A DNA stretch of 64,000 bases, from assembly GCF_004354085.1 (NCBI RefSeq), contig NZ_SMSE01000001.1, positions 1,541,724 through 1,605,723 of the forward strand. The letters run 5' to 3'. Every line of letters begins with the position of its first letter. Positions within the stretch are counted from its first letter, which is position 1. Source of the stretch: Seongchinamella unica (lineage in GTDB: Bacteria; Pseudomonadota; Gammaproteobacteria; Pseudomonadales; Halieaceae). Position numbers and translations under genes: made by a program. Of the stretch, positions 1 through 64,000 are shown piece after piece. The notes under the pieces are model-generated. The model was given only the letters and a program-made list of their open reading frames with translations. It was not told the origin of the DNA and did no database searches.

Positions 1-334
1 ATTTGGTTTTGCGGAATACCTGGTTGACCGCCAGTTCCACATTTTCATACACCGACAGCCAGGGCATCAGCGAGTGATTCTGGAAAACGACTGCGCGGTC
101 GGGGCCAGGTTCGGTAACCTCTTTGCCCTCCAGTACCACACCACCCTCGGTGGCTCGATGCAGGCCGGCGACAATGTTCAGTACCGTGGATTTACCGCAG
201 CCAGAGTGTCCGATCAGCGAGACAAACTCGCCTTTTTTCATGCGCAGGTTGACGTTCTGCAGGGCGCGGAACTTGCTGCCGTTGGTGTCAAATTCAATGC
301 CAACGCCGGTAATATCGAGATACTTGATGCCCAT
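1..334 (-). CDS. nrtC: Nitrate ABC transporter ATP-binding subunit (NrtC/NrtD type), partial
   Basis: This is the first 111 codons of an ABC ATPase that energises nitrate import together with NrtA and NrtB; the rest lies outside the window. The start at 334 follows an AAGGGAGAAC ribosome binding site. The Walker A motif GHSGCGKST lies near residue 43, followed by a Q-loop context VFQNHSLMPWLSV that is typical of the NrtD/SsuB/TauB group. It sits 18 nt downstream of nrtB in the same orientation, so it is the last visible gene of the operon. Whether it carries the extra C-terminal solute-binding-like domain of true NrtC cannot be seen. The family call is firm; C versus D is open. Confidence 0.88.
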   Translation of the reverse strand, partial: MGIKYLDITGVGIEFDTNGSKFRALQNVNLRMKKGEFVSLIGHSGCGKSTVLNIVAGLHRATEGGVVLEGKEVTEPGPDRAVVFQNHSLMPWLSVYENVELAVNQVFRKTK

Positions 335-352
335 AAAACTGTTCTCCCTTGC

Positions 353-1342
353 CTAGCGCAGAACCGCGCTCTTGTCCCAGCTCACTCGCTTCTGCAGGGT
401 GAGCATGAGTTTGTCCAACATGAATCCGATAAGGCCGATAGCAATCACGGCGACCATGATGCGGCCCAGAGAATTGGAGCTGCCATTCTGGAACTCGTCC
501 CAGACAAACTTCCCCAGTCCCGGGTTCTGGGCCAGCATTTCCGCAGCGATGAGCACCATCCAGCCGGTGGCCAGCGACAGGCGCAGGCCGGTGAAAATCA
601 TCGGGATGGCCGCCGGAATAACGATCTTGCGTACGTGCACCATGGGCGACAGCGCCATTACCCGACTGACGTTGACCAGGTCGCGATCGATGCCGGTCAC
701 GCCCACGGTGGTGTTGATCAGGGTGGGCCAGAGGCAGCACAGGGCGACGGTAATCGCGGAATTGAGGAAGGCCTTGTCGAAGACCGGGTCCTCTGCGGTA
801 TAGGTTGCCGACACCACCATGGTCACCAACGGTAGCCACGCCAGCGGCGATACCGGCTTGAACACCTGGATTATGGGATTCATCGCCTTGTAGGTCGCGG
901 CGCTCAGTCCGCAGACGATGCCCAAGGGTATGGCGATCAGGTTGGCGATAAAAAAGCCCGCCGCCACGGTAAGCAGGCTGGTAATAATCTGGTCGAAGAA
1001 CGTGGGCTTGCCGGTGTAATTACGGATCTTGATAACGGCGTCCGGGTCCCTGGCCAGTTTCCTGGCATTGCGCTCTTCCTGGCGCTGGTAAAAGGCAGCT
1101 TCCTTGGCACGTTCCCGTTTGTGCTCTGCCCCCAGGTTTTCGATCTGCTCCCATACCTGCGTCGGCCCGGGAAACTTGCCCAGAGAGGTTTCAATGCGAT
1201 TGGCAGAAAATTGCCAGGCCAGCAGGAATACGAGAATACCCAACGCCGGGAGGATGAGTCCTTCGATAAAGGACCTGGAGCCCAGGCGCGCGAGAAGCTG
1301 CTGGTAGCGGTCGTCGGGCTTGAGTGTTGCTGTGTCTGACAT
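353..1342 (-). CDS. nrtB: Nitrate ABC transporter permease NrtB
   Basis: Inner-membrane permease of a nitrate/nitrite importer, about 329 residues, with about six hydrophobic segments. The binding-protein-dependent transport signature is in the second half (IVIPAAIPMIFTGLRLSL, then GWMVLIAAEML), matching the EAA-loop region of NrtB/SsuC permeases. Between the first helix and the transport core it has a hydrophilic charged stretch (residues ~50-100) seen in proteobacterial NrtB. An upstream in-frame ATG at 1366 forms part of a strong hairpin, so I prefer the ATG at 1342, which has a GAGAG element 9 nt upstream. Lies between nrtA and the ATPase gene. Confidence 0.92.
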   Translation of the reverse strand: MSDTATLKPDDRYQQLLARLGSRSFIEGLILPALGILVFLLAWQFSANRIETSLGKFPGPTQVWEQIENLGAEHKRERAKEAAFYQRQEERNARKLARDPDAVIKIRNYTGKPTFFDQIITSLLTVAAGFFIANLIAIPLGIVCGLSAATYKAMNPIIQVFKPVSPLAWLPLVTMVVSATYTAEDPVFDKAFLNSAITVALCCLWPTLINTTVGVTGIDRDLVNVSRVMALSPMVHVRKIVIPAAIPMIFTGLRLSLATGWMVLIAAEMLAQNPGLGKFVWDEFQNGSSNSLGRIMVAVIAIGLIGFMLDKLMLTLQKRVSWDKSAVLR

Positions 1343-1365
1343 GTTGCTAACTCTCGTGTCGGTCA

Positions 1366-1383
1366 TTCCGCCGAAAGGCGGAA
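1366..1383 (-). other. Intercistronic hairpin just ahead of nrtB
   Basis: Perfect 7-bp inverted repeat TTCCGCC/GGCGGAA around a 4-nt loop in the nrtA-nrtB gap, without a following U run. It overlaps the upstream candidate start codon of nrtB. In transporter operons such hairpins commonly protect the upstream message (binding protein) from decay; that role is inferred here. Confidence 0.5.
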
Positions 1384-1408
1384 GCGATTGGCTTTCTGCA
1401 GTGAATGG

Positions 1409-1428
1409 ACCCCGGCCTTACCCGGGGT
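1409..1428 (-). other. Second intercistronic hairpin in nrtA-nrtB gap
   Basis: Perfect 7-bp stem ACCCCGG/CCGGGGT with a 6-nt loop, 43 nt after the nrtA stop codon. No U run follows, so it is not an obvious intrinsic terminator. Together with the hairpin at 1366-1383 it makes a tandem structured spacer, consistent with differential stability of the nrtA and nrtB segments of one transcript. Confidence 0.5.
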
Positions 1429-1470
1429 TGACGGTCGTGGCCACGTCCGTTGCTGGCGCGGGTGGTGATA

Positions 1471-2862
<1,392 letters not shown>

Positions 2863-2896
2863 GCGATACCCCTTGTACATCGTGCATGAACACGCA

Positions 2897-2943
2897 GACG
2901 CTCCCCCTGCACACGGACCGATTGGCCGGAGTGTAAGAGCGTC
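2897..2943 (-). promoter_or_regulatory. Leader hairpin of nrtA transcript, candidate NasT (ANTAR) target
   Basis: A 47-nt imperfect hairpin in the nrtA leader: perfect 7-bp basal stem GACGCTC/GAGCGTC, internal stem ACAC/GTGT, apical CCG/CGG with a 6-nt loop. The 5' arm overlaps GGCAACGACGC (2939-2949), which is repeated identically in the leader of the porin-nasT-nasS transcript. NasT-type ANTAR proteins act as RNA-binding antiterminators on such leaders. I do not see a textbook U-tract terminator after it, so the switching mechanism is inferred. Confidence 0.55.
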
Positions 2944-2992
2944 GTTGCCCAAGAAGAGAATCTGTGTGGTGTGAGTTACGGGTATATGAGTA

Positions 2993-3007
2993 ACAAGAGC
3001 CGCGCCA
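2993..3007 (-). promoter_or_regulatory. Sigma-54-like promoter upstream of nrtA
   Basis: TGGCGCG-N4-TTGT on the minus strand, with the GG and TTG elements at the -24/-12 spacing of RpoN promoters. It departs from consensus only at the final C of the -12 element and at one -24 position. The predicted start is near 2981, giving a leader of about 118 nt that contains the hairpin at 2897-2943. Weaker than the one upstream of the porin. Confidence 0.45.
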
Positions 3008-3139
3008 ATATTTGCAATAGTTTTTAAAATCAGCGGCTTAGGGTGTAACGGTGTTCTCCGCTGTCGCGCCTGGACAGGTTATGGCTTCGGTGGTCGCACC
3101 ACGGCGGTGCAATCTCGCCCCATTTCGAACACCTGTCGG

Positions 3140-4321
3140 CTAGCTTTCCAGCAGTCGGTCCGGCCCCAGCTCGATCCCGGGCTCCAGTTCCCAGGGCTGG
3201 TCATGTTGATTGACCGGTTTGTAGTCCTGGCTCGGGGAGGGCAGGTGGAGGTAGCGTGCCGCCTCCCGGTACAGGTCGGTGCGGAAGCAGCGCTGCACCT
3301 GGGATTTGATATCGTCTGTGCTGAACGTCTTGCCCAGCAGCACACCGATTTGCTGTAGCAGACGTTCACCCTCTGAGCGCCAGGGAAAGCCGGCCTGGAA
3401 GCGACCGAAGACGTGGAAGTGTGGCAGGTCCTGAATGGGTCCGCCCTTGCTGAAGGCCAACTGGCCCCGTAGCGAGGGCGACAGGTTGTCCTCCGTCAGG
3501 TCCAGGTAGCGGGGAGCGGCCAGAATCGAGACTGCCTGCTCCCGATTGTAGGGATGGGACAGCCAGCTACAGGCCTCCATCAGGGCCAGCCGCAGGCGCA
3601 GATGACTGCCGGGGTGCGCACCGTGCCATGTCTCGGTGACCGCGAGCACCTTTTCCAGGCTGTTGTTCCAGATCTGGTGTCCTGTCGCCTGTATCGCACC
3701 AATACCGTATTGCACCGCAACGCTGTTCCAGGGTTCCCCAACACAATAACCGTCGATAATTCCCCGGGCCAGGCTGTCTACCATCTGCTCCGGCGGCAGT
3801 ACGATAATGCGCACGTCACGCTCCGGATCGATGCCGCCACACTGCAGCCAGTGGCGCAGCTGGAGAATGTGACAGGAAAATGTGTGGGCTGCGGCCAGGG
3901 TGACTTGCCGCTTGTCTTCGCGCAGGTAGGCAGCGAAGGCGAGGGCGGTGCTGCGGGCGTCATGAGTCGGGTCGCCGCCGCGGGCGGCAATTTCCGTCGA
4001 CAGGGCCTGGCTGAAGGTAATGGCGTTGCCGTTCAGGCTCAGGGCCAGCCCCGTCATTATGTCAGCTCGCATGCCGCCCACGCCAAGTGAGGTGGCCAGG
4101 GGTAATGGAGCCAGCATCTGCGCCGCATCCAGGTCACCGGTGACCAGCTTGTCGCGAACATTGGCCCAGGATACTTCCCGCTGCAGCTGAACCTGCAGTC
4201 CGTATTTTTCGTAGTGACCCAACTCCTGGGCGAGGATCAGCGGTGCGCTGTCGCTGAGCCTGAGAAAGCCGAGAGTCAGTTCATTACGCTCTGCCGGTGG
4301 CAATCGGGTGGCGTCGCTCAT
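3140..4321 (-). CDS. nasS: Nitrate sensor NasS (NrtA-like, cytoplasmic)
   Basis: A 393-residue NrtA/CmpA-like binding protein without a signal peptide; the mature-like sequence begins at residue ~14 (LTLGFLRLSDSAPLILAQE). Cytoplasmic NrtA paralogues encoded next to an ANTAR regulator are NasS: in the absence of nitrate or nitrite they sequester NasT, and they release it on ligand binding. The ligand-pocket segment [13 protein letters not shown] is present, closely paralleling NrtA in this locus. Its ATG overlaps the nasT stop codon (ATGA), so the two are translationally coupled and presumably made in matched amounts. Confidence 0.88.
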   Translation of the reverse strand: MSDATRLPPAERNELTLGFLRLSDSAPLILAQELGHYEKYGLQVQLQREVSWANVRDKLVTGDLDAAQMLAPLPLATSLGVGGMRADIMTGLALSLNGNAITFSQALSTEIAARGGDPTHDARSTALAFAAYLREDKRQVTLAAAHTFSCHILQLRHWLQCGGIDPERDVRIIVLPPEQMVDSLARGIIDGYCVGEPWNSVAVQYGIGAIQATGHQIWNNSLEKVLAVTETWHGAHPGSHLRLRLALMEACSWLSHPYNREQAVSILAAPRYLDLTEDNLSPSLRGQLAFSKGGPIQDLPHFHVFGRFQAGFPWRSEGERLLQQIGVLLGKTFSTDDIKSQVQRCFRTDLYREAARYLHLPSPSQDYKPVNQHDQPWELEPGIELGPDRLLES

Positions 4322-4938
4322 GGCTTTTTTCCTTTGACGGTCGTTCGCTCCAGGATCGCGATAACATCCCGGGAGGTTTCTCCCAGAGACCGATTCTTGT
4401 CCATGGCAAGTTTACGCAGGGTAGAGAAGGCTTCTTCCTCACCTGCACCATGGGTCTGCATCAGTAATCCCTTGGCTTTCTCAATCAGCTTCCGGTCTTC
4501 GAGTTGGCGCCGGGTATCGTCCAGCTGCTCGCGCAGCTCGTTGAAGGCGGAAAACTGGGCGACAGCGATGTCGATCGCAGCCCGGACTCGCTCCGGGCTG
4601 ATGTCTTCCGCCTGGTAGGCGGTTACCCCTGCCCGGATGGCGTCAGTGATAAAGCGCTGGTCGCCTGATTCCGAGAACATCACCACCGGGCGCGGATTAT
4701 GGCCGGAGGCAATGCTGAGGCTTTCGAGGACATCCCGATCCGGGGAATCCAGGGCAATGATGACGACATCCGGTTCCTGCTGTGCCATCTGGTACAGCAG
4801 CCCGGAGGCGGTGGGAATGACCGAAAGCACGTCAAAGCCAACGTCGCGCAGGCGTGACTCCACGGCAGTGGCGCGCGCCGCGTCATCGTCGACGAGAATG
4901 ACCCGCAGCACGCGGGCGGAAGGAAAAGAATCTGGCAC
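4318..4938 (-). CDS. nasT: ANTAR-domain antiterminator NasT
   Basis: A 206-residue response-regulator-like protein. Residues ~10-125 form a receiver-like domain (VILVDDDAARATAVE at the start, ALDSP around the phospho-acceptor position), and residues ~145-200 are the RNA-binding ANTAR domain (KLIEKAKGLLMQTHG...EAFSTLRKLAMDK). NasT binds hairpins in leaders of nitrate-assimilation transcripts and prevents termination when NasS releases it. It is encoded directly upstream of nasS with an ATGA overlap, and 54 nt downstream of the porin in the same orientation. Candidate targets are the leaders at 2897-2943 and 6255-6297. Confidence 0.9.
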   Translation of the reverse strand: MPDSFPSARVLRVILVDDDAARATAVESRLRDVGFDVLSVIPTASGLLYQMAQQEPDVVIIALDSPDRDVLESLSIASGHNPRPVVMFSESGDQRFITDAIRAGVTAYQAEDISPERVRAAIDIAVAQFSAFNELREQLDDTRRQLEDRKLIEKAKGLLMQTHGAGEEEAFSTLRKLAMDKNRSLGETSRDVIAILERTTVKGKKP

Positions 4939-4975
4939 AACAAGTGCTCCGGCTCAATACCAGGGGGCGTGAACC

Positions 4976-4988
4976 GGAGCTTCGCTCC
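4976..4988 (-). other. Short hairpin after the porin stop codon
   Basis: GGAGC/GCTCC 5-bp stem with a 3-nt loop, 4 nt after the porin stop and ahead of nasT. There is no U run, so it is more likely to mark a processing or decay boundary between the abundant porin message and the regulator message than a terminator. Confidence 0.3.
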
Positions 4989-4992
4989 AGGA

Positions 4993-6231
4993 TCAAATCT
5001 TGAAGTTGACCGTCACCCAGGCCTTGTCGGAATCGGTGTAGGCATCAGAGTCGCTGGAAAAGCTGGCGTACTTGAGCTGGAACATCCAGTTTTTGCTGTA
5101 ATTCCAGGTCGCCACCAGGTCGATTTCCGTACCCCAGTCCTCGCTGGAATCCTCCGCGCTGAAGTCATGGTAGAAGCCGCCCAGGGCTACCGGCCCCAGT
5201 TTGCCGGTCAGGCCCACATAGAGATCCTCTATACCGTCTCCGGGGGTGACCAGGAACATGTCGGCCCAACCCTGGAACTTGTGCAGGGTGGCGTAGGGCG
5301 TTTTGAAGCCGACCCCGTCGCCAGCACCCAGTACCTCGTAGCCAAGGCTTGCCTTGAGACCGGAGAAGGCGAAACTGCCCTCGAGCAGGTAGTAGTCCGC
5401 GTCGTAGGACAGCGGGCTATCGCCTGCGTCCGACTGGGTGGCATAGGAAGCGTTAGCCCCTATCGGCCCGAACTTGCCATTGTACTCCACACCCACGGTG
5501 TCAGAGGAGTTGCCCACGGTTTTCCCGGGTGCGTAGGCCAGGTCATCGTCGATATCCAGGCCATAGTAGAAAGCGCTCACGGTGTGATTTTCGACGATTT
5601 TCCAGTCTGCGCGCAGGAAGTGGTTCTCGCCGTGGTGATTGGCGGGTTGCGCCGGTCCGTCATCCGGGCCAAAAATCCGGTTGATGTTGTAGACGTAGGC
5701 GTAATCCACGGTAAAGCCATGGTCGCCCTCGTACATGGCTCTGAAGCCATCGTAGGTCTGTTCATTCTGGCGCCAGCCGACACCGCCGACAAAGCGCTGG
5801 TTGCCGTGCAGGATTCGCTGCCGCCCGTAAGTGCCCGAGGCTCCGGCGGCGGCGTACTTGAGCCAGGCCTGGTTGACCTCGGTACCCTCAGGGTCGGCCA
5901 CCACCGGGTACTGGACCTTGCCATTGGCCGTGGAGTTGTAATTGTCGCTGCCGATCGCGGTGACATCGTCGAATTCGGCGAGGAAGGATAGTCCCCTGTA
6001 TTCGGCCGAGGTGAAGGTCAGCCTGGACCGCAGGGTGGACGCCTTGGCGTTGCGACTCAAGCCGTCCTGGTCGACATACTCGTAGCGATAGCGAAAGTTG
6101 AACGACGTTTTGCCATCGCTAAACATGTTGGTGAAACCGGGAGCCTGGCTCTCTTCGGCAACTGTCGGAACCGCACAGGTACCAAGTGCGGCGGCTGCGA
6201 TAATGCTGAGGCTCTTGCTGGATACTGTCAT
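4993..6231 (-). CDS. Outer-membrane porin, alginate-export-like family
   Basis: About 412 residues from the ATG at 6231 (GAGAGA ribosome binding site); the frame extends further upstream but that stretch is the leader. A signal peptide with an alanine-rich core ends near VAEE (residue ~25). The rest is rich in alternating aromatic/polar beta strands (FNFRYRYEYVDQDG, YAYVYNINRIFGPDDG), as in the alginate-export/OprD-like barrel porins often found with nitrate-assimilation genes. It lies at the head of the porin-nasT-nasS transcript behind a strong sigma-54-type promoter, so a role as outer-membrane entry route for nitrate under nitrogen limitation is a reasonable inference. Substrate is not shown by the sequence. 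Confidence 0.8.
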   Translation of the reverse strand: MTVSSKSLSIIAAAALGTCAVPTVAEESQAPGFTNMFSDGKTSFNFRYRYEYVDQDGLSRNAKASTLRSRLTFTSAEYRGLSFLAEFDDVTAIGSDNYNSTANGKVQYPVVADPEGTEVNQAWLKYAAAGASGTYGRQRILHGNQRFVGGVGWRQNEQTYDGFRAMYEGDHGFTVDYAYVYNINRIFGPDDGPAQPANHHGENHFLRADWKIVENHTVSAFYYGLDIDDDLAYAPGKTVGNSSDTVGVEYNGKFGPIGANASYATQSDAGDSPLSYDADYYLLEGSFAFSGLKASLGYEVLGAGDGVGFKTPYATLHKFQGWADMFLVTPGDGIEDLYVGLTGKLGPVALGGFYHDFSAEDSSEDWGTEIDLVATWNYSKNWMFQLKYASFSSDSDAYTDSDKAWVTVNFKI

Positions 6232-6254
6232 TTTTCTCTCCTCTGAAACGACAA

Positions 6255-6297
6255 ACGCCCGCGCCTCATCCGTGGTGATGGATGAAGCAGCAGGCGT
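6255..6297 (-). promoter_or_regulatory. Leader hairpin of porin-nasT-nasS transcript, candidate NasT target
   Basis: The RNA hairpin has an outer 5-bp stem ACGCC/GGCGT and an inner 8-bp stem CTTCATCC/GGATGAGG (one G-U) closing an 8-nt loop. Flanking AACG and CGTT can extend the outer stem with a bulge, ending in GTCGTTTC. The 5' arm starts inside GGCAACGACGC (6294-6304), identical to the nrtA leader. It lies between the predicted start near 6326 and the porin ATG, the place where an ANTAR antiterminator would act; this would make nasST autoregulated. Confidence 0.55.
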
Positions 6298-6337
6298 CGT
6301 TGCCGTTGATCGAATTGTGGGGACTGTGTTCCCGGAC

Positions 6338-6352
6338 GCAACTTTCGGGCCA
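6338..6352 (-). promoter_or_regulatory. Sigma-54 promoter of porin-nasT-nasS
   Basis: TGGCCCG-N4-TTGC on the minus strand, an excellent match to the RpoN consensus TGGCACG-N4-TTGC with GG and GC at exact -24/-12 spacing. Predicted transcription start near 6326, about 95 nt ahead of the porin ATG. Nitrogen control through NtrC is the usual partner of such a promoter in nitrate-assimilation operons. Confidence 0.75.
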
Positions 6353-6415
6353 ATAGTTGAAAACACCTGTATACACTGCCCTTGGGGCAATTTTGGCTGC
6401 TTCATTCGTCGCTCG

Positions 6416-6466
6416 CAGTGCACAACGACAAGGCCCGGTGCACTGAAATGGATGGATTTGTGCACC
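6416..6466 (-). promoter_or_regulatory. Cluster of GTGCAC half-sites, NtrC-like upstream activating region
   Basis: Three GTGCAC motifs centred about 20 and 22 bp apart (6418-6423, 6438-6443, 6460-6465). The first two form a perfect 8-bp inverted repeat CAGTGCAC/GTGCACTG with a 14-bp spacer. They lie about 90-140 bp upstream of the predicted sigma-54 start, the usual enhancer position. NtrC sites normally pair GCAC and GTGC with 7-bp spacing, so the arrangement is not canonical; the region also serves nnrS on the other strand. Confidence 0.4.
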
Positions 6467-6520
6467 CTGATCGCGCATATTCCCTATAAATATAAATAGT
6501 TGAACGCAGGAAGACCAAAC

Positions 6521-7729
6521 ATGGCCGTTTTATTGAGCGACGGTAGCATTTCCGAACCTCCGCGGGAAGAGGGCCCGGGCCTGTTTCGGCTCGCTTTCCG
6601 GCCGTTTTTTCTCGGTGGTGCGCTGTTCAGCGTACTGGCGGTACTGTTGTGGAGCAGTATCGTCAGCGGAGGCACCGGCCTGAATGTTTATGGAGGTGGC
6701 CTATGGTGGCATGGCCATGAGATGTTATTCGGCTTCGTGGCTGCGATTGTTGTCGGTTTCCTTCTGACTGCGGTGCAGACCTGGACCGGTATCACTGGCA
6801 TAAAAGGCCGGCCCCTGGCGGCCCTGTTCCTGCTGTGGTTGTGTGCCCGGCTGGCGCTGGTGTTGCCGGCCCTGGTGCCGCTCTGGCTCACGATATCGCT
6901 GGATTTGCTGTTTCTGCCCCTGGCGGCCGTGCTGCTCTCCCTACCCGTTATCCGTATCAGGCAATGGCGCAACATTGTTTTTGTGCCGGTGCTGCTGGCG
7001 ATGGCAGCTGCCAACGGAGCTTCCCATGTGTCGGTAGTTCGGCAGGATCCCGCACTGCAAGCTGTCGCCTTCAACTTCATGGTGATGCTGGTTTCGCTGT
7101 TGATAACAGTGGTTGCGGGCAGGGTCGTGCCCATGTTCACCGCCAATGGCACCGGCACTGAGCGCGTGCCACCCCTGCCCTGGCTCGAGCGCCTGTGTCT
7201 GCTCAGTATGCTACTGGCGATCCCGGCGGCAGTGTGGATGCCTGACTCCCCGGCGATTGCGTCGCTCGCGCTGTTTTTTGCCGCGGCCTGCCACGGTTTG
7301 AGAGTGTTGCGCTGGCGCACCTGGGTGACACTGGCCACGCCACTGGTCTGGTCGCTGCACCTGAGTTACTGGGCACTGGTCCTGGGACTGGGCCTGCTCG
7401 GGGTGTCTCGCTTGAGCGACAGTGTCAGCCTCAGCCAGGCCCTGCATGTGTTGACGGTGGGTGGCATGGGCTTGATGATTCTGGCGATGATTTCCCGGGT
7501 GTCGCTGGGACACACGGGGCGGACCTTACAGGTGGGTCCAGTGATGGTCGTCGCCTATCTCTCGCTGCTGGCGGCGCTGATTCTGCGGGTGTCGGGGCAG
7601 TGGTGGCTGGCAGACTACCGCGACGTGATTATCGGCTCGGCCCTGTTGTGGGCAGTGGCTTACGGTTTGTTTTTTGTTCGCTATCTGCCGATTCTGGCCA
7701 GCCCCCGGCCGGATGGACGCCCGGGCTAG
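6521..7729 (+). CDS. nnrS: NnrS family membrane protein
   Basis: A 402-residue polytopic inner-membrane protein with about 12 hydrophobic segments. It has NnrS hallmarks: LFRLAFRPFFLGGALFS near the N-terminus, WWHGHEMLFGF at residues ~60-75, and later GRVVPMFTANGTG and HVLTVGGMGLMILAM. NnrS proteins bind heme and copper and protect against nitrosative stress by an incompletely defined mechanism. The start at 6521 has a GCAGGAAG ribosome binding site, better than the upstream frame start at 6500. Divergent from the nitrate operon, which fits NO or nitrite stress arising from nitrate use. Its stop overlaps that of the convergent DUF4252 gene. Confidence 0.9.
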   Translation: MAVLLSDGSISEPPREEGPGLFRLAFRPFFLGGALFSVLAVLLWSSIVSGGTGLNVYGGGLWWHGHEMLFGFVAAIVVGFLLTAVQTWTGITGIKGRPLAALFLLWLCARLALVLPALVPLWLTISLDLLFLPLAAVLLSLPVIRIRQWRNIVFVPVLLAMAAANGASHVSVVRQDPALQAVAFNFMVMLVSLLITVVAGRVVPMFTANGTGTERVPPLPWLERLCLLSMLLAIPAAVWMPDSPAIASLALFFAAACHGLRVLRWRTWVTLATPLVWSLHLSYWALVLGLGLLGVSRLSDSVSLSQALHVLTVGGMGLMILAMISRVSLGHTGRTLQVGPVMVVAYLSLLAALILRVSGQWWLADYRDVIIGSALLWAVAYGLFFVRYLPILASPRPDGRPG

Positions 7730-8271
7730 TCAGGCTGGTGCCCGCTGAGCTCGACCTCGGGAATCGGGATATCCAGTGCCGCGACTGTTCGGGCAAACAT
7801 CTCCGGTTGCAGGTCGCCCATGATGTTAACGATAACCGCCTCGGTTCCATCACTGTTCAGAACAACGATCCCCTGGATCTCTTCGCCGTCCATTTTTACC
7901 AGCATGTAGGTGGTTTCCGTGTTTTCCCGTACCACCACGACCGGCTCCCAGGACTGCTTCACCAGGGATTGGCGCATATCTTCCAGCCCCAGGCTAACCG
8001 CGTCTGCCTCCCCCGGTTCCACCTCATACACTTTAACCCTCACACCCTGCAGGTTGCGAAGAATCTGCCGGGCATGTGGATCGTCCTCGACGAAGCGTGC
8101 CGCGAGGGACAGCAGTCCGGGGCCGATGGACAGGCTCACCCGCTGGTCGGTATGGCGCCAGTCCAGCGTCTGGACATCGGCGAAGCCGGCATTCCCGTCG
8201 GGCGCGGTGATGCCGCAGCCCGCCAGGCAAAGACAGGCGGTAAGCACCAGTATCAAAAGCGGCCTGGCCAT
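7726..8271 (-). CDS. DUF4252 lipoprotein
   Basis: About 181 residues from the ATG at 8271, with a lipoprotein signal (LVLTACLCLAGCGIT; lipobox LAGC near residue 20). The body resembles the neighbouring DUF4252 protein: a beta-rich start, a central LQGVRVKVYEVE segment, then ...VVVRENTETTYMLVKMDGEEIQGIVVLNSDGTEAVIVNIMGDL. Function unknown. Last gene of the ECF sigma cassette, 4 nt after its paralogue, so probably a lipid-anchored product of the sigma regulon or a component of its signal sensing. The family assignment comes from resemblance between the two neighbours and a remembered family pattern. Confidence 0.75.
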   Translation of the reverse strand: MARPLLILVLTACLCLAGCGITAPDGNAGFADVQTLDWRHTDQRVSLSIGPGLLSLAARFVEDDPHARQILRNLQGVRVKVYEVEPGEADAVSLGLEDMRQSLVKQSWEPVVVVRENTETTYMLVKMDGEEIQGIVVLNSDGTEAVIVNIMGDLQPEMFARTVAALDIPIPEVELSGHQPD

Positions 8272-8275
8272 TACC

Positions 8276-8803
8276 TTACTCCGTGTCCAGTTCAACGTCG
8301 ACGTTGAGGCTGTTCATGACTTTCCCGATCTGTTTTGGGTCGATAACGCCGAGTATATTGAGGAAAACGGCCTCCTCCCCGTTAACAGCCATCACCGTCA
8401 GGCCCTCTATGGTATCGCCCCCGGATTTCATGAATATCTGCACCTCTTCATCAGCTTCATAGACCTGCACCACGGGTTCCCAGTGGGCGGCCGCCAGTGA
8501 GGCGCGGGCCTCGTTAACCTTTTCCAGTGCCGGTTTCAAATTGCCAGCGGTGGGGTAGACCTTGATTCGCACCCCTTCCAGTCCGCTAATCATGACAGCG
8601 GTTTCCGGGTCATCGACGGCGGTCGCGGCAGACAGCAGTTTCAGTAAGTTGCCTCCTATGTTGATCATCACCCTGGGCTCGCCATAAATGGCATCCAGGT
8701 CGGCAAAATCCACGTAGCCGGGCAGTGATTCCAGCTGGGCTTCCTGTGCGGTTACCGGCAGACTGAAAAGTGCTGCCATTAACACGGTGATAAGTGCTTT
8801 CAT
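8276..8803 (-). CDS. DUF4252 domain protein, exported
   Basis: 175 residues with a cleavable signal peptide (alanine/leucine core ending PVTAQE at residue ~20), so periplasmic. The DUF4252 pattern is visible: GYVDFADLDAIYG, VMINIGGNLLKLL, GLEGVRIKVYP, then a repeat-like VVQVYEADEEVQIFMKSGGDTIEGL and VFLNILGVIDP. No catalytic motif is evident. It overlaps the anti-sigma gene stop by 4 nt and precedes the lipoprotein paralogue, indicating one operon. Such cassettes suggest an envelope-stress or surface-sensing unit. Confidence 0.8.
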   Translation of the reverse strand: MKALITVLMAALFSLPVTAQEAQLESLPGYVDFADLDAIYGEPRVMINIGGNLLKLLSAATAVDDPETAVMISGLEGVRIKVYPTAGNLKPALEKVNEARASLAAAHWEPVVQVYEADEEVQIFMKSGGDTIEGLTVMAVNGEEAVFLNILGVIDPKQIGKVMNSLNVDVELDTE

Positions 8804-9333
8804 AATTCAAACTCCTGTCGCAGTTGTAGCTGGTCCTGCAGTGTTCGGGCAGTGATACGGGCAACCGGTTCACTGGTTACTTCGCTCACCGTCGAGTGAA
8901 TCCGGTTACGGGTTTTAAGATTGACCTTTTCCAGGTAGGCCAGCACCAGTTCCAGGTCTGCTTTGGCCTGGGCAAGTTCTGCCTCCTGCTGCTGGTGCTG
9001 GTACAGCGCACCGCCACCGACCAGAGCGAGCACCAGTGCAGCCGTCGCTATTAGCCAGTGGGGTCGCAGCAACCAGCCGCGAGGTGGACCAGGCTCAGGA
9101 TGCTTGTCGGGGATTGTCCGCAGCCTGCGCTGCAGGCCTGTTGGGGCTTTTTCGGCGGGCAGGCCAGCCAGCGCGCGCTGCAGCTCCATGGCCGAAGCGA
9201 GTTTCGAGCCCAGCGCAGGGTCCTCGGCCGCCCCGCAGAGCAGTAGCTGCCGTTCACCGGTGGTCACTTCGCCGTCGATAAAGCGATCGAGCAGCTCCGG
9301 GTAGTCAGGTTGTCCTTTTTCACTCATCGTCAT
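8800..9333 (-). CDS. Putative transmembrane anti-sigma factor
   Basis: 177 residues. The N-terminal ~75 residues resemble an anti-sigma domain (LLDRFIDGEVTTGERQLLL...) but I see no zinc-binding HxxxCxxC motif. One membrane helix (residues ~88-108, LIATAALVLALVGGGALY) is followed by a coiled-coil-like, Gln/Glu-rich periplasmic segment. The start overlaps the end of the ECF sigma gene, the standard sigma/anti-sigma arrangement. A second ATG two codons in (9327) is an alternative. Function inferred mostly from topology and context. Confidence 0.7.
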   Translation of the reverse strand: MTMSEKGQPDYPELLDRFIDGEVTTGERQLLLCGAAEDPALGSKLASAMELQRALAGLPAEKAPTGLQRRLRTIPDKHPEPGPPRGWLLRPHWLIATAALVLALVGGGALYQHQQQEAELAQAKADLELVLAYLEKVNLKTRNRIHSTVSEVTSEPVARITARTLQDQLQLRQEFEL

Positions 9334-9808
9334 GTTCCGACCATTGCTTGCGTAAGGCGTGTCTCGCCCGGTGCAAATACGTTTTGACCTGAGGCTGGCT
9401 GAGCCCTGTTATCTCGGCCACCTGCCGATAACTGTGTTGCTGGATGTCCCGGAGTACCACCAGCGATCGATAAGGCTCTTTCAGTGCCGCAACCAGCTCC
9501 TGCAGGCGTTGCGTCCGATTCCCCTGTTCAAAAACCGATTCGGGGTTTAACTCATCGAAGAGATCGTTTTCTCCGGCTGCGATTTCATCCCTTCGTCCAC
9601 GCAGTCTGTCCAGGCATAAATTGCGGGTGACCCGTTTAAGCCAGGGGCCTGCCTTGCCGTCGTTCATGGTGTCCCGATGCTGCCAGAGCCGGGTGAACGC
9701 CTCCTGGCAGATGTCCTCGGCCTCGGCCCTGTCCCGCATCAGGTACAGCGCCAGGGACCAGACCTGGTCCTGATGCTTGTCTATCCACTGGCGGTACAAT
9801 TTTTCCAT
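9320..9808 (-). CDS. ECF RNA polymerase sigma factor
   Basis: 162 residues with sigma region 2 (residues ~10-75: LALYLMRDRAEAEDICQEAFTRLW...) and region 4 (residues ~105-155: LKEPYRSLVVLRDIQQHSYRQVAEITGLSQPQVKTYLHRARHALR). Directs polymerase to extracytoplasmic-stress promoters. First gene of a four-gene operon with an anti-sigma factor and two DUF4252 proteins. A candidate ECF-type promoter lies just ahead of the ATG, consistent with autoregulation. Confidence 0.93.
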   Translation of the reverse strand: MEKLYRQWIDKHQDQVWSLALYLMRDRAEAEDICQEAFTRLWQHRDTMNDGKAGPWLKRVTRNLCLDRLRGRRDEIAAGENDLFDELNPESVFEQGNRTQRLQELVAALKEPYRSLVVLRDIQQHSYRQVAEITGLSQPQVKTYLHRARHALRKQWSEHDDE

Positions 9809-9818
9809 GCTTGGAGAC

Positions 9819-9846
9819 TACACGGGTGAGCGACAAAAAAGTTACA
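9819..9846 (-). promoter_or_regulatory. ECF-type promoter candidate, autoregulatory
   Basis: Minus-strand TGTAAC (-35 like, with the AAC core common to ECF promoters), 16-bp spacer containing a T run, then CGTGTA (-10 like). It ends 10 nt before the sigma gene ATG, so the untranslated leader would be very short. Confidence 0.4.
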
Positions 9847-9938
9847 GGGGAAGTGAAAGAATGTGTCGGACGGCAGGGTGAGCAGCGACCCTGAGAGAAC
9901 TAGTTTAAGCCAGGCGCGAGGGTTGGGCTGCCGCCGTT

Positions 9939-10550
9939 CTACCCGGCGCAATCACCTGTGGCGACCCGCATGAGAGAGGGGTTGCGGACACGGATGCTGC
10001 CGTCCGCCTGATGAATAAAACCCAGTCGGACTGACGGCACCTGTTTCGGCAGCTCCAGCACGACCTGCACCGGTTGCCAGTCTGTTTTGCCCATATGGGG
10101 TTCGTGTTCCATCACCGAACTCACCACCGGTTTTCCGTTTGCCCTGGCAGAGACCGTCAGACCGCCACCCTGTTTAAAGGCATGCGGAATCGCCGGAGGA
10201 CGCAGGTCCAGCTTGATGTCGGCGCTGAAAACCACCCGCCTGCCCGGGATATCTTCACGGTCGATGTGCTGGGTGATGATGAACCAGGGTTCGCTGCCCG
10301 TTTTTTCAATCAACAGTTCGCCGTCGCTGGCGCTGTACTGGAATGACGGTGTCCCGCCGTGCTGGGAGCTGGACCATTTGCGCTCCCGCCTGGGGGCATC
10401 GATGGTTGTGAAGCCCGGATCCTGCAGCAGGTTCTTTCCTCGACCCTCGCACTGGGTGCTGCCCGGGGCAGGCGTTTCTGCCGTGTCACTGCTGCATGCC
10501 GCCAGGGCCGCCGTCAATGCGCCGGCAAGGAAGAGCCTGGAAATATCCAT
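9939..10550 (-). CDS. Hypothetical lipoprotein
   Basis: About 203 residues from the ATG at 10550. A lipoprotein signal (LTAALAACSSD, lipobox LAAC near residue 19) is followed by a Thr/Pro/Ala-rich linker and a beta-rich domain. The pattern NLLQDPGFTTID...WSSSQHGG...GELLIEKTG...QHIDREDIPGRRVVFSADIKL resembles carbohydrate-binding-like jelly-roll modules that open with an N-x-D-x-G-F type motif; this resemblance is suggestive only. No catalytic residues recognised. It stands alone between the ECF cassette and a class II aldolase gene. Confidence 0.65.
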   Translation of the reverse strand: MDISRLFLAGALTAALAACSSDTAETPAPGSTQCEGRGKNLLQDPGFTTIDAPRRERKWSSSQHGGTPSFQYSASDGELLIEKTGSEPWFIITQHIDREDIPGRRVVFSADIKLDLRPPAIPHAFKQGGGLTVSARANGKPVVSSVMEHEPHMGKTDWQPVQVVLELPKQVPSVRLGFIHQADGSIRVRNPSLMRVATGDCAG

Positions 10551-10666
10551 GGCCTGTTGAATCCTCGTACTTGAGTAAGCGCTAAACTCTAGCATAACGG
10601 GGGGCCGGCTGTAGAGAGGAGGGTCACCTGTGGCTCGAAGCCAGTCAGCGCCCCTGTCCAGCCGCG

Positions 10667-11329
10667 CTAGTCCCGCTCGCGCTGTTGCCCGTAGGTTCTG
10701 AAGGCGGTTAAAACCTCGTCCATCTGCGCGCTATCCAGGATCACCGGGCCGCCGATGGCCAGTGTGCCCCAGTAACAGTGGGCCTGTTCTTCGACCACCT
10801 CCGCCAGCTTCAGTGCGCTTTGCAGGTTCCGGCCGGTCGCGATTTGTCCATGGTTGGATAACAGGCAGGCCAGTGAGTCGTCCAGCGCCCCCAGGTTGGC
10901 AAGAGACAGTTCCCTGCTGCCGAAAGTGGCATATTCCGCCAGTGGTATGCCGTGTCCACCTGCCGCAGCAACCATGTAGTGCATGGCCGGTATCGCCTTG
11001 CGAGCGCAGGCGAGAATCGTTGCGTAGGGTGAGTGACAATGGACCACAGCCGCGGTGTCCGGCTTGCCACGATAGACGTCTGCGTGCATCCGCCACTCGC
11101 TGGATGGGATCAGCTGGCCGGCATCGACGTCACCGTCCAGAGTCATGTGAACGATATGCTCCGCGGAGAGCGCCTGGGGTGAGATACCTGTCGGCGTGAT
11201 CAGCATGCCGTCGCCGGTGCGGACAGAAACATTGCCCGAGGTGCCCTTGTTCAGGCCTTTTTTGACGAGGGCATCCATGGCCTCTACCACGGCCTGCCGG
11301 CTGTTATTGTCGTTGCTGTATTTTTTCAT
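10667..11329 (-). CDS. Class II aldolase/adducin family protein
   Basis: 220 residues, full length for FucA/AraD-like enzymes. Visible motifs: KKGLNKGTSGNVSVRTGDGMLITPTGI (substrate/phosphate loop), SSEWRMHADVYRGKP, and VVHCHSPYATILA with the zinc-binding His pair, then a third His in LLSNHGQIATG. These enzymes cleave or epimerise short sugar phosphates such as fuculose- or ribulose-phosphate using Zn2+. No sugar kinase or isomerase is adjacent, so the substrate is unknown. A GAGCAGG element precedes the ATG. Confidence 0.88.
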   Translation of the reverse strand: MKKYSNDNNSRQAVVEAMDALVKKGLNKGTSGNVSVRTGDGMLITPTGISPQALSAEHIVHMTLDGDVDAGQLIPSSEWRMHADVYRGKPDTAAVVHCHSPYATILACARKAIPAMHYMVAAAGGHGIPLAEYATFGSRELSLANLGALDDSLACLLSNHGQIATGRNLQSALKLAEVVEEQAHCYWGTLAIGGPVILDSAQMDEVLTAFRTYGQQRERD

Positions 11330-11440
11330 GCCTGCTCGTTTCCGGGTCGGCCCTGCTGAAAGCGGCCCTTGTGTCAGGTTTTGCCAGTGAGCTTAACACT
11401 GGCGAGTACAAACTGCGGCGTCCATGTTGACGAGTGCTGA

Positions 11441-11468
11441 TTGTAACCCGGGTCGACTGGTCTACAAT
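11441..11468 (+). promoter_or_regulatory. Sigma-70-like promoter of the CotH-like gene, possibly leaderless
   Basis: TTGTAA, 16-bp spacer, TACAAT. The -10 ends 6 nt before the ATG at 11475, so transcription would start at or next to the start codon. No Shine-Dalgarno sequence is visible upstream of that ATG, consistent with a leaderless mRNA. Confidence 0.45.
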
Positions 11469-11474
11469 GCTGGC

Positions 11475-12545
11475 ATGCCCCGATTGCAAAAGTCGATGCC
11501 CACAGCACTGTTAATGATGATTGCCCTGTTGCCGGTCTGTGCCCTGGCCGCGGACGAGAACCCTTTGTTTTCTTCCAAAGACTCCTTCAAGGCGGTACTG
11601 AACGCACCGGTGATGCAGGCCTACAGGGACAAGATGAAGTCGGATCGCCTGTACCTGGAAGGCACCTGGACACAAAAGCGTGGCGAGGAAACCGAACGTC
11701 TCAGCCTGAAGATTCGCGCCCGCGGAAATTATCGCCGCCAGGTTTGTGACCGGCCGCCGCTGCAGCTTAACTTCAAGAAAAAGCAGGTAGCAGGCACACT
11801 GATGTCAGGCCAGGACAAACTGAAGTTGGTGAGTCCCTGTGAACGTGGCGACAAGTACCAACAGCTTGTCTATCTGGAGTACCTGGTATACCAGCTGTTT
11901 GCGCTATACAGCGATTATCACTTCCGAACCCGTCTGGTGGACGTCGCCTACGTCGACAGCGATAGTGAGGGAGCCCTCTGGAGCAGCCATAATTTCCTCA
12001 TTGAAGATGCGGATCATATGGCTGCCCGTTACGGTCTGCAGGAACTGGACGTACCCTACACAATGCGGGTGCAAATGGATCTTGCCCAGACAGCCCTGGT
12101 GGAAGTGTTTCAGTTCATGATCGGCAACGTCGATTACTCCACCCTGAAATCCCCGCCCGGGGAGGAATGTTGCCACAACATCGTGCTGTTGGCAGAGAAA
12201 GGCGCGGAGCGGGATATCATCCCGGTTGCCTATGATTTTGACTCGGCGGGCATTATTAATGCGCCCTATGCCACAGTTCCGGCCAGTCTGCCGATCAACA
12301 AGGTCACCAGCCGCTACTTTCTTGGCTGGTGCAAGCAGGAATCCCGCTATCGCGACGCGGTAGCCAGGATCAACGAGCGCAAGGAGGCGGCCATTGCCCT
12401 GTTCGAAGCTTCGCCGTTACTGAGCAGGACTTATCGGAAGCGGGCGGTGAAATACCTGCACGACTCCTACGATTACCTCAACGACGAGGCTTTCTTCGAA
12501 CGCCATATACTGGGCAAGTGCCGTGGCGAGGTTATTGAGGGTTAG
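11475..12545 (+). CDS. CotH-like exported protein
   Basis: About 356 residues with a signal peptide ending ALAAD (residue ~26). The region LSLKIRARGNYRRQ...PPLQLNFKKKQV...QDKLKLVSPCERG...YLEYLVYQLFALYSDYHFRTRLVDVAYVD is the pattern of the CotH kinase-like/spore-coat H fold (an R-G-x-x motif, then P-F/L-x-x-N-F). CotH proteins are atypical kinases; whether this one keeps catalysis is unclear, as I do not see the full loop motifs. Convergent with and overlapping a DUF4956 gene, and CotH, DUF4956 and VTC-like polymerases often cluster, which supports the call. The frame extends upstream to 11424, but that would place the promoter inside the gene. Confidence 0.62.
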   Translation: MPRLQKSMPTALLMMIALLPVCALAADENPLFSSKDSFKAVLNAPVMQAYRDKMKSDRLYLEGTWTQKRGEETERLSLKIRARGNYRRQVCDRPPLQLNFKKKQVAGTLMSGQDKLKLVSPCERGDKYQQLVYLEYLVYQLFALYSDYHFRTRLVDVAYVDSDSEGALWSSHNFLIEDADHMAARYGLQELDVPYTMRVQMDLAQTALVEVFQFMIGNVDYSTLKSPPGEECCHNIVLLAEKGAERDIIPVAYDFDSAGIINAPYATVPASLPINKVTSRYFLGWCKQESRYRDAVARINERKEAAIALFEASPLLSRTYRKRAVKYLHDSYDYLNDEAFFERHILGKCRGEVIEG

Positions 12546-13290
12546 GTTCGTCCGGCGGCTGACTCAGCAGGCGTTCCGCTTCCTTGCGTGCGCGTCTCTC
12601 TCTTTTGCGCTGCGCCTCGTGATGTGATTCCAGACCGTCGCCGAAAATACAGACCACCAGTGTGGCGATATTGAAAAACACGGTGAGGACCAGGGCGATG
12701 TCCAGTGCCTTGATGCCGGCCGCAATGCCCACGGCAATCGCGACGAAAATAAACAGGGTATCAAACGTATCGCTCAGGGCCCGGCGAAACTGGACACCGG
12801 CGACAATGCCGGCCAGGCTGAAAGCGAGGGCGAGACTGTGCTGGACCACCATGACGATGCCGGCAACGACCGCGGGCAGTATCAGGGTGGTTTCATCCAG
12901 TGATTCGTCATGATCGCCGTCCCGGTGAATGCCTTTGTAAATCCATGATACCGGGAGCATCAGCAGCACCGCGCCCAGCATCGAGAAAAACAGGTTGCGG
13001 GCATCCTTGAAGCGAAAAACGCTGGAGAGATTCTTTTCCTTCGCCTGGGGTTCTTCCACGTCTTCAAGATCGTCGTTGAGGAAGGCATCCTCGAATTCCC
13101 GCAGTCCAGGGTCGTGGGAGCCCGACAGCTCACTCACACCGCCAACCGGTGCCAGTTCCAGGAACGAGGGAAACGCGGCCACCAGACCCACCAGGATTGC
13201 CGCCAGCGCCAGGTAGTACACCAATACCCGTGCCAGCAGCTTGAATAGCAGGGTCTTGCTGGGAATAGGCGGCGGTGCTTCGCTGCTCAC
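12532..13290 (-). CDS. DUF4956 membrane protein
   Basis: 252 residues from a GTG start. A first membrane helix (residues ~15-40) is followed by an acidic periplasmic or cytosolic segment, then further helices. The conserved family core is LALAFSLAGIVAGVQFRRALSDTFDTLFIFVAIAVGIAAGIKALDIA (here split: SLAGIVAGVQFRRAL, then TLFIFVAIAVGIAAG). The C-terminus is a charged, likely cytoplasmic tail. DUF4956 proteins commonly accompany VTC-type polyphosphate polymerase-like proteins and CotH. Here only the CotH-like gene is present, convergent and sharing 14 nt at the 3' ends. Confidence 0.78.
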   Translation of the reverse strand: MSSEAPPPIPSKTLLFKLLARVLVYYLALAAILVGLVAAFPSFLELAPVGGVSELSGSHDPGLREFEDAFLNDDLEDVEEPQAKEKNLSSVFRFKDARNLFFSMLGAVLLMLPVSWIYKGIHRDGDHDESLDETTLILPAVVAGIVMVVQHSLALAFSLAGIVAGVQFRRALSDTFDTLFIFVAIAVGIAAGIKALDIALVLTVFFNIATLVVCIFGDGLESHHEAQRKRERRARKEAERLLSQPPDEPNPQ

Positions 13291-13500
13291 GCTGTGTGCG
13301 CCAACTTCCGGGCAGTGCCAGCTGCTGCTGGATTTCTTTTGATATTCAAGACCTTAATTCCATTTATGCCTAGCTGCAGTGTAGCCTCGTTTCATCGGCT
13401 GGCAAGTCAGCGTCTGTGCTCGGTGAAGGCAGGGGACATCGTGGTCATCTCATGCTCCTGGGTCTGTAGGCGGCAGCTGAGGCAGAGCCTGCAGAGCGCC

Positions 13501-13528
13501 TTGGTTTATCCGGTGCAGGGTGTACAAT
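13501..13528 (+). promoter_or_regulatory. Sigma-70-like promoter of the CorC-like gene
   Basis: TTGGTT, 16-bp spacer, TACAAT, about 40 bp upstream of the ATG at 13569. The remainder of the 278-bp gap (13291-13568) shows nothing else I can support. Confidence 0.45.
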
Positions 13529-13568
13529 CAGCGGCTCCGCTTGTCGTCCTGTAGGCATACCCTCTTTC

Positions 13569-14606
13569 ATGACCCTGTTGGTCCTATACCTGTTACTCGC
13601 TATTGGCGTTTCTTTTCTGTGTTCCGTACTGGAAGCGGTGCTGCTGTCAGTGACTTCCGGTTACGTGGTTACCCAGGTCGAGAAATACCCAAAACGGGGA
13701 GTGGTGCTCAAGGGGGTGAAAGATGACCTGGATCGTTCCCTGTCCAGCATCCTGATTCTCAATACCTTCGCTCACACCATGGGTGCGGCGGGCGTGGGAG
13801 CCCAGGCGGTGAAGATCTACGGCGAACGCTGGGAAGGGCTGATTGCCTTCCTGCTGACCCTGGCCATCCTCTACCTGTCGGAGATTATTCCCAAGACCCT
13901 GGGAGCCACGTTCTGGAAGCAACTGGCGTTGCCGGCAGCTTTTGTGATCGCCCTGCTGGTCAAGTTGCTCTTTCCCTTTGTCTGGCTCTCGGCGCTGGTG
14001 ACCCGGTTGTTTTCCTCCGCCGACAACGACATCATCAGCCGCGAGGAGCTAACGGCGATGGCCGAACTCGGAGCGCGGCACGGTTCCCTGCGAAATCAGG
14101 AGAGCGAACTGTTACAGAATATCCTGAGCCTGCGCGGTGTCCGCACAGAAGATATTCTGACTCCGCGCACCGTGGTAGCGGCGCTGCCTGAGGTTCTGAC
14201 GGTCGAGCAGGGGCTGGCGGAGTTGGGTGAACGACCGTTCAATCGCATTCCGATCTATCGCAGCACACTCGACTCGGTGACTGGCGTGGTCTACCGCCCG
14301 GCCCTGCTGGAGGAAGCTCTCGCCGGCCGGGGAGAGCAGAAGCTGGTGGAACTCGCCAACCCGGTATTCAGGGTGTCAGAGGAGTTGCCGGTGCTGGCCC
14401 TGCAGGACCTTTTCCTGAAACGCAAGGAGCACCTGTTCCTGGTCGAGGACGAGTATGGGCAGACCGCCGGTATCGTCACTCTCGAGGACGCCATAGAAAC
14501 CCTGCTGGGCCGGGAAATCATGGACGAGAGCGACAAGGTCGAGGATATGCAGCAGCTGGCCCGCAGTACCTACCGGCAACGACTCAGGAACAAGGGAGCC
14601 TCCTGA
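13569..14606 (+). CDS. CNNM/CorC (HlyC) family membrane protein with CBS pair
   Basis: 345 residues. Residues 1-~155 form the CNNM/DUF21 membrane domain (opening VLYLLLAIGVSFLCSVLEAVLLSVT; LYLSEIIPKTLGA is the typical SEIIPK motif). Residues ~190-325 hold a CBS domain pair (RTEDILTPRTVVAALPE..., DEYGQTAGIVTLEDAIETLLG). These proteins are linked to Mg2+/Co2+ efflux or resistance, with CBS domains sensing ATP or Mg2+. The C-terminal CorC_HlyC domain found in longer relatives is absent, which is a common short form. No clear Shine-Dalgarno precedes the ATG. Confidence 0.88.
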   Translation: MTLLVLYLLLAIGVSFLCSVLEAVLLSVTSGYVVTQVEKYPKRGVVLKGVKDDLDRSLSSILILNTFAHTMGAAGVGAQAVKIYGERWEGLIAFLLTLAILYLSEIIPKTLGATFWKQLALPAAFVIALLVKLLFPFVWLSALVTRLFSSADNDIISREELTAMAELGARHGSLRNQESELLQNILSLRGVRTEDILTPRTVVAALPEVLTVEQGLAELGERPFNRIPIYRSTLDSVTGVVYRPALLEEALAGRGEQKLVELANPVFRVSEELPVLALQDLFLKRKEHLFLVEDEYGQTAGIVTLEDAIETLLGREIMDESDKVEDMQQLARSTYRQRLRNKGAS

Positions 14607-14761
14607 TGTCGGCACGCCCGGTGTCGGTGCGATAGCCTGTCCATCGGCCTCCTCTGCGGCCCTGTGCAGGGGATAAACCTCACGAAAACCGCATTTTGCC
14701 TTTACTAATTGTAGGGATATGCCGTAATTTCCGTTGAAAAAGACCGCAGGCAGGGGGATGT

Positions 14762-16432
14762 ATGCTGGATGAGGCTGGCGCTAGCGAACAACAGGCAACC
14801 GGGGAGAGTCCGCAACGGTCCCGGGTGGGTTTACTGATCGACGTCACCGGCGACCACTTCACTGCCAGGCTGGATTCGGTCAAGGACAGTGACGCCCCCG
14901 CCAGTCACCAGCGCTCCCTCGGCCAGGTCGGGTCCTATTTCCTGGTCAGGGAAGGCGACGCCAATATCCTGGTGATGGTAGAGCGCAGCTATCGGATCGC
15001 CGACAAACAGGGCCGCGCCGCGCATATGGTGCACCTCACCCCGCTGGGTGAAATGGGCAGCAAGGGTGATTTCAGCCGGGGTGTTTCCCGTTATCCCATC
15101 AGTGGTGCCGAGTTGCACCGCATGGATGAAGACGGCCTCAGGGCGATTTTCTCCGGTTATGGCGATAAAGACTTCAAGGTGGGTAACCTTACCTCGTTCG
15201 AGTCCATCGGCGTGCACCTGGACGCCTCCGCCTTTTTTGGTCGCCACGCCGCGATCCTGGGCCAGTCCGGCGCCGGTAAATCCTGGACCGTGACCAGCCT
15301 GGTTCAGGCCGCGGTAAGAGCCATGCCCAATGCCCATATTATTCTCCTGGATATGCACGGGGAATATGGCGACAAGGACGTCGACGGTGTGGTTGCCCAC
15401 TCCCCCTTTCCCGCCGACAAGGTGCGCTGCTTTCGCGCCGATCAGCTGGAATTTCCCTATTGGCTGCTGGCGTTCTCAGAGCTGTGCGAACTGGTCGTCA
15501 ACTCCGGCGACGAGCATGCATCGATCCAGATATCCTTCCTCCGTTCGACGATGATCCGGTTGCGGGAAGAAGCCAACAAACACCTGGACCTCGGGCATAT
15601 TACCGTGGACTCGCCGCTGTACTACTCCATGGACGACCTGATCAAGGCGGTGAAGGAGGCCAACCGTGAGACCAGCGATTTCGGCAAGAAGAAATCGGCG
15701 CTATACGGCAAGTTCGACCAGGTGCTGGTTCGCCTGAACAGCCTGCTGAATGACAACCGCTATGACTTCCTGATGCGGCCGAAGACACGGACTTCGACCG
15801 AGTCGCTGCCGGGGCTGATGCAGGATCTGGTCGGCCTGGGCAGCCCCCGGGCCAGTGTCACCGTGCTGGACCTGAGTTCGGTGCCCTTCGACGTGGTGCC
15901 GCTGGTAGCGGCGCAAATTGGCCGCCTGACCTATGAATTCAATTACTGGAACCCGCGCTGTCGCGAGTTTCCCCTGTTCCTTATCTGTGAAGAGGCCCAT
16001 GAATATATTCCCCGAGAGGATATTCCGCGCTTCCGCGAAGCGCGCCGCTCGATGGAACGGATCTCCAAGAACGGTCGTAAGTACGGGGTGGGCTTGTGCG
16101 TCGTCAGCCAGCGGCCGCACGATGTATCGGAAACCGTTCTGGCCCAGTGCAGCTCCTACGTCTGTCTGCGTATCTCCAACCCGGATGACCAGGATTACGT
16201 GCGGGCCATGGTGCCCGACGCCGCCCGCGGTACCTTCGCCGCACTGACCTCCTTGTCCAAGGGGGAGGCGGTTGCCCTGGGTGAGGCGGTGCCGATGCCG
16301 GTGCGCTTCAGGGTGGATCTGCCTGATCCGCCCCCCAACTCCACTGACATTAACTACTCTGAAAAGTGGCGTACGGACGCGACGGTGGACGTTGCCAGGC
16401 TGGTCCACAACTGGCACAAGCAGGAGCGCTAG
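14762..16432 (+). CDS. HerA-like ATPase (DUF87), stand-alone
   Basis: 556 residues. An N-terminal HAS-barrel-like region (residues ~20-90) precedes the FtsK/HerA ATPase core with Walker A GQSGAGKS at 167-174 and a HILLDMHGEYGDK segment after it. The Walker B/catalytic motif is FLICEEAHEYIP, followed by a sensor segment VVSQRPHD. HerA proteins are hexameric DNA translocases acting in end resection with NurA or in defence with Sir2- or DUF4297-type nucleases. Neither partner is encoded nearby, so the role is open. AGGGGG precedes the ATG. Confidence 0.88.
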   Translation: MLDEAGASEQQATGESPQRSRVGLLIDVTGDHFTARLDSVKDSDAPASHQRSLGQVGSYFLVREGDANILVMVERSYRIADKQGRAAHMVHLTPLGEMGSKGDFSRGVSRYPISGAELHRMDEDGLRAIFSGYGDKDFKVGNLTSFESIGVHLDASAFFGRHAAILGQSGAGKSWTVTSLVQAAVRAMPNAHIILLDMHGEYGDKDVDGVVAHSPFPADKVRCFRADQLEFPYWLLAFSELCELVVNSGDEHASIQISFLRSTMIRLREEANKHLDLGHITVDSPLYYSMDDLIKAVKEANRETSDFGKKKSALYGKFDQVLVRLNSLLNDNRYDFLMRPKTRTSTESLPGLMQDLVGLGSPRASVTVLDLSSVPFDVVPLVAAQIGRLTYEFNYWNPRCREFPLFLICEEAHEYIPREDIPRFREARRSMERISKNGRKYGVGLCVVSQRPHDVSETVLAQCSSYVCLRISNPDDQDYVRAMVPDAARGTFAALTSLSKGEAVALGEAVPMPVRFRVDLPDPPPNSTDINYSEKWRTDATVDVARLVHNWHKQER

Positions 16433-16499
16433 CGACCTGGCGTTTTGGCGCGCCCGGCTCTTTTGGGTTGCCCGCTGCCGCTACCCATTGGGGGATGGC

Positions 16500-16730
16500 T
16501 CAGTGGCGCAGCATTGCATCCAGCTGGTCCACGACCTCCGACCAGTCTGAATCCTCATCCAGGGATTCGCGAATAAACTGCGCCTGGGCCGCATTCCAGA
16601 ATGCGGCGTGATCCAGCGGAATCTCCTTTGGCAGGTGGTTGTTTTTCACAAAGTTTTCCATGGCTGTGTCGCTGCTGGGCAGTCCCAGCTGCCTGAACAG
16701 GCAGGACAGGGTGTGACTGGATGTGTCCAT
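16500..16730 (-). CDS. DUF2789 family protein
   Basis: A 76-residue protein with the near full-length family pattern: LFRQLGLPSSDTAMENFV, then LPKEIPLDHAAFWNAAQAQFIRE in two parts, and DSDWSEVVDQLDAMLRH at the C-terminus. Function unknown; widespread in Gammaproteobacteria. Single gene convergent with the HerA-like gene. Confidence 0.88.
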   Translation of the reverse strand: MDTSSHTLSCLFRQLGLPSSDTAMENFVKNNHLPKEIPLDHAAFWNAAQAQFIRESLDEDSDWSEVVDQLDAMLRH

Positions 16731-16869
16731 AGTGCGTTCCCCAAGGCTGAGTTCTTAGTATAGGCTCGGTTGAAATCGGGTGCCCAATTTTGGCTGGTAA
16801 GCTTATAAACTTCCGGCGGCATCTCCCTGAAAAAACCCGCCGGGGCGATGAACACTGCCGCGTAGCCGG

Positions 16870-17691
16870 TTACCGCGGAAACATCATCACCACCCGCATG
16901 CCCACGTCCAGACTGCGGAGCTGGCGCCTGGCGGACGCCCTGGCGTTGAGACGGATTGACCAGGCATCCGATTGCGCGGAGCCCCCGCGCAGCTCCCGGT
17001 TGTCGCAGTTGCCAAACAATTGCGGCATACCGTTGAGGGGGGGTTTGCTGTTGGCATCCACGCAGTCCTTGGTCCACTCCCAGACATTGCCGTGTACATC
17101 GTACAGGCCCCATGCATTGGGTTTGAAGCTCGCCACCGGTGCCAGGGTACCCTCATAGTCCACGCCGCAACCCAGGCAGTTGGCGTTGCTTTCACCGGCG
17201 CTATCGCCCCAGGTGTAGCTTCTGGTTGAACCGGCACGGGCGGCGTATTCCCACTGGGTGGAACTGGGCAGGCGGTAGTTGTATCCGGTCTGGTGGCTGA
17301 GCCAGCTGACAAAGGCCTCAGCCTCGTCCCAGGTGATACCGGAAACGGGCAGGTCATCGGCGGCGCCCTGCAGGGAATCCAGGTCTCCGGACTGAGTGGC
17401 TTTCAGGAACCGGCGATACATGGCATTGGTGATCTCGGTTTTGCTGATAGCGAAGGGGTGGGCGATTTCGACGACCAGTGCCTCCGGGTTGTCGCCCGGA
17501 CGCCCTCCGCCCATGACGAACTCGCCCTCCCTGACCACCACCATCTCCGGTCCTTTGCCGCCATCGGGCAAATCATGGGCAAAGGTGTCCCCCGGGAGAT
17601 AATCGTCTGCGACCGCGCTGGCGTTAAACAGCAGGGCACAGAGGAGGGTGTTGGCGCCGATTGCAACGCGGAGGGGAATGCTGAGGCTCAT
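16870..17691 (-). CDS. Exported formylglycine-generating-enzyme-like (SUMF1) protein
   Basis: About 273 residues from the ATG at 17691, which has AAGGA 8 nt upstream. An N-terminal signal ends ASAVADD (residue ~27). The FGE-sulfatase fold is seen in MVVVREGEFVMGGGRPGDNPEALVVEIAHPFAI (split), then EITNAMYRRFL, GITWDEAEAFVSWLS, YRLPSSTQWEYAARAG, and the C-terminal GLYDVHGNVWEWTKDC and ELRGGSAQSD. True FGEs convert a sulfatase cysteine to formylglycine; many relatives have other roles. No sulfatase lies nearby and I cannot assign the copper-binding cysteine pair, so it is called a family member only. Confidence 0.83.
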   Translation of the reverse strand: MSLSIPLRVAIGANTLLCALLFNASAVADDYLPGDTFAHDLPDGGKGPEMVVVREGEFVMGGGRPGDNPEALVVEIAHPFAISKTEITNAMYRRFLKATQSGDLDSLQGAADDLPVSGITWDEAEAFVSWLSHQTGYNYRLPSSTQWEYAARAGSTRSYTWGDSAGESNANCLGCGVDYEGTLAPVASFKPNAWGLYDVHGNVWEWTKDCVDANSKPPLNGMPQLFGNCDNRELRGGSAQSDAWSIRLNARASARRQLRSLDVGMRVVMMFPR

Positions 17692-17817
17692 AATCATCGT
17701 CCTTATCCCGCGGCAGTGGGGATGCGTGTGAAAGGCCATACAACAGAGTTAAATGTAGCAAGGAATGGGCAGCTGGCAAGTTCGCTGTAGGCGCTGCCGG
17801 CGGTACACCCGATCCCT

Positions 17818-19263
17818 TTACCGGCGGCCAGCGGCGCGTTCGGCAGACGTCCGCAGCAACTGCCACAGCGCTTCAACATGGGCGCGGGTGGTGCTTTCCA
17901 CTCCGATGGAGACCCGCACCATCCAGCGTCCGTCCAGTATCGACGGCGACAGGAACGCCTGCCCGGACTGGTTGATTTCATTGACCCAGGCCAGCGTGTG
18001 TTTATCCAGCGCCCCGCCAGAGAGTTCGCCTCCCCGGGAATCCCTGGGTACATGACGCAGGCACACGGTCTGGAGAGCCACGGGTGCCAGCACCTGCCAG
18101 TCAGGGGCGGCCGCAGCCTGTTCCGCCAGCCAGCGGGCATTATCCAGGTCCCTGCGCAGTCGCGCGCGAATACTGTCGATACCATCCAGGTGCAGATGAA
18201 ACCACAGCTTGAGCGCGCGGAAGCGGCGACCCAGGGGAATGCCCCAGTCACGGTACTGGGTGACCTGCCCATCGGCTGTGGATTGCAGGTAGGCAGGATT
18301 GGTGGACATGACCCGTTCCAGGTGGGTCGTGTCGCGGACATAGAACAGCGCCGTGTCCAGTATTGTTCCCATCCATTTGTGCGGATTCCAGGCAATGGAG
18401 TCGGCAGCTTCCACTCCCTGCCACAGGTGCCGGCACTCGGGCAGTAACATGGCGGAGCCGGCCATCGCCGCATCCACGTGCAGCCAGATATTGTGGCGGG
18501 CCGCGATGGCGGCGATGTCGGCAACCGGGTCCATGGCGGTGGTGCCGGTAGCGCCGACAGAGCAGACAATGCCTGCCGGCACACGGCCGTTGGCGATGTC
18601 GGATTCAATCGCGGCGGCGAGAGCTTCCGGGAGCATCGCCCGGGTGTAAGCGTCCTCCTCGATGTAGCTGAGGTTGTCCTGGCCAAAGCCGGCCAGTTGT
18701 ACCGCCTTGGCAATCGATGAGTGGGCCTGGCTGGTGCTGTAGACTACCAGTGGACGCGGCACCGCCTGCAGTCCCTGGTGGTTCTTGCTGAAGTCGCTGG
18801 CCCGCTCCCTGGCCAGAATCATCGCGGTCACGCAGGCGGTGGAAGCCGTGTCGTGAATGGTGCCCTGCCAGGCCTCGCTGAGACCGGTTAACTGGCGCAT
18901 CCAGTCGCAGACGACCTCCTCAACCTCGGTCAGGGCCGGACAGCTCTCCCAGGATATCCCCAGGGTGCCCAGGCCGGAGCTGGCAATATCTCCGAGCACC
19001 GAAGCCAGAGAGGCATTGGAGGGAAACCAGCCGAAATGCATGGGATGCTGCACCTGGGTAATGCCGGGGACCACCCGCGACTCCAGTTGGCGTAACAACG
19101 CAGCGAAGTTGCCGGCCTCAGTTGGCGCCTGCCCGGGGAAGGATTGCCTGACTTCACCGGGTGACACCTGGGCTCGTACCGGCTGCTGTGGTATCTGCTG
19201 GCGATAGTCTGCGATCCAGTCGATCAGGGCGTGGCCCGCCTCGCGGAATTCTTCCGGTGTCAT
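17818..19263 (-). CDS. Group II PLP-dependent amino-acid decarboxylase
   Basis: 481 residues, full length for aromatic-L-amino-acid/tyrosine/tryptophan decarboxylase-like enzymes. Key elements: HFGWFPSNASLASVLGD near residue 75, TASTACVTAMILAR, the PLP-contacting Asp in WLHVDAAMAGSA, and the Schiff-base Lys in WNPHKWMG at residue ~300. Cytoplasmic; would release CO2 and an amine. Substrate cannot be read from sequence; an aromatic amino acid is likely. It is divergent from katG across a 478-bp gap. Confidence 0.88.
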   Translation of the reverse strand: MTPEEFREAGHALIDWIADYRQQIPQQPVRAQVSPGEVRQSFPGQAPTEAGNFAALLRQLESRVVPGITQVQHPMHFGWFPSNASLASVLGDIASSGLGTLGISWESCPALTEVEEVVCDWMRQLTGLSEAWQGTIHDTASTACVTAMILARERASDFSKNHQGLQAVPRPLVVYSTSQAHSSIAKAVQLAGFGQDNLSYIEEDAYTRAMLPEALAAAIESDIANGRVPAGIVCSVGATGTTAMDPVADIAAIAARHNIWLHVDAAMAGSAMLLPECRHLWQGVEAADSIAWNPHKWMGTILDTALFYVRDTTHLERVMSTNPAYLQSTADGQVTQYRDWGIPLGRRFRALKLWFHLHLDGIDSIRARLRRDLDNARWLAEQAAAAPDWQVLAPVALQTVCLRHVPRDSRGGELSGGALDKHTLAWVNEINQSGQAFLSPSILDGRWMVRVSIGVESTTRAHVEALWQLLRTSAERAAGRR

Positions 19264-19350
19264 GGCCAGGCTTGCTGGCGGCCATCGCTGTCGCTGACGG
19301 ATATTTGCCCAGCCATGCTTTATCTCCCTGCCGTGTGAGTGTTTGCCCTG

Positions 19351-19362
19351 CCACTATAGTGG
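19351..19362. promoter_or_regulatory. Perfect 12-bp palindrome upstream of the decarboxylase gene
   Basis: CCACTATAGTGG, about 90 bp upstream of the decarboxylase ATG. It contains TATAGT, a -10-like hexamer, on both strands. Could be an operator over a promoter; no regulator is recognised. Confidence 0.3.
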
Positions 19363-19566
19363 GCTGGGCCCGGTTGTCCAGACTGCTGTTGACTCACCCT
19401 GAAAGTGCCAGGATGTCAGCCCGGGGCCTCCACCGGCGGTTAAGGAATTCGCCGCGGGAGGAGGGGCCGGCCGGGCCCTGGATAGGGCTGAAACCTGTCT
19501 TCCCGGGTTGTTCGAAGCTCCTCGTGTCCGGACTTAACCGGTTGTTTTATAGGGAAATTATGGGTT

Positions 19567-19603
19567 TTGGGTGAAAGCTATCAACGCCATAGGGAGATAC
19601 GAT
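19567..19603 (+). promoter_or_regulatory. OxyR-like binding site upstream of katG
   Basis: The tetranucleotides TTGG, CTAT, ATAG, CGAT are each separated by exactly 7 bp, matching 13 of 16 positions of the OxyR pattern ATAG-N7-CTAT-N7-ATAG-N7-CTAT; the two central blocks are perfect. A weak -35-like TTGTGC abuts it, as in activator-dependent promoters. Peroxide induction of katG is inferred. Confidence 0.55.
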
Positions 19604-19741
19604 TGTGCAAGCCCCTGATCGCCGACTAGAGTGAAGGGAGCAATTGCGGGGCAGGCAGTGTCAGGCTTTGCCTCCACGCGATGACCTAACGAGAGTCGAG
19701 TAAGGTGCTGTGATAGCACGTTTTGATAAGGGAGCTACACA

Positions 19742-22021
19742 ATGAGCAATATCCGCAAGAGGATCCTGTCAACCGCCGTAGCCAGTGCGCTGGCCCTGTC
19801 GTCCGCCGCCTTTGCCGCTGAAATGAGCAAGCCGGCGGGAGCCAAGGGCTCGGGCGCTACCGCTGTCGGCCAGCCCCGCAGCAACCAGTTCTGGTGGCCC
19901 GACCAGCTGGATCTCACCCCTTTGCGCGACCAGGACGCGCGCTCCAATCCGCTGGGCGAGGATTTCGACTACGCCGAGGCCTACAGCAAGCTGGATCTGG
20001 ATGACGTCAAGAAAGATATCGACCAACTGCTGACCACGTCCCAGGACTGGTGGCCGGCGGACTTTGGTAACTATGGCCCGTTCTTTATCCGTATGGCCTG
20101 GCACAGTGCGGGCACCTATCGCACCCTGGATGGCCGTGGCGGCGGCGATGGCGGCCAGCAGCGTTTCGACCCGCTGAACAGCTGGCCGGACAACGGCAAC
20201 CTCGACAAGGCCCGGCGGCTGCTGTGGCCGGTGAAGCAGAAGTACGGCGCCAGCCTGTCCTGGGGTGACCTGATGATCCTCGCCGGTAACGTGGCCCTGG
20301 AGAATATGGGCTTTGAGACTTACGGTTTTGCCGGTGGTCGTACCGATGACTGGGAACCCGACCTGGTGTACTGGGGGCCAGAGGTGGAGATGCTTGCCAG
20401 CGATCGCGAGGAGAAAGATGGCCAGCTGCAGCGTCCCCTGGGGGCGACCCACATGGGACTCATATACGTCAATCCGGAAGGGCCCAGGGGCAAACCTGAT
20501 CCTGCAGGATCGGCCAGGAACATCCGCATCGCCTTCGGTCGCATGGCCATGAACGATGAGGAAACCGTCGCCCTGATCGCCGGTGGCCACACCTTTGGCA
20601 AGATGCATGGTGCCCACAAGCCCGGTGACTGCATGGGCGCGGAGCCTGGCGCCGCCTCGCTGGAAGAGCAGGGCCTGGGCTGGAAGAACAAGTGTGGCAA
20701 GGGCCATTCAGAAGACACTATTACCAGCGGACTCGAGGGAGCCTGGACCCAGGCGCCCACCCAGTGGACCACGCTGTACCTGTCCAACCTGCTGAACAAC
20801 GAGTGGGAGCAGACGCGCAGCCCGGCAGGGGCTATCCAGTGGGTCCCCAAAGACAAGTCGCTGCACGATTCGGTGCCTGATGCGCATGTCGAGGGCAAGT
20901 TCAATGCGCCGGTGATGACCACGGCCGACCTGGCGGTGAAAGCGGATCCCAAGTACCGGGAGATCGCCGAACGCTTCCTGGCCAACCCGGATGAGTACCA
21001 GCAGGCCTTTGCCAGGGCCTGGTACAAGCTGACCCACCGCGATATGGGGCCACGCTCACGCTACCTGGGTGATGATGTTCCCGGGGAGGCTTTGAGCTGG
21101 CAGGACCCGATCCCGGAAGTCGAGCACAAACTGATTGACGCCAGCGAGATTCGCGCTCTGAAGAAGGACATCAGTAAGTCCGGGCTGACGGTGGCCGAGC
21201 TTGTCGGTACTGCCTGGGCATCGGCCTCCAGCTTCCGTGCCGCTGACATGCGCGGTGGCGCCAACGGCGCCCGCATTGCGCTGGAGCCGCAGAAGTCATG
21301 GGCGGCGAACAATCCGCAGGACCTGGCGAAGGTGCTCAATACCCTGGGCGAAATCAAGGCCGATTTCAACAGCTCCAGGTCCGCTCGCAGCAGCAAGGTG
21401 TCACTGGCGGACCTGATCGTACTGGGCGGTGCGGTGGGTATCGAGATAGCGGCGAAGGACGCCGGTGTCAAGGTTGAGGTCCCCTTTGTGCCTGGCCGTG
21501 CTGACGCGACCCAGGCGCAAACTGACGTTGCGTCCTTTGCCCTGCTGGAGCCGCAGGCCGATGCCTTCCGCAACTACTACGATGCCGATCGGGCCTATCG
21601 GTCCCCGGCAGAGATGTTGGTGGACAGGGCGGACCAGTTGAACCTGACAGTGCCGCAGATGACGGTGCTGGTGGGCGGCCTGCGGGTGCTCGGTGTAAAT
21701 TCCGGTGGCTCGAGCCACGGGGTGTTCACCGACAGGCCCGGAACCCTGAGCAACGACTTCTTTGTCAACCTGCTGGACATGTCGACCCAGTGGCAGAAAG
21801 CCGATGCTGACGGCATCTACCAGGGGCTGGATCGGGAGTCAGGTGAGGTCAAGTACACCGCGACCCCGGTGGACCTGCTGTTCGGCTCCAACTCCGAGTT
21901 GCGTGCGGTCGCCGAGGCCTATGCCTACCATGATGCCCAGCAGCGCTTTGCCGACGACTTTGTCGCCGCCTGGACCAAGGTGATGCAGCTGGATCGCTTT
22001 GACCTGCGCCACGACTTGTAA
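19742..22021 (+). CDS. katG: Catalase-peroxidase KatG with signal peptide
   Basis: 759 residues, with both the N-terminal catalytic and the C-terminal structural domain. Removes H2O2 by catalase and peroxidase activity using heme b. The distal site is R117-x-x-W120-H121 in [14 protein letters not shown]; the adduct Tyr is in [12 protein letters not shown], the adduct Met in GRMAMNDEE, and the proximal His in [12 protein letters not shown]. Residues 1-~25 form a signal peptide (basic start, alanine-rich core, AFA-A), so this is an exported form like KatP/KatG2 rather than the usual cytosolic KatG. Monocistronic by spacing. Confidence 0.95.
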
Positions 22022-22194
22022 CTGGGCTGGTGGCTGCGCGGCATATGCCCGCAGCCGCTTTTTCCGTTCGCGGAGCGCCCCCGCATCTTCCTCACTGGCG
22101 GGAACAGGGGAATGTGACTACCCTTTTCCCTGCCAGTCCCAGCCAAATTCGTATCTGGCCTGGCAACGATGACCTTACGCATCAGGGGGTAGCA

Positions 22195-22437
22195 ATGCTT
22201 GGAGAAAACCATTCGCTGTATCACGATTTTCCGGAGATGGTCGAGGTGACCGACAGGCTGATAGAGAGCGACCCGGACTTCGCCGCCGATGCCAAGCGGT
22301 ATCATGCGCTGGACAAGGAAATAAGGACCCTGGAGCTGCGCAATTCGCCGATCGACGACCAGGCCATGCAACAACTGAAACTCAACCGCGCCGAAATGAA
22401 GGATTCGCTGTACCAGCGGTTACTGGCAGCAGCCTGA
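22195..22437 (+). CDS. DUF465 (YdcH-like) small protein
   Basis: 80 residues from the ATG at 22195, which follows AGGGGG. Sequence pattern HSLYHDFPEMVEVTDRLIESD...FAADAKRYHALDKEIRTLE...LKLNRAEMKDSLYQRL is the DUF465 helical hairpin. The frame reaches back to 22030 but that part has no family similarity. Function unknown; likely a small coiled-coil protein in the cytosol. Confidence 0.88.
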   Translation: MLGENHSLYHDFPEMVEVTDRLIESDPDFAADAKRYHALDKEIRTLELRNSPIDDQAMQQLKLNRAEMKDSLYQRLLAAA

Positions 22438-22477
22438 GAAGATACCCACCCCCCGGAGGAGGCGGGCAAGAGCCGGG

Positions 22478-22786
22478 TTAATTGCTGGCCAGCGCATCCC
22501 GCTGCTGGTACTCACGAAGCATGTCGTTATACGTCTGGGCGGCGGAGTAGGCCGCCTCGACGAAATAGTTGTACTCCACATCGTGCATGGCGTAATTGCG
22601 GCAGTTCAGGAAGTCGACGACGCTGTCTACGTAGGTTTGGGTAGCAGCCTGGGCAGCGGCCATGTCGGCCTTGCTGGCAGTGGCCACGGCGGGCATTTCA
22701 GGTGCTTCGGTGGGCCGCTTGGCAGGACAGTCTGCGGCGGCATTCATGGCGATCAACATCGCCGGTACGGCTAAAAGTGCCTTCAT
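22478..22786 (-). CDS. Hypothetical exported protein
   Basis: 102 residues with a signal peptide ending NAAAD (residue ~18). The mature part has two cysteines (DCPAKRPTE and FLNCRNYAMHD) that could form a disulfide, and a helical ~65-residue domain containing YVDSVVDFLNCRNY and YNYFVEAAYSAAQTYNDMLREY. I do not recognise a family. A perfect inverted repeat (22829-22844) lies about 45 bp upstream. Confidence 0.65.
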   Translation of the reverse strand: MKALLAVPAMLIAMNAAADCPAKRPTEAPEMPAVATASKADMAAAQAATQTYVDSVVDFLNCRNYAMHDVEYNYFVEAAYSAAQTYNDMLREYQQRDALASN

Positions 22787-23141
22787 GGGAAATTCCCCTG
22801 TAATGAGTAACGTTCACTGTGGACCCGTGGTAACACAGGTGTTACTGATACTCCCTCCACGCCCAACTGGATCACAGCTTGTACAGGGCAAAAGCTGTGC
22901 AATATTCTGAATATCTGAGAAAAATAAGATGTCACCGGTGATTCGGAATCGCTCAAGGCTTGGACCAAAAGTAACATTTTGCACCGCAACAGGGCCCGGT
23001 CCGGCCTCCCCAGGTCTCACAGCGGGCCAGCGGGACTGCCGACGGTCAATTGCACCGGTCTTATCCGGGCTAAAAATCGATATCGGAGCCGCCGGCTGAT
23101 CATGCTAATCTCGGGCTGAAGCCATCCGCAGGGAGAGCGTA
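22787..23141. other. 355-bp divergent intergenic region
   Basis: No coding sequence I can support. Holds the dyad at 22829-22844 and an AT-richer stretch (22890-22940) that could carry promoters; a GGGAG ribosome binding site precedes the ATG at 23142. Confidence 0.5.
22829..22844. promoter_or_regulatory. Operator-like dyad
   Basis: GTAACAC-AG-GTGTTAC, a perfect 7-bp inverted repeat with a 2-bp spacer, upstream of the 102-residue exported protein gene. An additional GTAAC lies at about 22806-22810. Typical of a dimeric repressor site; regulator unknown. Confidence 0.4.
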
Positions 23142-23501
23142 ATGAAAAAGCCGGCATTATTCGGGGTGATTGCCATCCTGGCATCTGCCTGTACCACCAC
23201 CGATGAAATCATCATCGACAATAAAGGCGTCGATATGAGTCGCTATGAAGTCGATCTGGCCGAGTGCAGGGCATACGCCACGGAAGTAAAAACGGGTCAG
23301 AAAGCCGCCAAAGGCGCGGCATCCGGTGCCTTGATTGGTGGCGCCATCGGCGCCATAACCGGCGACAGCCGTAAGGCAGCGGAAGGCGCCGGCGTCGGAG
23401 CGGTGACCGGCGGTGCCCGCGGCGCCAGCCAGGGGCAACAGGGCGAGATACAGGTGGTGAAAACCTGCCTGCGAGGGCGGGGCTACCGGATACTTAACTG
23501 A
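23142..23501 (+). CDS. Glycine-zipper lipoprotein
   Basis: 119 residues. Lipoprotein signal with lipobox ASAC at residue ~17, then a short charged segment. Residues ~60-100 form a glycine-zipper hairpin (GAASGALIGGAIGAITGDS...GAGVGAVTGGARGASQG), the pattern of SlyB/YmgG-like outer-membrane lipoproteins. The C-terminal CLRGRGYRILN motif with a conserved Cys is common in this group. Membrane-integrity role inferred. Confidence 0.8.
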   Translation: MKKPALFGVIAILASACTTTDEIIIDNKGVDMSRYEVDLAECRAYATEVKTGQKAAKGAASGALIGGAIGAITGDSRKAAEGAGVGAVTGGARGASQGQQGEIQVVKTCLRGRGYRILN

Positions 23502-23506
23502 CGCAT

Positions 23507-24331
23507 TCAGTGTTCGCCCTGGCATACGGGGCAGAAATAAAGACGGCGACTGCCTACTTCCTGTCGCCGAATGGGATGGCTGCAGTGGTAGCAGGGCGAA
23601 TCTTCCCGCCCGAACACGTAGAAGCGCCGCCATTCCCGCGCCAGTCCCTGGCGCTGCAGTGACCTGGACAGGCGGGGAGCCAGTGTAATCCCGCCGGAAT
23701 CGTAACTGCGCCTGCTGATAGTGAGAGTGCTTCGCGCTAGCTTTCCCAGCTCCCCCCGGGTGAGTTCCCTGGGCCGCTGGCGGTGGTGCAGACGGGCGTC
23801 GTGGAGGATTTCCGATCGCAGGTAGTTGCCGTTACCCGCGAGGAAGGCCTGGTCCAGGTACAGGGCCGCCAGTTCCTTTGCCGCAAATTGGGGTAGACCC
23901 AGGCGGTCGGCGACATCCCGCCAGCCCAGACACGGATCCATGATATCCGGGCCTATCTTGGCCAGGAATGGATGATGGACAAGTTCTGCAGTGGGCCATA
24001 CGCTGATATCGGAGGCGCTGTACAAAATCGCGCTGTGGTCCCTGGTTTGCAGTAACAGGCGCATTGATCGCGTGCTCTTTGGCAGCGTATGGCCAGCGAT
24101 AACTTTCCAGACCCCGTAGAGCTGGTTGTGCGAATAAATGCTCAGACCGTGCTCGAAATGCGTGAGCAGCGCCTTGCCCCGGGTCTCTATGGCCACGACT
24201 TTGTGACCTTTGAGGCGGGATGCCTCGCGTCGCAACCGGGGCAGGCCGAATGTAATTGAGGTAATCGTCCGGCCTTCCAGCACGTCTGCCAGGGTGTCTG
24301 CAGCTCGCCGTATTTCTGGGCCCTCGGGCAT
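23507..24331 (-). CDS. nei: Endonuclease VIII (Nei)
   Basis: 274-residue bifunctional DNA glycosylase/AP lyase that removes oxidised pyrimidines. Starts MPEGPEI, giving the catalytic N-terminal Pro and Glu after Met removal. It has HNQLYGVW, LYSASDI and LDQAFLAGNGNYLRSEIL, all characteristic of Nei rather than Fpg. The C-terminal zinc finger is C-x2-C (CYHCSHP) then C-x2-C (FCPVCQ). AGCAGGA precedes the ATG. Convergent with the glycine-zipper lipoprotein. Confidence 0.93.
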   Translation of the reverse strand: MPEGPEIRRAADTLADVLEGRTITSITFGLPRLRREASRLKGHKVVAIETRGKALLTHFEHGLSIYSHNQLYGVWKVIAGHTLPKSTRSMRLLLQTRDHSAILYSASDISVWPTAELVHHPFLAKIGPDIMDPCLGWRDVADRLGLPQFAAKELAALYLDQAFLAGNGNYLRSEILHDARLHHRQRPRELTRGELGKLARSTLTISRRSYDSGGITLAPRLSRSLQRQGLAREWRRFYVFGREDSPCYHCSHPIRRQEVGSRRLYFCPVCQGEH

Positions 24332-24467
24332 GTCGGTCCTGCTCTGTCGTGGTTTTGGGTGCGGGTTTTTATACCATGCTGAATATACGTGGCAGCTGCT
24401 GAGGAAAGATCAATCTGTCTTTCGAGGCAGCACGTAAACTGGGGACAAACTGAACAGGAGATCGTCG

Positions 24468-25349
24468 ATGAAATTTGCCTACCACGCCACCATGTGTGAT
24501 CCCGATATGTATCTGCCCCTGGCCATTGCCGCCGAGGAGGCCGGGTTCGATAGCTTTACCTTCCCCGACAGTATCTGTTACCCGAAAGAAGGCTCGGACG
24601 TGTATCCCTACAACGACGATGGCACCCGCGAGTTTCTCGATGGTGTGCCTTTTCTCGAGCCCTTTGTTGCGATTCCCTACCTCGCGGCGCGCACCGAGAA
24701 ACTGCGTTTTACCACATCAGTGATTAAACTGGCCGTTCGCCAGCCCGCCGTCGTCGCCAAGCAGTTGGCCACCCTGGGAGTGATGATCGGGGACCGCTTC
24801 GGCTTTGGCGTCGGCATCAGCCCCTGGCCGGAGGATTTCCTCGCCTGCCAGGTGCCCTGGGAAAAGCGCGGCAAGCGCATGGACGAAATGATGGAAATCG
24901 TGAATGGCCTGCTGACCGGCGAGTATTTCAGCTACGACGGCGAAATTTTCCAGCTGGACGCCATCAAGCTTTGCCCGGTACCGGACCATAAGATTCCCCT
25001 GCTCGTCGGTGGCCACGCCAAACCCGCCCTGCGCCGCGCCGCGCGTCTGGGCGACGGCTGGATATCAGCCGGTTCTTCGCTGGATGAGCTGAAGAGCATG
25101 ATCGGGCAGATAGAGGAGTTCCGGGTTGAGTATGGTCGCACCGAAGGGGCGTTCGAGTACCACGCCATGACCGAGGCCGCCTACTCCAAAGAAGGCCTGG
25201 ATGATCTCGCCGCCGCCGGTGTCACCGAGGTGATCATCGCCTTCCGCAATCCCTATGAGGCAGAACCCGACACCCAGACCCTGGAAGAAAAAATCGGGCT
25301 GATCAACTGGTATGCGGAAAATGTGATCAAGCCACACCGGGAGGGGTGA
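24468..25349 (+). CDS. LLM-class flavin/F420-dependent oxidoreductase
   Basis: 293 residues with a luciferase-like TIM-barrel pattern: AIAAEEAGFDSFTFPDS, RTEKLRFTTSVIKLAVRQP, GDRFGFGVGISPWPEDF, PLLVGGHAKPALRRAARLGDGW. Similar to the F420-dependent subgroup of the LLM family. Substrate unknown. GGAGATCGTCG precedes the ATG. Neighbours give no pathway clue. Confidence 0.87.
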   Translation: MKFAYHATMCDPDMYLPLAIAAEEAGFDSFTFPDSICYPKEGSDVYPYNDDGTREFLDGVPFLEPFVAIPYLAARTEKLRFTTSVIKLAVRQPAVVAKQLATLGVMIGDRFGFGVGISPWPEDFLACQVPWEKRGKRMDEMMEIVNGLLTGEYFSYDGEIFQLDAIKLCPVPDHKIPLLVGGHAKPALRRAARLGDGWISAGSSLDELKSMIGQIEEFRVEYGRTEGAFEYHAMTEAAYSKEGLDDLAAAGVTEVIIAFRNPYEAEPDTQTLEEKIGLINWYAENVIKPHREG

Positions 25350-25354
25350 CCGGC

Positions 25355-26431
25355 CTACCTCCCGGGGTCGGGGACGCTGTCCACTCGCACTTCACCCGCT
25401 GTTGTATCCTGCGCCTCGGCAATTTCACCGGGGCTGGCCCGGCTTGTGTTCGCCGCTGCCCCGGGCCTTGCCAGTACCAGTCGGGTGAACAGCGGAAAGT
25501 GGTCGGAGCCAATGTAGGGCAGACGGGTGATCGCGGCCAGCTGGAAATGGCGGCTGTGGTACAGGTGATCGAGAGGCCAGCGAAACACTGGAATACGGGC
25601 GTGGAAGGTATTGAGCATACACCTGCCCACCCGCGGGTCCAACAGGCCGCTGATCCGGCGAAACAGGGTTGCCGTTCTCGACCAGGGAATGTCGTTGAAG
25701 TCGCCGGCCACCAGTGTCGGTCCGGCGTCATCCTGCAGCGCCCTGGCGACCACAATCAGCTCCGCATCGCGCTCCTTTGACTCCGGGTTTTCCGTCGGGC
25801 TGGGCGGCGCGGGATGCAGCAGGTGCAGCCGGATGTCATCGCCGCTGTCGAGGACCACGGTGGCGTGAATGGAGGGCACATCGTCTTCCACCAGAAACTC
25901 GATGCCGGCGTCGACCAGCGGCAGTCGGGAGTAAAGGTGAATGCCGTAGCGGTTGTCCAGAGGGCACTTCACGCTGTGGGGCATGTCTTTTTCCAGCGCA
26001 TCGAGCCGGTCCTGCCACCATTGGTCGGATTCCATGGCGACCAGCAGATCCGGTGTTTTTTCACGCACCAGCGACAGCAGGGTATCGGCATCCCGATTTT
26101 CCATCTGCACATTGGCGGATATTATTGACAGACTACTCTCCGGGCTGGGCTCACCGGCCTGGTCCACTTCACGGGGATACCAGGGGACAAAGCGCAGCAG
26201 GTGCCAGAGGTTCCATGCCAGGCACGTCAGGGTCAGCAGTAACAGGCCTGCCCCGGCTGTTGATGAGGCGGAGAACAGGGTTAACTGGACGGTCAGGCTG
26301 ACAGCGAGCAGGCAGGCCAGCTGCTGCCGCGCAAATTCGGCAGATCTCACCAGCCAATGGGGGTTCTGCCACAGGGGAAGCACGGAGAGCAGGCAAAGTG
26401 GCAGGGTCAGTAGGGCGAGAGTGGTAATCAA
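25355..26431 (-). CDS. Membrane-anchored endonuclease/exonuclease/phosphatase family protein
   Basis: 358 residues from an apparent TTG start. N-terminal ~90 residues hold two to three membrane helices. The C-terminal EEP domain has SIISANVQMENRDADTLLSLV, VAMESDQWWQ, LVAGDFNDIPWS and a late SDHFPLF, the usual catalytic N, E, D-x-N and D-H residues. Likely hydrolyses a phosphodiester on the periplasmic side. Start codon uncertain; no strong ribosome binding site. Confidence 0.82.
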   Translation of the reverse strand: MITTLALLTLPLCLLSVLPLWQNPHWLVRSAEFARQQLACLLAVSLTVQLTLFSASSTAGAGLLLLTLTCLAWNLWHLLRFVPWYPREVDQAGEPSPESSLSIISANVQMENRDADTLLSLVREKTPDLLVAMESDQWWQDRLDALEKDMPHSVKCPLDNRYGIHLYSRLPLVDAGIEFLVEDDVPSIHATVVLDSGDDIRLHLLHPAPPSPTENPESKERDAELIVVARALQDDAGPTLVAGDFNDIPWSRTATLFRRISGLLDPRVGRCMLNTFHARIPVFRWPLDHLYHSRHFQLAAITRLPYIGSDHFPLFTRLVLARPGAAANTSRASPGEIAEAQDTTAGEVRVDSVPDPGR

Positions 26432-26564
26432 TGCGGGGTACCGTGCAGCTGCGCCGTGGCGGCGCGGACTAACGCCTAACAGTACACCAGGGCGGCAGCC
26501 TTGAGTAGGGTGCCGGGGAGCGCTGCTGGCAGACTAAACCAATGATCGGAGTATGGCGTAGAGA

Positions 26565-27890
26565 GTGGTCATGTTGAAACGCAAAGCACAAGACATTTAC
26601 TCGCTGCTGGTGGAAGATGAAGACGCGCGCGTGTGTCGGGACATTCCCGATGACGCCTGCGACGAGCAGCCGCAGGCATTCCTGCGCCAGCTGCTGGCCC
26701 AGACCTTTACCAAGATAGGCGACGCACTGACCTCGAGCCGGCTGGTGCTGGCGTGGATGCTGGCCAGCATTGGCTCACCTGCCATCCTGATTTCCCTGCT
26801 GGTGCCACTGAGGGAGTCTCTGTCGCTTGTACCCCAACTGTTGATTGCCCGGTGGGTTCGCGAGCACGCCCTGCGCAAGTGGTTCTGGGTTGCGGGCAGT
26901 CTTGCCCAGGCCGCGGCCCTGCTGGCGATGATTCCCGCACTGGTGTTGCTTCCCGGTGAAACCGCATCGCTGCTGATTGTCATCCTGCTGGCCCTGTTCA
27001 GCCTGGCCCGCGGCGTGTGTTCGGTGGCAGCCAAGGATGTGCTGGGCAAGACCATTTCCAAGTCCCGACGGGGTCGCTTGACAGGGCTGGCCGCGTCCAT
27101 TGCCGGTTTCGTTACCCTCGGGGTCGCGGCCCTGCTCTGGTTCGCCCCTGACCGTGCCGGGGATTCGGGCCCGGATATCGCCCTGTTTGCGTTGCTGCTG
27201 GCGGGTGCCGCCGGGTTGTGGCTTGCGGCCGCAGCGGTGTATGCGGGAATCCCGGAAGTTCCGGGCGCCACCGAGGGAGGCGGGAACGCAATTGCTGATG
27301 CACTGAAGAGCCTGTCATTGCTGTTCCGGGACCGGGAGTTTCTACGTTTCGTTCTCGCCCGCATGCTGCTGGTGGCTACTGCCTTTGCCATTCCCTACCT
27401 GGTGGTGCTTATCCAGAGAACGGGAGAGGGCGATATTGGCGGGCTGGCGGGATTGCTGTTGGCAGAGGGCGCTGCCGGCCTGTTGTCGGGCGCATTCTGG
27501 GGGCGCTGGTCGGACCGGGCATCACACCATGTGATGGCGGCTGCGGCCGCGCTCTCGGCGGCTGTTACGGCCGCTGCCCTTGCCAGTTATTTCCTGGCGC
27601 CGCAATTGCTGTCCCAGCTGCTGGTGCCGGCTTTGCTGGTATTTGTGGCAGCTGTGGCGCATCAGGGTGCCAGGGTTGGCCGCAAGACCTACCTTGTGGA
27701 CCTGGCAACTGCCGATACGCGCTCCAGCTACACCGCGGTCAGCAATACGGTGCTGGGAATATTCCTGCTGAGCGGCTCAGGGCTGGGGGTGGTGGATGCC
27801 ATGTACGGCACCCAGGCGGTACTGATGCTGTTGCTGGCGGTGTCGCTGCTGGCCAGTGTGTTCTGCCTGACTCTCAAGCGGGTTGACTAG
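26565..27890 (+). CDS. MFS transporter
   Basis: 441 residues. A ~45-residue soluble N-terminus is followed by about 12 membrane segments. The first-half motif-A-like loop is modified (LISLLVPLRESLSLVPQLLIARWVRE). A central AKDVLGKTISKSRRGRLTGLAASIAG loop and a second-half SGAFWGRWSDRASHHVMA loop are recognisable MFS features. Substrate unknown. ATG at 26565 or 26571. Divergent from the EEP gene; no operon partner. Confidence 0.83.
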   Translation: MVMLKRKAQDIYSLLVEDEDARVCRDIPDDACDEQPQAFLRQLLAQTFTKIGDALTSSRLVLAWMLASIGSPAILISLLVPLRESLSLVPQLLIARWVREHALRKWFWVAGSLAQAAALLAMIPALVLLPGETASLLIVILLALFSLARGVCSVAAKDVLGKTISKSRRGRLTGLAASIAGFVTLGVAALLWFAPDRAGDSGPDIALFALLLAGAAGLWLAAAAVYAGIPEVPGATEGGGNAIADALKSLSLLFRDREFLRFVLARMLLVATAFAIPYLVVLIQRTGEGDIGGLAGLLLAEGAAGLLSGAFWGRWSDRASHHVMAAAAALSAAVTAAALASYFLAPQLLSQLLVPALLVFVAAVAHQGARVGRKTYLVDLATADTRSSYTAVSNTVLGIFLLSGSGLGVVDAMYGTQAVLMLLLAVSLLASVFCLTLKRVD

Positions 27891-27913
27891 CGCTTGTGGC
27901 CCCGGCCCCCGGC

Positions 27914-29257
27914 TCAGCTAACCCCGTAGGCGAGCATGGCATCGGCAACCTTGATGAAGCCGGCGATATTGGCACCCTTGACGTAGTCGACACGGTCGCC
28001 GTCCCTGCCGTGCTCAACGCACTTGTCGTGAATGTCGCGCATAATGATTTTGAGTCGGTTTTCGACTTCCTCGGCAGACCAGGACAGTCGCATCGAATTC
28101 TGGCTCATCTCCAGCCCTGAAATGGCGACACCGCCTGCGTTTGCCGCCTTGCCAGGGCCAAAGATCACTCCCGCGTCCTGCAGCCGATGCATGGCATCAA
28201 CGGTGGTAGGCATATTGGCGCCCTCGGAAATGGCCATGCAGCCGTTTTTTATCAGCGCCTTGGCGTCTTTGACATCCAGTTCGTTCTGGGTGGCGCAGGG
28301 GAAGGCCAGGTCACAGTCGACGCTCCAGGGGCGTTTGTCCGGGTAATAGTCGCAGTCATACCTGTCTGCGTATTCGGAGATGCGTCCGCGTTTAACCGTT
28401 TTCAACTCGGTGACGTAGTCGAGCTTTTCCTCATTGATACCCTCTGGATCGTAAATAAAACCGGAGGAATCCGAGAGGGTGACAACCTTGCCACCCAGTG
28501 CGTTAATTTTCCGCGCGCAGTGCAGGGCAACATTGCCCGCACCGGAGACGGCACACACTTTTCCTTCCATTGATTCGTTGTGGTGTTTCAGCATTTCCTG
28601 CATGAAGTAGGCATTGCCGTAGCCGGTGGCCTCGCTGCGTATATGGCTGCCACCGTACTCGAGTGATTTGCCGGTGAGTACGCCGGTGAACTCGTGAGCC
28701 AGGCGCTTGTACTGGCCAAACATGTAACTGATTTCCCGGTTGCCTACACCGATATCCCCGGCCGGAATATCGGTGTGGGGGCCAATATGGTGGAACAGCT
28801 CGGTCATGAATGACTGGCAGAAGCGCATGACCTCCTGGTCCGACTTGCCCTTTGGGTTGAAGTCCGACCCGCCTTTACCCGAGCCGATGGGCAGGCCGGT
28901 CAGGCTGTTTTTAAAGGTCTGCTCAAACGCCAGAAATTTGAGCACGCTGAGCGTGACCGATGGATCGAAGCGCAGGCCGCCCTTGTAGGGGCCGATCGAA
29001 TTGTTGAACTGGACACGAAAACCGCGGTTGACGCGGATGTTGCCCTCGTCATCCTCCCACACCACGCGAAAAATGATGGTGCGGTCGGGTTCCGTCATCC
29101 GTTGAATAATGCCCGCCTGGCGGTATCTGGGATTTTCAATGATATAGGGAATGACAGATTCTGCGACTTCTCTGACCGCCTGGTGGAATTCGGTTTCATG
29201 GGGATTGCGTTTGATCAATCCTTTCATGAAGTGTTCTATCGACAGATCGTCGTACAT
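27914..29257 (-). CDS. gdhA: NADP-specific glutamate dehydrogenase
   Basis: 447 residues, full length. Assimilates ammonium by reductive amination of 2-oxoglutarate. The active site region GLPIGSGKGGSDFNPKGKSD carries the catalytic Lys near residue 125, and the Rossmann segment is CAVSGAGNVALHCARKI near residue 235. The start at 29257 has an AAGGAG ribosome binding site 8 nt upstream. Complements the nitrate genes at the left end of the window as a nitrogen-assimilation enzyme. Same orientation as the acetolactate-synthase-like gene 42 nt upstream; co-transcription possible. Confidence 0.95.
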   Translation of the reverse strand: MYDDLSIEHFMKGLIKRNPHETEFHQAVREVAESVIPYIIENPRYRQAGIIQRMTEPDRTIIFRVVWEDDEGNIRVNRGFRVQFNNSIGPYKGGLRFDPSVTLSVLKFLAFEQTFKNSLTGLPIGSGKGGSDFNPKGKSDQEVMRFCQSFMTELFHHIGPHTDIPAGDIGVGNREISYMFGQYKRLAHEFTGVLTGKSLEYGGSHIRSEATGYGNAYFMQEMLKHHNESMEGKVCAVSGAGNVALHCARKINALGGKVVTLSDSSGFIYDPEGINEEKLDYVTELKTVKRGRISEYADRYDCDYYPDKRPWSVDCDLAFPCATQNELDVKDAKALIKNGCMAISEGANMPTTVDAMHRLQDAGVIFGPGKAANAGGVAISGLEMSQNSMRLSWSAEEVENRLKIIMRDIHDKCVEHGRDGDRVDYVKGANIAGFIKVADAMLAYGVS

Positions 29258-29299
29258 GGGTGCTTCTCCTTGATGCCGTAAGTCAGGCCGTTGGGCGGG

Positions 29300-30940
<1,641 letters not shown>

Positions 30941-31165
30941 GGGGGTCTCTGGGCGTGGCTCCAATGGTTGCTCGTGCGGGGGCTTGTGCGCGGGCGCTTT
31001 CCAGTCGACAACACTGCGACAGGCTCAGGGTTAATAGTAGTACGGGTTTTCTGGGGCCGCAGATCAGCCCTGGCTCCGGAGGTCCGCCCGCTGGCTACGG
31101 CTCCGGCGCGACTGGTACTGAACGGGGGCGTCCATCCGCGCGGTGTTTTCGCGCGTATCAGGTGT

Positions 31166-32698
31166 ATGTCTGACAATAAACTTATCCTTGTCCTGGGTGA
31201 CCAGCTGACCCGTGATGCGGGCGCCCTCAAGGGCACGACGCCTGCGGATACCCACGTGTTGATGGCTGAAGTCGCCGATGAGGCCAGCTACGTTCGCCAC
31301 AACCGGCACAAGATCGCCCTGGTCTTTTCTGCCATGCGTCACTTTCGTGACGAACTGCGTTCGCTGGGCTACCAGGTTATTTACTTTTCTTATGAGGACC
31401 GTGCAGCCTCATTGCCGGATGCCCTGGATCGCGCGCTAAAGCAGGGGACGTTTGACGGCATCAGCTGCTGTGAAGCCGGAGAGTACCGGGTTCAGCAGCT
31501 ACTTGAGGACTGGTCCCGCCAGCGGGAAGTGCCGCTGCACTGGGTGCCCGATGACCGGTTTTTCTGCTCCATTGAGGAGTTTGGGGCCTGGGCCGATGGC
31601 CGCAAGGCGATGCGCATGGAGCACTTCTACCGGGTCATGCGTCGCCGCCATGGCATTTTGCTCGACGACGATGGGCAGCCCGAGGGCGGTCGCTGGAACT
31701 ATGACCGCGAGAACCGCGCCGGTTGGCGGGGCAAAGACCCAGTGCCCCTGCGGCCTGAACTGGAGTCCGATGAGACCACTCGCGAGGTGCTTGAACTGGT
31801 ATCGGCGAGGTTCCCGGATAATCCCGGTGATCTGGCACAGTTCAACCTGGCGGTCACCCGGGAGGCGGCCAGTGAGCAGCTGGACTTCTTCATCGAGCAT
31901 TGCCTGGAGCGTTTCGGCCAGTACCAGGATGCCCTGGCCGAAGAGTCAGACTGGCTGTATCACAGCCTGGTGTCCATGTACCTCAACATTGGACTGCTGT
32001 CCCCGGTTGAGACCTGTCGGCGGGTTGAGGACGCCTGGCGGGAGGAGCGCTGCTCGCTGGCGGCGGCGGAGGGCTTCATCCGCCAGGTCCTGGGGTGGCG
32101 CGAGTTCGTGCGCGGCGTGTACTGGCTGGCCATGCCCGATTACGGCGAGCGCAATGCCCTGCAGGCTGAGCGGGACCTCCCGGACTGGTTCTGGAATGCA
32201 GAGGTCGATTTGCGCTGTCTGCAGCAGGCACTGGCCCAGTCGCTGGACCTCGGTTACGCCCATCACATCCAGCGCTTGATGGTTATCGGCAATTTTGCCC
32301 TGCTGGCCGGTCTCTCAGTGCGCGAGGTGTGTGAATGGTACCTCGCGGTCTATGTCGATGCGTTTGAGTGGGTTGAGTTGCCCAACACCCTCGGGATGGC
32401 GCTCTATGCTGATGACGGCCTGATGGCCAGCAAGCCCTATGCTGCCAGTGGCAAGTATATCCAGCGTCAGGGTAATCATTGTGCCCAGTGTCGCTACCGA
32501 CCAGACCGTGTCACCGGGGAAAACGCATGTCCCTACAACAGTCTTTACTGGGCCTTCATCGACCGCCACCGCGACACCCTTGAGGGCAACCCGCGGATGA
32601 CACTGGCCCTGAGGAACTGGGATAAAAAACCCGTCGCCGATCGCCGCAGTATTCTGCAGTGGGCCGAGCGCGAGCAGGATCGCTTGCTGGGTCAGTAG
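31166..32698 (+). CDS. FeS-containing prokaryotic cryptochrome/photolyase (FeS-BCP, (6-4) type)
   Basis: About 510 residues from the ATG at 31166. N-terminal DPRP antenna-binding domain (LILVLGDQLTRDAGAL...). The FAD-binding C-terminal part includes QVLGWREFVRGVYW and YAHHIQRLMVIGNFALLAGL. Iron-sulfur ligands C-x2-C-x12-C are present in NHCAQC...ENACPYN, with a further Cys upstream, the spacing of the known PhrB 4Fe-4S site. Repairs (6-4) photoproducts with blue light, by family knowledge. The longer frame back to 30968 lacks family similarity. Ends 12 nt from the convergent Cry-DASH gene. Confidence 0.9.
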   Translation: MSDNKLILVLGDQLTRDAGALKGTTPADTHVLMAEVADEASYVRHNRHKIALVFSAMRHFRDELRSLGYQVIYFSYEDRAASLPDALDRALKQGTFDGISCCEAGEYRVQQLLEDWSRQREVPLHWVPDDRFFCSIEEFGAWADGRKAMRMEHFYRVMRRRHGILLDDDGQPEGGRWNYDRENRAGWRGKDPVPLRPELESDETTREVLELVSARFPDNPGDLAQFNLAVTREAASEQLDFFIEHCLERFGQYQDALAEESDWLYHSLVSMYLNIGLLSPVETCRRVEDAWREERCSLAAAEGFIRQVLGWREFVRGVYWLAMPDYGERNALQAERDLPDWFWNAEVDLRCLQQALAQSLDLGYAHHIQRLMVIGNFALLAGLSVREVCEWYLAVYVDAFEWVELPNTLGMALYADDGLMASKPYAASGKYIQRQGNHCAQCRYRPDRVTGENACPYNSLYWAFIDRHRDTLEGNPRMTLALRNWDKKPVADRRSILQWAEREQDRLLGQ

Positions 32699-32710
32699 TC
32701 GCCGGGAGGG

Positions 32711-34009
32711 TCAGTCCTCGCTGATGGGCCAGTCGGCGGCGTCCGTCACAAACGCCGGCTGGGCTGCCCTGCGTCCGCCCCACTTCTCGATAAAAACGCC
32801 CTCGGGATCGTGTTCCCGGGTCTGGTTGTCCAGGTCGAAGTGGCGGCCACCCCGCGGGTCTGCGCCGACGCCGGCGAGGTACTGCCAGTTGCCGTAATTA
32901 CTCGCTACGTCGTAATCTATCAGGTGTTTTTCGAAAAAGGCGGCACCGTAGCGCCAGTCCAGTTGCAACTCGTTGATCAGGCAGCTCGCGGCGATCTGCC
33001 GGCCACGGTTGCTGGCCCAGCCGGTAGCCACGAGCTGTCGCATCACGGCATTGACCAGCGGAAAGTCAGTGTCCCCGGCGCACCAGCGGGCGAAGGCTCG
33101 AGGCTCAAACGTGCAGTTGTACAGCCGTTTTTTCCGGGAGCCCTGCCTGAACAGCGTTACGTCGTCCTGGCGGGCGCGCCAGTGGAAAAACTCCCGCCAC
33201 AGCAGTTCGAAATACAGCCAGTAGGTGGAGTCGTTGGCGCCGTGCTCCCGTTCGTGGCGCGCCACGGCGTGGGCCACTTCCCGCACCGAGATGCAGCCGT
33301 TGGCCAGCCAGGGCGAGAGGGTACTGGACCCGCTCAGTGCATCAAGGCAGTTCCTGGTTTCCTTGTATTGACGAATAGCCTGTTGCTCAAAGATAAACTG
33401 TCGCAGGCGCCTGTGCCCTGCCGTGCTGCCCCCGCGCAGCGGTAAGGCGGGAGGCGGTGCAGAGCCTGGCGCGGGCAGGGGATGAAAGCGGACAGCAGGG
33501 GGTGGCGGGAGCTTGGTTACCGTTGCAACGGGCGCGTTGGGCGCCAGTTCAGCCAGCCGCTTTCGAAACGGAGTGAATTGGCCGGGTAACTGCTCAAGCG
33601 GGAACGGCAGGTCTGCCGGGACAAACAGCGTGGCGCTCTCATGAAGCTCCAATGGCACCGACAGGCTCCGCTCAAGCCGCTCCGTGGTCTTGCGTTCGTA
33701 GTAACCGGGAGCATGGCTGGTTACCACCGCATCAATGCCATACTCGCGTACGAGGTCGGGAATGACGAGTTCCGGCGAACCCTGCAGGACCAGCAGGTCC
33801 TGGCCCAGCTGGTGCAGCATTTGCCGCAGCGCCTGCAGGCTTTCCAGCAGGAAGCGCTCACGCTGCGCCCCCATGCCGGTGACATTGCACCAGGGCCGGT
33901 TGATCGGCCAGCAGAACACCAGCAGTGCCCCGTCGGCACCGCCCAGGGCGTTCAGCCCCGGGTTGTCCTGTACTCGCAGGTCGTTTCTGAACCAGTAAAG
34001 CTTACGCAT
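32711..34009 (-). CDS. Cryptochrome DASH / photolyase family protein
   Basis: 432 residues. N-terminal photolyase domain (LYWFRNDLRVQDNPGL), C-terminal FAD domain with SPWLANGCISVREV, YWLYFELLWREFFHW, NRGRQIAASCLINELQLDW and the DASH-type DYDVASNYGNWQYLAGVGADPRG. Ends EHDPEGVFIEKWGG, also DASH-like. Cry-DASH proteins repair cyclobutane dimers, mainly in single-stranded DNA, or signal; which applies here is unknown. Paired with the FeS-type photolyase tail to tail. Confidence 0.92.
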   Translation of the reverse strand: MRKLYWFRNDLRVQDNPGLNALGGADGALLVFCWPINRPWCNVTGMGAQRERFLLESLQALRQMLHQLGQDLLVLQGSPELVIPDLVREYGIDAVVTSHAPGYYERKTTERLERSLSVPLELHESATLFVPADLPFPLEQLPGQFTPFRKRLAELAPNAPVATVTKLPPPPAVRFHPLPAPGSAPPPALPLRGGSTAGHRRLRQFIFEQQAIRQYKETRNCLDALSGSSTLSPWLANGCISVREVAHAVARHEREHGANDSTYWLYFELLWREFFHWRARQDDVTLFRQGSRKKRLYNCTFEPRAFARWCAGDTDFPLVNAVMRQLVATGWASNRGRQIAASCLINELQLDWRYGAAFFEKHLIDYDVASNYGNWQYLAGVGADPRGGRHFDLDNQTREHDPEGVFIEKWGGRRAAQPAFVTDAADWPISED

Positions 34010-34204
34010 TGGATGTGCCTTTGAGGCCCGCTGACCAGAATGGGTGGTTGCCTGAAGAATACGGGTGAAGCCGGCTTCCGGTTCAGCGTGACAATGCCCG
34101 CTGATTCCTGTTCGGCATCCGCGCTCTTTTTCGGTAATATGCTTGCAACTGCTAATGATTTAGCCAAAAACAACAACGACGCAGAATTAGAATGCAGGCG
34201 AATA

Positions 34205-34219
34205 ACCGCTTTTAGCGGT
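34205..34219 (+). other. Small hairpin ahead of the TonB receptor start
   Basis: ACCGC/GCGGT, 5-bp stem and 5-nt loop, ending just before the GGGGG ribosome binding site of the receptor. Could modulate ribosome access. Nothing else supportable in the 227-bp gap. Confidence 0.25.
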
Positions 34220-34236
34220 CACGGGGGAAAACAATC

Positions 34237-36471
34237 ATGAATACTATGTTGCGACGGGGTGCCCTGGCGGCATCGATGCTGGCGGTGGCTTCTGCGGGGA
34301 GTGCCCAACCCGGTATTCTCGAAGAAGTGGTGGTCGTGGCCCAGAAGCGGCAGGAGAATCTCCAGGACGTTCCTATTTCGATCACTGCGCTCACCGGGCG
34401 GGATGTCAGGGTTCTGGGCTTGAGCAAGAATGTGGATATCGCCGCACAAACGCCGGGACTGATGTTTGCCGAGGGCAGTGAGCAGCTGATCAGCATATCC
34501 AGCATACGTGGTGTGTCGCAAAACGATGTGTCGTTCCACCAGGAGCCGCCCAATGCGGTTTACATGGACGGTGCCTACATCAGCGTATTGTCGGCATCCA
34601 ACTTCCAGATGTTTGACCTGGAACGGGTTGAGGTATTGCGGGGCCCGCAGGGGACCTTATTCGGGCGTAATGCGACCGGCGGCCTGATGCACTTTATCAG
34701 CCGCAAGCCGACCGCCGAAGCGGGCGGCTATGCCGATCTGCAGGTGGGCGATCATTCGCAGGTCCGTTTCGAGGGAGCAATAAACGGCTCGCTCACTGAC
34801 GGGATATCGGGCAGGCTGGCGGTGCTCGATGAATCCTATGATGGTTATGCCGATAACCTGACAACGGGCAAGGATTTTCGCGGCCGGGATGAGACCGGGG
34901 TACGCGGCCAGCTGTTGTTCGAGCCCACAGACGACCTGGACATCCGCCTTATCGGGTTTTATGCCGAGCAGGACACGGACCTGGGCTTCAAACATTCCGC
35001 CAACGGCTTCGACGAGGACGGTCTGATGTTTACCCTGCCCCGGGAGCTGAATTTCTGGGGCCGCTGCCCGGGCTGTGATCCCTCCGGGCACCGTGACCGC
35101 AGCGCCGATCCGTTCAAGAGTGATTTTGATACCGAGGGCTTCTTCAGTTCAGAGACCACCAATTTTACTGCCCTGGTGGACTGGGACTTCAACGGCATGA
35201 GCCTGGCTTCTGTGACCCAGTACATGGATTACGAGGCTTCTCACCTCGAGGATGGCGAACTGTCCCCGCGCCCGGGATTTGATCTCAACTCCGGACAGGA
35301 CACGGACCATTTCAGCCAGGAATTTCGCCTCAGCGGGATTAGCGGCAGCATGAACTGGGTGGCCGGGATTTACTTCCTGGAGCGGGACGCCAGTGCCAGC
35401 CAGGACATCGATGTCAGCCTGGCTTACTTCGATGATGTGCTCTCCACCTTCGGTGCCATCCCGCCCGGGTTTATTGCCGGCCTGGGAACCACGGACAATA
35501 TGCTCAGCCACTGGAGCATGGACACTTCCGCCACGGCCGTGTTTGGCCAGCTGGATTTCGATCTGGGTGACACCTGGACACTGGTCACGGGGCTCCGCTA
35601 TACACGGGATGAACTGGACTACCGCTTCAGGTCCACCGAGTCGATTGACGGATTCCCGCTTGGGCCCGGCGGCTTGCTGGGCGAGACCGAGGCCTCGGAT
35701 TCGAAAAGCGATGACGACTGGTCTGGCAATATCACCCTGGAATGGCGCCCGATGGAAAACTGGATGACCTACGCCAAACTGTCCCGCGGCAACAAGTCAG
35801 GGGGCTGGAATGCACCGTTTCTCGGTGGCGTGGTCACCGACTTTGACAGCGAGACCCTGGACGCTGGCGAGATTGGCGTCAAATCCCTGCTGATGGATGG
35901 CAGGGCCCGTTTTAACGCCGCCGCGTTTGTTTACGATTACCAGGACTACCAGGGATTCACCTTTGTCGACTTTGCCGCCCAGGTCAGTAATCTTGATGCC
36001 GAGGTCACCGGCCTGGAAGCAGAGTTTTCCATCTCTCCCGGCGCCGGTTGGGATATTTCCCTGGGCCTGAGCCTGCTGGATGCACAGATCAAGGACGTGG
36101 TGTTGCCGGCCGGTCGCGTCACTGACAGGGATATGCCGCTGGCGCCGGATACCTCCTTCAACGCCATGGTGCGCAAGGGCTGGGATGTCCTTGGCGGCGA
36201 ATTGGCGGTGATGCTGGACTATGTCTGGGTGGACGACTTCTACTCGGAAACCCTGAATAATCCCTCTGGCCTCATCGAGTCCTACGATGTGAGCAATGCC
36301 CGGGTCAGCTTCAGGACCGGCAACGAGCGCTGGGAGTTTGGCCTGATCGTACGCAACCTGACCGATGAGGAAATCCTGGTTTACCGAACTCCGATCGACG
36401 TCGGGTTCAACCAGGATCATTACGCCAGGCCGCGCTGGGTCAGCGGTCAGGTGACTTATTTCTGGAACTGA
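34237..36471 (+). CDS. TonB-dependent outer-membrane receptor
   Basis: 744 residues. Signal peptide ends AGSAQPG (~residue 25). The TonB-box-like EEVVVVAQKRQENLQDVPISITAL opening is typical of marine gammaproteobacterial receptors. The plug domain includes IRGVSQNDVSFHQEPPNAVYMDG and VEVLRGPQGTLFGRNATGG. The beta barrel ends with a C-terminal aromatic signature (VSGQVTYFWN). Substrate unknown; receptors of this subgroup often take up hydrophobic or carbohydrate substrates. Convergent with the TIR-STAND gene; no obvious uptake partners adjacent. Confidence 0.92.
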   Translation: MNTMLRRGALAASMLAVASAGSAQPGILEEVVVVAQKRQENLQDVPISITALTGRDVRVLGLSKNVDIAAQTPGLMFAEGSEQLISISSIRGVSQNDVSFHQEPPNAVYMDGAYISVLSASNFQMFDLERVEVLRGPQGTLFGRNATGGLMHFISRKPTAEAGGYADLQVGDHSQVRFEGAINGSLTDGISGRLAVLDESYDGYADNLTTGKDFRGRDETGVRGQLLFEPTDDLDIRLIGFYAEQDTDLGFKHSANGFDEDGLMFTLPRELNFWGRCPGCDPSGHRDRSADPFKSDFDTEGFFSSETTNFTALVDWDFNGMSLASVTQYMDYEASHLEDGELSPRPGFDLNSGQDTDHFSQEFRLSGISGSMNWVAGIYFLERDASASQDIDVSLAYFDDVLSTFGAIPPGFIAGLGTTDNMLSHWSMDTSATAVFGQLDFDLGDTWTLVTGLRYTRDELDYRFRSTESIDGFPLGPGGLLGETEASDSKSDDDWSGNITLEWRPMENWMTYAKLSRGNKSGGWNAPFLGGVVTDFDSETLDAGEIGVKSLLMDGRARFNAAAFVYDYQDYQGFTFVDFAAQVSNLDAEVTGLEAEFSISPGAGWDISLGLSLLDAQIKDVVLPAGRVTDRDMPLAPDTSFNAMVRKGWDVLGGELAVMLDYVWVDDFYSETLNNPSGLIESYDVSNARVSFRTGNERWEFGLIVRNLTDEEILVYRTPIDVGFNQDHYARPRWVSGQVTYFWN

Positions 36472-36490
36472 GGGCGCTGACTTGGTTGCG

Positions 36491-39400
36491 TCAGTATTGC
36501 TGAGCTGCCGCTGATGTCGAGGGCTGTTCGTTGGCCGCCTGCTGTAGCGCATTCTGTGCGTCCAACTCCGTCCAGGCCTGACCCCGCTTGAATTCCTCTT
36601 CGTAATTGCCGGCGGCCAGGTGCTGTTTTGTCTGGTCGCTATAGGCCTCAAGGTACATGATTTCCAGGGGTTCAAGGGTCACGCCCAGGTGATCCAGCGA
36701 ATGTGACAGGGCGCCGAGCATGCGCGCAGCCTCCGCATATTGTTCCCGGATCACCAGTACCCCGGCCATGGCCAGCAGCGCCAGGTTGGAAATCATGGGA
36801 TAGTCGAAATTGCTGGCCAGGCCCTGGGCTTCAAGTATCAGTTTCGACGCAGCTTTCCAGTCACCCTCCTGCAAGCTGAAGTGTGCCAGGTTAATCAGTA
36901 TCTGCGCCGGCCAGAAGCTGTTGCCGTACTCGCGGAATATGGCCAGAGCCTGTTGCCAGGACTCTGCAGCACCCGCCACGTCCTCCTCTGCGAGGTTGAT
37001 AATGCCGTTTGAAATCAGCGAGAGCGCATAATAATAGCGGTCGTCGCTGTTTTTGAAGGTCTCCATGGCCAGATCGCAAAGCTCGCGGCCTCCGGGTATC
37101 TGCAACACTGCCCGGGTCAGACCCAGGGAAAGGCAGACCCTGCCGAGATCGCTCTCGTCCCCGTATGTGGTGTACATCTGGTGGCTGGTCTCGAGGTTGG
37201 GTACTGCGGCGGCATAGTCGCCGGCCAGCGCCTCCAGCCAGGCAATGGTTTCGTAGATCAGTGCCTTATCCCGGGAGGGGGGTGCGGTCGAGAAAACCTC
37301 CAGCGCGCGCTGGGTCCACTCCCGGCCTTCGGTGAATTTTCCGCGCTGGATCCAGAACCACCATTGCGACTGGAATGCCCGTGTCAGTTGTCCGGCGTCA
37401 CCCTGCTCCAGGAACCAGTCCATGGCAGCGCGAACATTGTCGCCATCCGCCAGCATCCGGGTAACGCATACCCGCTGTCCCCTGGAGGTGATTCCCGGTG
37501 CCAGCGATTCAGCCATTTCCAGGAAGTGACCGGCGTGCCGCTCACGCACCAGCGCGTCCTCACCGGAGGCGGCCAGCTGACCCCGGCCATATTCGCGAAT
37601 GGTTTCCAGCATCCAGAACCGCGGCTCCAGCTGTTCCGGATCGTGCTTGAGCAGGCTCTTCTTGGTCAGGGACTCGATACCATCCAGCAAATCCATCATG
37701 CTGCCGGATTCTTCGATAACGATCTCGGCGGAGGAAAGGGAAAACCCGCCTCTGAACACGCTGAGCAAACGAAACAGTGCCTGCTCTTCCGCATCCAGCA
37801 AGTCGTAGCTCCAGGCCACCGTGCTGCCCAGGGTTCTTTGTCTTTCCGGCAGATCGCGCGACCTGGCCTTGAGGATGTCCAGCGATTGGCTCAGGCTCTT
37901 GAGCAGCGCCTGCGGCGACAGGACGGTCAACCGCGCCGCGGCCAGTTCCAGCGCCAGGGGAAGTCCGTCCAGCTTGATACAGATGGCGGCGATGGCTTCT
38001 GCATTGTCGTCGGTCAGTTCAAAGTCCCGGCGATACTCACGCACCCTGTCGAGGAACAGCTTGATCGACTCGAATTCAGCCAGCGCCTGGTGTCGCTTCG
38101 AGGGTTCCCTGTCGGGTATCTCCAGGGGCTCCAACTGGTATTCCTGCTCCCCCCGAATGAGGAGTGGCTCGCGGCTGGAGACCAGGATTTTCAATTCAGG
38201 CACACCATCGAGTAGTGCCGGCAGGCTGGATGCCCCTTCAATGATCTGTTCAAAATTATCCATGACCAGCAGCACACGGCTGTGCTGCAGTCGATGGATT
38301 AATGAATCCAGGATGCTCTGGCCGGGCATTTCCTTGACGCCGAGGGTTTCTGCGATCGTTGGAATGACCAGGGTGTGGTCGGTGACCGCGCTCAGCTTTA
38401 CCAGGTAGACCCCATCGTGAAAGTGGGCCTCCAGTTGACCCGCCGCTTCCAGGCTCAGCCGTGATTTGCCGGTGCCCCCTGGCCCGGTGAGGGTAAGCAC
38501 GCGCACGGAGTCACCGCTCAGCATGTCGCAAATGTCGGACAACTCTCCAACACGGCCAACAAAGCTGGACAGTGCCCTGGGCAGGTTGGAGGGGCGGTTG
38601 GTCAGTGAGGCGATGGGTGGAAAGTGACAGTCCAGGCCCTGGATCTCGAGGTCGTGTAATACCTCGGGATAGGGCATGTTCTTCAGCCTGTGGCTGCCAA
38701 GCTTGCGATAGGCGACCCCCGGTGGCAGGGCGCTGTCGGCCACATGGGTCAAGACGTCTGCCGAGAGAATCACCTGGCCGCCACTGCCGATACTGGCAAT
38801 TTGTGTCGCCCTTTGCACGTCGACCCCGAAATACTGGTCGCGTACCAGCGTGGGTTGCCCGGTGTGCAGTCCCATGCGCACCTGTATTGTGTTCCCCTGG
38901 GGCCTGGCCATCGCCGCGCAGCCTTTCTGGATATCGATGGCCGCCTTGACTGCCTGCACCGCATCGACAAAGGCGAACATGCAAATGTCGCCGCGAACCT
39001 CCACTTCAAAGCCATTGCGCTGTTGGCTGAGTCCACGAACCAGCGCCCTTAATTGTGATAGCGCCTCGTCAAATTCATCGCCCAGTCGCATGGCGAGTTC
39101 ATGGGCGCCGACCACGTCCAGGCGCAGCAGGGTCACCATACCCATTGGCAGGTCGGGTAGTTTGCTGCTCTGTACCCGGGTATCGGTCATCAGGTCGCTG
39201 AGGGCAGCGCCGAGTTTGTCCTGGTAGCTCTGGGGCGTCAGTTCATGTTTGATAATGGCCTGCATGGAGCCGAGCTGCAGCCGTTGGCCCGGAGACAGGG
39301 TGGCGGGCGCAAGGTGCACCACCAGCATGGGCTTTTCGAGATCCAGGGCATAGTGAATTTCGTTGCCGCAATGGCGTGACAGGGCCGCGTTGGGGGTGAC

Positions 39401-39613
39401 GTAGTAAATGACCAGCGAGCAATCAGACAAGCGCTGGGCAAGCTGGGCGGTCCAGTCCTTGCCCGCCTCCAGACCCTCGTCATACCAGACGTTATAACCG
39501 AGCTGCCTCAGCTGCTCGATTTCGGCGTAGACGAGTTCATCATCACTGTGTGCGTAGGAAACGAAAATGAAGGGCTCATTTCCGGAATACGCCTTGAACG
39601 GTTTTTCTGCCAA
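36491..39613 (-). CDS. TIR / cyclase-homology / STAND ATPase / TPR multidomain protein
   Basis: 1040 residues from a TTG start. Residues ~13-130 are a TIR domain (FIFVSYAHSDDE, WYDEG) with a Glu at 85 (RHCGNE) where NADase TIRs place the catalytic residue. Residues ~155-320 match a class III nucleotide cyclase domain: metal Asps D166 and D209 are kept, but the conserved Asn and Arg are Q267 and Q271, so cyclase activity is doubtful. Residues ~345-640 are a STAND/NB-ARC-type ATPase (Walker A GPGGTGKS 377-384, Walker B LLVMDNFE near 450, SSREPL, GLPLALELAAARL). The rest is TPR-like helices. It follows tfuA by 89 nt on the same strand; that gap has only a 5-bp hairpin without a U tract, so co-transcription is possible. 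Confidence 0.85.
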   Translation of the reverse strand: MAEKPFKAYSGNEPFIFVSYAHSDDELVYAEIEQLRQLGYNVWYDEGLEAGKDWTAQLAQRLSDCSLVIYYVTPNAALSRHCGNEIHYALDLEKPMLVVHLAPATLSPGQRLQLGSMQAIIKHELTPQSYQDKLGAALSDLMTDTRVQSSKLPDLPMGMVTLLRLDVVGAHELAMRLGDEFDEALSQLRALVRGLSQQRNGFEVEVRGDICMFAFVDAVQAVKAAIDIQKGCAAMARPQGNTIQVRMGLHTGQPTLVRDQYFGVDVQRATQIASIGSGGQVILSADVLTHVADSALPPGVAYRKLGSHRLKNMPYPEVLHDLEIQGLDCHFPPIASLTNRPSNLPRALSSFVGRVGELSDICDMLSGDSVRVLTLTGPGGTGKSRLSLEAAGQLEAHFHDGVYLVKLSAVTDHTLVIPTIAETLGVKEMPGQSILDSLIHRLQHSRVLLVMDNFEQIIEGASSLPALLDGVPELKILVSSREPLLIRGEQEYQLEPLEIPDREPSKRHQALAEFESIKLFLDRVREYRRDFELTDDNAEAIAAICIKLDGLPLALELAAARLTVLSPQALLKSLSQSLDILKARSRDLPERQRTLGSTVAWSYDLLDAEEQALFRLLSVFRGGFSLSSAEIVIEESGSMMDLLDGIESLTKKSLLKHDPEQLEPRFWMLETIREYGRGQLAASGEDALVRERHAGHFLEMAESLAPGITSRGQRVCVTRMLADGDNVRAAMDWFLEQGDAGQLTRAFQSQWWFWIQRGKFTEGREWTQRALEVFSTAPPSRDKALIYETIAWLEALAGDYAAAVPNLETSHQMYTTYGDESDLGRVCLSLGLTRAVLQIPGGRELCDLAMETFKNSDDRYYYALSLISNGIINLAEEDVAGAAESWQQALAIFREYGNSFWPAQILINLAHFSLQEGDWKAASKLILEAQGLASNFDYPMISNLALLAMAGVLVIREQYAEAARMLGALSHSLDHLGVTLEPLEIMYLEAYSDQTKQHLAAGNYEEEFKRGQAWTELDAQNALQQAANEQPSTSAAAQQY

Positions 39614-39702
39614 GGGAGTCTTCTTAACTTGCGAGTATCCACTAGTCTGACGCGATTTGCGCTGATTGTCAGCCTGCTAATCCACAGCCGCCGGAAAAAT
39701 TT

Positions 39703-40881
39703 CTACCGGGTTTGTTTGTGGTCAAGTTTCCTGAAAGCGATCGCCTGGGCCAGATCCTGCCGCAGCGCCTGCAGCATGGGCCAGATTGGTGCGCCCGGTG
39801 TGAACCTGTGCCCGATTTCGCGCCAGTCGTCGAGGCCGTGACCCCGGGCGATAATCTGTTGTGCGTGTTGCAAACAGCGCTCGTCCGCGCTCAGGGAAAT
39901 ATCGCCAGCCCTGTCCCGGGCATAAGTCATAGCCCGATACCTGAAGACCAGGCCATCGATCGCAGGGTCTTTGAGCAGCGTTGGCCAGAGCTCATCCGGG
40001 CATGCCGGGTCGGGGTTGTGAATGTCGACTGCTCCCCGCAACGAGCTCAGTTGCCGGTAGCGTCCGCTGGCCAGCAGCCACTGCCACAGGTGGGTTTTCA
40101 GTGTCAGCGCATCGAGCCCGGCGGTGGCGTCGTGGCCTCTTTCCCGCGATTCACGCTCGGGGAGGGTGAGGCCGATGCCGGCCCCCGGCGCCTGCGACAG
40201 CGCTGGCGAATCCCGCAATAGACGCGCTGTGCGCCGCAGGGCGCGCGCCGCATCCAGTCGCTTGAGGTCACAGGCCGCCAGCGACCGGCGCAGCGCGCCG
40301 TCGCGGTCGTCGATGCCCGCCTGCTGCAGCAGCTCCCGCCAGTTGCGATCAGGGTAGTAGGTATTTCGGGCCGCTTCGATGATGTGGTGGGCGTGGTCAG
40401 GGCCCAATTGCCCCTGACGCAGGTGCCTGGAGACGGAATAACGTACATTCACCAACGGCACCGAGGCGACCCTGTAGCCTGCGTCTTCGATAAAGGTAAG
40501 CGCAACCTCGTCGTCTGATTCCAGTACTCCCCGCCGGTACAGTCGATAGATAGTGCCTACTCCGTGCATGCCAGCGGGCCAGCATTCGGCCGCTCTGATG
40601 GCGCCCATGCTGGAGGCCCCGAGCACACAGGCGCCATCTGCCAGCACGTCGAGTACCTCCCGCGGGGGAATGGCCAGTTGTTGTGAAAACACACCGTCGA
40701 GAATAACGAAAACGCTGAAACCCAGGGTTCGGTCCCGGTACAGGTCGCCGCGGGCCACAGGCGGCATCAACTGGGCTCCGGGCAGGTACTGCTGAATTTC
40801 CTCATGGCTAATGCTTGGGCCAGCGTACACAACGGGAGGGAAAAGCAGGGTGTTCACACCAGGTGCCGCAGGCATCGCCAC
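39703..40881 (-). CDS. TfuA-like protein
   Basis: 392 residues from a GTG (or ATG at 40875). The TfuA core is at residues ~15-150: VVYAGPSISHEEIQQYLPGA, PPVARGDLYRD, FVILDGVFSQQLAIPPREVLDVLADGA (split) and VLGASSMGAIRAAE. TfuA proteins partner YcaO enzymes, notably in peptide or protein backbone thioamidation. The C-terminal ~200 residues are helical, Arg-rich and not recognised. It overlaps the ycaO 3' end by 28 nt, so the pair is translationally linked. Confidence 0.88.
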   Translation of the reverse strand: MAMPAAPGVNTLLFPPVVYAGPSISHEEIQQYLPGAQLMPPVARGDLYRDRTLGFSVFVILDGVFSQQLAIPPREVLDVLADGACVLGASSMGAIRAAECWPAGMHGVGTIYRLYRRGVLESDDEVALTFIEDAGYRVASVPLVNVRYSVSRHLRQGQLGPDHAHHIIEAARNTYYPDRNWRELLQQAGIDDRDGALRRSLAACDLKRLDAARALRRTARLLRDSPALSQAPGAGIGLTLPERESRERGHDATAGLDALTLKTHLWQWLLASGRYRQLSSLRGAVDIHNPDPACPDELWPTLLKDPAIDGLVFRYRAMTYARDRAGDISLSADERCLQHAQQIIARGHGLDDWREIGHRFTPGAPIWPMLQALRQDLAQAIAFRKLDHKQTR

Positions 40882-42083
40882 CCCGCGCGCCGGCGATTGA
40901 CGGCAAACGAGGTCAGCCCGGGCACCCGCACCCGAACCACGGCAAGAGCCATGTCCGGGTGGCTCACATCCGCTGCGACGACGCTGCCAAAGCCCGCATT
41001 GCGCAACTGTCGCAGCAGGTAATCCAGGTCGTGCAGCAGGTCGGTACTGGAAAATGAGCTGACGCTATCGAAGGGCAGCCCGGCAACGGACGCCGCGGAT
41101 TTGTCATGGCTTGCGCGCCCCAGGCTCAGGCTGTTGTAGGAGTCCCGGGCTCCCTGGATGACCGCCAGCCGCGACTGCACGGCTTCGGTAATGGCCCGGT
41201 ACAGCGCAATTTCCGCACAGGGACTGGCGCCAAAGCCGGGAAAAATGCGCCGTCGCGACCCCTGAGAGTGAGGAAACTCAGGGTCGATGATGCGACAGCG
41301 AATGACCGGAACATCGATGTCTGAGACGATCTGGCTGAGCTCCAGGGACTGTCCCGCCCGCTCTATTTGCGCTACCAGTGCCATTGCCCCCGGCGGCAAG
41401 GTGCTGCTGTCGATCGGCAAATCCATCGCCTGTTGCTGTTGTGGTTCGCCGAAGGCACTGACAAACAGCAGCTGGCCCAGGCAGTCGCGTTCGATCACTT
41501 CGCAAAGACCGTGAACCACTGCCTCCAGCAGGGTATTCCCCGCCGCCAGGCCGTTGGTGTCAACGTCAGTCAACAATCCCTCCGCCGGCGGGCTGCAGAC
41601 CAGGTCCAGCGGTAAGAGCGTTGTGCTGTCCTGCAGCAGGTCCCAGCCCCGGAACCAGCGATATTCCCGTTGCGGTGTGTAGTTGGAATCGCTGGGAAGT
41701 TCCAGACTGGCCGGGTCGCAGGGATTGTCCCCTGCGGCTTGCAGTGAGTCAAAACTGCCGGTGAGCAGGGATGGAAAGTGCCTGGACTCTGCCGCGAATC
41801 GCTCCACCGCCTCACTCATGGCGCTAACCCGGGCTGATGTGCGGTCGCGGCCTTTACCCAGGTGCGTGGTAAGGTCAGTGGCCAGCGGGGTGGTGGCGCT
41901 GAAAACCGGCAGCTGCAGTCGGTCCAGGGGGGTCAGATCCGCGACCCGGGTAATCGGGACATGACGAGCCAGGCTGTCAAGGCGGGCTTCGGTGTCTTCG
42001 GGAGGGCAGGTCCGGTGAGAAAGAGGAGAGAGTTTTTGGCTGGGGGCCCGGTGCAGCGCCTCCCAGCCAGGTGTCAGAACCAA
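40854..42083 (-). CDS. YcaO-family peptide-backbone-modifying enzyme
   Basis: 409 residues from an apparent TTG start; the exact start is uncertain because no good ribosome binding site is visible. YcaO ATP/Mg-binding elements: SARVSAMSEAVERFAAES (residues ~82-100), ALLEAVVHGLCEVIERD-like (here NTLLEAVVHGLCEVIERDC, ~180-198) and ITEAVQSRLAVIQGARD (~315-332). The C-terminus ends GWRCLRHLV and lacks the proline-rich PxPxP tail common in azoline-forming cyclodehydratases, which with an adjacent TfuA points to thioamide-type or other amide chemistry. Lies 19 nt after the precursor candidate. Confidence 0.9.
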   Translation of the reverse strand: MVLTPGWEALHRAPSQKLSPLSHRTCPPEDTEARLDSLARHVPITRVADLTPLDRLQLPVFSATTPLATDLTTHLGKGRDRTSARVSAMSEAVERFAAESRHFPSLLTGSFDSLQAAGDNPCDPASLELPSDSNYTPQREYRWFRGWDLLQDSTTLLPLDLVCSPPAEGLLTDVDTNGLAAGNTLLEAVVHGLCEVIERDCLGQLLFVSAFGEPQQQQAMDLPIDSSTLPPGAMALVAQIERAGQSLELSQIVSDIDVPVIRCRIIDPEFPHSQGSRRRIFPGFGASPCAEIALYRAITEAVQSRLAVIQGARDSYNSLSLGRASHDKSAASVAGLPFDSVSSFSSTDLLHDLDYLLRQLRNAGFGSVVAADVSHPDMALAVVRVRVPGLTSFAVNRRRAGWRCLRHLV

Positions 42084-42102
42084 GACGCGGGTCTTGGACT
42101 AA

Positions 42103-42312
42103 TCAGAACATACCGCCATTTTCTTCGTCGTCATCACTCAACGCCATGGCACCCATGGCCACATGCTCTTCACTGACCGTTTTATGGAAAGCGACGAGGC
42201 TGTCTACCATGTCCTGGGTGGTGCGTTTGTTTATGGCGTCTCGGACTTCATTAGAGAGGTTGGATGTATCGATCACGCCAGCTGCTTCTAATTGTTCTAT
42301 CGGTGTAGCCAT
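42103..42312 (-). CDS. RiPP precursor peptide candidate
   Basis: 69 residues from the ATG at 42312, which has an AAGGAA ribosome binding site; upstream frame to 42507 runs through the promoter and is rejected. Residues 1-~48 read like a helical leader (IEQLEAAGVIDTSNLS, VRDAINKRTTQDMVDSLVAF). The C-terminus is short, acidic and glycine-containing: AMGAMALSDDDEENGGMF. There is no Cys, and only one Ser and no Thr after residue 47, so azole formation is not favoured. It is the first gene of the transcript that continues into ycaO and tfuA, the usual place for a precursor. No family recognised. Confidence 0.72.
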   Translation of the reverse strand: MATPIEQLEAAGVIDTSNLSNEVRDAINKRTTQDMVDSLVAFHKTVSEEHVAMGAMALSDDDEENGGMF

Positions 42313-42381
42313 AACATTTCCTTGTCTTTCCTGGTTTGCCAGTGACCGTGGCCTTCCCGGTCGTTCTGGACGGGACTCTCG

Positions 42382-42410
42382 TTTATACTGCAGGGCCCCG
42401 GAAGCGTCAA
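42382..42410 (-). promoter_or_regulatory. Sigma-70 promoter of the precursor-ycaO-tfuA operon
   Basis: TTGACG, 17-bp spacer, TATAAA on the minus strand: near consensus and the best sigma-70 match I noticed in the window. Predicted start near 42375, about 63 nt ahead of the precursor ATG. It lies in the 169-bp divergent gap to the diiron protein gene. Confidence 0.7.
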
Positions 42411-42481
42411 GCTCCCGACAGTGCCCCAATGCCCCGGGACCAGGCGGGCCACTGCCCGCAGGGACACCTCTCTGACTATGG

Positions 42482-43180
42482 ATGGATGGAATGACGGTTG
42501 ATACCAATGCAGTAAGTCACAGCCAGCAGCTCAGGGCGGCCCTTGCAACCTCGGGCCTGCCTCTCACGCTGATGTATTCGGAATTCTGGGGTAATGATCG
42601 GGTGGGCGAGCTGGTCGTTCCGTTTCTGGTGCTGATGCACCAGGTGGTTCGCGCCAGCGTCCCGCTGATGGAGGCTGCCAGCGCAAAAGCCGCAGAAACC
42701 GCGCCCCGGGATCCCCTGGCAGCCAGATTACAGGCCTACATGGATGCTCACATCGAGGAGGAGCGGCACCACGACACCTGGATCATGGAGGACCTGGAGT
42801 CCGCCGGCCTGGACAGGGATTCTCTCCTGGCGCAAACGCCCGACAGCCAGGTGGCCGCCCTGGTGGGGGCCCAGTACTACTGGATATACCATCATCATCC
42901 GATCGCCCTGCTGGGCTACATACGACTGCTCGAGGGCAAGCCCCCGTCGGCAGGTCACATCGAACGACTGCGGCAGGTCAGTGGCCTGCCCGAATCGACA
43001 TTTCGCACCTATCAGCTGCACGGTGAGCTGGACCCGGATCACCTGCAGGAGTTTGACACCTTGCTCGACGCCCTGGACCTCAATCAGGAGCAGTTTGAGC
43101 TGGTGCGCCAGAGTGCGGTCTATACGGCACACCAGCTGGCCAATTGCCTGGGTACGCTGATCAAGCGGAATAGCGAGTAA
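42482..43180 (+). CDS. Heme-oxygenase-like diiron protein (iron-containing redox enzyme family)
   Basis: 232 residues, all-helical. Candidate metal ligands: HIEEERHHDTW (residues ~90-100), the His-rich YYWIYHHHPIALLGY (~135-150) and HGELDPDHLQEFD (~177-190); spaced acidic and His residues of this kind mark heme-oxygenase-like diiron oxidases (HDO). HDOs carry out O2-dependent N-oxygenation or C-C cleavage. It is divergent from the YcaO operon and 5 nt upstream of the S41-like protease gene, so it probably acts on the same peptide; this is inference. ATG at 42482 or 42491. Confidence 0.75.
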   Translation: MDGMTVDTNAVSHSQQLRAALATSGLPLTLMYSEFWGNDRVGELVVPFLVLMHQVVRASVPLMEAASAKAAETAPRDPLAARLQAYMDAHIEEERHHDTWIMEDLESAGLDRDSLLAQTPDSQVAALVGAQYYWIYHHHPIALLGYIRLLEGKPPSAGHIERLRQVSGLPESTFRTYQLHGELDPDHLQEFDTLLDALDLNQEQFELVRQSAVYTAHQLANCLGTLIKRNSE

Positions 43181-43185
43181 CCCTT

Positions 43186-45546
43186 ATGAAGACACCTTAT
43201 ACGCATCTGGACGCGGTAGAGGGCCTGGAAAATTGCGATGTTGGCCTCTTGCACGCGGCGGGTATCGACACCCTGCATGACCTGGCGGAATCCGATCCCG
43301 CGGAACTCACCAGGTTAGTGAACCACTTGCAGTGCACGCACGCGGGCGAGGAATCGGAGCTGTCGCAAGGGGAAGTGGAACGCTGGATCGACAGCGCTCG
43401 CGCCCGGGACCCGATCTCGGTGGCCCATACCGAGCTGGAGGGGCGCCTGAACGAAGTGGGCAGGCTGATGACCCTGGACCAGTGGCGGGATTTTGTTCTC
43501 AGTTTCGACCCGCTCAGCACCGAGCAGATGGAGTTCATTGTTGATCAGACCCGGCTGGTCATCGAACAGATGTATGTCCACCTCAGCCTCAAACGCATCC
43601 GTCGCGCGGTGGACCCGGTCCAGGCCCTGAGCCTGCTGCGGCAGCGAATCGAGGACGACCTGGACCACTGGCAGTTTCATAACGAGATGCTGAAAATCCT
43701 CAAATCCCTCGGTGACATCCATACGGCCTACAGATTGCCGCCGCCTTATCGGCATGCGGTTGCCTTTTTGCCATTTCTGCTGCAGAAGAGCTACACCCGG
43801 GAGGCAGAAGGCGATCAGTGGCAGTCGCGCTACCTGGTCACCCATACCCTGTGGCAAGGCCCGCAACTGGATATCCCCCTGCAAGCGGGCGATGAAATCA
43901 TCAGTTGGAACGGTGTTCCGATGGCCGAGGCAGTGGCCTTCCACGCTGAAGAGGTCGAGGGCAGTAACCCGGCAGCGGCTCACGCTTTCGGGCTTCAGTT
44001 CATGACCCTGCGCTGGTTGGGCGCTGCCTTCCAGCCCACTTCACCCTGGGTGATCATCGAATACCGTAACAGGGAGGGGGTGACCAAGGAACTGCGGCTG
44101 TCATGGCGGATCATTTACCTCAATCCCGATATCGATGGCGACTACATGACCCGCGCCCAGTACCTGTGGTTCATGTTCAACCCGAACAACGAGCCCGCCG
44201 ACGAGCCTGAGGGTTTCAACCCGGCGCTACAGATTGCCAACGCCACGGCCATGAAGCTGTTTGCCGGACACAAGGACGGTGATGCGCGGGAACAGCAGGA
44301 GGATGCCCGCAATCGTGACCAAACCAGAAGGACGGCCCGCAAGGGCGGTCGTCGCATCGAGCTCAAGCGGCAGCGCGCCAAATCACCGGCGGCGCCAGCG
44401 GCCGATGAGCACAATCCGCTGCAGGTGGAGAGCTTTCTCAAGGGCATTCTCGAGCCGGAAATCCTCGAGGTCGATGGCCAGCGGCTGGGCTATATCGGCA
44501 TTCGCGCCTTTCCCTTCCGCAATAAAACCGTTGATGCCGGTCGCCGGGACTGGGAAACCGAGTTCGTGCTGGAGTTTCGTCGACTGTTGGCCCATATGCC
44601 CAGCGATGGGCTGATTATCGATATCCGTGGCAACCCCGGCGGCTCGATTACCAATGCAGAAATGTTGCTGCAATTGCTGTGCCCCCGGGAAATTGAGCCG
44701 CTGCCTTTCCAGTTTCTCGCCTCACCACTGACCCGCCAGATCAACAGGTCCAACCCCTGGGGCAGTTCCATCAGCACAGCGCTCAGGACCGGCGGTCTGT
44801 TCAGCCGCGGGCTGCCACTGAGCCAGCCCGGGGATCTCAACCATTGGGGGCAGGAGTATTTCGGCCCGGTGGCTCTGCTGACCAGTGCACTGTCATACAG
44901 TGCGGCCGATCACTTTGCCGCCAGCTTCGAGGACCACAAGGTCGGTATTGTCGTCGGCATCGATGAAACGACCGGTGGCGGTGGTGCCAATGTCTGGTTC
45001 TACGGCAGACACCTGCTGCCCAAGCTGCCCCCCGAGATGCAGCAGGCAGCGCGGGAAAAGTGGCCTGCGGACATCAACCTGCAGTTTGCGGCGCGTCGGG
45101 TCATGAGAATCCGCGAGCGCGCCGGTGAGCCCATTGAGGAGATCGGAGTGAGGACCCGCTCACGACTCCAGTATCGGATGACCCCCGACGACCTGGTGAA
45201 CGGCGAGCGAGGGCTGCGGGAATTTGTCGCTGCCCGCCTGGCGCCCATGGATCACTACGACCTGCGGGTCACTCCCCATAAGGTGGAGGGGGCAGTGCGC
45301 ATTGAAGTTATCGGGCAAAATATGAACTGGGTCGAACTGCGCAGTAACGGGCGCGGTATCGGCAGCCAGCCGCTGGTGAACGGCGCAGATGGCTGGAGCA
45401 AGCCCGTGTCATTCGATCTCGCGCAATTGAACGGGGATGAGGACATCATCGAAATTCACGGATTTGTGGAACACCATCGAGCAGGCAAGCTGGGATCGGA
45501 GCAGGTAGCCCGCTACAAGCATCGCCTGTCAGATTCCTCCCATTAG
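43186..45546 (+). CDS. S41-family (C-terminal processing type) peptidase without signal peptide
   Basis: 786 residues. The N-terminus (~5-45) resembles a helix-hairpin-helix unit (GLENCDVGLLHAAGIDTLHDL). Residues ~230-300 look PDZ-like (IPLQAGDEIISWNGVPMAEAVAFH). A charged, Arg/Lys-rich insert lies at ~365-405. The S41 core follows (LGYIGIRAF, GLIIDIRGNPGGSI, LLTSALSYSAADHFAASFEDH with the probable nucleophile Ser in SYSAAD). No signal peptide is seen, unusual for a family that mostly works in the envelope, so a cytoplasmic role such as precursor processing is possible. Co-directional and 5 nt after the diiron gene. Confidence 0.82.
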   Translation: MKTPYTHLDAVEGLENCDVGLLHAAGIDTLHDLAESDPAELTRLVNHLQCTHAGEESELSQGEVERWIDSARARDPISVAHTELEGRLNEVGRLMTLDQWRDFVLSFDPLSTEQMEFIVDQTRLVIEQMYVHLSLKRIRRAVDPVQALSLLRQRIEDDLDHWQFHNEMLKILKSLGDIHTAYRLPPPYRHAVAFLPFLLQKSYTREAEGDQWQSRYLVTHTLWQGPQLDIPLQAGDEIISWNGVPMAEAVAFHAEEVEGSNPAAAHAFGLQFMTLRWLGAAFQPTSPWVIIEYRNREGVTKELRLSWRIIYLNPDIDGDYMTRAQYLWFMFNPNNEPADEPEGFNPALQIANATAMKLFAGHKDGDAREQQEDARNRDQTRRTARKGGRRIELKRQRAKSPAAPAADEHNPLQVESFLKGILEPEILEVDGQRLGYIGIRAFPFRNKTVDAGRRDWETEFVLEFRRLLAHMPSDGLIIDIRGNPGGSITNAEMLLQLLCPREIEPLPFQFLASPLTRQINRSNPWGSSISTALRTGGLFSRGLPLSQPGDLNHWGQEYFGPVALLTSALSYSAADHFAASFEDHKVGIVVGIDETTGGGGANVWFYGRHLLPKLPPEMQQAAREKWPADINLQFAARRVMRIRERAGEPIEEIGVRTRSRLQYRMTPDDLVNGERGLREFVAARLAPMDHYDLRVTPHKVEGAVRIEVIGQNMNWVELRSNGRGIGSQPLVNGADGWSKPVSFDLAQLNGDEDIIEIHGFVEHHRAGKLGSEQVARYKHRLSDSSH

Positions 45547-45573
45547 CGGCCAGCTGGCTCGATAGCGGGCAGG

Positions 45574-46374
45574 CTAGAACATGGTGGTGTAAATGGCGCC
45601 CGTGCAGCAACGCTCGAAACCGTGTTTCAGGGCGATGGGCGCGGAGGTTTGCTGCTTGGCCTGTATCAGCAGTTGCGAGCACCCCAGTTCCACAGCCAGG
45701 GCCCTGCGTACTTCCAGCATGTTGCCGTAGATGCCCCGGCCGCGGTACGCCGCCAGTGTGCCGGAACCACAGAGTAGTGCCGTTATCCCGTCTTCAAGCA
45801 CGAGCAGGCAACTGAAAGCCACCGGTTTCTCGCTTTCGTAGGCAATGTAGGTATAGATTCGGTTGCCCGCGCGGCGAAACTGCCGGGTCAGCTCCATCAT
45901 GGATTCGCCCATGCCGGAACCCAGCGCCCCATAAGCTTCGTCGATAAGGCCCGGGTACACCGGATCTGCCTCCCCGGCCTCGTCCAGTTCTTTTATCACC
46001 AGTCCTGTCAGCGGACTGACCGCGAGCTGGGTGTCAGTGGCCAGGCGCATGCCCCAGACGCCCCCGCCGTGGCTGGCGCCCAAGTGCTGTAATTTTTCGC
46101 CCAGATCGGCAGGTGTGGAGAGCTCGCTCACCAGCCAGTAAAACCCCCCGGCGCCGCGCTCGCGGAAGTAGTCTGAGCAGAATTCGTAGGCGCTTTCCAG
46201 CGTTTGCCCGTCCAGCCGTATGGCGCTCACTTTCTGGGTTTCAAAGAAAGGACTGTTGGCCAGCGACGACGTGGCGAAGCCCTCCAGATGCTGGACTTGC
46301 AGGCTTTCGATGTCTTGGCTGGGGTGAAATAAAAACGAGTTTTCGAACGCTTCAACGAAGCGAGGGTCTGCCAT
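45574..46374 (-). CDS. GNAT-family N-acetyltransferase
   Basis: About 266 residues from the ATG at 46374 (AAAAGGA 6-9 nt upstream). The N-terminal ~140 residues are an unassigned domain with FATSSLANSPFFETQKVSAIRL and FYWLVSELSTPADLG. The C-terminal GNAT fold has the acetyl-CoA loop AAYRGRGIYGNML near residue 215 and ends GFERCCTGAIYTTMF. Acceptor unknown. Convergent with the S41 gene and divergent from the amidoligase gene. Confidence 0.8.
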   Translation of the reverse strand: MADPRFVEAFENSFLFHPSQDIESLQVQHLEGFATSSLANSPFFETQKVSAIRLDGQTLESAYEFCSDYFRERGAGGFYWLVSELSTPADLGEKLQHLGASHGGGVWGMRLATDTQLAVSPLTGLVIKELDEAGEADPVYPGLIDEAYGALGSGMGESMMELTRQFRRAGNRIYTYIAYESEKPVAFSCLLVLEDGITALLCGSGTLAAYRGRGIYGNMLEVRRALAVELGCSQLLIQAKQQTSAPIALKHGFERCCTGAIYTTMF

Positions 46375-46557
46375 GGTCGTATCCTTTTCATTAAATGAAA
46401 ACCATAACGCCGGCCCACGGAGCGGGCTTCCTTTTGCTGTAAGGAGTGTAGCCAATGCGGCTATTAATGCAACTGGGGCACACTGATCTCGCGCTGGCGA
46501 ATTTACAGCCACGCCAATCTTCGCTACGCTGCGTAGTCATTCTACAGGCGGGTCGAT

Positions 46558-47595
46558 TTGTGCAAGGCGCGCCTCCCCCAAAACCCTATCGTGGTGACTG
46601 TGAATAAGTATCTGCAAATCGAAAGGCCGGAAGTGACAGCGACTGGCGAAAGCCGCCGGGTCGGTTTTGAGCTGGAGTTTTCCGGATTAACACTGGACGA
46701 AATATCCGCGGCTGTAGCCGAGTCCATGCAGGGACAGGTAGAGCCCTTGAGCCGGATGGAGTCTATCGTCAAGGTCGAAGAACTCGGCGACTTCAAGGTA
46801 GAGCTCGACTGGCAGCTGGGTAAGGTCATGGCGCGGTATCGGCAGCAACACGCCGGGAGTCCCGATGATGAAGACCCCCTAATGGACTGGATCAGGGATG
46901 TTGCCAGTGAGGTGGTGCCGGCAGAAGTGGTCTGCCCGCCCGTTGCCGTGGACAAGCTGGATTGTCTGGACGTGATGACTGAGACGCTTCGCGAGGCGGG
47001 CGCTGTCGGTACCCACGGGGCTCCGCATTACGCCTTCGGCGTTCATATCAACCCGGAATTACCCGATCTTGAGCCGACTACGATCGCGGCTTACCTCAAG
47101 GCATTTTGTGTTGCCCAGAACTGGCTGGTCAAAACCCATGAGGTGGATCTGACGCGGCGTATTACACCCTATATAGACCTCTTTCCTGCGGCCTACGTGG
47201 CCACGGTACTGAACTATGACGAGAGTATCAGTCTGACGCAATTGATGGATGACTATCTGCGGCACAACCCGTCCAGGAACCGGGCGCTGGACCTGCTGCC
47301 GTTACTGCGGCATCTCGATGAAGACAGGCTTGTCGCCGTCATCGATGATGACCGGATAAAATCTCGTCCTACCTTTCATTACCGGCTGCCAAACTGCAGC
47401 ATTGAGGAACAGGGCTGGTCACTGAGCGATAGCTGGAATCTGTGGTGCGTGATTGAGAGCCTGGCGCACTCACCGGATATCCTGCAATCGATGGAGCAGC
47501 AGTGGCTTGATCGTCACCACAAGCTTATCAAGCTCGATGAACCTTCATGGCACAAGCAACTGGACAAGATTCGAAAAGACCTGTTATCGGAGTAA
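46558..47595 (+). CDS. Amidoligase-family enzyme (COOH-NH2 ligase)
   Basis: 345 residues from an apparent TTG with AGGCGGG upstream; GTG codons at 46591-46600 are alternatives. The amidoligase pattern is visible: RRVGFELEFSGLTLDEI (glutamine-synthetase-like strand with metal-binding Glu residues), FKVELDWQLG, and HYAFGVHINPELPD containing a His/Asn metal and ATP site. These ATP-dependent ligases are thought to form amide bonds, such as gamma-glutamyl links, in peptides or small molecules. The 3' end overlaps the glutamine amidotransferase gene by 49 nt, a tight pairing. Product unknown. Confidence 0.82.
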   Translation: MCKARLPQNPIVVTVNKYLQIERPEVTATGESRRVGFELEFSGLTLDEISAAVAESMQGQVEPLSRMESIVKVEELGDFKVELDWQLGKVMARYRQQHAGSPDDEDPLMDWIRDVASEVVPAEVVCPPVAVDKLDCLDVMTETLREAGAVGTHGAPHYAFGVHINPELPDLEPTTIAAYLKAFCVAQNWLVKTHEVDLTRRITPYIDLFPAAYVATVLNYDESISLTQLMDDYLRHNPSRNRALDLLPLLRHLDEDRLVAVIDDDRIKSRPTFHYRLPNCSIEEQGWSLSDSWNLWCVIESLAHSPDILQSMEQQWLDRHHKLIKLDEPSWHKQLDKIRKDLLSE

Positions 47596-48230
47596 CCGGT
47601 AACAATCGATGGTGGTCACCTTCCTGGTACTGCATCCGCTTCTCGGTTTTTCTTGCGGGTGGAACTGCCAGGCGGATATCCACGTCCTGCCGTGTGCCTA
47701 TAGATTCACTGGACGGTATCGTGATCAGTGGCGGAGACGATATCCATCCGACCATTTTCGGCGAGGAGCCGCTGCCCGAAACATTCTATGACCACGACCG
47801 TGACGAACTTGAGCAGGAGTACATCCGCGATGCCATGGAGCGAAACCTGCCCATGCTCGGCATCTGCAGGGGCCACCAACTGATTAATGCCTTGCTCGGT
47901 GGATCACTGCATCTGAATATTCGGACAATGCGCAAGAAGACGCTGAACCGGCGCGGTTTACTACCAACAAAAACCGTGAATATCGTTATACCCAGCCGCT
48001 TGCACGACATCGTCGGGCGCGAGCGAATCAGGGTTAACAGCCTGCACTACCAGGCGGTGAGAGAACTCGCCCCCGACCTCGACTGCATAGCCAGTGACCT
48101 CGATAATTTCTGCCAGTCGGCCACCATTGCTGACAAGAATATTCTCGGGGTCCAGTGGCATCCCGAATACCTGTTCTATCTGGCTACCCACAGAAAACTG
48201 TTCCGCTGGCTGGTTCAGGCTGCCAGCTGA
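47547..48230 (+). CDS. Class I glutamine amidotransferase-like / gamma-glutamyl hydrolase (C26)
   Basis: 227 residues. RPVIGVTGNNRWWSPSW at the N-terminus, GIVISGGDDIHPTIFG, the nucleophile Cys in MLGICRGHQLINALLGG (residue ~112) and the His/Glu pair in GVQWHPEYL (~209) give a complete Cys-His-Glu triad. PuuD-like enzymes hydrolyse gamma-glutamyl amides. Encoded inside the 3' end of the amidoligase gene, so it may trim or recycle the ligase product. Confidence 0.88.
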   Translation: MAQATGQDSKRPVIGVTGNNRWWSPSWYCIRFSVFLAGGTARRISTSCRVPIDSLDGIVISGGDDIHPTIFGEEPLPETFYDHDRDELEQEYIRDAMERNLPMLGICRGHQLINALLGGSLHLNIRTMRKKTLNRRGLLPTKTVNIVIPSRLHDIVGRERIRVNSLHYQAVRELAPDLDCIASDLDNFCQSATIADKNILGVQWHPEYLFYLATHRKLFRWLVQAAS

Positions 48231-48248
48231 ATCGACTCCGGTAGCGGC

Positions 48249-49010
48249 TTATAACGCCAGTCGCATTTCCACCTCGCCACCCTCGACCTTGCCGGTTTCG
48301 GTAAATCCCTGTCGCCGGTAGAATTCCGCGGGACCTTGCGGATGATCGATGTAGCCCAGCAGGAGTTCCTTCGCTCCCGGGCGGGTCTGCACGTACTCGA
48401 TCAGCAGCGCAATCGCCTGCGCACCGTAGCCGCGCTTCTGGAACTGGGGTGCGATCATGAAACGCCACAGGTAATACGCCTGTTTATCGGTGTCGTCTTC
48501 CAGCATGATGAATCCGACCGGCGCCTTGCCGGCGTAGATCGCACGGAACCAGGCCGCGTCGTTGAACATGGCCTCGGCCAATGAATAGGCATTGGGGGCG
48601 ACAAAGCTGCTTTGCGGGTAGGTCATCAGTTCGCTGAGCAGGCAGATCCCGGTGACCGTTTTGGCGGAGATTTCACTCAGGGTAACGGACTCGTAGGGTC
48701 CCAGTTGGGCGGTCAATGCCGTGCCTAATTGCCCGAGCAGCGGGCCATACTCCGATTCCAGCGCGGGCTCGGCGGCGACACCCTGGCGAATAATGTGCAA
48801 TCCGGTTTCCCACCAGTGGTTGTCGTGCTGGTCGGGCTCGAGTACTTCCCGCAGCAGCACCCGCTGGCCAAATTTCACGCGATAGCTGAACTCCGCCGGG
48901 TAGACCGGCAGTAGCGCCGTTGAGGCGGCAATGAACGCCTCCAGTGGCTGAACCAGGCCGGCGGGCAGGTCCGTGTCGCGTGCTTTGCGTATCAGCTCTT
49001 CGATTTCCAA
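48249..49010 (-). CDS. GNAT-family N-acetyltransferase with N-terminal extension
   Basis: 253 residues. The first ~100 residues (IEELIRKARDTDLPAGL...HWWETGLHIIRQG) are a helical domain not recognised. The C-terminal GNAT domain has WRFMIAPQFQKRGYGAQAIALLIE with the acetyl-CoA loop QKRGYG at residue ~195, then FYRRQGFTETG. Convergent with the amidotransferase gene, 26 nt after the aconitase start-distal end on the same strand as acnA. Substrate unknown. Confidence 0.8.
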   Translation of the reverse strand: MEIEELIRKARDTDLPAGLVQPLEAFIAASTALLPVYPAEFSYRVKFGQRVLLREVLEPDQHDNHWWETGLHIIRQGVAAEPALESEYGPLLGQLGTALTAQLGPYESVTLSEISAKTVTGICLLSELMTYPQSSFVAPNAYSLAEAMFNDAAWFRAIYAGKAPVGFIMLEDDTDKQAYYLWRFMIAPQFQKRGYGAQAIALLIEYVQTRPGAKELLLGYIDHPQGPAEFYRRQGFTETGKVEGGEVEMRLAL

Positions 49011-49036
49011 GGTTCCGGCGATCCGTTTCGTCGCGA

Positions 49037-51760
49037 CTACTGCGGTGCCAGCGTACGCAGCACGTAATGCAGAATGCCGCCATTGGCGTAGTAAGTGAAT
49101 TCGTTAGGCGTATCGATCCGTAACACCGCGGAAAATTCAAGCGCTTCGCCGTTGCCGCGGGTGACCCTGACAACAACCTGTTCCTGACCGGGTTCGACCG
49201 GGTCGACGCTGAAGCTTTCGCTGCCGTCCAGGCCCAGCGATTCGGCGTTGTCCCCCGGCAGATACTGCAGGGGCAGTATACCCATGCCGATGAGGTTGGA
49301 GCGGTGAATGCGCTCGTAGCTCTGGGCAATGACAGCGCGCACTCCCAGCAGGGAGGGGCCCTTGGCGGCCCAGTCGCGGGAAGAGCCGGTGCCGTATTCC
49401 TTGCCGGCGAGAACGATCAGGGGCACACCGGCATCCCGGTACAGTTCGGCGGCTGCGAAAATCGACACCACTTCGCCGTTGGTAAAACAGGTGGTCCAGC
49501 TGCCTTCCGTGCCGGGGGCGAGCTCATTGCGCAGTCGCACGTTGGCGAAGGTGCCGCGCATCATCACTTCATGGTTGCCGCGGCGTGAGCCGTAGGAGTT
49601 GAAATCCTTGACCTCGACACCGTTGCCTAGCAGGTACTCGCCCGCCGGGCTGTCGATGGCAATGGCGCCAGCCGGGGAGATATGGTCGGTGGTAACGCTG
49701 TCGCCAACCTTGACCAGGCAGCGCGCCTGTTCGATAGCGGTGGTTGCCTGGGCCCTGGCCGGCATGCCATCGAAGAAGGTCGGTTTGCGCACGTAGGTTG
49801 AATCCGGCCAGTCGAACTGCTGGCTGTCTGCCACCGGGAGTTCATTCCACAGCTTGTTGCCGGTGTATACGTCTGCGTAGCGTTCCCTGAACATCGCCGG
49901 CTCCACATTGGCCGCCACGACCTTGCGTATTTCCTCGCTGCCGGGCCAGATGTCTGCGAGCTTCACGGTGCGGCCTTCGCTGTCTTCGCCCAATCCGTCC
50001 TGGTACAGGTCGATGCCCATATTTCCGGCAAGGGCATAAGCAACCACCAGTGGCGGAGATGCCAGATAGTTGGCGCGGACGTCCTGGTGGATCCGGCCCT
50101 CGAAGTTACGGTTACCCGACAGCACGGAGGTCACCAACAGGTCGCCGCTGCGGATCGCGTCGGTAATGTCGTCCGGTAACGGACCGGAGTTGCCGATACA
50201 GGTGGTGCAGCCGTAGCCCACCAGGTAGAAGCCCAGCGCCTCCAGGTCCTCCATCAGGCCCATTTTCTGCAGGTACTCGGTGACGACCTTGGAGCCCGGG
50301 GCGAAGCTGGTCTTGACCCAGGGCTTGGTGAGCAGGCCGCGTTCCCGTGCCTTGCGGGCCAGTAACCCGGCTGCCACCAGCACCTCCGGATTGGAAGTAT
50401 TGGTACAGCTGGTAATTGCCGCGATCACCACGGCCCCGTGCTCGAGACGGAAACTCCCCTCATCGCGTTTCACTTCTACTCCCACGGTAGCCTCGACGGC
50501 CTGATCGATGGCACCGCCCTCATCAGACCACTCGCTCTCTTCCCGGGGCACGGCGCGCAGGTCCTGGAACTCCTGTAGGGCCGTCTGGAAGCTGGTGCTG
50601 GCGGCGGTCAGCGGGATGCGGTCCTGTGGCCGTTTGGGGCCGGCCAGTGAGGGCACCACGTCGCCAAGGTCCAGGCCCAGCTCCGAGCTGTAGCGCGCCG
50701 GCGGCGTGGATGCGTCGTGCCACAGTCCCATGGATTTCATGTACTGCTCCACCAGCGCCAGCTGGTCCTCGTCGCGGCCGGTGAGGCGCAGGTAGTTGAT
50801 CGTTTCCTCATCCACCGGGAATATGCCGCAGGTGGCGCCATACTCTGGCGCCATGTTGGCCAGGGTGGCCCTGTCTGCCAGGCTCAGGCTGGCGAGACCC
50901 GGTCCAAAAAATTCGACAAATTTGCCGACCACCCCGTGAGCCCGCAGGGCTTCGGTGACGGTAAGCACCAGGTCGGTAGCAGTGGCCCCTTCCGCCAATG
51001 CGCCGTCGAGGCGGAAACCCACCACCTGGGGGATGAGCATGGTCACCGGCTGACCCAGCATGGCCGCCTCTGCCTCGATGCCGCCCACGCCCCAGCCGAG
51101 CACGCCCAGACCATTGATCATGGTGGTGTGTGAGTCAGTACCCACTAATGTATCGGGGTAGGCCAGTCGGCGTCCGTCCGCCTCCAGGGTGAATACACCC
51201 CGGGCCAGGTATTCCAGGTTCACCTGGTGAACAATGCCGGTACCCGGGGGAACTACCTTGAAATTATCGAATGCCTGTTGGCCCCAGCGCAGGAAGCGGT
51301 AGCGTTCGAGGTTGCGCTGGATCTCCACATCGGTGTTCAGCTGCAGGGCCTGCGCACTGCCGAAGTGGTCGACCATCACCGAGTGGTCTATGACCAGCTC
51401 CACCGGCGATAGCGGATTGATTTTCTCCGGTTTTCCGCCGAGGTCGAGAATGGCATCACGCATCGCCGCCAGGTCGACGATGGCCGGGACCCCGGTAAAA
51501 TCCTGCAGCAGCACCCGCGCCGGGACGAAGGCAATTTCCTGGGAGGGCTCGGCGTCCGGGTTCCAGTTGACCAGCGCCTCAACATCGTCATCGGTCACGA
51601 AGTCATGCTCACCGTGACGTAGCAGGTTTTCCAGCAATATCTTCAGGGAATAGGGCAGGGTAACGGGGTCGCCTGCGCTGTCCAGGTGGTCAAAGGGGAA
51701 GGTGGTGTAGTCGCCCTGCGGGGTTTTCAGGGTCTTTGCTCGGCTGTATCGCGTACTCAT
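49037..51760 (-). CDS. acnA: Aconitate hydratase A
   Basis: 907 residues, full length. TCA-cycle enzyme isomerising citrate and isocitrate through a 4Fe-4S cluster. It has [43 protein letters not shown], the cluster Cys in TSCTNTSNP and [13 protein letters not shown], and the swivelling C-terminal domain with [24 protein letters not shown] precedes the ATG. Divergent from fumC, grouping two TCA genes. Confidence 0.97.
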
Positions 51761-51846
51761 GGGCTACATCTCCACTGGTGTCGGCAATGTTAAGACAGTC
51801 TATGCTGTTAGGACTTGAACCATTAACTATAGCAGCGGGAGACGTG

Positions 51847-53223
51847 ATGAGTGACAGAATCGAACGCGATAGCATGGGTGAGGTTAAAGTACCCGCCACC
51901 GCGCTCTATGGCGCGCAGACGCAACGCGCCCTGAACAACTTCGGCCTTCACCGGCGCACCATGCCCCCGGGGTTTATCAATAACCTGGCCATGATCAAGT
52001 CCGCAGCGGCGCTCGCCAATGCTGAATGCGGCGCCTTGCCAGAGGACATCGCGGGCGCGATCCAGCAGGCTGCTGCACAAGTCATGGCCGGCGGGCTGAG
52101 TGACCAGTTCCCGGTCTCGCTGTTCCAGACCGGGTCTGGCACCAGCAGCAATATGAACATGAACGAAGTGTTGGCGCGGCTGGCCAGCGACGCCAGTGGC
52201 GAAGCGGTCCACCCCAATGATCACGTCAATTGCAGCCAAAGCAGCAACGATGTGATACCCAGCTGCATACTGGTGACCGCCGCCCGGGACCTGCACGACA
52301 ACCTGCTGCCGGCCCTCGGTGAACTGATCGCCACAGTGCAACAGCGCAGCGAGGAGCTTGTCTCGACGACCAAGACCGGGCGGACCCATCTGATGGACGC
52401 CATGCCCTTGACCTTTGGCCAGGAAATCGGCGCCTGGGCCTGCCAGTTAAAGGAGTGTGAGCAGCGCTTCGCCGGCCTGCTGCCGCGCCTCTGCCAGTTG
52501 CCGGTGGGCGGATCTGCGGTCGGTACCGGCGTCAATGTGCCGGCGGGATTTGCCCCCCGGCTGGTGCGCCAGCTCAAGCAACTCAGTGGCATTGATTTCG
52601 AGGTCGCCGCCAATGCCTATTCGCGGATGGCGGGGCAGGATGTGCCGCTGGAGTGTTCCGCGGCGCTGCGCAGCCTTGCCGTGGTGCTGTCGAAGATCAA
52701 TAACGACCTGCGCTGGATGGCATCGGGTCCGTTATCGGGGCTTGCTGAAATTGAACTGGAAGCCTTACAGCCGGGGTCTTCCATCATGCCCGGAAAAGTG
52801 AACCCGGTATTGCCCGAAGCGGTGTTGATGATCGCCGCCGAAGTCGTTGGCAGTGATACCAGCGTCGCACTGGCGGCACAATCGGGCAGTTTCCAGCTCA
52901 ACGTGATGTTGCCGCTGATCGCCGAGAAACTGTCCTCCGGCTGTGAGTCCCTGTCATGGGCCTGTCGCGCCTCCGCTGAGACCGTAGCAGGCTTTTCGGT
53001 CAACGAGCAGCGCATAGCGGCGTCGCTGGCCGCCAACCCGATTCTGGTGACAGCGCTGAATACCACGATTGGTTACGAGGCGGCGGCCAACATTGCCAAG
53101 CGCAGCTATGCAGAGCAGCGGCCGGTGATTGACGTTGCAGTGGAGGAAACGGGTATGGGGCGTGAGGAACTGGCGAGGCTGCTGGACCCCTACCGGCTCA
53201 CGCTCGGCGCTGTGACTGAATGA
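51847..53223 (+). CDS. fumC: Class II fumarate hydratase
   Basis: About 458 residues from the ATG at 51847 (GGGAG 6 nt upstream). Interconverts fumarate and malate without an FeS cluster. Hallmarks: GEVKVPATALYGAQTQRALNNF, GSGTSSNMNMNEVLA, NDHVNCSQSSNDVIPS, TGRTHLMDAMPLTFGQE with the catalytic His, and the superfamily signature GSSIMPGKVNPVLPE. Homotetrameric in the family. The frame continues upstream to 51736 but only within the acnA-fumC promoter gap. Confidence 0.96.
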   Translation: MSDRIERDSMGEVKVPATALYGAQTQRALNNFGLHRRTMPPGFINNLAMIKSAAALANAECGALPEDIAGAIQQAAAQVMAGGLSDQFPVSLFQTGSGTSSNMNMNEVLARLASDASGEAVHPNDHVNCSQSSNDVIPSCILVTAARDLHDNLLPALGELIATVQQRSEELVSTTKTGRTHLMDAMPLTFGQEIGAWACQLKECEQRFAGLLPRLCQLPVGGSAVGTGVNVPAGFAPRLVRQLKQLSGIDFEVAANAYSRMAGQDVPLECSAALRSLAVVLSKINNDLRWMASGPLSGLAEIELEALQPGSSIMPGKVNPVLPEAVLMIAAEVVGSDTSVALAAQSGSFQLNVMLPLIAEKLSSGCESLSWACRASAETVAGFSVNEQRIAASLAANPILVTALNTTIGYEAAANIAKRSYAEQRPVIDVAVEETGMGREELARLLDPYRLTLGAVTE

Positions 53224-53239
53224 GACCCAAGTGCCGGCG

Positions 53240-53689
53240 TCAAGCCGCAACCGCGGCAGATAGCAGCAGGGCCAGGGCCGCAGTAAGGCTAAGCTGGACG
53301 CGCATCCGGGCGTAATAGGCCGGCTGCGGGCGAAACATCGGGTGCCTGTGTTCCACCACCAGCAGCACCAGGAACATCAGGGCGCTGGTGGCCAGGTAAG
53401 CCCGGGTCGTCAGCAGGAAGTAACTGAAAAATACCACCAGGAAGATAACGTTGCTGATAAGCAGGGTAGACGCGTGTCGTTTTATCAGCGCCAGTCCCCA
53501 CCATGCCCCCAGCAGAAAGCTGAGGATGCCGAAGCTGTAGGCGGCAAGTGCAGTTTCGAACAGATCCCGGTGCCTGGCACATAGCACAGCACCTGCCGTC
53601 AGCGCGATAAACGGGATCAGCCCCAGTCGTCCCAGGCCGCTGGCGGCAGCCGGGAACTTACCAGGGCACTGGTTTGCCCTGCCAGTCAT
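53240..53689 (-). CDS. DUF3429 membrane protein
   Basis: About 149 residues from the ATG at 53689 (53725 is also possible). Five or so membrane helices: LGLIPFIALTAGAVLC, LAAYSFGILSFLLGAWWGLAL, LLISNVIFLVVFFSYFLL, then YLATSALMFLVLLVVEH and a final one. The FGILSFLLGAWWG motif fits DUF3429. Function unknown. Overlaps the 3' end of the SDR gene by about 30 nt. Confidence 0.75.
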   Translation of the reverse strand: MTGRANQCPGKFPAAASGLGRLGLIPFIALTAGAVLCARHRDLFETALAAYSFGILSFLLGAWWGLALIKRHASTLLISNVIFLVVFFSYFLLTTRAYLATSALMFLVLLVVEHRHPMFRPQPAYYARMRVQLSLTAALALLLSAAVAA

Positions 53690-54452
53690 AGAATTCTCCC
53701 GTGCGGCCGGGACGCAGCTGCGCAATCACCTCGAGCAGGGCGGTCGCGCTTTGTTCCGGCGTGAGTACCCGCTTGCGATAGTTTTTGCCGATGAAGGGCG
53801 CGGACAAACGGGATTCCACGGTACCTGGATGCAGGGCCACGACAGACACATTGCGGTGGCTGATTTTCCACTCGCAGGACAGGGTACGCAGCAGCATGTT
53901 CTGGGCCGCCTTGGCGGCCCGGTAGCTGTACCAGCCGCCAAGCCCGTTGTCTTCAATGCTGCCGACCCGCGCCGAAAGCGATGCCAGTACGGCCGGCTGC
54001 TGGTGCCTCATCAGAGACCCGAACGCCTGGCAGAGCAGAGGCAGAAAGGTGGCGTTGATGGCAAATGACCGTTGCAGTTGTTCGGGGTCAATATCCCGCA
54101 ACCGCTTTTCAGGGGAGTGGCCCTCACTGTGCAGCATGCCAATCGTGTTGATCAGCAGATGGATGCGCCCGACCTGCTGGCCGATGGATTCGGCGGCATT
54201 CGTGATCGATGCCGGTTCCCTGGCGTCCACATACACAGGGGTGACCCGGCTGTCCTCCAGCACGGTTTCCGGTCTGCGGGCAAGCAGGAAAGCTCGCCCC
54301 AGCCCGGGTTGGTGCAGGAGTTGCGCGAGGATCGCCGAGCCGATGGCGCCGTTACCCGCTACCACCACGTTGAATTCGGGCAGGTGCAGGAAGCCGGCAC
54401 TCTCGCTGGAGGCGGCGCCTGACTCGGTGGCTTGTGCAGTGATCTCAGTCAT
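53658..54452 (-). CDS. Short-chain dehydrogenase/reductase
   Basis: 264 residues. Rossmann start NVVVAGNGAIGSAIL near residue 28, LLINTIGMLHSEG at ~100, catalytic Ser in LASLSARVGSIED and the YSYRAAKAAQ motif (Y-x3-K) at ~180, then HPGTVESRLSAPF. Closest in style to C-factor (CsgA)-like SDRs. Substrate unknown. Shares an operon with the DUF3429 gene. Confidence 0.87.
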   Translation of the reverse strand: MTEITAQATESGAASSESAGFLHLPEFNVVVAGNGAIGSAILAQLLHQPGLGRAFLLARRPETVLEDSRVTPVYVDAREPASITNAAESIGQQVGRIHLLINTIGMLHSEGHSPEKRLRDIDPEQLQRSFAINATFLPLLCQAFGSLMRHQQPAVLASLSARVGSIEDNGLGGWYSYRAAKAAQNMLLRTLSCEWKISHRNVSVVALHPGTVESRLSAPFIGKNYRKRVLTPEQSATALLEVIAQLRPGRTGEFYDWQGKPVPW

Positions 54453-54689
54453 TTCAAGACTATACGTGGCCCCTGGCTGGTCGGATGATTGGTTTCCTTG
54501 GCCGGATCAGTCAGCTGAGTCCGCTGGTCTCAGCCGCGGGCTCGGGTACAACGTGAAGCCACCTGGCTGTATTGCCTGCCGTTTCTGGTCGAGGAGTGAT
54601 TTTTAGCGTCTATACTTCAGCAAACCCATGGAAATCTGGACCAGTTTTATGAGTGCCCCCATACCTGACCACTGCGACGGGATGAGCGA

Positions 54690-55670
54690 ATGACTGTCGC
54701 CTTTTTATCGCTGGGCATCCTGTTACTGCTGGCTGGTGGAGCCGGGCTGGTCTCGGGCGCGACCCGGTTGGCTGACAGGTGGGGACTTTCCCCCGCCCTG
54801 GTGGGGTTGACCGTGGTGGCCTTTGGTACCAGTGCGCCAGAGCTTGTGGTTAATGTGATCGGTGCGCTGCAGGACCAGACCTCGCTTGCCTTTGGCAACG
54901 TGGCAGGCTCCAACCTGGCCAATCTTGGCCTGGTGCTTGGGTTTGCTGCACTGATCAGTCCGGTCAATCTGCAGAGCCAGCTGATAAGGCGCGAACTGGC
55001 ACTGTTGATGCTGGTGACTTCAATGCTCGCAGTGATGGTGATTGACCTCGCGCTGTCGGAGGGCGACGCCCGCATCAGCCGCTCCGATGGCCTGATTCTA
55101 CTGCTAATGTTCAGCACGGTGATCTACATCTCCGTTGGCGACCTGCTGCGCAGTCTCCAGGACCCGATGGTGCTCAGGGCCGAGGACCTGGAGGTGGCGA
55201 TGGCGCCGGCAGGTACAGCCGGCGCCGGACGTGACTGGATGCTGATCCTGGGGGGGGTGGTCGGACTATTGGCCGGCGGTCAGCTGACTATCGATTACGG
55301 CGCTCAACTGGCGACTATGCTCGGCGTGCCGCCTGTCATTATTGGTCTGTTGGTGGTGGCCCTGGGTACCAGCATGCCTGAACTGGTGACCTCGATTATT
55401 GCCGCCATACGTGGGGAGGCTGATCTTTGTGTGGGCAATGTCATCGGCTCCAATCTGTTCAACATCCTGTTTGTCCTGCCGATAAGCGCGTTGGTGCGCC
55501 CCCTGCCGATTCCCTCCGGTGGCCTTATGGACGTGCTGTTTTCACTGTTGCTGGCAGTGGCCATCGTTATCGTCTTTCTCACCGGCAGGGCGCGAATGGG
55601 GCGCGCAACCGGTACGGCCTTTATCCTGGTTTATCTTGCCTACATGACGTATCGCCTGTTGAGTGCCTGA
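54690..55670 (+). CDS. Sodium/calcium exchanger family antiporter (YrbG/CaxA-like)
   Basis: 326 residues with two inverted-topology halves. The alpha repeats are clear: VGLTVVAFGTSAPELVVNVIGAL at ~35-60 and IGLLVVALGTSMPELVTSIIAAI at ~215-240, each with the ion-binding Glu. About 10 membrane helices. Exchanges Na+ or H+ for Ca2+. Its stop overlaps the start of the frame containing the NfeD protease, so the three genes to 57803 may be one operon. Confidence 0.92.
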   Translation: MTVAFLSLGILLLLAGGAGLVSGATRLADRWGLSPALVGLTVVAFGTSAPELVVNVIGALQDQTSLAFGNVAGSNLANLGLVLGFAALISPVNLQSQLIRRELALLMLVTSMLAVMVIDLALSEGDARISRSDGLILLLMFSTVIYISVGDLLRSLQDPMVLRAEDLEVAMAPAGTAGAGRDWMLILGGVVGLLAGGQLTIDYGAQLATMLGVPPVIIGLLVVALGTSMPELVTSIIAAIRGEADLCVGNVIGSNLFNILFVLPISALVRPLPIPSGGLMDVLFSLLLAVAIVIVFLTGRARMGRATGTAFILVYLAYMTYRLLSA

Positions 55671-55713
55671 GGACGATAAGGCAGCTATTGGCGGCTTTGC
55701 CTATACTGGAGGT

Positions 55714-57045
55714 ATGAACGTCCACGGATTTTGTCAGTACCTCGCTGTCCTGCTGTGCGCAATGTCTGCTGCCATGGCCAGGGCGGACGTCTGGCTGGTG
55801 GATCTGCAAGGGGCCGTCGGCCCGGCCAGCGCCGACCATGTTATTCGCGGTATTCACCAGGCCGGCGAGGCCGGTGCCGAGCTGGTGATCCTGCGCATCG
55901 ATACCCCCGGGGGGCTGGACACTTCGATGCGCGAGATGATCAAGGTCATTCTCGCCTCCCCGGTCCCGGTGGCAGGTTATGTCGCCCCCGGTGGGGCCAG
56001 GGCGGCCAGTGCCGGCACCTATCTGCTGTATGCCGCGCATCTGGCGGTTATGGCGCCAGGCACCAATCTGGGCGCAGCCACGCCGGTACAGATTGCCGGT
56101 CCCCCGGGCCTGCCTGCAGGCGGCGACAAAGGGGAAAATCCGGATTCTCCCTCCGCCATGGAAAAGAAAATCGTCAACGATGCCGTGGCCTACATCCAGG
56201 GTCTGGCCCAGCTGCGCGGACGCAATGCCGAGTGGGCCGAGCGCGCGGTGCGCGGGGGCGAGAGCCTCTCTGCCGAGGATGCGTTGAAACTGGATGTGGT
56301 CGATTTCATGGCCGTATCAGTTGAAGATCTGTTACAGCAGGCGGACGGCCTTACCCTGAGCCTCGACGCTGGTGACATCACCCTGCAGACCGCCGGTCTG
56401 CCCGTTTACCACCACCCGGTGGACTGGCGCAGCGAATTTCTCGCCGTCATTACCAACCCCAATGTGGCCTACATCCTGATGCTGGTGGGCATTTATGGCC
56501 TGATTATCGAGTTCTATAACCCGGGCATCGGCCTGCCGGGTGTGATGGGTGCGCTGTGCCTGCTGCTGGCCCTGTATGCCCTGCAGGTGCTGCCGGTGAG
56601 CTATGCGGGCCTGGGCCTGCTGCTGCTCGGTGTTGCCCTGATGGTGGCGGAGGCCTTTGCGCCCAGTTTCGGCATTCTGGGCATCGGCGGTCTGGTTGCC
56701 TTCGTCATCGGCTCGGTGATGCTGATGGACACCGAATTGCCGGGCTATCGCATCGCCATGCCCGTCATTGCAGCGTTCGCCGTGTTCAGCGTGGCGATAT
56801 TCAGCATTGCCCTGAGCCTGGTCCTCAAGTCCCGGCGCCAGCTCAGCGTTGCCGGTGTAGAGCACCTGATTGGCGAGGTGGGCGTGGTAGAGCGGGTGAC
56901 CAGTGATGCCACCTGGGTGCGGCTGGATGGGGAGCTGTGGCACGCGGAATCGAACGCGACCCTGGCAGAAAATGACGAGGTGACGGTGGATGCCCTGGAT
57001 GGCCTGGTACTCAAGGTGAGTAAATCCCGCAAGGAGAAAAGCTGA
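55714..57045 (+). CDS. NfeD-family membrane serine protease (ClpP/SppA-like)
   Basis: About 443 residues from the ATG at 55714; a GTG at 55663 overlapping the antiporter stop is the other option because the GGAGG before 55714 is only one base from the ATG. Signal peptide, then a ClpP-like protease domain ([38 protein letters not shown] with the nucleophile Ser), four or more membrane helices ([22 protein letters not shown]...), and a C-terminal OB-fold NfeD domain ([10 protein letters not shown]...). Encoded directly before a slipin, its known partner. Confidence 0.9.
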
Positions 57046-57803
57046 TGTTTGGATTTGAATATTTTGGTGGCGTGATCACGTTGTTGGTCATCGCACTTGT
57101 GTTTTCCATGTTCAGGGTGCTGCGGGAATACGAACGCGGTGTGATTTTTATGCTGGGCCGTTTCTACAAGGTGAAGGGCCCAGGCCTTATCATCCTCATC
57201 CCGGTGCTGCAGCAAATGGTGCGGGTGGATTTGCGGACTGTGGTCATGGATGTCCCCACCCAGGATGTGATATCCCGGGACAACGTCTCGGTGCAGGTCA
57301 ATGCGGTGATCTACTTCCGGGTGCTGGACCCCGAAAGGGCCATCATCCAGGTGGAGAACTTTCTCGAGGCTACCAGCCAGCTGTCCCAGACGACCCTGCG
57401 TTCGGTTCTCGGCCAGCACGACCTGGACGATATGCTTGCCGAGCGTGACCGCCTGAATACGGATATCCAGAATATACTGGACAAGCAAACTGCGGCCTGG
57501 GGGATCAAGGTAGCCAACGTCGAGATCAAGCACGTGGACCTCAACGAGACCATGGTCCGGGCTATCGCCAAACAGGCCGAGGCAGAGCGGGAACGTCGCG
57601 CCAAGGTGATTCACGCCGCCGGCGAGTACGAGGCGGCGGAAAAGCTGGCCCAGGCCGCCGAGGTCCTGGCCCACGAGGACAAGGCCATCCAGCTGCGCTA
57701 CATGCAGACCCTGGTGGAAATAGCGGGGGACAAGAGCAACACGATCGTCTTCCCCATGCCCGTGGATATCCTGGAAAAGCTGAACACCAAGCCCGGGGAA
57801 TAG
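57045..57803 (+). CDS. Slipin / SPFH-domain stomatin-like protein
   Basis: 252 residues. N-terminal membrane helix, then SPFH domain ([55 protein letters not shown]) and a C-terminal helical coiled-coil ([29 protein letters not shown]). Forms membrane oligomers and is the usual substrate or partner of NfeD proteases. Start codon overlaps the NfeD stop (TGATG), with AAGGAG upstream. Confidence 0.93.
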
Positions 57804-57818
57804 AAGCGCAGGGCGTCC

Positions 57819-59207
57819 CTAGGGTGCGTCCTGGCCCTTCGGCGCGGTGCCAATGGGCCGAACGTTCCTGCGCGCTGCCTCGGACTGCCCTTCAGCCAGC
57901 GGAGGGGACGACTGCTCCCACAGGAAGTTGCGCACATCACGGTAGGCCACAGGATCCGTGGATAACTCCACCACCAGTCGCAGACCGTCGCTGAAGTAAG
58001 GGTCATCGGTGAGGTTGACTGCCGGCGCATCCGGGTTTGCCCGGCGTGATCCGCTGACGAACCCAAAGCGCCTGACCAGGCCCTCGGCGAGCAGGCTGTG
58101 GAGGAAGTATTCGCGAGTGAGATCCACCTCCGGATCAATGATGTGCGTGGTCAGTGTCGGTGATTCCGGCGTCAGCTTGATGCCGATATCACGGCTTATC
58201 TGCCCCACCCATACCTGCTGACCATCGTAGAGAAAGGGCGCGAGCCACAAGCGGAGATGATTTCGCTGGACGATATTCCGTCGCGACCGTTGCAGGGCGA
58301 AATCCTGTTTGCGTTCGAACGCATACAGGCCACTGACCGGCGCCACGGGATAACTGCCGCCACTGGCGGCGGCACTGACCAGTTTCTGGATACTTTCCGG
58401 CGTGATGCGGTGGGTGAACGACCAACCGGCGCGGGAGAGGGAGTTGAGGACGTCGTCGGATTCACCCACTATCACCAGGTTCAGGGGGTCACCCTCACGG
58501 GAACCGTCCTGGTTGAAGGCGCAGCAGGGTAAGGATTCCAGTCGCTGGCGAAATTCCGCTTCAGAGAGGCTTGGTAGCGAACGACCGGCATAGGTATGCC
58601 CAGGGTCCAGGCGCTCGTAGTCGAAAATGCCGTCGGGAAGCGGTACCGAAAAGCCGAAACGCAGGTCCAGGTACTCGTGCGGCAGGGACTGCGTGTCGCC
58701 GCGCCGGCGGGCCATCTCCACCGCAAAGGCATCCGGTGCCAGGCGTATATCGATGTATCGACCTCCCAGTACTTTGGGCAGGTAGACAAAACCCTCGGTG
58801 ATCATCCCCGGTTCCATCAGTACCCTCACCGACTTGTTGCGCAGGAATTGGCGAATCGCTTCCTGTTGTTCCGCTGAATAATGGCCATCGAGCATCAGGG
58901 TCACTTCGTCCGGCGAAAATATGTCCGGGTCCAGCGCGTTGCGCATAAACCAGAGTTTCAGGGCTGATTCGTTGCGTATGCTCAGCCAGACGGCAGACAG
59001 CCCCGCGGCACCGAAGTCAAAACCAAAATGCTCCTGAGCAGCATCGTCGGTGAGAATGGCGACGGATACCGTGACATCTTTCAGGGTCTTGCTCTGCAGC
59101 CCCTGCAGTTGCAGGGGACGGTCGTAGGAAAGGGACAGCTGGCTGGCACAGCCTGTCGTCATTAACAGCACGATGACTGCGGCCACGATTTTCTGGTACA
59201 TGATCAT
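57819..59207 (-). CDS. LssY-C-domain lipoprotein
   Basis: About 462 residues from the ATG at 59207 (59201 is equally possible). Lipoprotein signal with lipobox TTGC near residue 20. The central and C-terminal regions have DPLNLVIVGESDDVLNSLSRAGW and LRLWLAPFLYDGQQVWVGQISRDIG, the pattern of the LssY C-terminal domain. Function of that domain is not established. Convergent with the slipin gene. Confidence 0.75.
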   Translation of the reverse strand: MIMYQKIVAAVIVLLMTTGCASQLSLSYDRPLQLQGLQSKTLKDVTVSVAILTDDAAQEHFGFDFGAAGLSAVWLSIRNESALKLWFMRNALDPDIFSPDEVTLMLDGHYSAEQQEAIRQFLRNKSVRVLMEPGMITEGFVYLPKVLGGRYIDIRLAPDAFAVEMARRRGDTQSLPHEYLDLRFGFSVPLPDGIFDYERLDPGHTYAGRSLPSLSEAEFRQRLESLPCCAFNQDGSREGDPLNLVIVGESDDVLNSLSRAGWSFTHRITPESIQKLVSAAASGGSYPVAPVSGLYAFERKQDFALQRSRRNIVQRNHLRLWLAPFLYDGQQVWVGQISRDIGIKLTPESPTLTTHIIDPEVDLTREYFLHSLLAEGLVRRFGFVSGSRRANPDAPAVNLTDDPYFSDGLRLVVELSTDPVAYRDVRNFLWEQSSPPLAEGQSEAARRNVRPIGTAPKGQDAP

Positions 59208-59337
59208 ATAGCCGGAGACGGCGTTGGGCGGCTGGCAATCAATGTTTACCGGCATTCTTCGGTTTCCAGATCCCCCCTTCATCAGTGATGAACCGGTGGT
59301 GTTGGAGAAGGAAAAGCGAGCAGACAACACATGCGCC

Positions 59338-60393
59338 TCAGCGATTCGCGATCAGGTCGGCAATAACGAAGTCCAGCATACTCTGCCAGAGGCCGAGGCG
59401 ATCGTATTCGTTGGTGACCAGGAAATTGCCCAGGGGCACTTCAGACATGTCCAGTGGCACGCTGACCGCCCAGTGATCTGCGTTGGCGTAACCCAGCAGT
59501 GTGCTTCCCGGCAGCAACTGGTCCCAGTGCAGCAGCGCGCCATCGTTCAGCGGGTGAACCGCTCCCAGCAGTTTGTAGGGCGAGCGCAGTGCTCGCGATA
59601 CCCTGGCCGGTTCCGGTGCCGTTACCATCGAGTAGGCCGGTACCGGTAGCGGCAGGTTGTCCTTGAGCCAGGCATGGCGGACCCGGGGGCTCAAGCTTTC
59701 CAGGGCCAGGCCATCGCCCTCGCTACAGTCGCCAAAGGGGCTGAAGTGAAGCAGTTGTTCCGTGCCCCCGGAGTCATTGTCGGCGACCGGTGAACCCCCG
59801 ATGGCGCCGGCAACACTGATAAAGCCCGCGGTGTGGGCAGCGAGCTGCGGGTACTGTTCCAGGGCGACGATGATGTCGTTGGCGCCCTTGGAGTAGCCCA
59901 CCAGTATCAGTGGTCGTGGATCGTCGAGTTCGTCCTCAAGGGCGGCGAAGAGTAAGGCAGCGTTGCGATCACTGCCCGAGAGACCCTCGATCTCGAGCAG
60001 CCGGGTATCGAAACCCAGGTCGCGCAGCTGGTTAAGAGGAAGCTCCGGTTCGTCGATGAGTTCACGCACACAGTCCCAGCCCACGCCCAGAGCCACCGCG
60101 ATACGAAAGTCACCCCGTCGCGCGGTATCGACCGCCGGGACGTTCAGTGCGGGGCCCTCGTCGCGGAATTTACGCAGTTGTTCGCTGCAGTTTGCACTGT
60201 CATCCGCTTCGCTGACACAATAAACAGCGCGAAAGTCGGCCCTGCGGTCGATTACGCCGACGAAATTGGCCGGCGCCAGGGACAGCGGCACATAGTCAGT
60301 GGTGTCGACAAATTCAGGCATGGGTGAACAGGCTGACAGCAGGCCCGCGACAATGGCGCAGGCTAGACCTGCGTTGAGCTGGAAGCGTCTCAT
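59338..60393 (-). CDS. Alpha/beta-hydrolase-like lipoprotein
   Basis: About 351 residues from the ATG at 60393, which starts a clean lipoprotein signal (lipobox LSAC near residue 24); the upstream frame to 60720 overlaps the nhaR start region and is rejected. A serine-hydrolase nucleophile elbow GYSKGAND lies at residue ~193, preceded by LILV, and a late His occurs in ANADHWAVSVP. Probably a periplasmic or outer-membrane esterase/lipase-like protein; substrate unknown. Same orientation as the LssY-C lipoprotein. Confidence 0.75.
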   Translation of the reverse strand: MRRFQLNAGLACAIVAGLLSACSPMPEFVDTTDYVPLSLAPANFVGVIDRRADFRAVYCVSEADDSANCSEQLRKFRDEGPALNVPAVDTARRGDFRIAVALGVGWDCVRELIDEPELPLNQLRDLGFDTRLLEIEGLSGSDRNAALLFAALEDELDDPRPLILVGYSKGANDIIVALEQYPQLAAHTAGFISVAGAIGGSPVADNDSGGTEQLLHFSPFGDCSEGDGLALESLSPRVRHAWLKDNLPLPVPAYSMVTAPEPARVSRALRSPYKLLGAVHPLNDGALLHWDQLLPGSTLLGYANADHWAVSVPLDMSEVPLGNFLVTNEYDRLGLWQSMLDFVIADLIANR

Positions 60394-60606
60394 AGTCTGC
60401 CCACGTTTTGGTCCCTCAGTCACCGATCGATTCGCGCATGGCGCTGGCCTGTTGCAGTAAAGCCAGCTGCTACGACAGTACGGCGATGCTGCAATGATAG
60501 CCAGAGTTCTGTTCGACGGTACAGCCGCTTTTCTCAGGTTTGATCGATCTTTTTCAAGCGAAGCATCGTATAATTCGAGGTTATAGCGATTCTCCGGAGC
60601 GACAGG

Positions 60607-61509
60607 TTGCGCCACCTCAATTATAGCCATCTCCAGTACTTCTGGACCGTAGCCAATGAAGGCAGCATCGCCCGCGCCTCTGAGGTGCTTCATATCACAC
60701 CCCAGACCATTTCGGGCCAATTGAAACTACTGGACGAGGCGGTGGGGGAGCCTTTGTTCCAGCGGGTGGGCCGTGGCCTGGAACTCACCGACACGGGCTC
60801 ACTGGTCAAGCAGTATGCCGACGACATTTTTACCCTGGGGGGCGAACTCGCCCAGGTCGTGCGTGGCCGCCAGGCGGCCAGCCAGGTGCTGAACGTGGGG
60901 ATTGTCCACTCTATCGCCAAGCTCATATCCTATCGAGTGCTGCACCCGGTGGTAGCAGCTGATTCGGGAATGCGCCTGTCCTGTGTGGAAGGGGATCTGG
61001 ATGAATTGCTCGCCGATCTGTCGGTACACCGTCTGGACCTCGTGTTGTCTGACCGTCGAATGCCGGTCAACACCAGCGTCAAGGCCTACAATCACTCTCT
61101 GGGCGACAGCCCTATCGCCCTGTTCTGCAAGCCGACGGCGATACGCCGCTACAAGACCGACTTCCCGCAGACACTGCACGGGGCACCCATGCTGATGCCC
61201 GGCCGTGGCTCCGCGATGCGTCGGGAGCTTGATGACTGGTTTGAACGGATGAAGATAGAGCCACGGATAGTTGCCGAGTTTGACGACAGCGCGCTGCTGA
61301 AAATGTTTGGTGCCGGGGATGCCGGTGTGTTTCCCGCGCCCCACGCCATTGCGCCCGAAATAGAGCGCATGTACAGCGCGAGGGTGATTGGCATGGCAGA
61401 TGGGGTCCGTGAAACCTACCTGGCGATCTCGCCGGAGCGTCGTCTTAAGAACCCGGCGGTGCTCGCGGTCATTGAGCGTGCCAGGGAGCAGCTGTTCCCT
61501 GCGGCCTGA
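60607..61509 (+). CDS. nhaR: LysR-family activator NhaR
   Basis: 300 residues from a TTG start with GGAG about 8 nt upstream. N-terminal winged helix (HLNYSHLQYFWTVANEGSIARASEVLHITPQTISGQLKLLDEAVGEPLF, here spread over residues 3-52) is the distinctive NhaR version of the LysR HTH. The C-terminal effector domain follows. NhaR activates Na+/H+ antiporter and other genes in response to Na+. No nhaA is nearby in the window; the Na/Ca exchanger is 5 kb away. Confidence 0.85.
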   Translation: MRHLNYSHLQYFWTVANEGSIARASEVLHITPQTISGQLKLLDEAVGEPLFQRVGRGLELTDTGSLVKQYADDIFTLGGELAQVVRGRQAASQVLNVGIVHSIAKLISYRVLHPVVAADSGMRLSCVEGDLDELLADLSVHRLDLVLSDRRMPVNTSVKAYNHSLGDSPIALFCKPTAIRRYKTDFPQTLHGAPMLMPGRGSAMRRELDDWFERMKIEPRIVAEFDDSALLKMFGAGDAGVFPAPHAIAPEIERMYSARVIGMADGVRETYLAISPERRLKNPAVLAVIERAREQLFPAA

Positions 61510-61609
61510 GTTCGGGAAAGACGATGTTTTGGGGCGGATTATACGTATTGTCCGATACATTGCATTCGGCCATCATTGCCGGCATGTGGGTTAATAACGA
61601 GGTTGCTCA

Positions 61610-61945
61610 ATGAACGCTCCAGTTTCAGGCATAGGCATTGGTGAGTCATCCGCAGTTGGCGAGCATCTGGAAATACCGCTGGTAAACGGGGGCTATTGTG
61701 CCAGGGAATCCGCAGACTGCGTGTTGCAGATGATCGCCGATTTGCGCAGCTACCACCGGCGCCGGATGTTCAGTCATCAGGAGCGGTTCGGTGTGCCTGA
61801 TCCGTTCTCGGAGCGGGCGCTGAACGACCTTGCCAAGGCGCATGAAAGCGCGACCCGGCTGATTGAGGAAGCGAGTGGCAGCAGGGTTGAGCTTTCCCTG
61901 GAACCTACGCTGAAAGTCTCCGTCGCCGCTACACCCGAAAACTGA
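61610..61945 (+). CDS. Hypothetical protein, 111 residues
   Basis: No recognised family. Cytoplasmic by sequence (no signal or membrane helix). Central VLQMIADLRSYHRRRMFSHQERFG and a helical ALNDLAKAHESATRLIEEASG segment; the latter part is charged. An AGGTTGCTCA element precedes the ATG and the codon use is like its neighbours, so I think it is real. Confidence 0.55.
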   Translation: MNAPVSGIGIGESSAVGEHLEIPLVNGGYCARESADCVLQMIADLRSYHRRRMFSHQERFGVPDPFSERALNDLAKAHESATRLIEEASGSRVELSLEPTLKVSVAATPEN

Positions 61946-62363
61946 GCCACAAGTCCCTCCGCACAGTGGCTCTTCGCAGGATGGATGGGCTACTGCCGAT
62001 GGCGCTTGACGATCGCCAGCAGTCGGGCGATGACGTCGTTAGGGTCATCGTTATTCGCCGATAGTACGTCGAAATGGGCATAGCCCACCAGAGATAGAAA
62101 GCTCAAAACCGCCGCTGGACCCACGATAGGTTGGAAGCGCCGGGCTGTATCGCCCCGGCGCGGGGCGCGGAGTGATCCCGTCGCAAGTGGGGGCGGAACA
62201 AGAGGCGATGGCGGCGGCACGCATCAGCTGTACCGGTTGTTGACGTCAGCGGTCACGATAAGGGACATTGGCTTTCCAGGGGAACTGTGGGAGTAGTGTG
62301 GTGGACAGCTGTGCGGGTTTATACTCTGACCCCAAATCCACAACCCGGAATCCAGAGGTGTAT
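61946..62363. other. Gap with a possible gene remnant
   Basis: About 418 bp between the 111-residue gene and the next supported gene. Besides the minus-strand fragment at 61990-62220 I see no gene, repeat or clear promoter. AGAGG at 62353-62357 is the ribosome binding site for the next gene. Confidence 0.4.
61990..62220 (-). pseudogene. Possible remnant of an alpha/beta hydrolase C-terminus
   Basis: A 76-codon frame whose last ~35 residues (VGYAHFDVLSANNDDPNDVIARLLAIVKRHRQ, given here in family-like form: GYAHFDVLS then DVIARLLAIV) resemble the catalytic-His C-terminus of alpha/beta hydrolases. The first ~40 residues are Pro/Arg-rich and unlike any protein, suggesting the 5' part has been lost. 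Low confidence; could also be a chance frame. Confidence 0.3.
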
Positions 62364-62930
62364 GTGTTGCAGAAATCCTCCAACAGCCGGATCGGCAAGG
62401 TCTGGCTTGCGCCGGTGTTCGTCGGGTTCTGGTTGGCCAGTCTGGTTCACGCCGCCTTCACCACCACTGTGCCCGTCTCGGAGCGCCTGGCGGGTGATGT
62501 CGCGGTATCCAATTTTCCGGTGGCTCTGGCGCTGGAGGAGTTCAGGCTCCTGCTGACGGAGCCACAGGTGTTGTTTCTGGGGCCGGAGCGAATCGGTCTT
62601 CGGGTCGCGTTCCAGGCCTACGATCACCGCCCGGCGCAGGGAGTCGCCATCAGTGAGACCGGTCAGGCCATGCTGTCGGGCAGGGTTGCTTACGATGCCG
62701 GCGCCGGCGAGGTGCTACTGCACGATCCGCGTCTGGAGCAACTGAACTTTGATCGCGACAATGCGGTAACGCGGCAATTTACCGACCTGTTGCGGGCGGC
62801 ATGGTCCGACCGTGTTAGCAACCCGATGCGCTCGACATTGCCCCCGCACCCCTACCTGCAGCCGTTCAAGGCCAATATTACCGATATCCTCTACGACGGC
62901 AGCCACATCAGCCTGGTTCTCGCTTACTGA
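62364..62930 (+). CDS. Hypothetical exported protein, DUF1439-like
   Basis: About 188 residues from a GTG at 62364 (or TTG at 62367) behind AGAGG. A signal-like helix (VWLAPVFVGFWLASLVHAAF) is followed by a beta-rich domain with VLFLGPERIGLRVAFQAYD, AMLSGRVAYDAGAGEVLLHDPRLEQL and a C-terminal ILYDGSHISLVLAY, reminiscent of the YceB/DUF1439 lipid-binding-like fold. No lipobox Cys is seen. The assignment is tentative. Confidence 0.6.
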   Translation: MLQKSSNSRIGKVWLAPVFVGFWLASLVHAAFTTTVPVSERLAGDVAVSNFPVALALEEFRLLLTEPQVLFLGPERIGLRVAFQAYDHRPAQGVAISETGQAMLSGRVAYDAGAGEVLLHDPRLEQLNFDRDNAVTRQFTDLLRAAWSDRVSNPMRSTLPPHPYLQPFKANITDILYDGSHISLVLAY

Positions 62931-63076
62931 GGCAGAACCCCGAAAACGCTGCAACTGTGAGCCGTCGCTGCGTCTTTTACAGGCTTTGAGCGGTGTTCGG
63001 CACCGCAGCTCACTGGTAATACGCTGGACTTGAACTAACGTAACAAGGGAGAGCCATGCACGGGAGTTGACGAACA

Positions 63077-64000
63077 ATGACTGTAATTCTGTTTTTGCTA
63101 GTGGCAGCGGTGCTGCTTTATCGTGGCCGGGGCGGCCAGCAGGCCCTCTGGTACCTGGGGGTGGCAGCCTTCCTGGGATGGGTGTGGGGCGGTTTTGGCT
63201 TGTTCAGCCTGTTGCTGGGGGGCCTTCTGCTGTTCTCGGCCTGGGTGCTGCTGACACCGGGACCGATGCGTCTTGAGCGGGTCAGTCGTCCCCTGTTGTC
63301 GCGGGTCCGCGGCATGCTGCCGACGCTGTCGGCGACAGAGGCGGAGGCGCTGAAATCTGGCTCGGTAGACTGGGATGGAGAGCTTTTTTCCGGCAGCCCG
63401 CGCTGGGAGCGGCTGATCGAGGCGCGGCCGGCGCAGCTGAGCGAGGAGGAGCAGGCCTTTGTTGACGGTCCGGTTGAAACCCTCTGCAGCATGCTGGACG
63501 ACTGGGCGCTGACCCACGAAGACTACGATCTGCCGCAGGCGGTGTGGGACTATATGCAGGAGCAGGGCTTCTTCGGCCTGGTCATCCCCGCAGAGTTTGG
63601 CGGCAAGGGGTTTTCCCACACGGCACACTCGGAAATCGTCATGAAAATTTCCACCCGCAGCGTGTCCGGTGCGGTGACCGTGATGGTGCCCAACTCGCTG
63701 GGTCCCGGCGAGCTGTTGCAGCACTATGGCACCGACGAGCAGAAATCCCATTACCTGCCGCGGCTGGCCCGGGGGGAGGAGGTTCCCTGCTTCGCCCTGA
63801 CCTCGCCGGTGGCGGGCTCTGACGCCGGCGCCATACCGGACAAGGGCATTGTGTGTCGCGGCCAGTGGCAGGGCGAGGAAGTCCTGGGCCTCAAGGTCAC
63901 CTGGAACAAGCGCTATATCACCCTCGCGCCGGTGGCCACCCTGATCGGGCTGGCGGTAAAAGTGTACGATCCCGAGGGACTGCTCGGTGGCGACGAAGTG
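63077..64000 (+). CDS. fadE: Acyl-CoA dehydrogenase FadE, partial
   Basis: First 308 codons; continues past the window. Starts at 63077 with GGGAG 9 nt upstream. The N-terminus has two or three membrane helices and an LTPGPMRLERVSRPLL segment, characteristic of the long FadE form rather than soluble acyl-CoA dehydrogenases. Then LPQAVWDYMQEQGFFGLVIPAEFGGKGFS and CFALTSPVAGSDAGAIPD, the FAD-contacting region. Catalyses the first step of fatty-acid beta-oxidation. Confidence 0.95.
   Translation, partial: MTVILFLLVAAVLLYRGRGGQQALWYLGVAAFLGWVWGGFGLFSLLLGGLLLFSAWVLLTPGPMRLERVSRPLLSRVRGMLPTLSATEAEALKSGSVDWDGELFSGSPRWERLIEARPAQLSEEEQAFVDGPVETLCSMLDDWALTHEDYDLPQAVWDYMQEQGFFGLVIPAEFGGKGFSHTAHSEIVMKISTRSVSGAVTVMVPNSLGPGELLQHYGTDEQKSHYLPRLARGEEVPCFALTSPVAGSDAGAIPDKGIVCRGQWQGEEVLGLKVTWNKRYITLAPVATLIGLAVKVYDPEGLLGGDEV

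Follow-up and report, generated by a model that had tools for sequence, protein, structure and literature searches.

A probable horizontally gained RiPP locus in Seongchinamella unica, with YcaO, TfuA and a predicted heme-oxygenase-like diiron enzyme

The window (the whole stretch of DNA analysed, 64,000 nucleotides from Seongchinamella unica) contains the following features, given by position in the window:

34013-46587 (no strand): variable block of 12.6 kb, from alignment with the congener G029
34237-36471 (+): TonB-dependent receptor that lies within the variable block and converges on the regulator
36491-39613 (-): regulator of 1040 aa with TIR, nucleotide-cyclase-like, NB-ARC and TPR domains (Pfam)
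39703-40881 (-): TfuA, put forward as the sulfide donor to YcaO (PF07812, 4.6e-39)
40854-42083 (-): YcaO of the TfuA-associated type, proposed thioamide synthase (PF02624, 1.7e-66)
42103-42312 (-): 69-aa peptide, proposed RiPP precursor (ORF, leave-out profile and synteny)
42382-42410 (-): sigma-70-like promoter preceding the peptide operon, TTGACG-17-TATAAA
42482-43180 (+): heme-oxygenase-like (HO-like) diiron oxidase/oxygenase, HDO (Haem_oxygenas_2, PF14518, 3.4e-11)
43186-45546 (+): S41 serine peptidase, candidate member of the CPAF-like type, proposed, with uncertainty, as leader peptidase (PF03572, 4.6e-14)
45574-46512 (-): GNAT-like acyltransferase, in the variable block (Pfam; translation more likely starts at an internal ATG)

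The five ORFs described by the first-pass annotation (peptide, YcaO, TfuA, diiron protein and S41 peptidase) were all confirmed in the sequence, as were the 169 bp between the peptide and diiron gene starts and the 5 nt between the diiron and S41 genes. The near-consensus promoter reported there also held, being one of only four sites with at least 10 of 12 consensus matches on both strands of the 64 kb; under a stricter rule, in which the final base must be T, it was not listed. The YcaO and TfuA ORFs overlapped by 28 nt, and AAGGA lay immediately 5' of the peptide ATG. A Pfam scan of 12 genes from 32714 to 49010 turned up neither an exporter nor a ThiS gene. The regulator, which belongs to the conserved set described below, had been overlooked.

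The gene block has apparently been gained. In the one congener compared, G029, about 190 bp stood in place of the 12.6-kb block, S41 gene included; the block borders are approximate because its ends are those of the alignment. Distribution within the family is patchy, TfuA or the peptide being present in 1/140 genomes. Signs of a mobile element were sought, and there was no tRNA in the window and no exact direct repeat of at least nine bases between the border stretches compared. The amidoligase and C26 genes at 46558-48230 were ruled out as members of the system, because G029, though without the block, has them in collinear order.

The adjacent ycaO and tfuA genes were both of the thioamidating type, judged by their nearest solved structures. 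The best solved relative of YcaO was MJ1094 (6pe3, 4.2e-29), with the azoline enzymes TruD and LynD ranking behind, while 6xp8 was the only solved relative of TfuA (6.7e-35). These relatives constitute the methanogen McrA pair; however, the window enzymes missed the curated McrA equivalog cut-offs (TIGR03266, 209.3/365 bits; NF033432, 184.2/235.2 bits) and a role on McrA is implausible here. From these affinities, YcaO and TfuA probably put sulfur into a peptide backbone. The YcaO was the single match in its genome, where no other YcaO was found.

Known substrates of HO-like diiron enzymes are amino acids and fatty acids. The HDO model (AF2, pLDDT 89.8) retrieved 3dde, UndA and CtCADD within the first six Foldseek matches; heme oxygenases and TenA proteins match the model too, so that fold alone is no proof of a diiron enzyme. 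Six candidate iron ligands (E94, H97, E151, H180, D184 and H187) were invariant over 12 sequences, although the choice was made by pattern, since E93, H90, H96, H137 and H139 were also invariant. The predicted HO-like fold and a pattern of three His and three carboxylates match the features of the HDO class, for which PMC13108848 gives the same ligand rule. UndA and CtCADD share this pattern and the model's fold (TM about 0.6-0.7) but are only about 15% identical to the window HDO and have other partners, the substrate in the window presumably being a peptide.

The peptide (MATPIEQLEAAGVID...EENGGMF) has a leader of the aroma-sacti kind and a hydrophobic C-terminus; it contains no Cys and, by reading, no repeats, nor were DNA repeats found in 42090-42490. 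It had no Pfam match; of 140 family genomes, simple homology searches returned just the one it came from, and they gave nothing in plasmids, Pfam or NCBIfam. Its relatives were reached via the HDO gene rather than via peptide homology. A profile that excluded the window peptide ranked it first of 1242 reading frames (E = 0.0026, the next being 3.1), and none of 2000 shuffles scored as well. With a profile of rhizobial peptides only, it came second (E = 3.5) and was equalled by 9 of 2000 shuffles; among 4828 reading frames at E <= 5 that profile did not report it. Kinship with the peptide family, as judged from these profiles, is thus weak, yet it passes the leave-out test. In rhizobia the peptide gene is evolving under protein-coding constraint (median dN/dS 0.33; 36 pairs from 9 sequences). 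The NCBIfam model NF045560, for aroma-sacti cluster domain proteins, describes a leader pattern in common with the family but does not match the window peptide. Its curated cut-off of 30 bits was reached by one Streptomyces peptide, three acidobacterial peptides and that of L134 (P0002, 82.6; L024, 37; L106, 34.5; L134, 33.2; L107, 30.0), while L135 (19.9) and the two rhizobial peptides scanned (L013, 17.0; L007, 12.5) fell below it.

Twelve rhizobial loci, several of them near-identical, all showed the order regulator-TfuA-YcaO-peptide, divergent from HDO. Identity between the window and one of these, L007, was 43% for HDO, 42% for YcaO, 36% for TfuA and 34% for the regulator, which in L007 has no TIR domain. 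The first-pass annotation had proposed that all five of its genes form one biosynthetic system that modifies the peptide, and had named conserved co-occurrence of the five as a check. Four of them (peptide, YcaO, TfuA and the diiron gene, the last divergent) occurred together in 12/12 rhizobial loci; the S41 gene occurred in 0/12. The five-gene set was therefore not sustained, and of the diiron and protease pair, whose conservation had been named as decisive, the diiron half was kept while the protease half failed. A looser version of the proposal still stands, in view of the block, S41 included, that is missing from the congener compared and of the peptidases of other classes at some other family loci.

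A wider comparison concerned 49 loci of the HDO subfamily, in 48 of which, spread over at least three phyla, a peptide with the aroma-sacti-type leader lay beside HDO. YcaO and TfuA were present in 13 of the 49; 11 annotated Streptomyces loci had a radical SAM match instead, and six had neither close by. The simplest locus, L134, comprised peptide, HDO and regulator. At the Streptomyces locus L069/L092, HDO was present and no peptide was found. No family peptide was detected by profile at 41 other loci, 35 of which had entered via distant HDO matches. A YcaO-TfuA locus in Streptomyces cadmiisoli (L009) was rejected as a relative, with no HDO match and no such peptide by profile. Given the 48/49 pairing and the presence of YcaO-TfuA in only 13/49, peptide and HDO look, on comparative evidence, like a conserved core, with YcaO-TfuA as a module that seems open to exchange. 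Searches with HDO matched 37/369 genomes of the window's class (all at or below 86 bits save the window gene), 7/190 of the class of the rhizobial genome G876 (all at or below 75 bits save G876) and 43/398 of the window's phylum, where, the window aside, just two genomes exceeded 87 bits, L120 (246 bits) and L121 (167 bits). On these counts, members of the subfamily are seldom met beyond rhizobia and Streptomyces.

These patterns raise an appreciable, if somewhat less than even, chance that the peptide-HDO pair is itself the unit of selection, defining a RiPP class over Pseudomonadota, Actinomycetota and Acidobacteriota in which an aroma-sacti-type precursor would be oxidised by HDO at its hydrophobic C-terminus, a second maturase and the peptidase being swapped and a sensor kept. 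UndA-like oxidative decarboxylation of the last residue would be an example of such chemistry. The parts swapped would be YcaO-TfuA, radical SAM or none, and S41, S8, pro-kumamolisin type, C1 or none; the retained sensor would be a cyclase/STAND protein or a kinase. No published description of the peptide-HDO family was found in the titles, abstract openings and passages covered.

The S41 protein also carries PDZ_4 and an N-terminal DUF4332 (Pfam). By reading of its N-terminus, it has no signal peptide. CPAF-like S41 peptidases have a Ser-His-Glu triad in place of Ser-Lys; across four aligned sequences His179, Ser572 and a C-terminal Glu motif were conserved, with no Lys at the tail-protease site, and similarity to CPAF was 5.5e-06 in PDB and 64.2/250 bits in NCBIfam. 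As bait, the S41 protein matched four plasmid records and no confirmed viral contig, and no homologue appeared in the 12 genomes of L013-L024, in a search run without a positive control. There is a substantial minority case that the S41, GNAT and TonB receptor genes are passengers of the block, the system comprising regulator, TfuA, YcaO, peptide and HDO only: window-type GNAT, like S41, was absent from all 12 rhizobial loci, and the three plasmid relatives of S41 examined out of four (L010-L012) were accompanied by no other gene of the locus. However, the S41 gene lies 3' of HDO on the same strand and only 5 nt away, and the clusters of some other family loci include a peptidase from a class other than S41, mostly placed elsewhere (S8 in Streptomyces, pro-kumamolisin type in two acidobacterial loci, and C1 adjoining HDO in L135).

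The reading preferred here, with moderate confidence, is a horizontally gained RiPP locus in which the 69-aa peptide is the precursor, subject to thioamidation by YcaO and TfuA, oxidation by the diiron enzyme and release by S41, with sensing by the regulator. The N-terminal half of the peptide (LEAAG...EVRDAI...) would be the leader recognised by the enzymes and the C-terminal part, from about residue 45 to 69 and ending ENGGMF, the core. YcaO with ATP would activate a backbone amide, to which TfuA would deliver sulfide, so that a thioamide would form in the backbone, one Gly of the C-terminal NGGMF being the likeliest site. The next step would be desaturation, hydroxylation or decarboxylation of the core by HDO with O2, its most plausible target lying near the hydrophobic C-terminal residue, because the last residue of every family peptide read is F, L, W, V or I. 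The core would probably be released by the S41 enzyme, and the TIR-cyclase-NB-ARC-TPR protein may sense a signal or the product. Gene order, homology, the conservation of the candidate metal ligands and the peptide-HDO pairing are observations and the fold is a prediction; the chemistry, the step order and the roles of protease and regulator are inferred from them.

It is less probable, at perhaps a one-in-several chance, that the system is a signalling or immunity-like one, in which the modified peptide, its leader still attached, would serve inside the cell as a ligand or trigger for the TIR-cyclase-NB-ARC-TPR protein rather than being a secreted product. Homologues of the regulator adjoin tfuA in 12/12 rhizobial loci and the peptide-HDO pair in L134, and a large ATPase or kinase signalling protein is present in the clusters of the window, all 12 rhizobial loci and L134, in 11/11 annotated Streptomyces loci (one of which supplied the query) and, as a kinase, in 4/4 acidobacterial loci (L024 and L107 by library, L106 and L108 by reading). 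The window regulator has a TIR domain, and no exporter is apparent. Against this, ordinary YcaO natural-product loci also have cyclase or kinase companions (NCBIfam TIGR03903, 'TOMM system kinase/cyclase fusion'), so these proteins may only regulate, and the window cyclase-like domain may, from its sequence, be degenerate.

That YcaO-TfuA instead modifies a larger host protein, as in methanogen McrA or E. coli YcaO on uL16, the small gene being unrelated or accessory, is very unlikely. In its favour, the nearest curated families are McrA thioamidation proteins, the window YcaO is the single one found in its genome, and uL16 thioamidation is widespread in Pseudomonadota (PMC13063428). Against it, TfuA was present in 1/140 family genomes and matches to TfuA in 3/390 order genomes, so that the function is not a housekeeping one, the uL16-type YcaO model scored 40.6/700 bits, the same paper places no TfuA near suspected uL16 enzymes, and the peptide is conserved beside YcaO in 12/12 rhizobial loci.

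Thioamitides of the thioviridamide type convert a C-terminal Cys to AviMeCys with dedicated enzymes, unlike the window peptide, which offers no such residue, and no AviMeCys-type genes were among the 12 scanned. The earlier statement that no characterised pathway has this gene set requires a qualifier, as thiovarsolin (varA, varY, varT, varO), as described in PMC6511847, likewise pairs YcaO, TfuA and an HO-like protein on a ribosomal peptide; VarO is likened here by its description. Its deletion left only two of four thiovarsolin compounds, from which those authors infer loss of a dehydrogenase, and VarO was the one documented HO-like diiron role on a ribosomal peptide met in the literature seen (PMC6511847). 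However, the thiovarsolin precursor is described as repeating, which the window peptide is not, and the 12 genes scanned included no ATP-grasp, MFS or amidinotransferase gene. Passages of PMC8120280 mention TfuA loci in Sinorhizobium that have an HO-like gene; these are very probably the rhizobial relatives found here, having the same order and homologous genes; they differ from the window in lacking S41 and GNAT and, for L007, the TIR domain. In those passages there is no account of the regulator, of a tie to aroma-sacti leaders or of the radical SAM loci in Streptomyces.

One diiron enzyme tied to one kind of leader, while other maturases are exchanged, provides clean natural comparisons. 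Where neither a YcaO nor a radical SAM gene lies near the peptide and HDO, the diiron chemistry stands by itself, and the remaining loci reveal the additions to it. The short precursors and their enzymes are pairs for testing the placement of thioamides and of O2-dependent changes, and the locus raises the question of whether such peptides signal within the cell through the large sensor proteins that adjoin them.

The locus was read as the following genes:

36491–39613, minus strand: regulator
39703–40881, minus strand: TfuA
40854–42083, minus strand: YcaO
42103–42312, minus strand: 69-aa peptide
42482–43180, plus strand: heme oxygenase-like diiron oxidase/oxygenase (HDO)
43186–45546, plus strand: S41 protease

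The ORF check and the sequence bore out the positions and gaps of the five genes that the first-pass annotation had joined into a RiPP locus (all but the regulator), as well as its promoter (TTGACG-17-TATAAA, 42410–42382, minus strand), one of four sites in the window with at least 10/12 matches. Pfam returned YcaO, TfuA, Haem_oxygenas_2 and Peptidase_S41, the last with PDZ_4 and an N-terminal DUF4332; the 69-aa peptide matched nothing in the family libraries searched (Pfam, NCBIfam). At 36491–39613, a TIR domain is fused to cyclase-like, NB-ARC and TPR regions; the homologues in L007 (rhizobial) and L134 (see below) are without TIR.

Two window stretches, 31132–34012 and 46588–48231, were collinear in the single congener compared (G029) and lay approximately 190 bp apart there; the sequence between them is therefore a variable block:

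34013–46587, variable block absent from G029: TonB receptor, regulator, TfuA, YcaO, peptide, HDO, S41, GNAT

TfuA occurred in 1 of 140 family genomes, as did the window peptide, and because these searches found neither in the other seven congeners, gain of the block is favoured over loss. There was no tRNA in the window, and the border stretches compared with each other showed no repeat (exact, direct, 9 or more bases). Just outside the block, 46558–49010 encodes Amidoligase_2, C26 peptidase/GATase and GNAT proteins in a row, the first two collinear in G029.

YcaO and HDO, used as queries against plasmids, led to Sinorhizobium fredii. In L007, a 67-aa peptide lies on one strand with regulator, TfuA and YcaO, and HDO is divergent. 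A pattern-based scan with an alignment of two HDO sequences as query, run across a collection of 84,980 genomes, yielded 12 loci: ten rhizobial, one Streptomyces (L023) and one acidobacterial (L024). Regulator, TfuA, YcaO, peptide and HDO were together in 12/12 rhizobial loci (the ten, L007 and L008), although several strains are near-identical and independent cases number fewer than 12; S41 was in none of these loci. The proposed co-occurrence therefore held for peptide, YcaO, TfuA and HDO, which had been correctly called, but naming S41 as a conserved member was an over-reach, and the regulator had been overlooked. Median dN/dS for the rhizobial peptide gene was 0.33 (36 pairs, 9 sequences), indicating purifying selection. 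Sinorhizobium TfuA loci with a heme oxygenase-like gene have already been mentioned, in one sentence of PMC8120280.

HDO of this subfamily was present in 33 of 199 Streptomyces genomes, sampled from a larger set. In L023, a radical SAM gene accompanies HDO and a 69-aa peptide with the C-terminus AGGALF, and a cyclase-AAA-TPR protein and a subtilase come after them. NCBIfam placed the peptides of L023 and L024 among aroma-sacti domain proteins, with scores of 82.6 and 37 bits against a cut-off of 30. The family peptide adjoined HDO in 29 of 30 Streptomyces loci examined, ending in GGALF in 27 of the 29. The remaining locus (L069/L092, genome G1064) paired HDO with the cyclase regulator and with two radical SAM matches, yet had no recognisable peptide. 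Radical SAM and cyclase-AAA-TPR matches were both present in all 11 annotated loci, i.e., the query source L023 and ten selected from the 30 and covered over a wider stretch. These loci (L023, L085–L094) have the order radical SAM-HDO-peptide-cyclase/AAA/TPR, and the next ORF shares a start motif, TW.LR, in at least 7 of 11; this ORF is S8 by Pfam in L023 and L085, while the GAF protein that follows was Pfam-checked in L085 only.

Four of 149 acidobacterial genomes had HDO, including that of L024, where the peptide is immediately upstream. The peptide adjoined HDO in all four loci (two by reading, two by profile) and a kinase gene came next in each (confirmed against a library for L024 and L107 and assigned by reading for L106 and L108), with a pro-kumamolisin-type peptidase downstream of the kinase in L024 and L106. 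YcaO and TfuA had no match in the four stretches (10–18 kb each); L109, from the L024 region, had a weak radical SAM match approximately 8 kb from HDO. Precursor-like frames at L107:8193–8519 (minus) and L108:7068–7412 (plus) carry Ala/Lys-rich, histone-H1-like sequence (AKKAPAKKA...) before an aroma-sacti-type leader, and that of L107 has a histone-like NCBIfam match. A search of the window's phylum (398 genomes) added two strong HDO matches, L120 and L121, covered over wider stretches as L134 and L135; in both, the profile detected a peptide adjoining HDO (E 1.7e-10 and 5.6e-07). YcaO, TfuA and radical SAM proteins were all without a match within 18 kb. The L134 regulator is 37% identical to that of the window, and the locus shares the window's divergent arrangement. 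In L135 a C1 peptidase gene adjoins HDO.

Overall, the family peptide was beside HDO in 48 of 49 loci (1 window, 12 rhizobial, 30 Streptomyces, 4 acidobacterial, 2 further), and at E ≤ 2 in none of 41 other loci, most only about 3.5 kb long (35 reached via distant HDO matches, 6 via TfuA, YcaO or S41). Using a profile of the HDO-adjacent peptides known at that stage, with the window peptide excluded, that peptide ranked top among the window's 1242 reading frames (E 0.0026, against 3.1 for the runner-up), unequalled in 2000 shuffles. It remained top when rhizobial peptides were also removed (E 0.037; next 1.7), and was second with a rhizobial-only profile (E 3.5; 9/2000 shuffles as good). Its kinship with the family is thus supported by the pooled profile and position, not by a strong pairwise match. 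The C-terminal residue was F, L, W, V or I in all family peptides read; the window peptide ends GGMF and that of L134 PMMF.

The nearest solved structure to the window YcaO was MJ1094 (6pe3, 4.2e-29), azoline-forming TruD and LynD being far behind, and residues 17–222 of TfuA had 6xp8 as sole match (6.7e-35). Both proteins fell under the curated McrA equivalog cut-offs, and are therefore relatives of the McrA thioamidation pair rather than members. According to PMC13185837, TfuA is a Ser-Lys hydrolase that acts on ThiS-thiocarboxylate and supplies YcaO with sulfide. The S41 protein weakly resembled CPAF among solved structures (5.5e-06); His179, Ser572 and a late Glu motif were conserved across four sequences, and the tail-protease Lys was absent. 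On a Mesorhizobium onobrychidis plasmid, a 1309-aa protein annotated as S8 peptidase (L012:4249–8178, plus) also has a domain of this S41 kind.

Foldseek with an HDO model (12 sequences, pLDDT 89.8) placed 3dde top, then UndA, a TenA homologue and CtCADD, followed by heme oxygenases and TenA proteins; the two-iron case must therefore rest on the ligand pattern. E94, H97, E151, H180, D184 and H187, invariant in 12 sequences, are candidate ligands that fit the three-His/three-carboxylate rule (PMC13108848); the choice is our own assignment, since E93, H90, H96, H137 and H139 are likewise invariant. The window genome has a second, distant heme oxygenase-like protein (contig C5:78369–78869, minus; 81 bits vs 368 for the locus HDO).

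We propose a RiPP system in which YcaO-TfuA would install a thioamide on the peptide, with a Gly in ENGGMF as the probable site; the diiron enzyme would oxidise the core near its hydrophobic end, and S41 would release the core. Deletion of thiovarsolin varO left two of four compounds, from which its authors infer a dehydrogenase function (PMC6511847); this phenotype is the sole experimental anchor for the proposed chemistry. An intracellular role for the product is unlikely, though a large signalling ATPase or kinase is often present in the loci; that YcaO acts on a host protein is much more doubtful still, the point in its favour being that the window YcaO is the only one found in the genome. 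For the RiPP system, the unexpected result is that the constant part across the wider family is the diiron enzyme together with one kind of leader.
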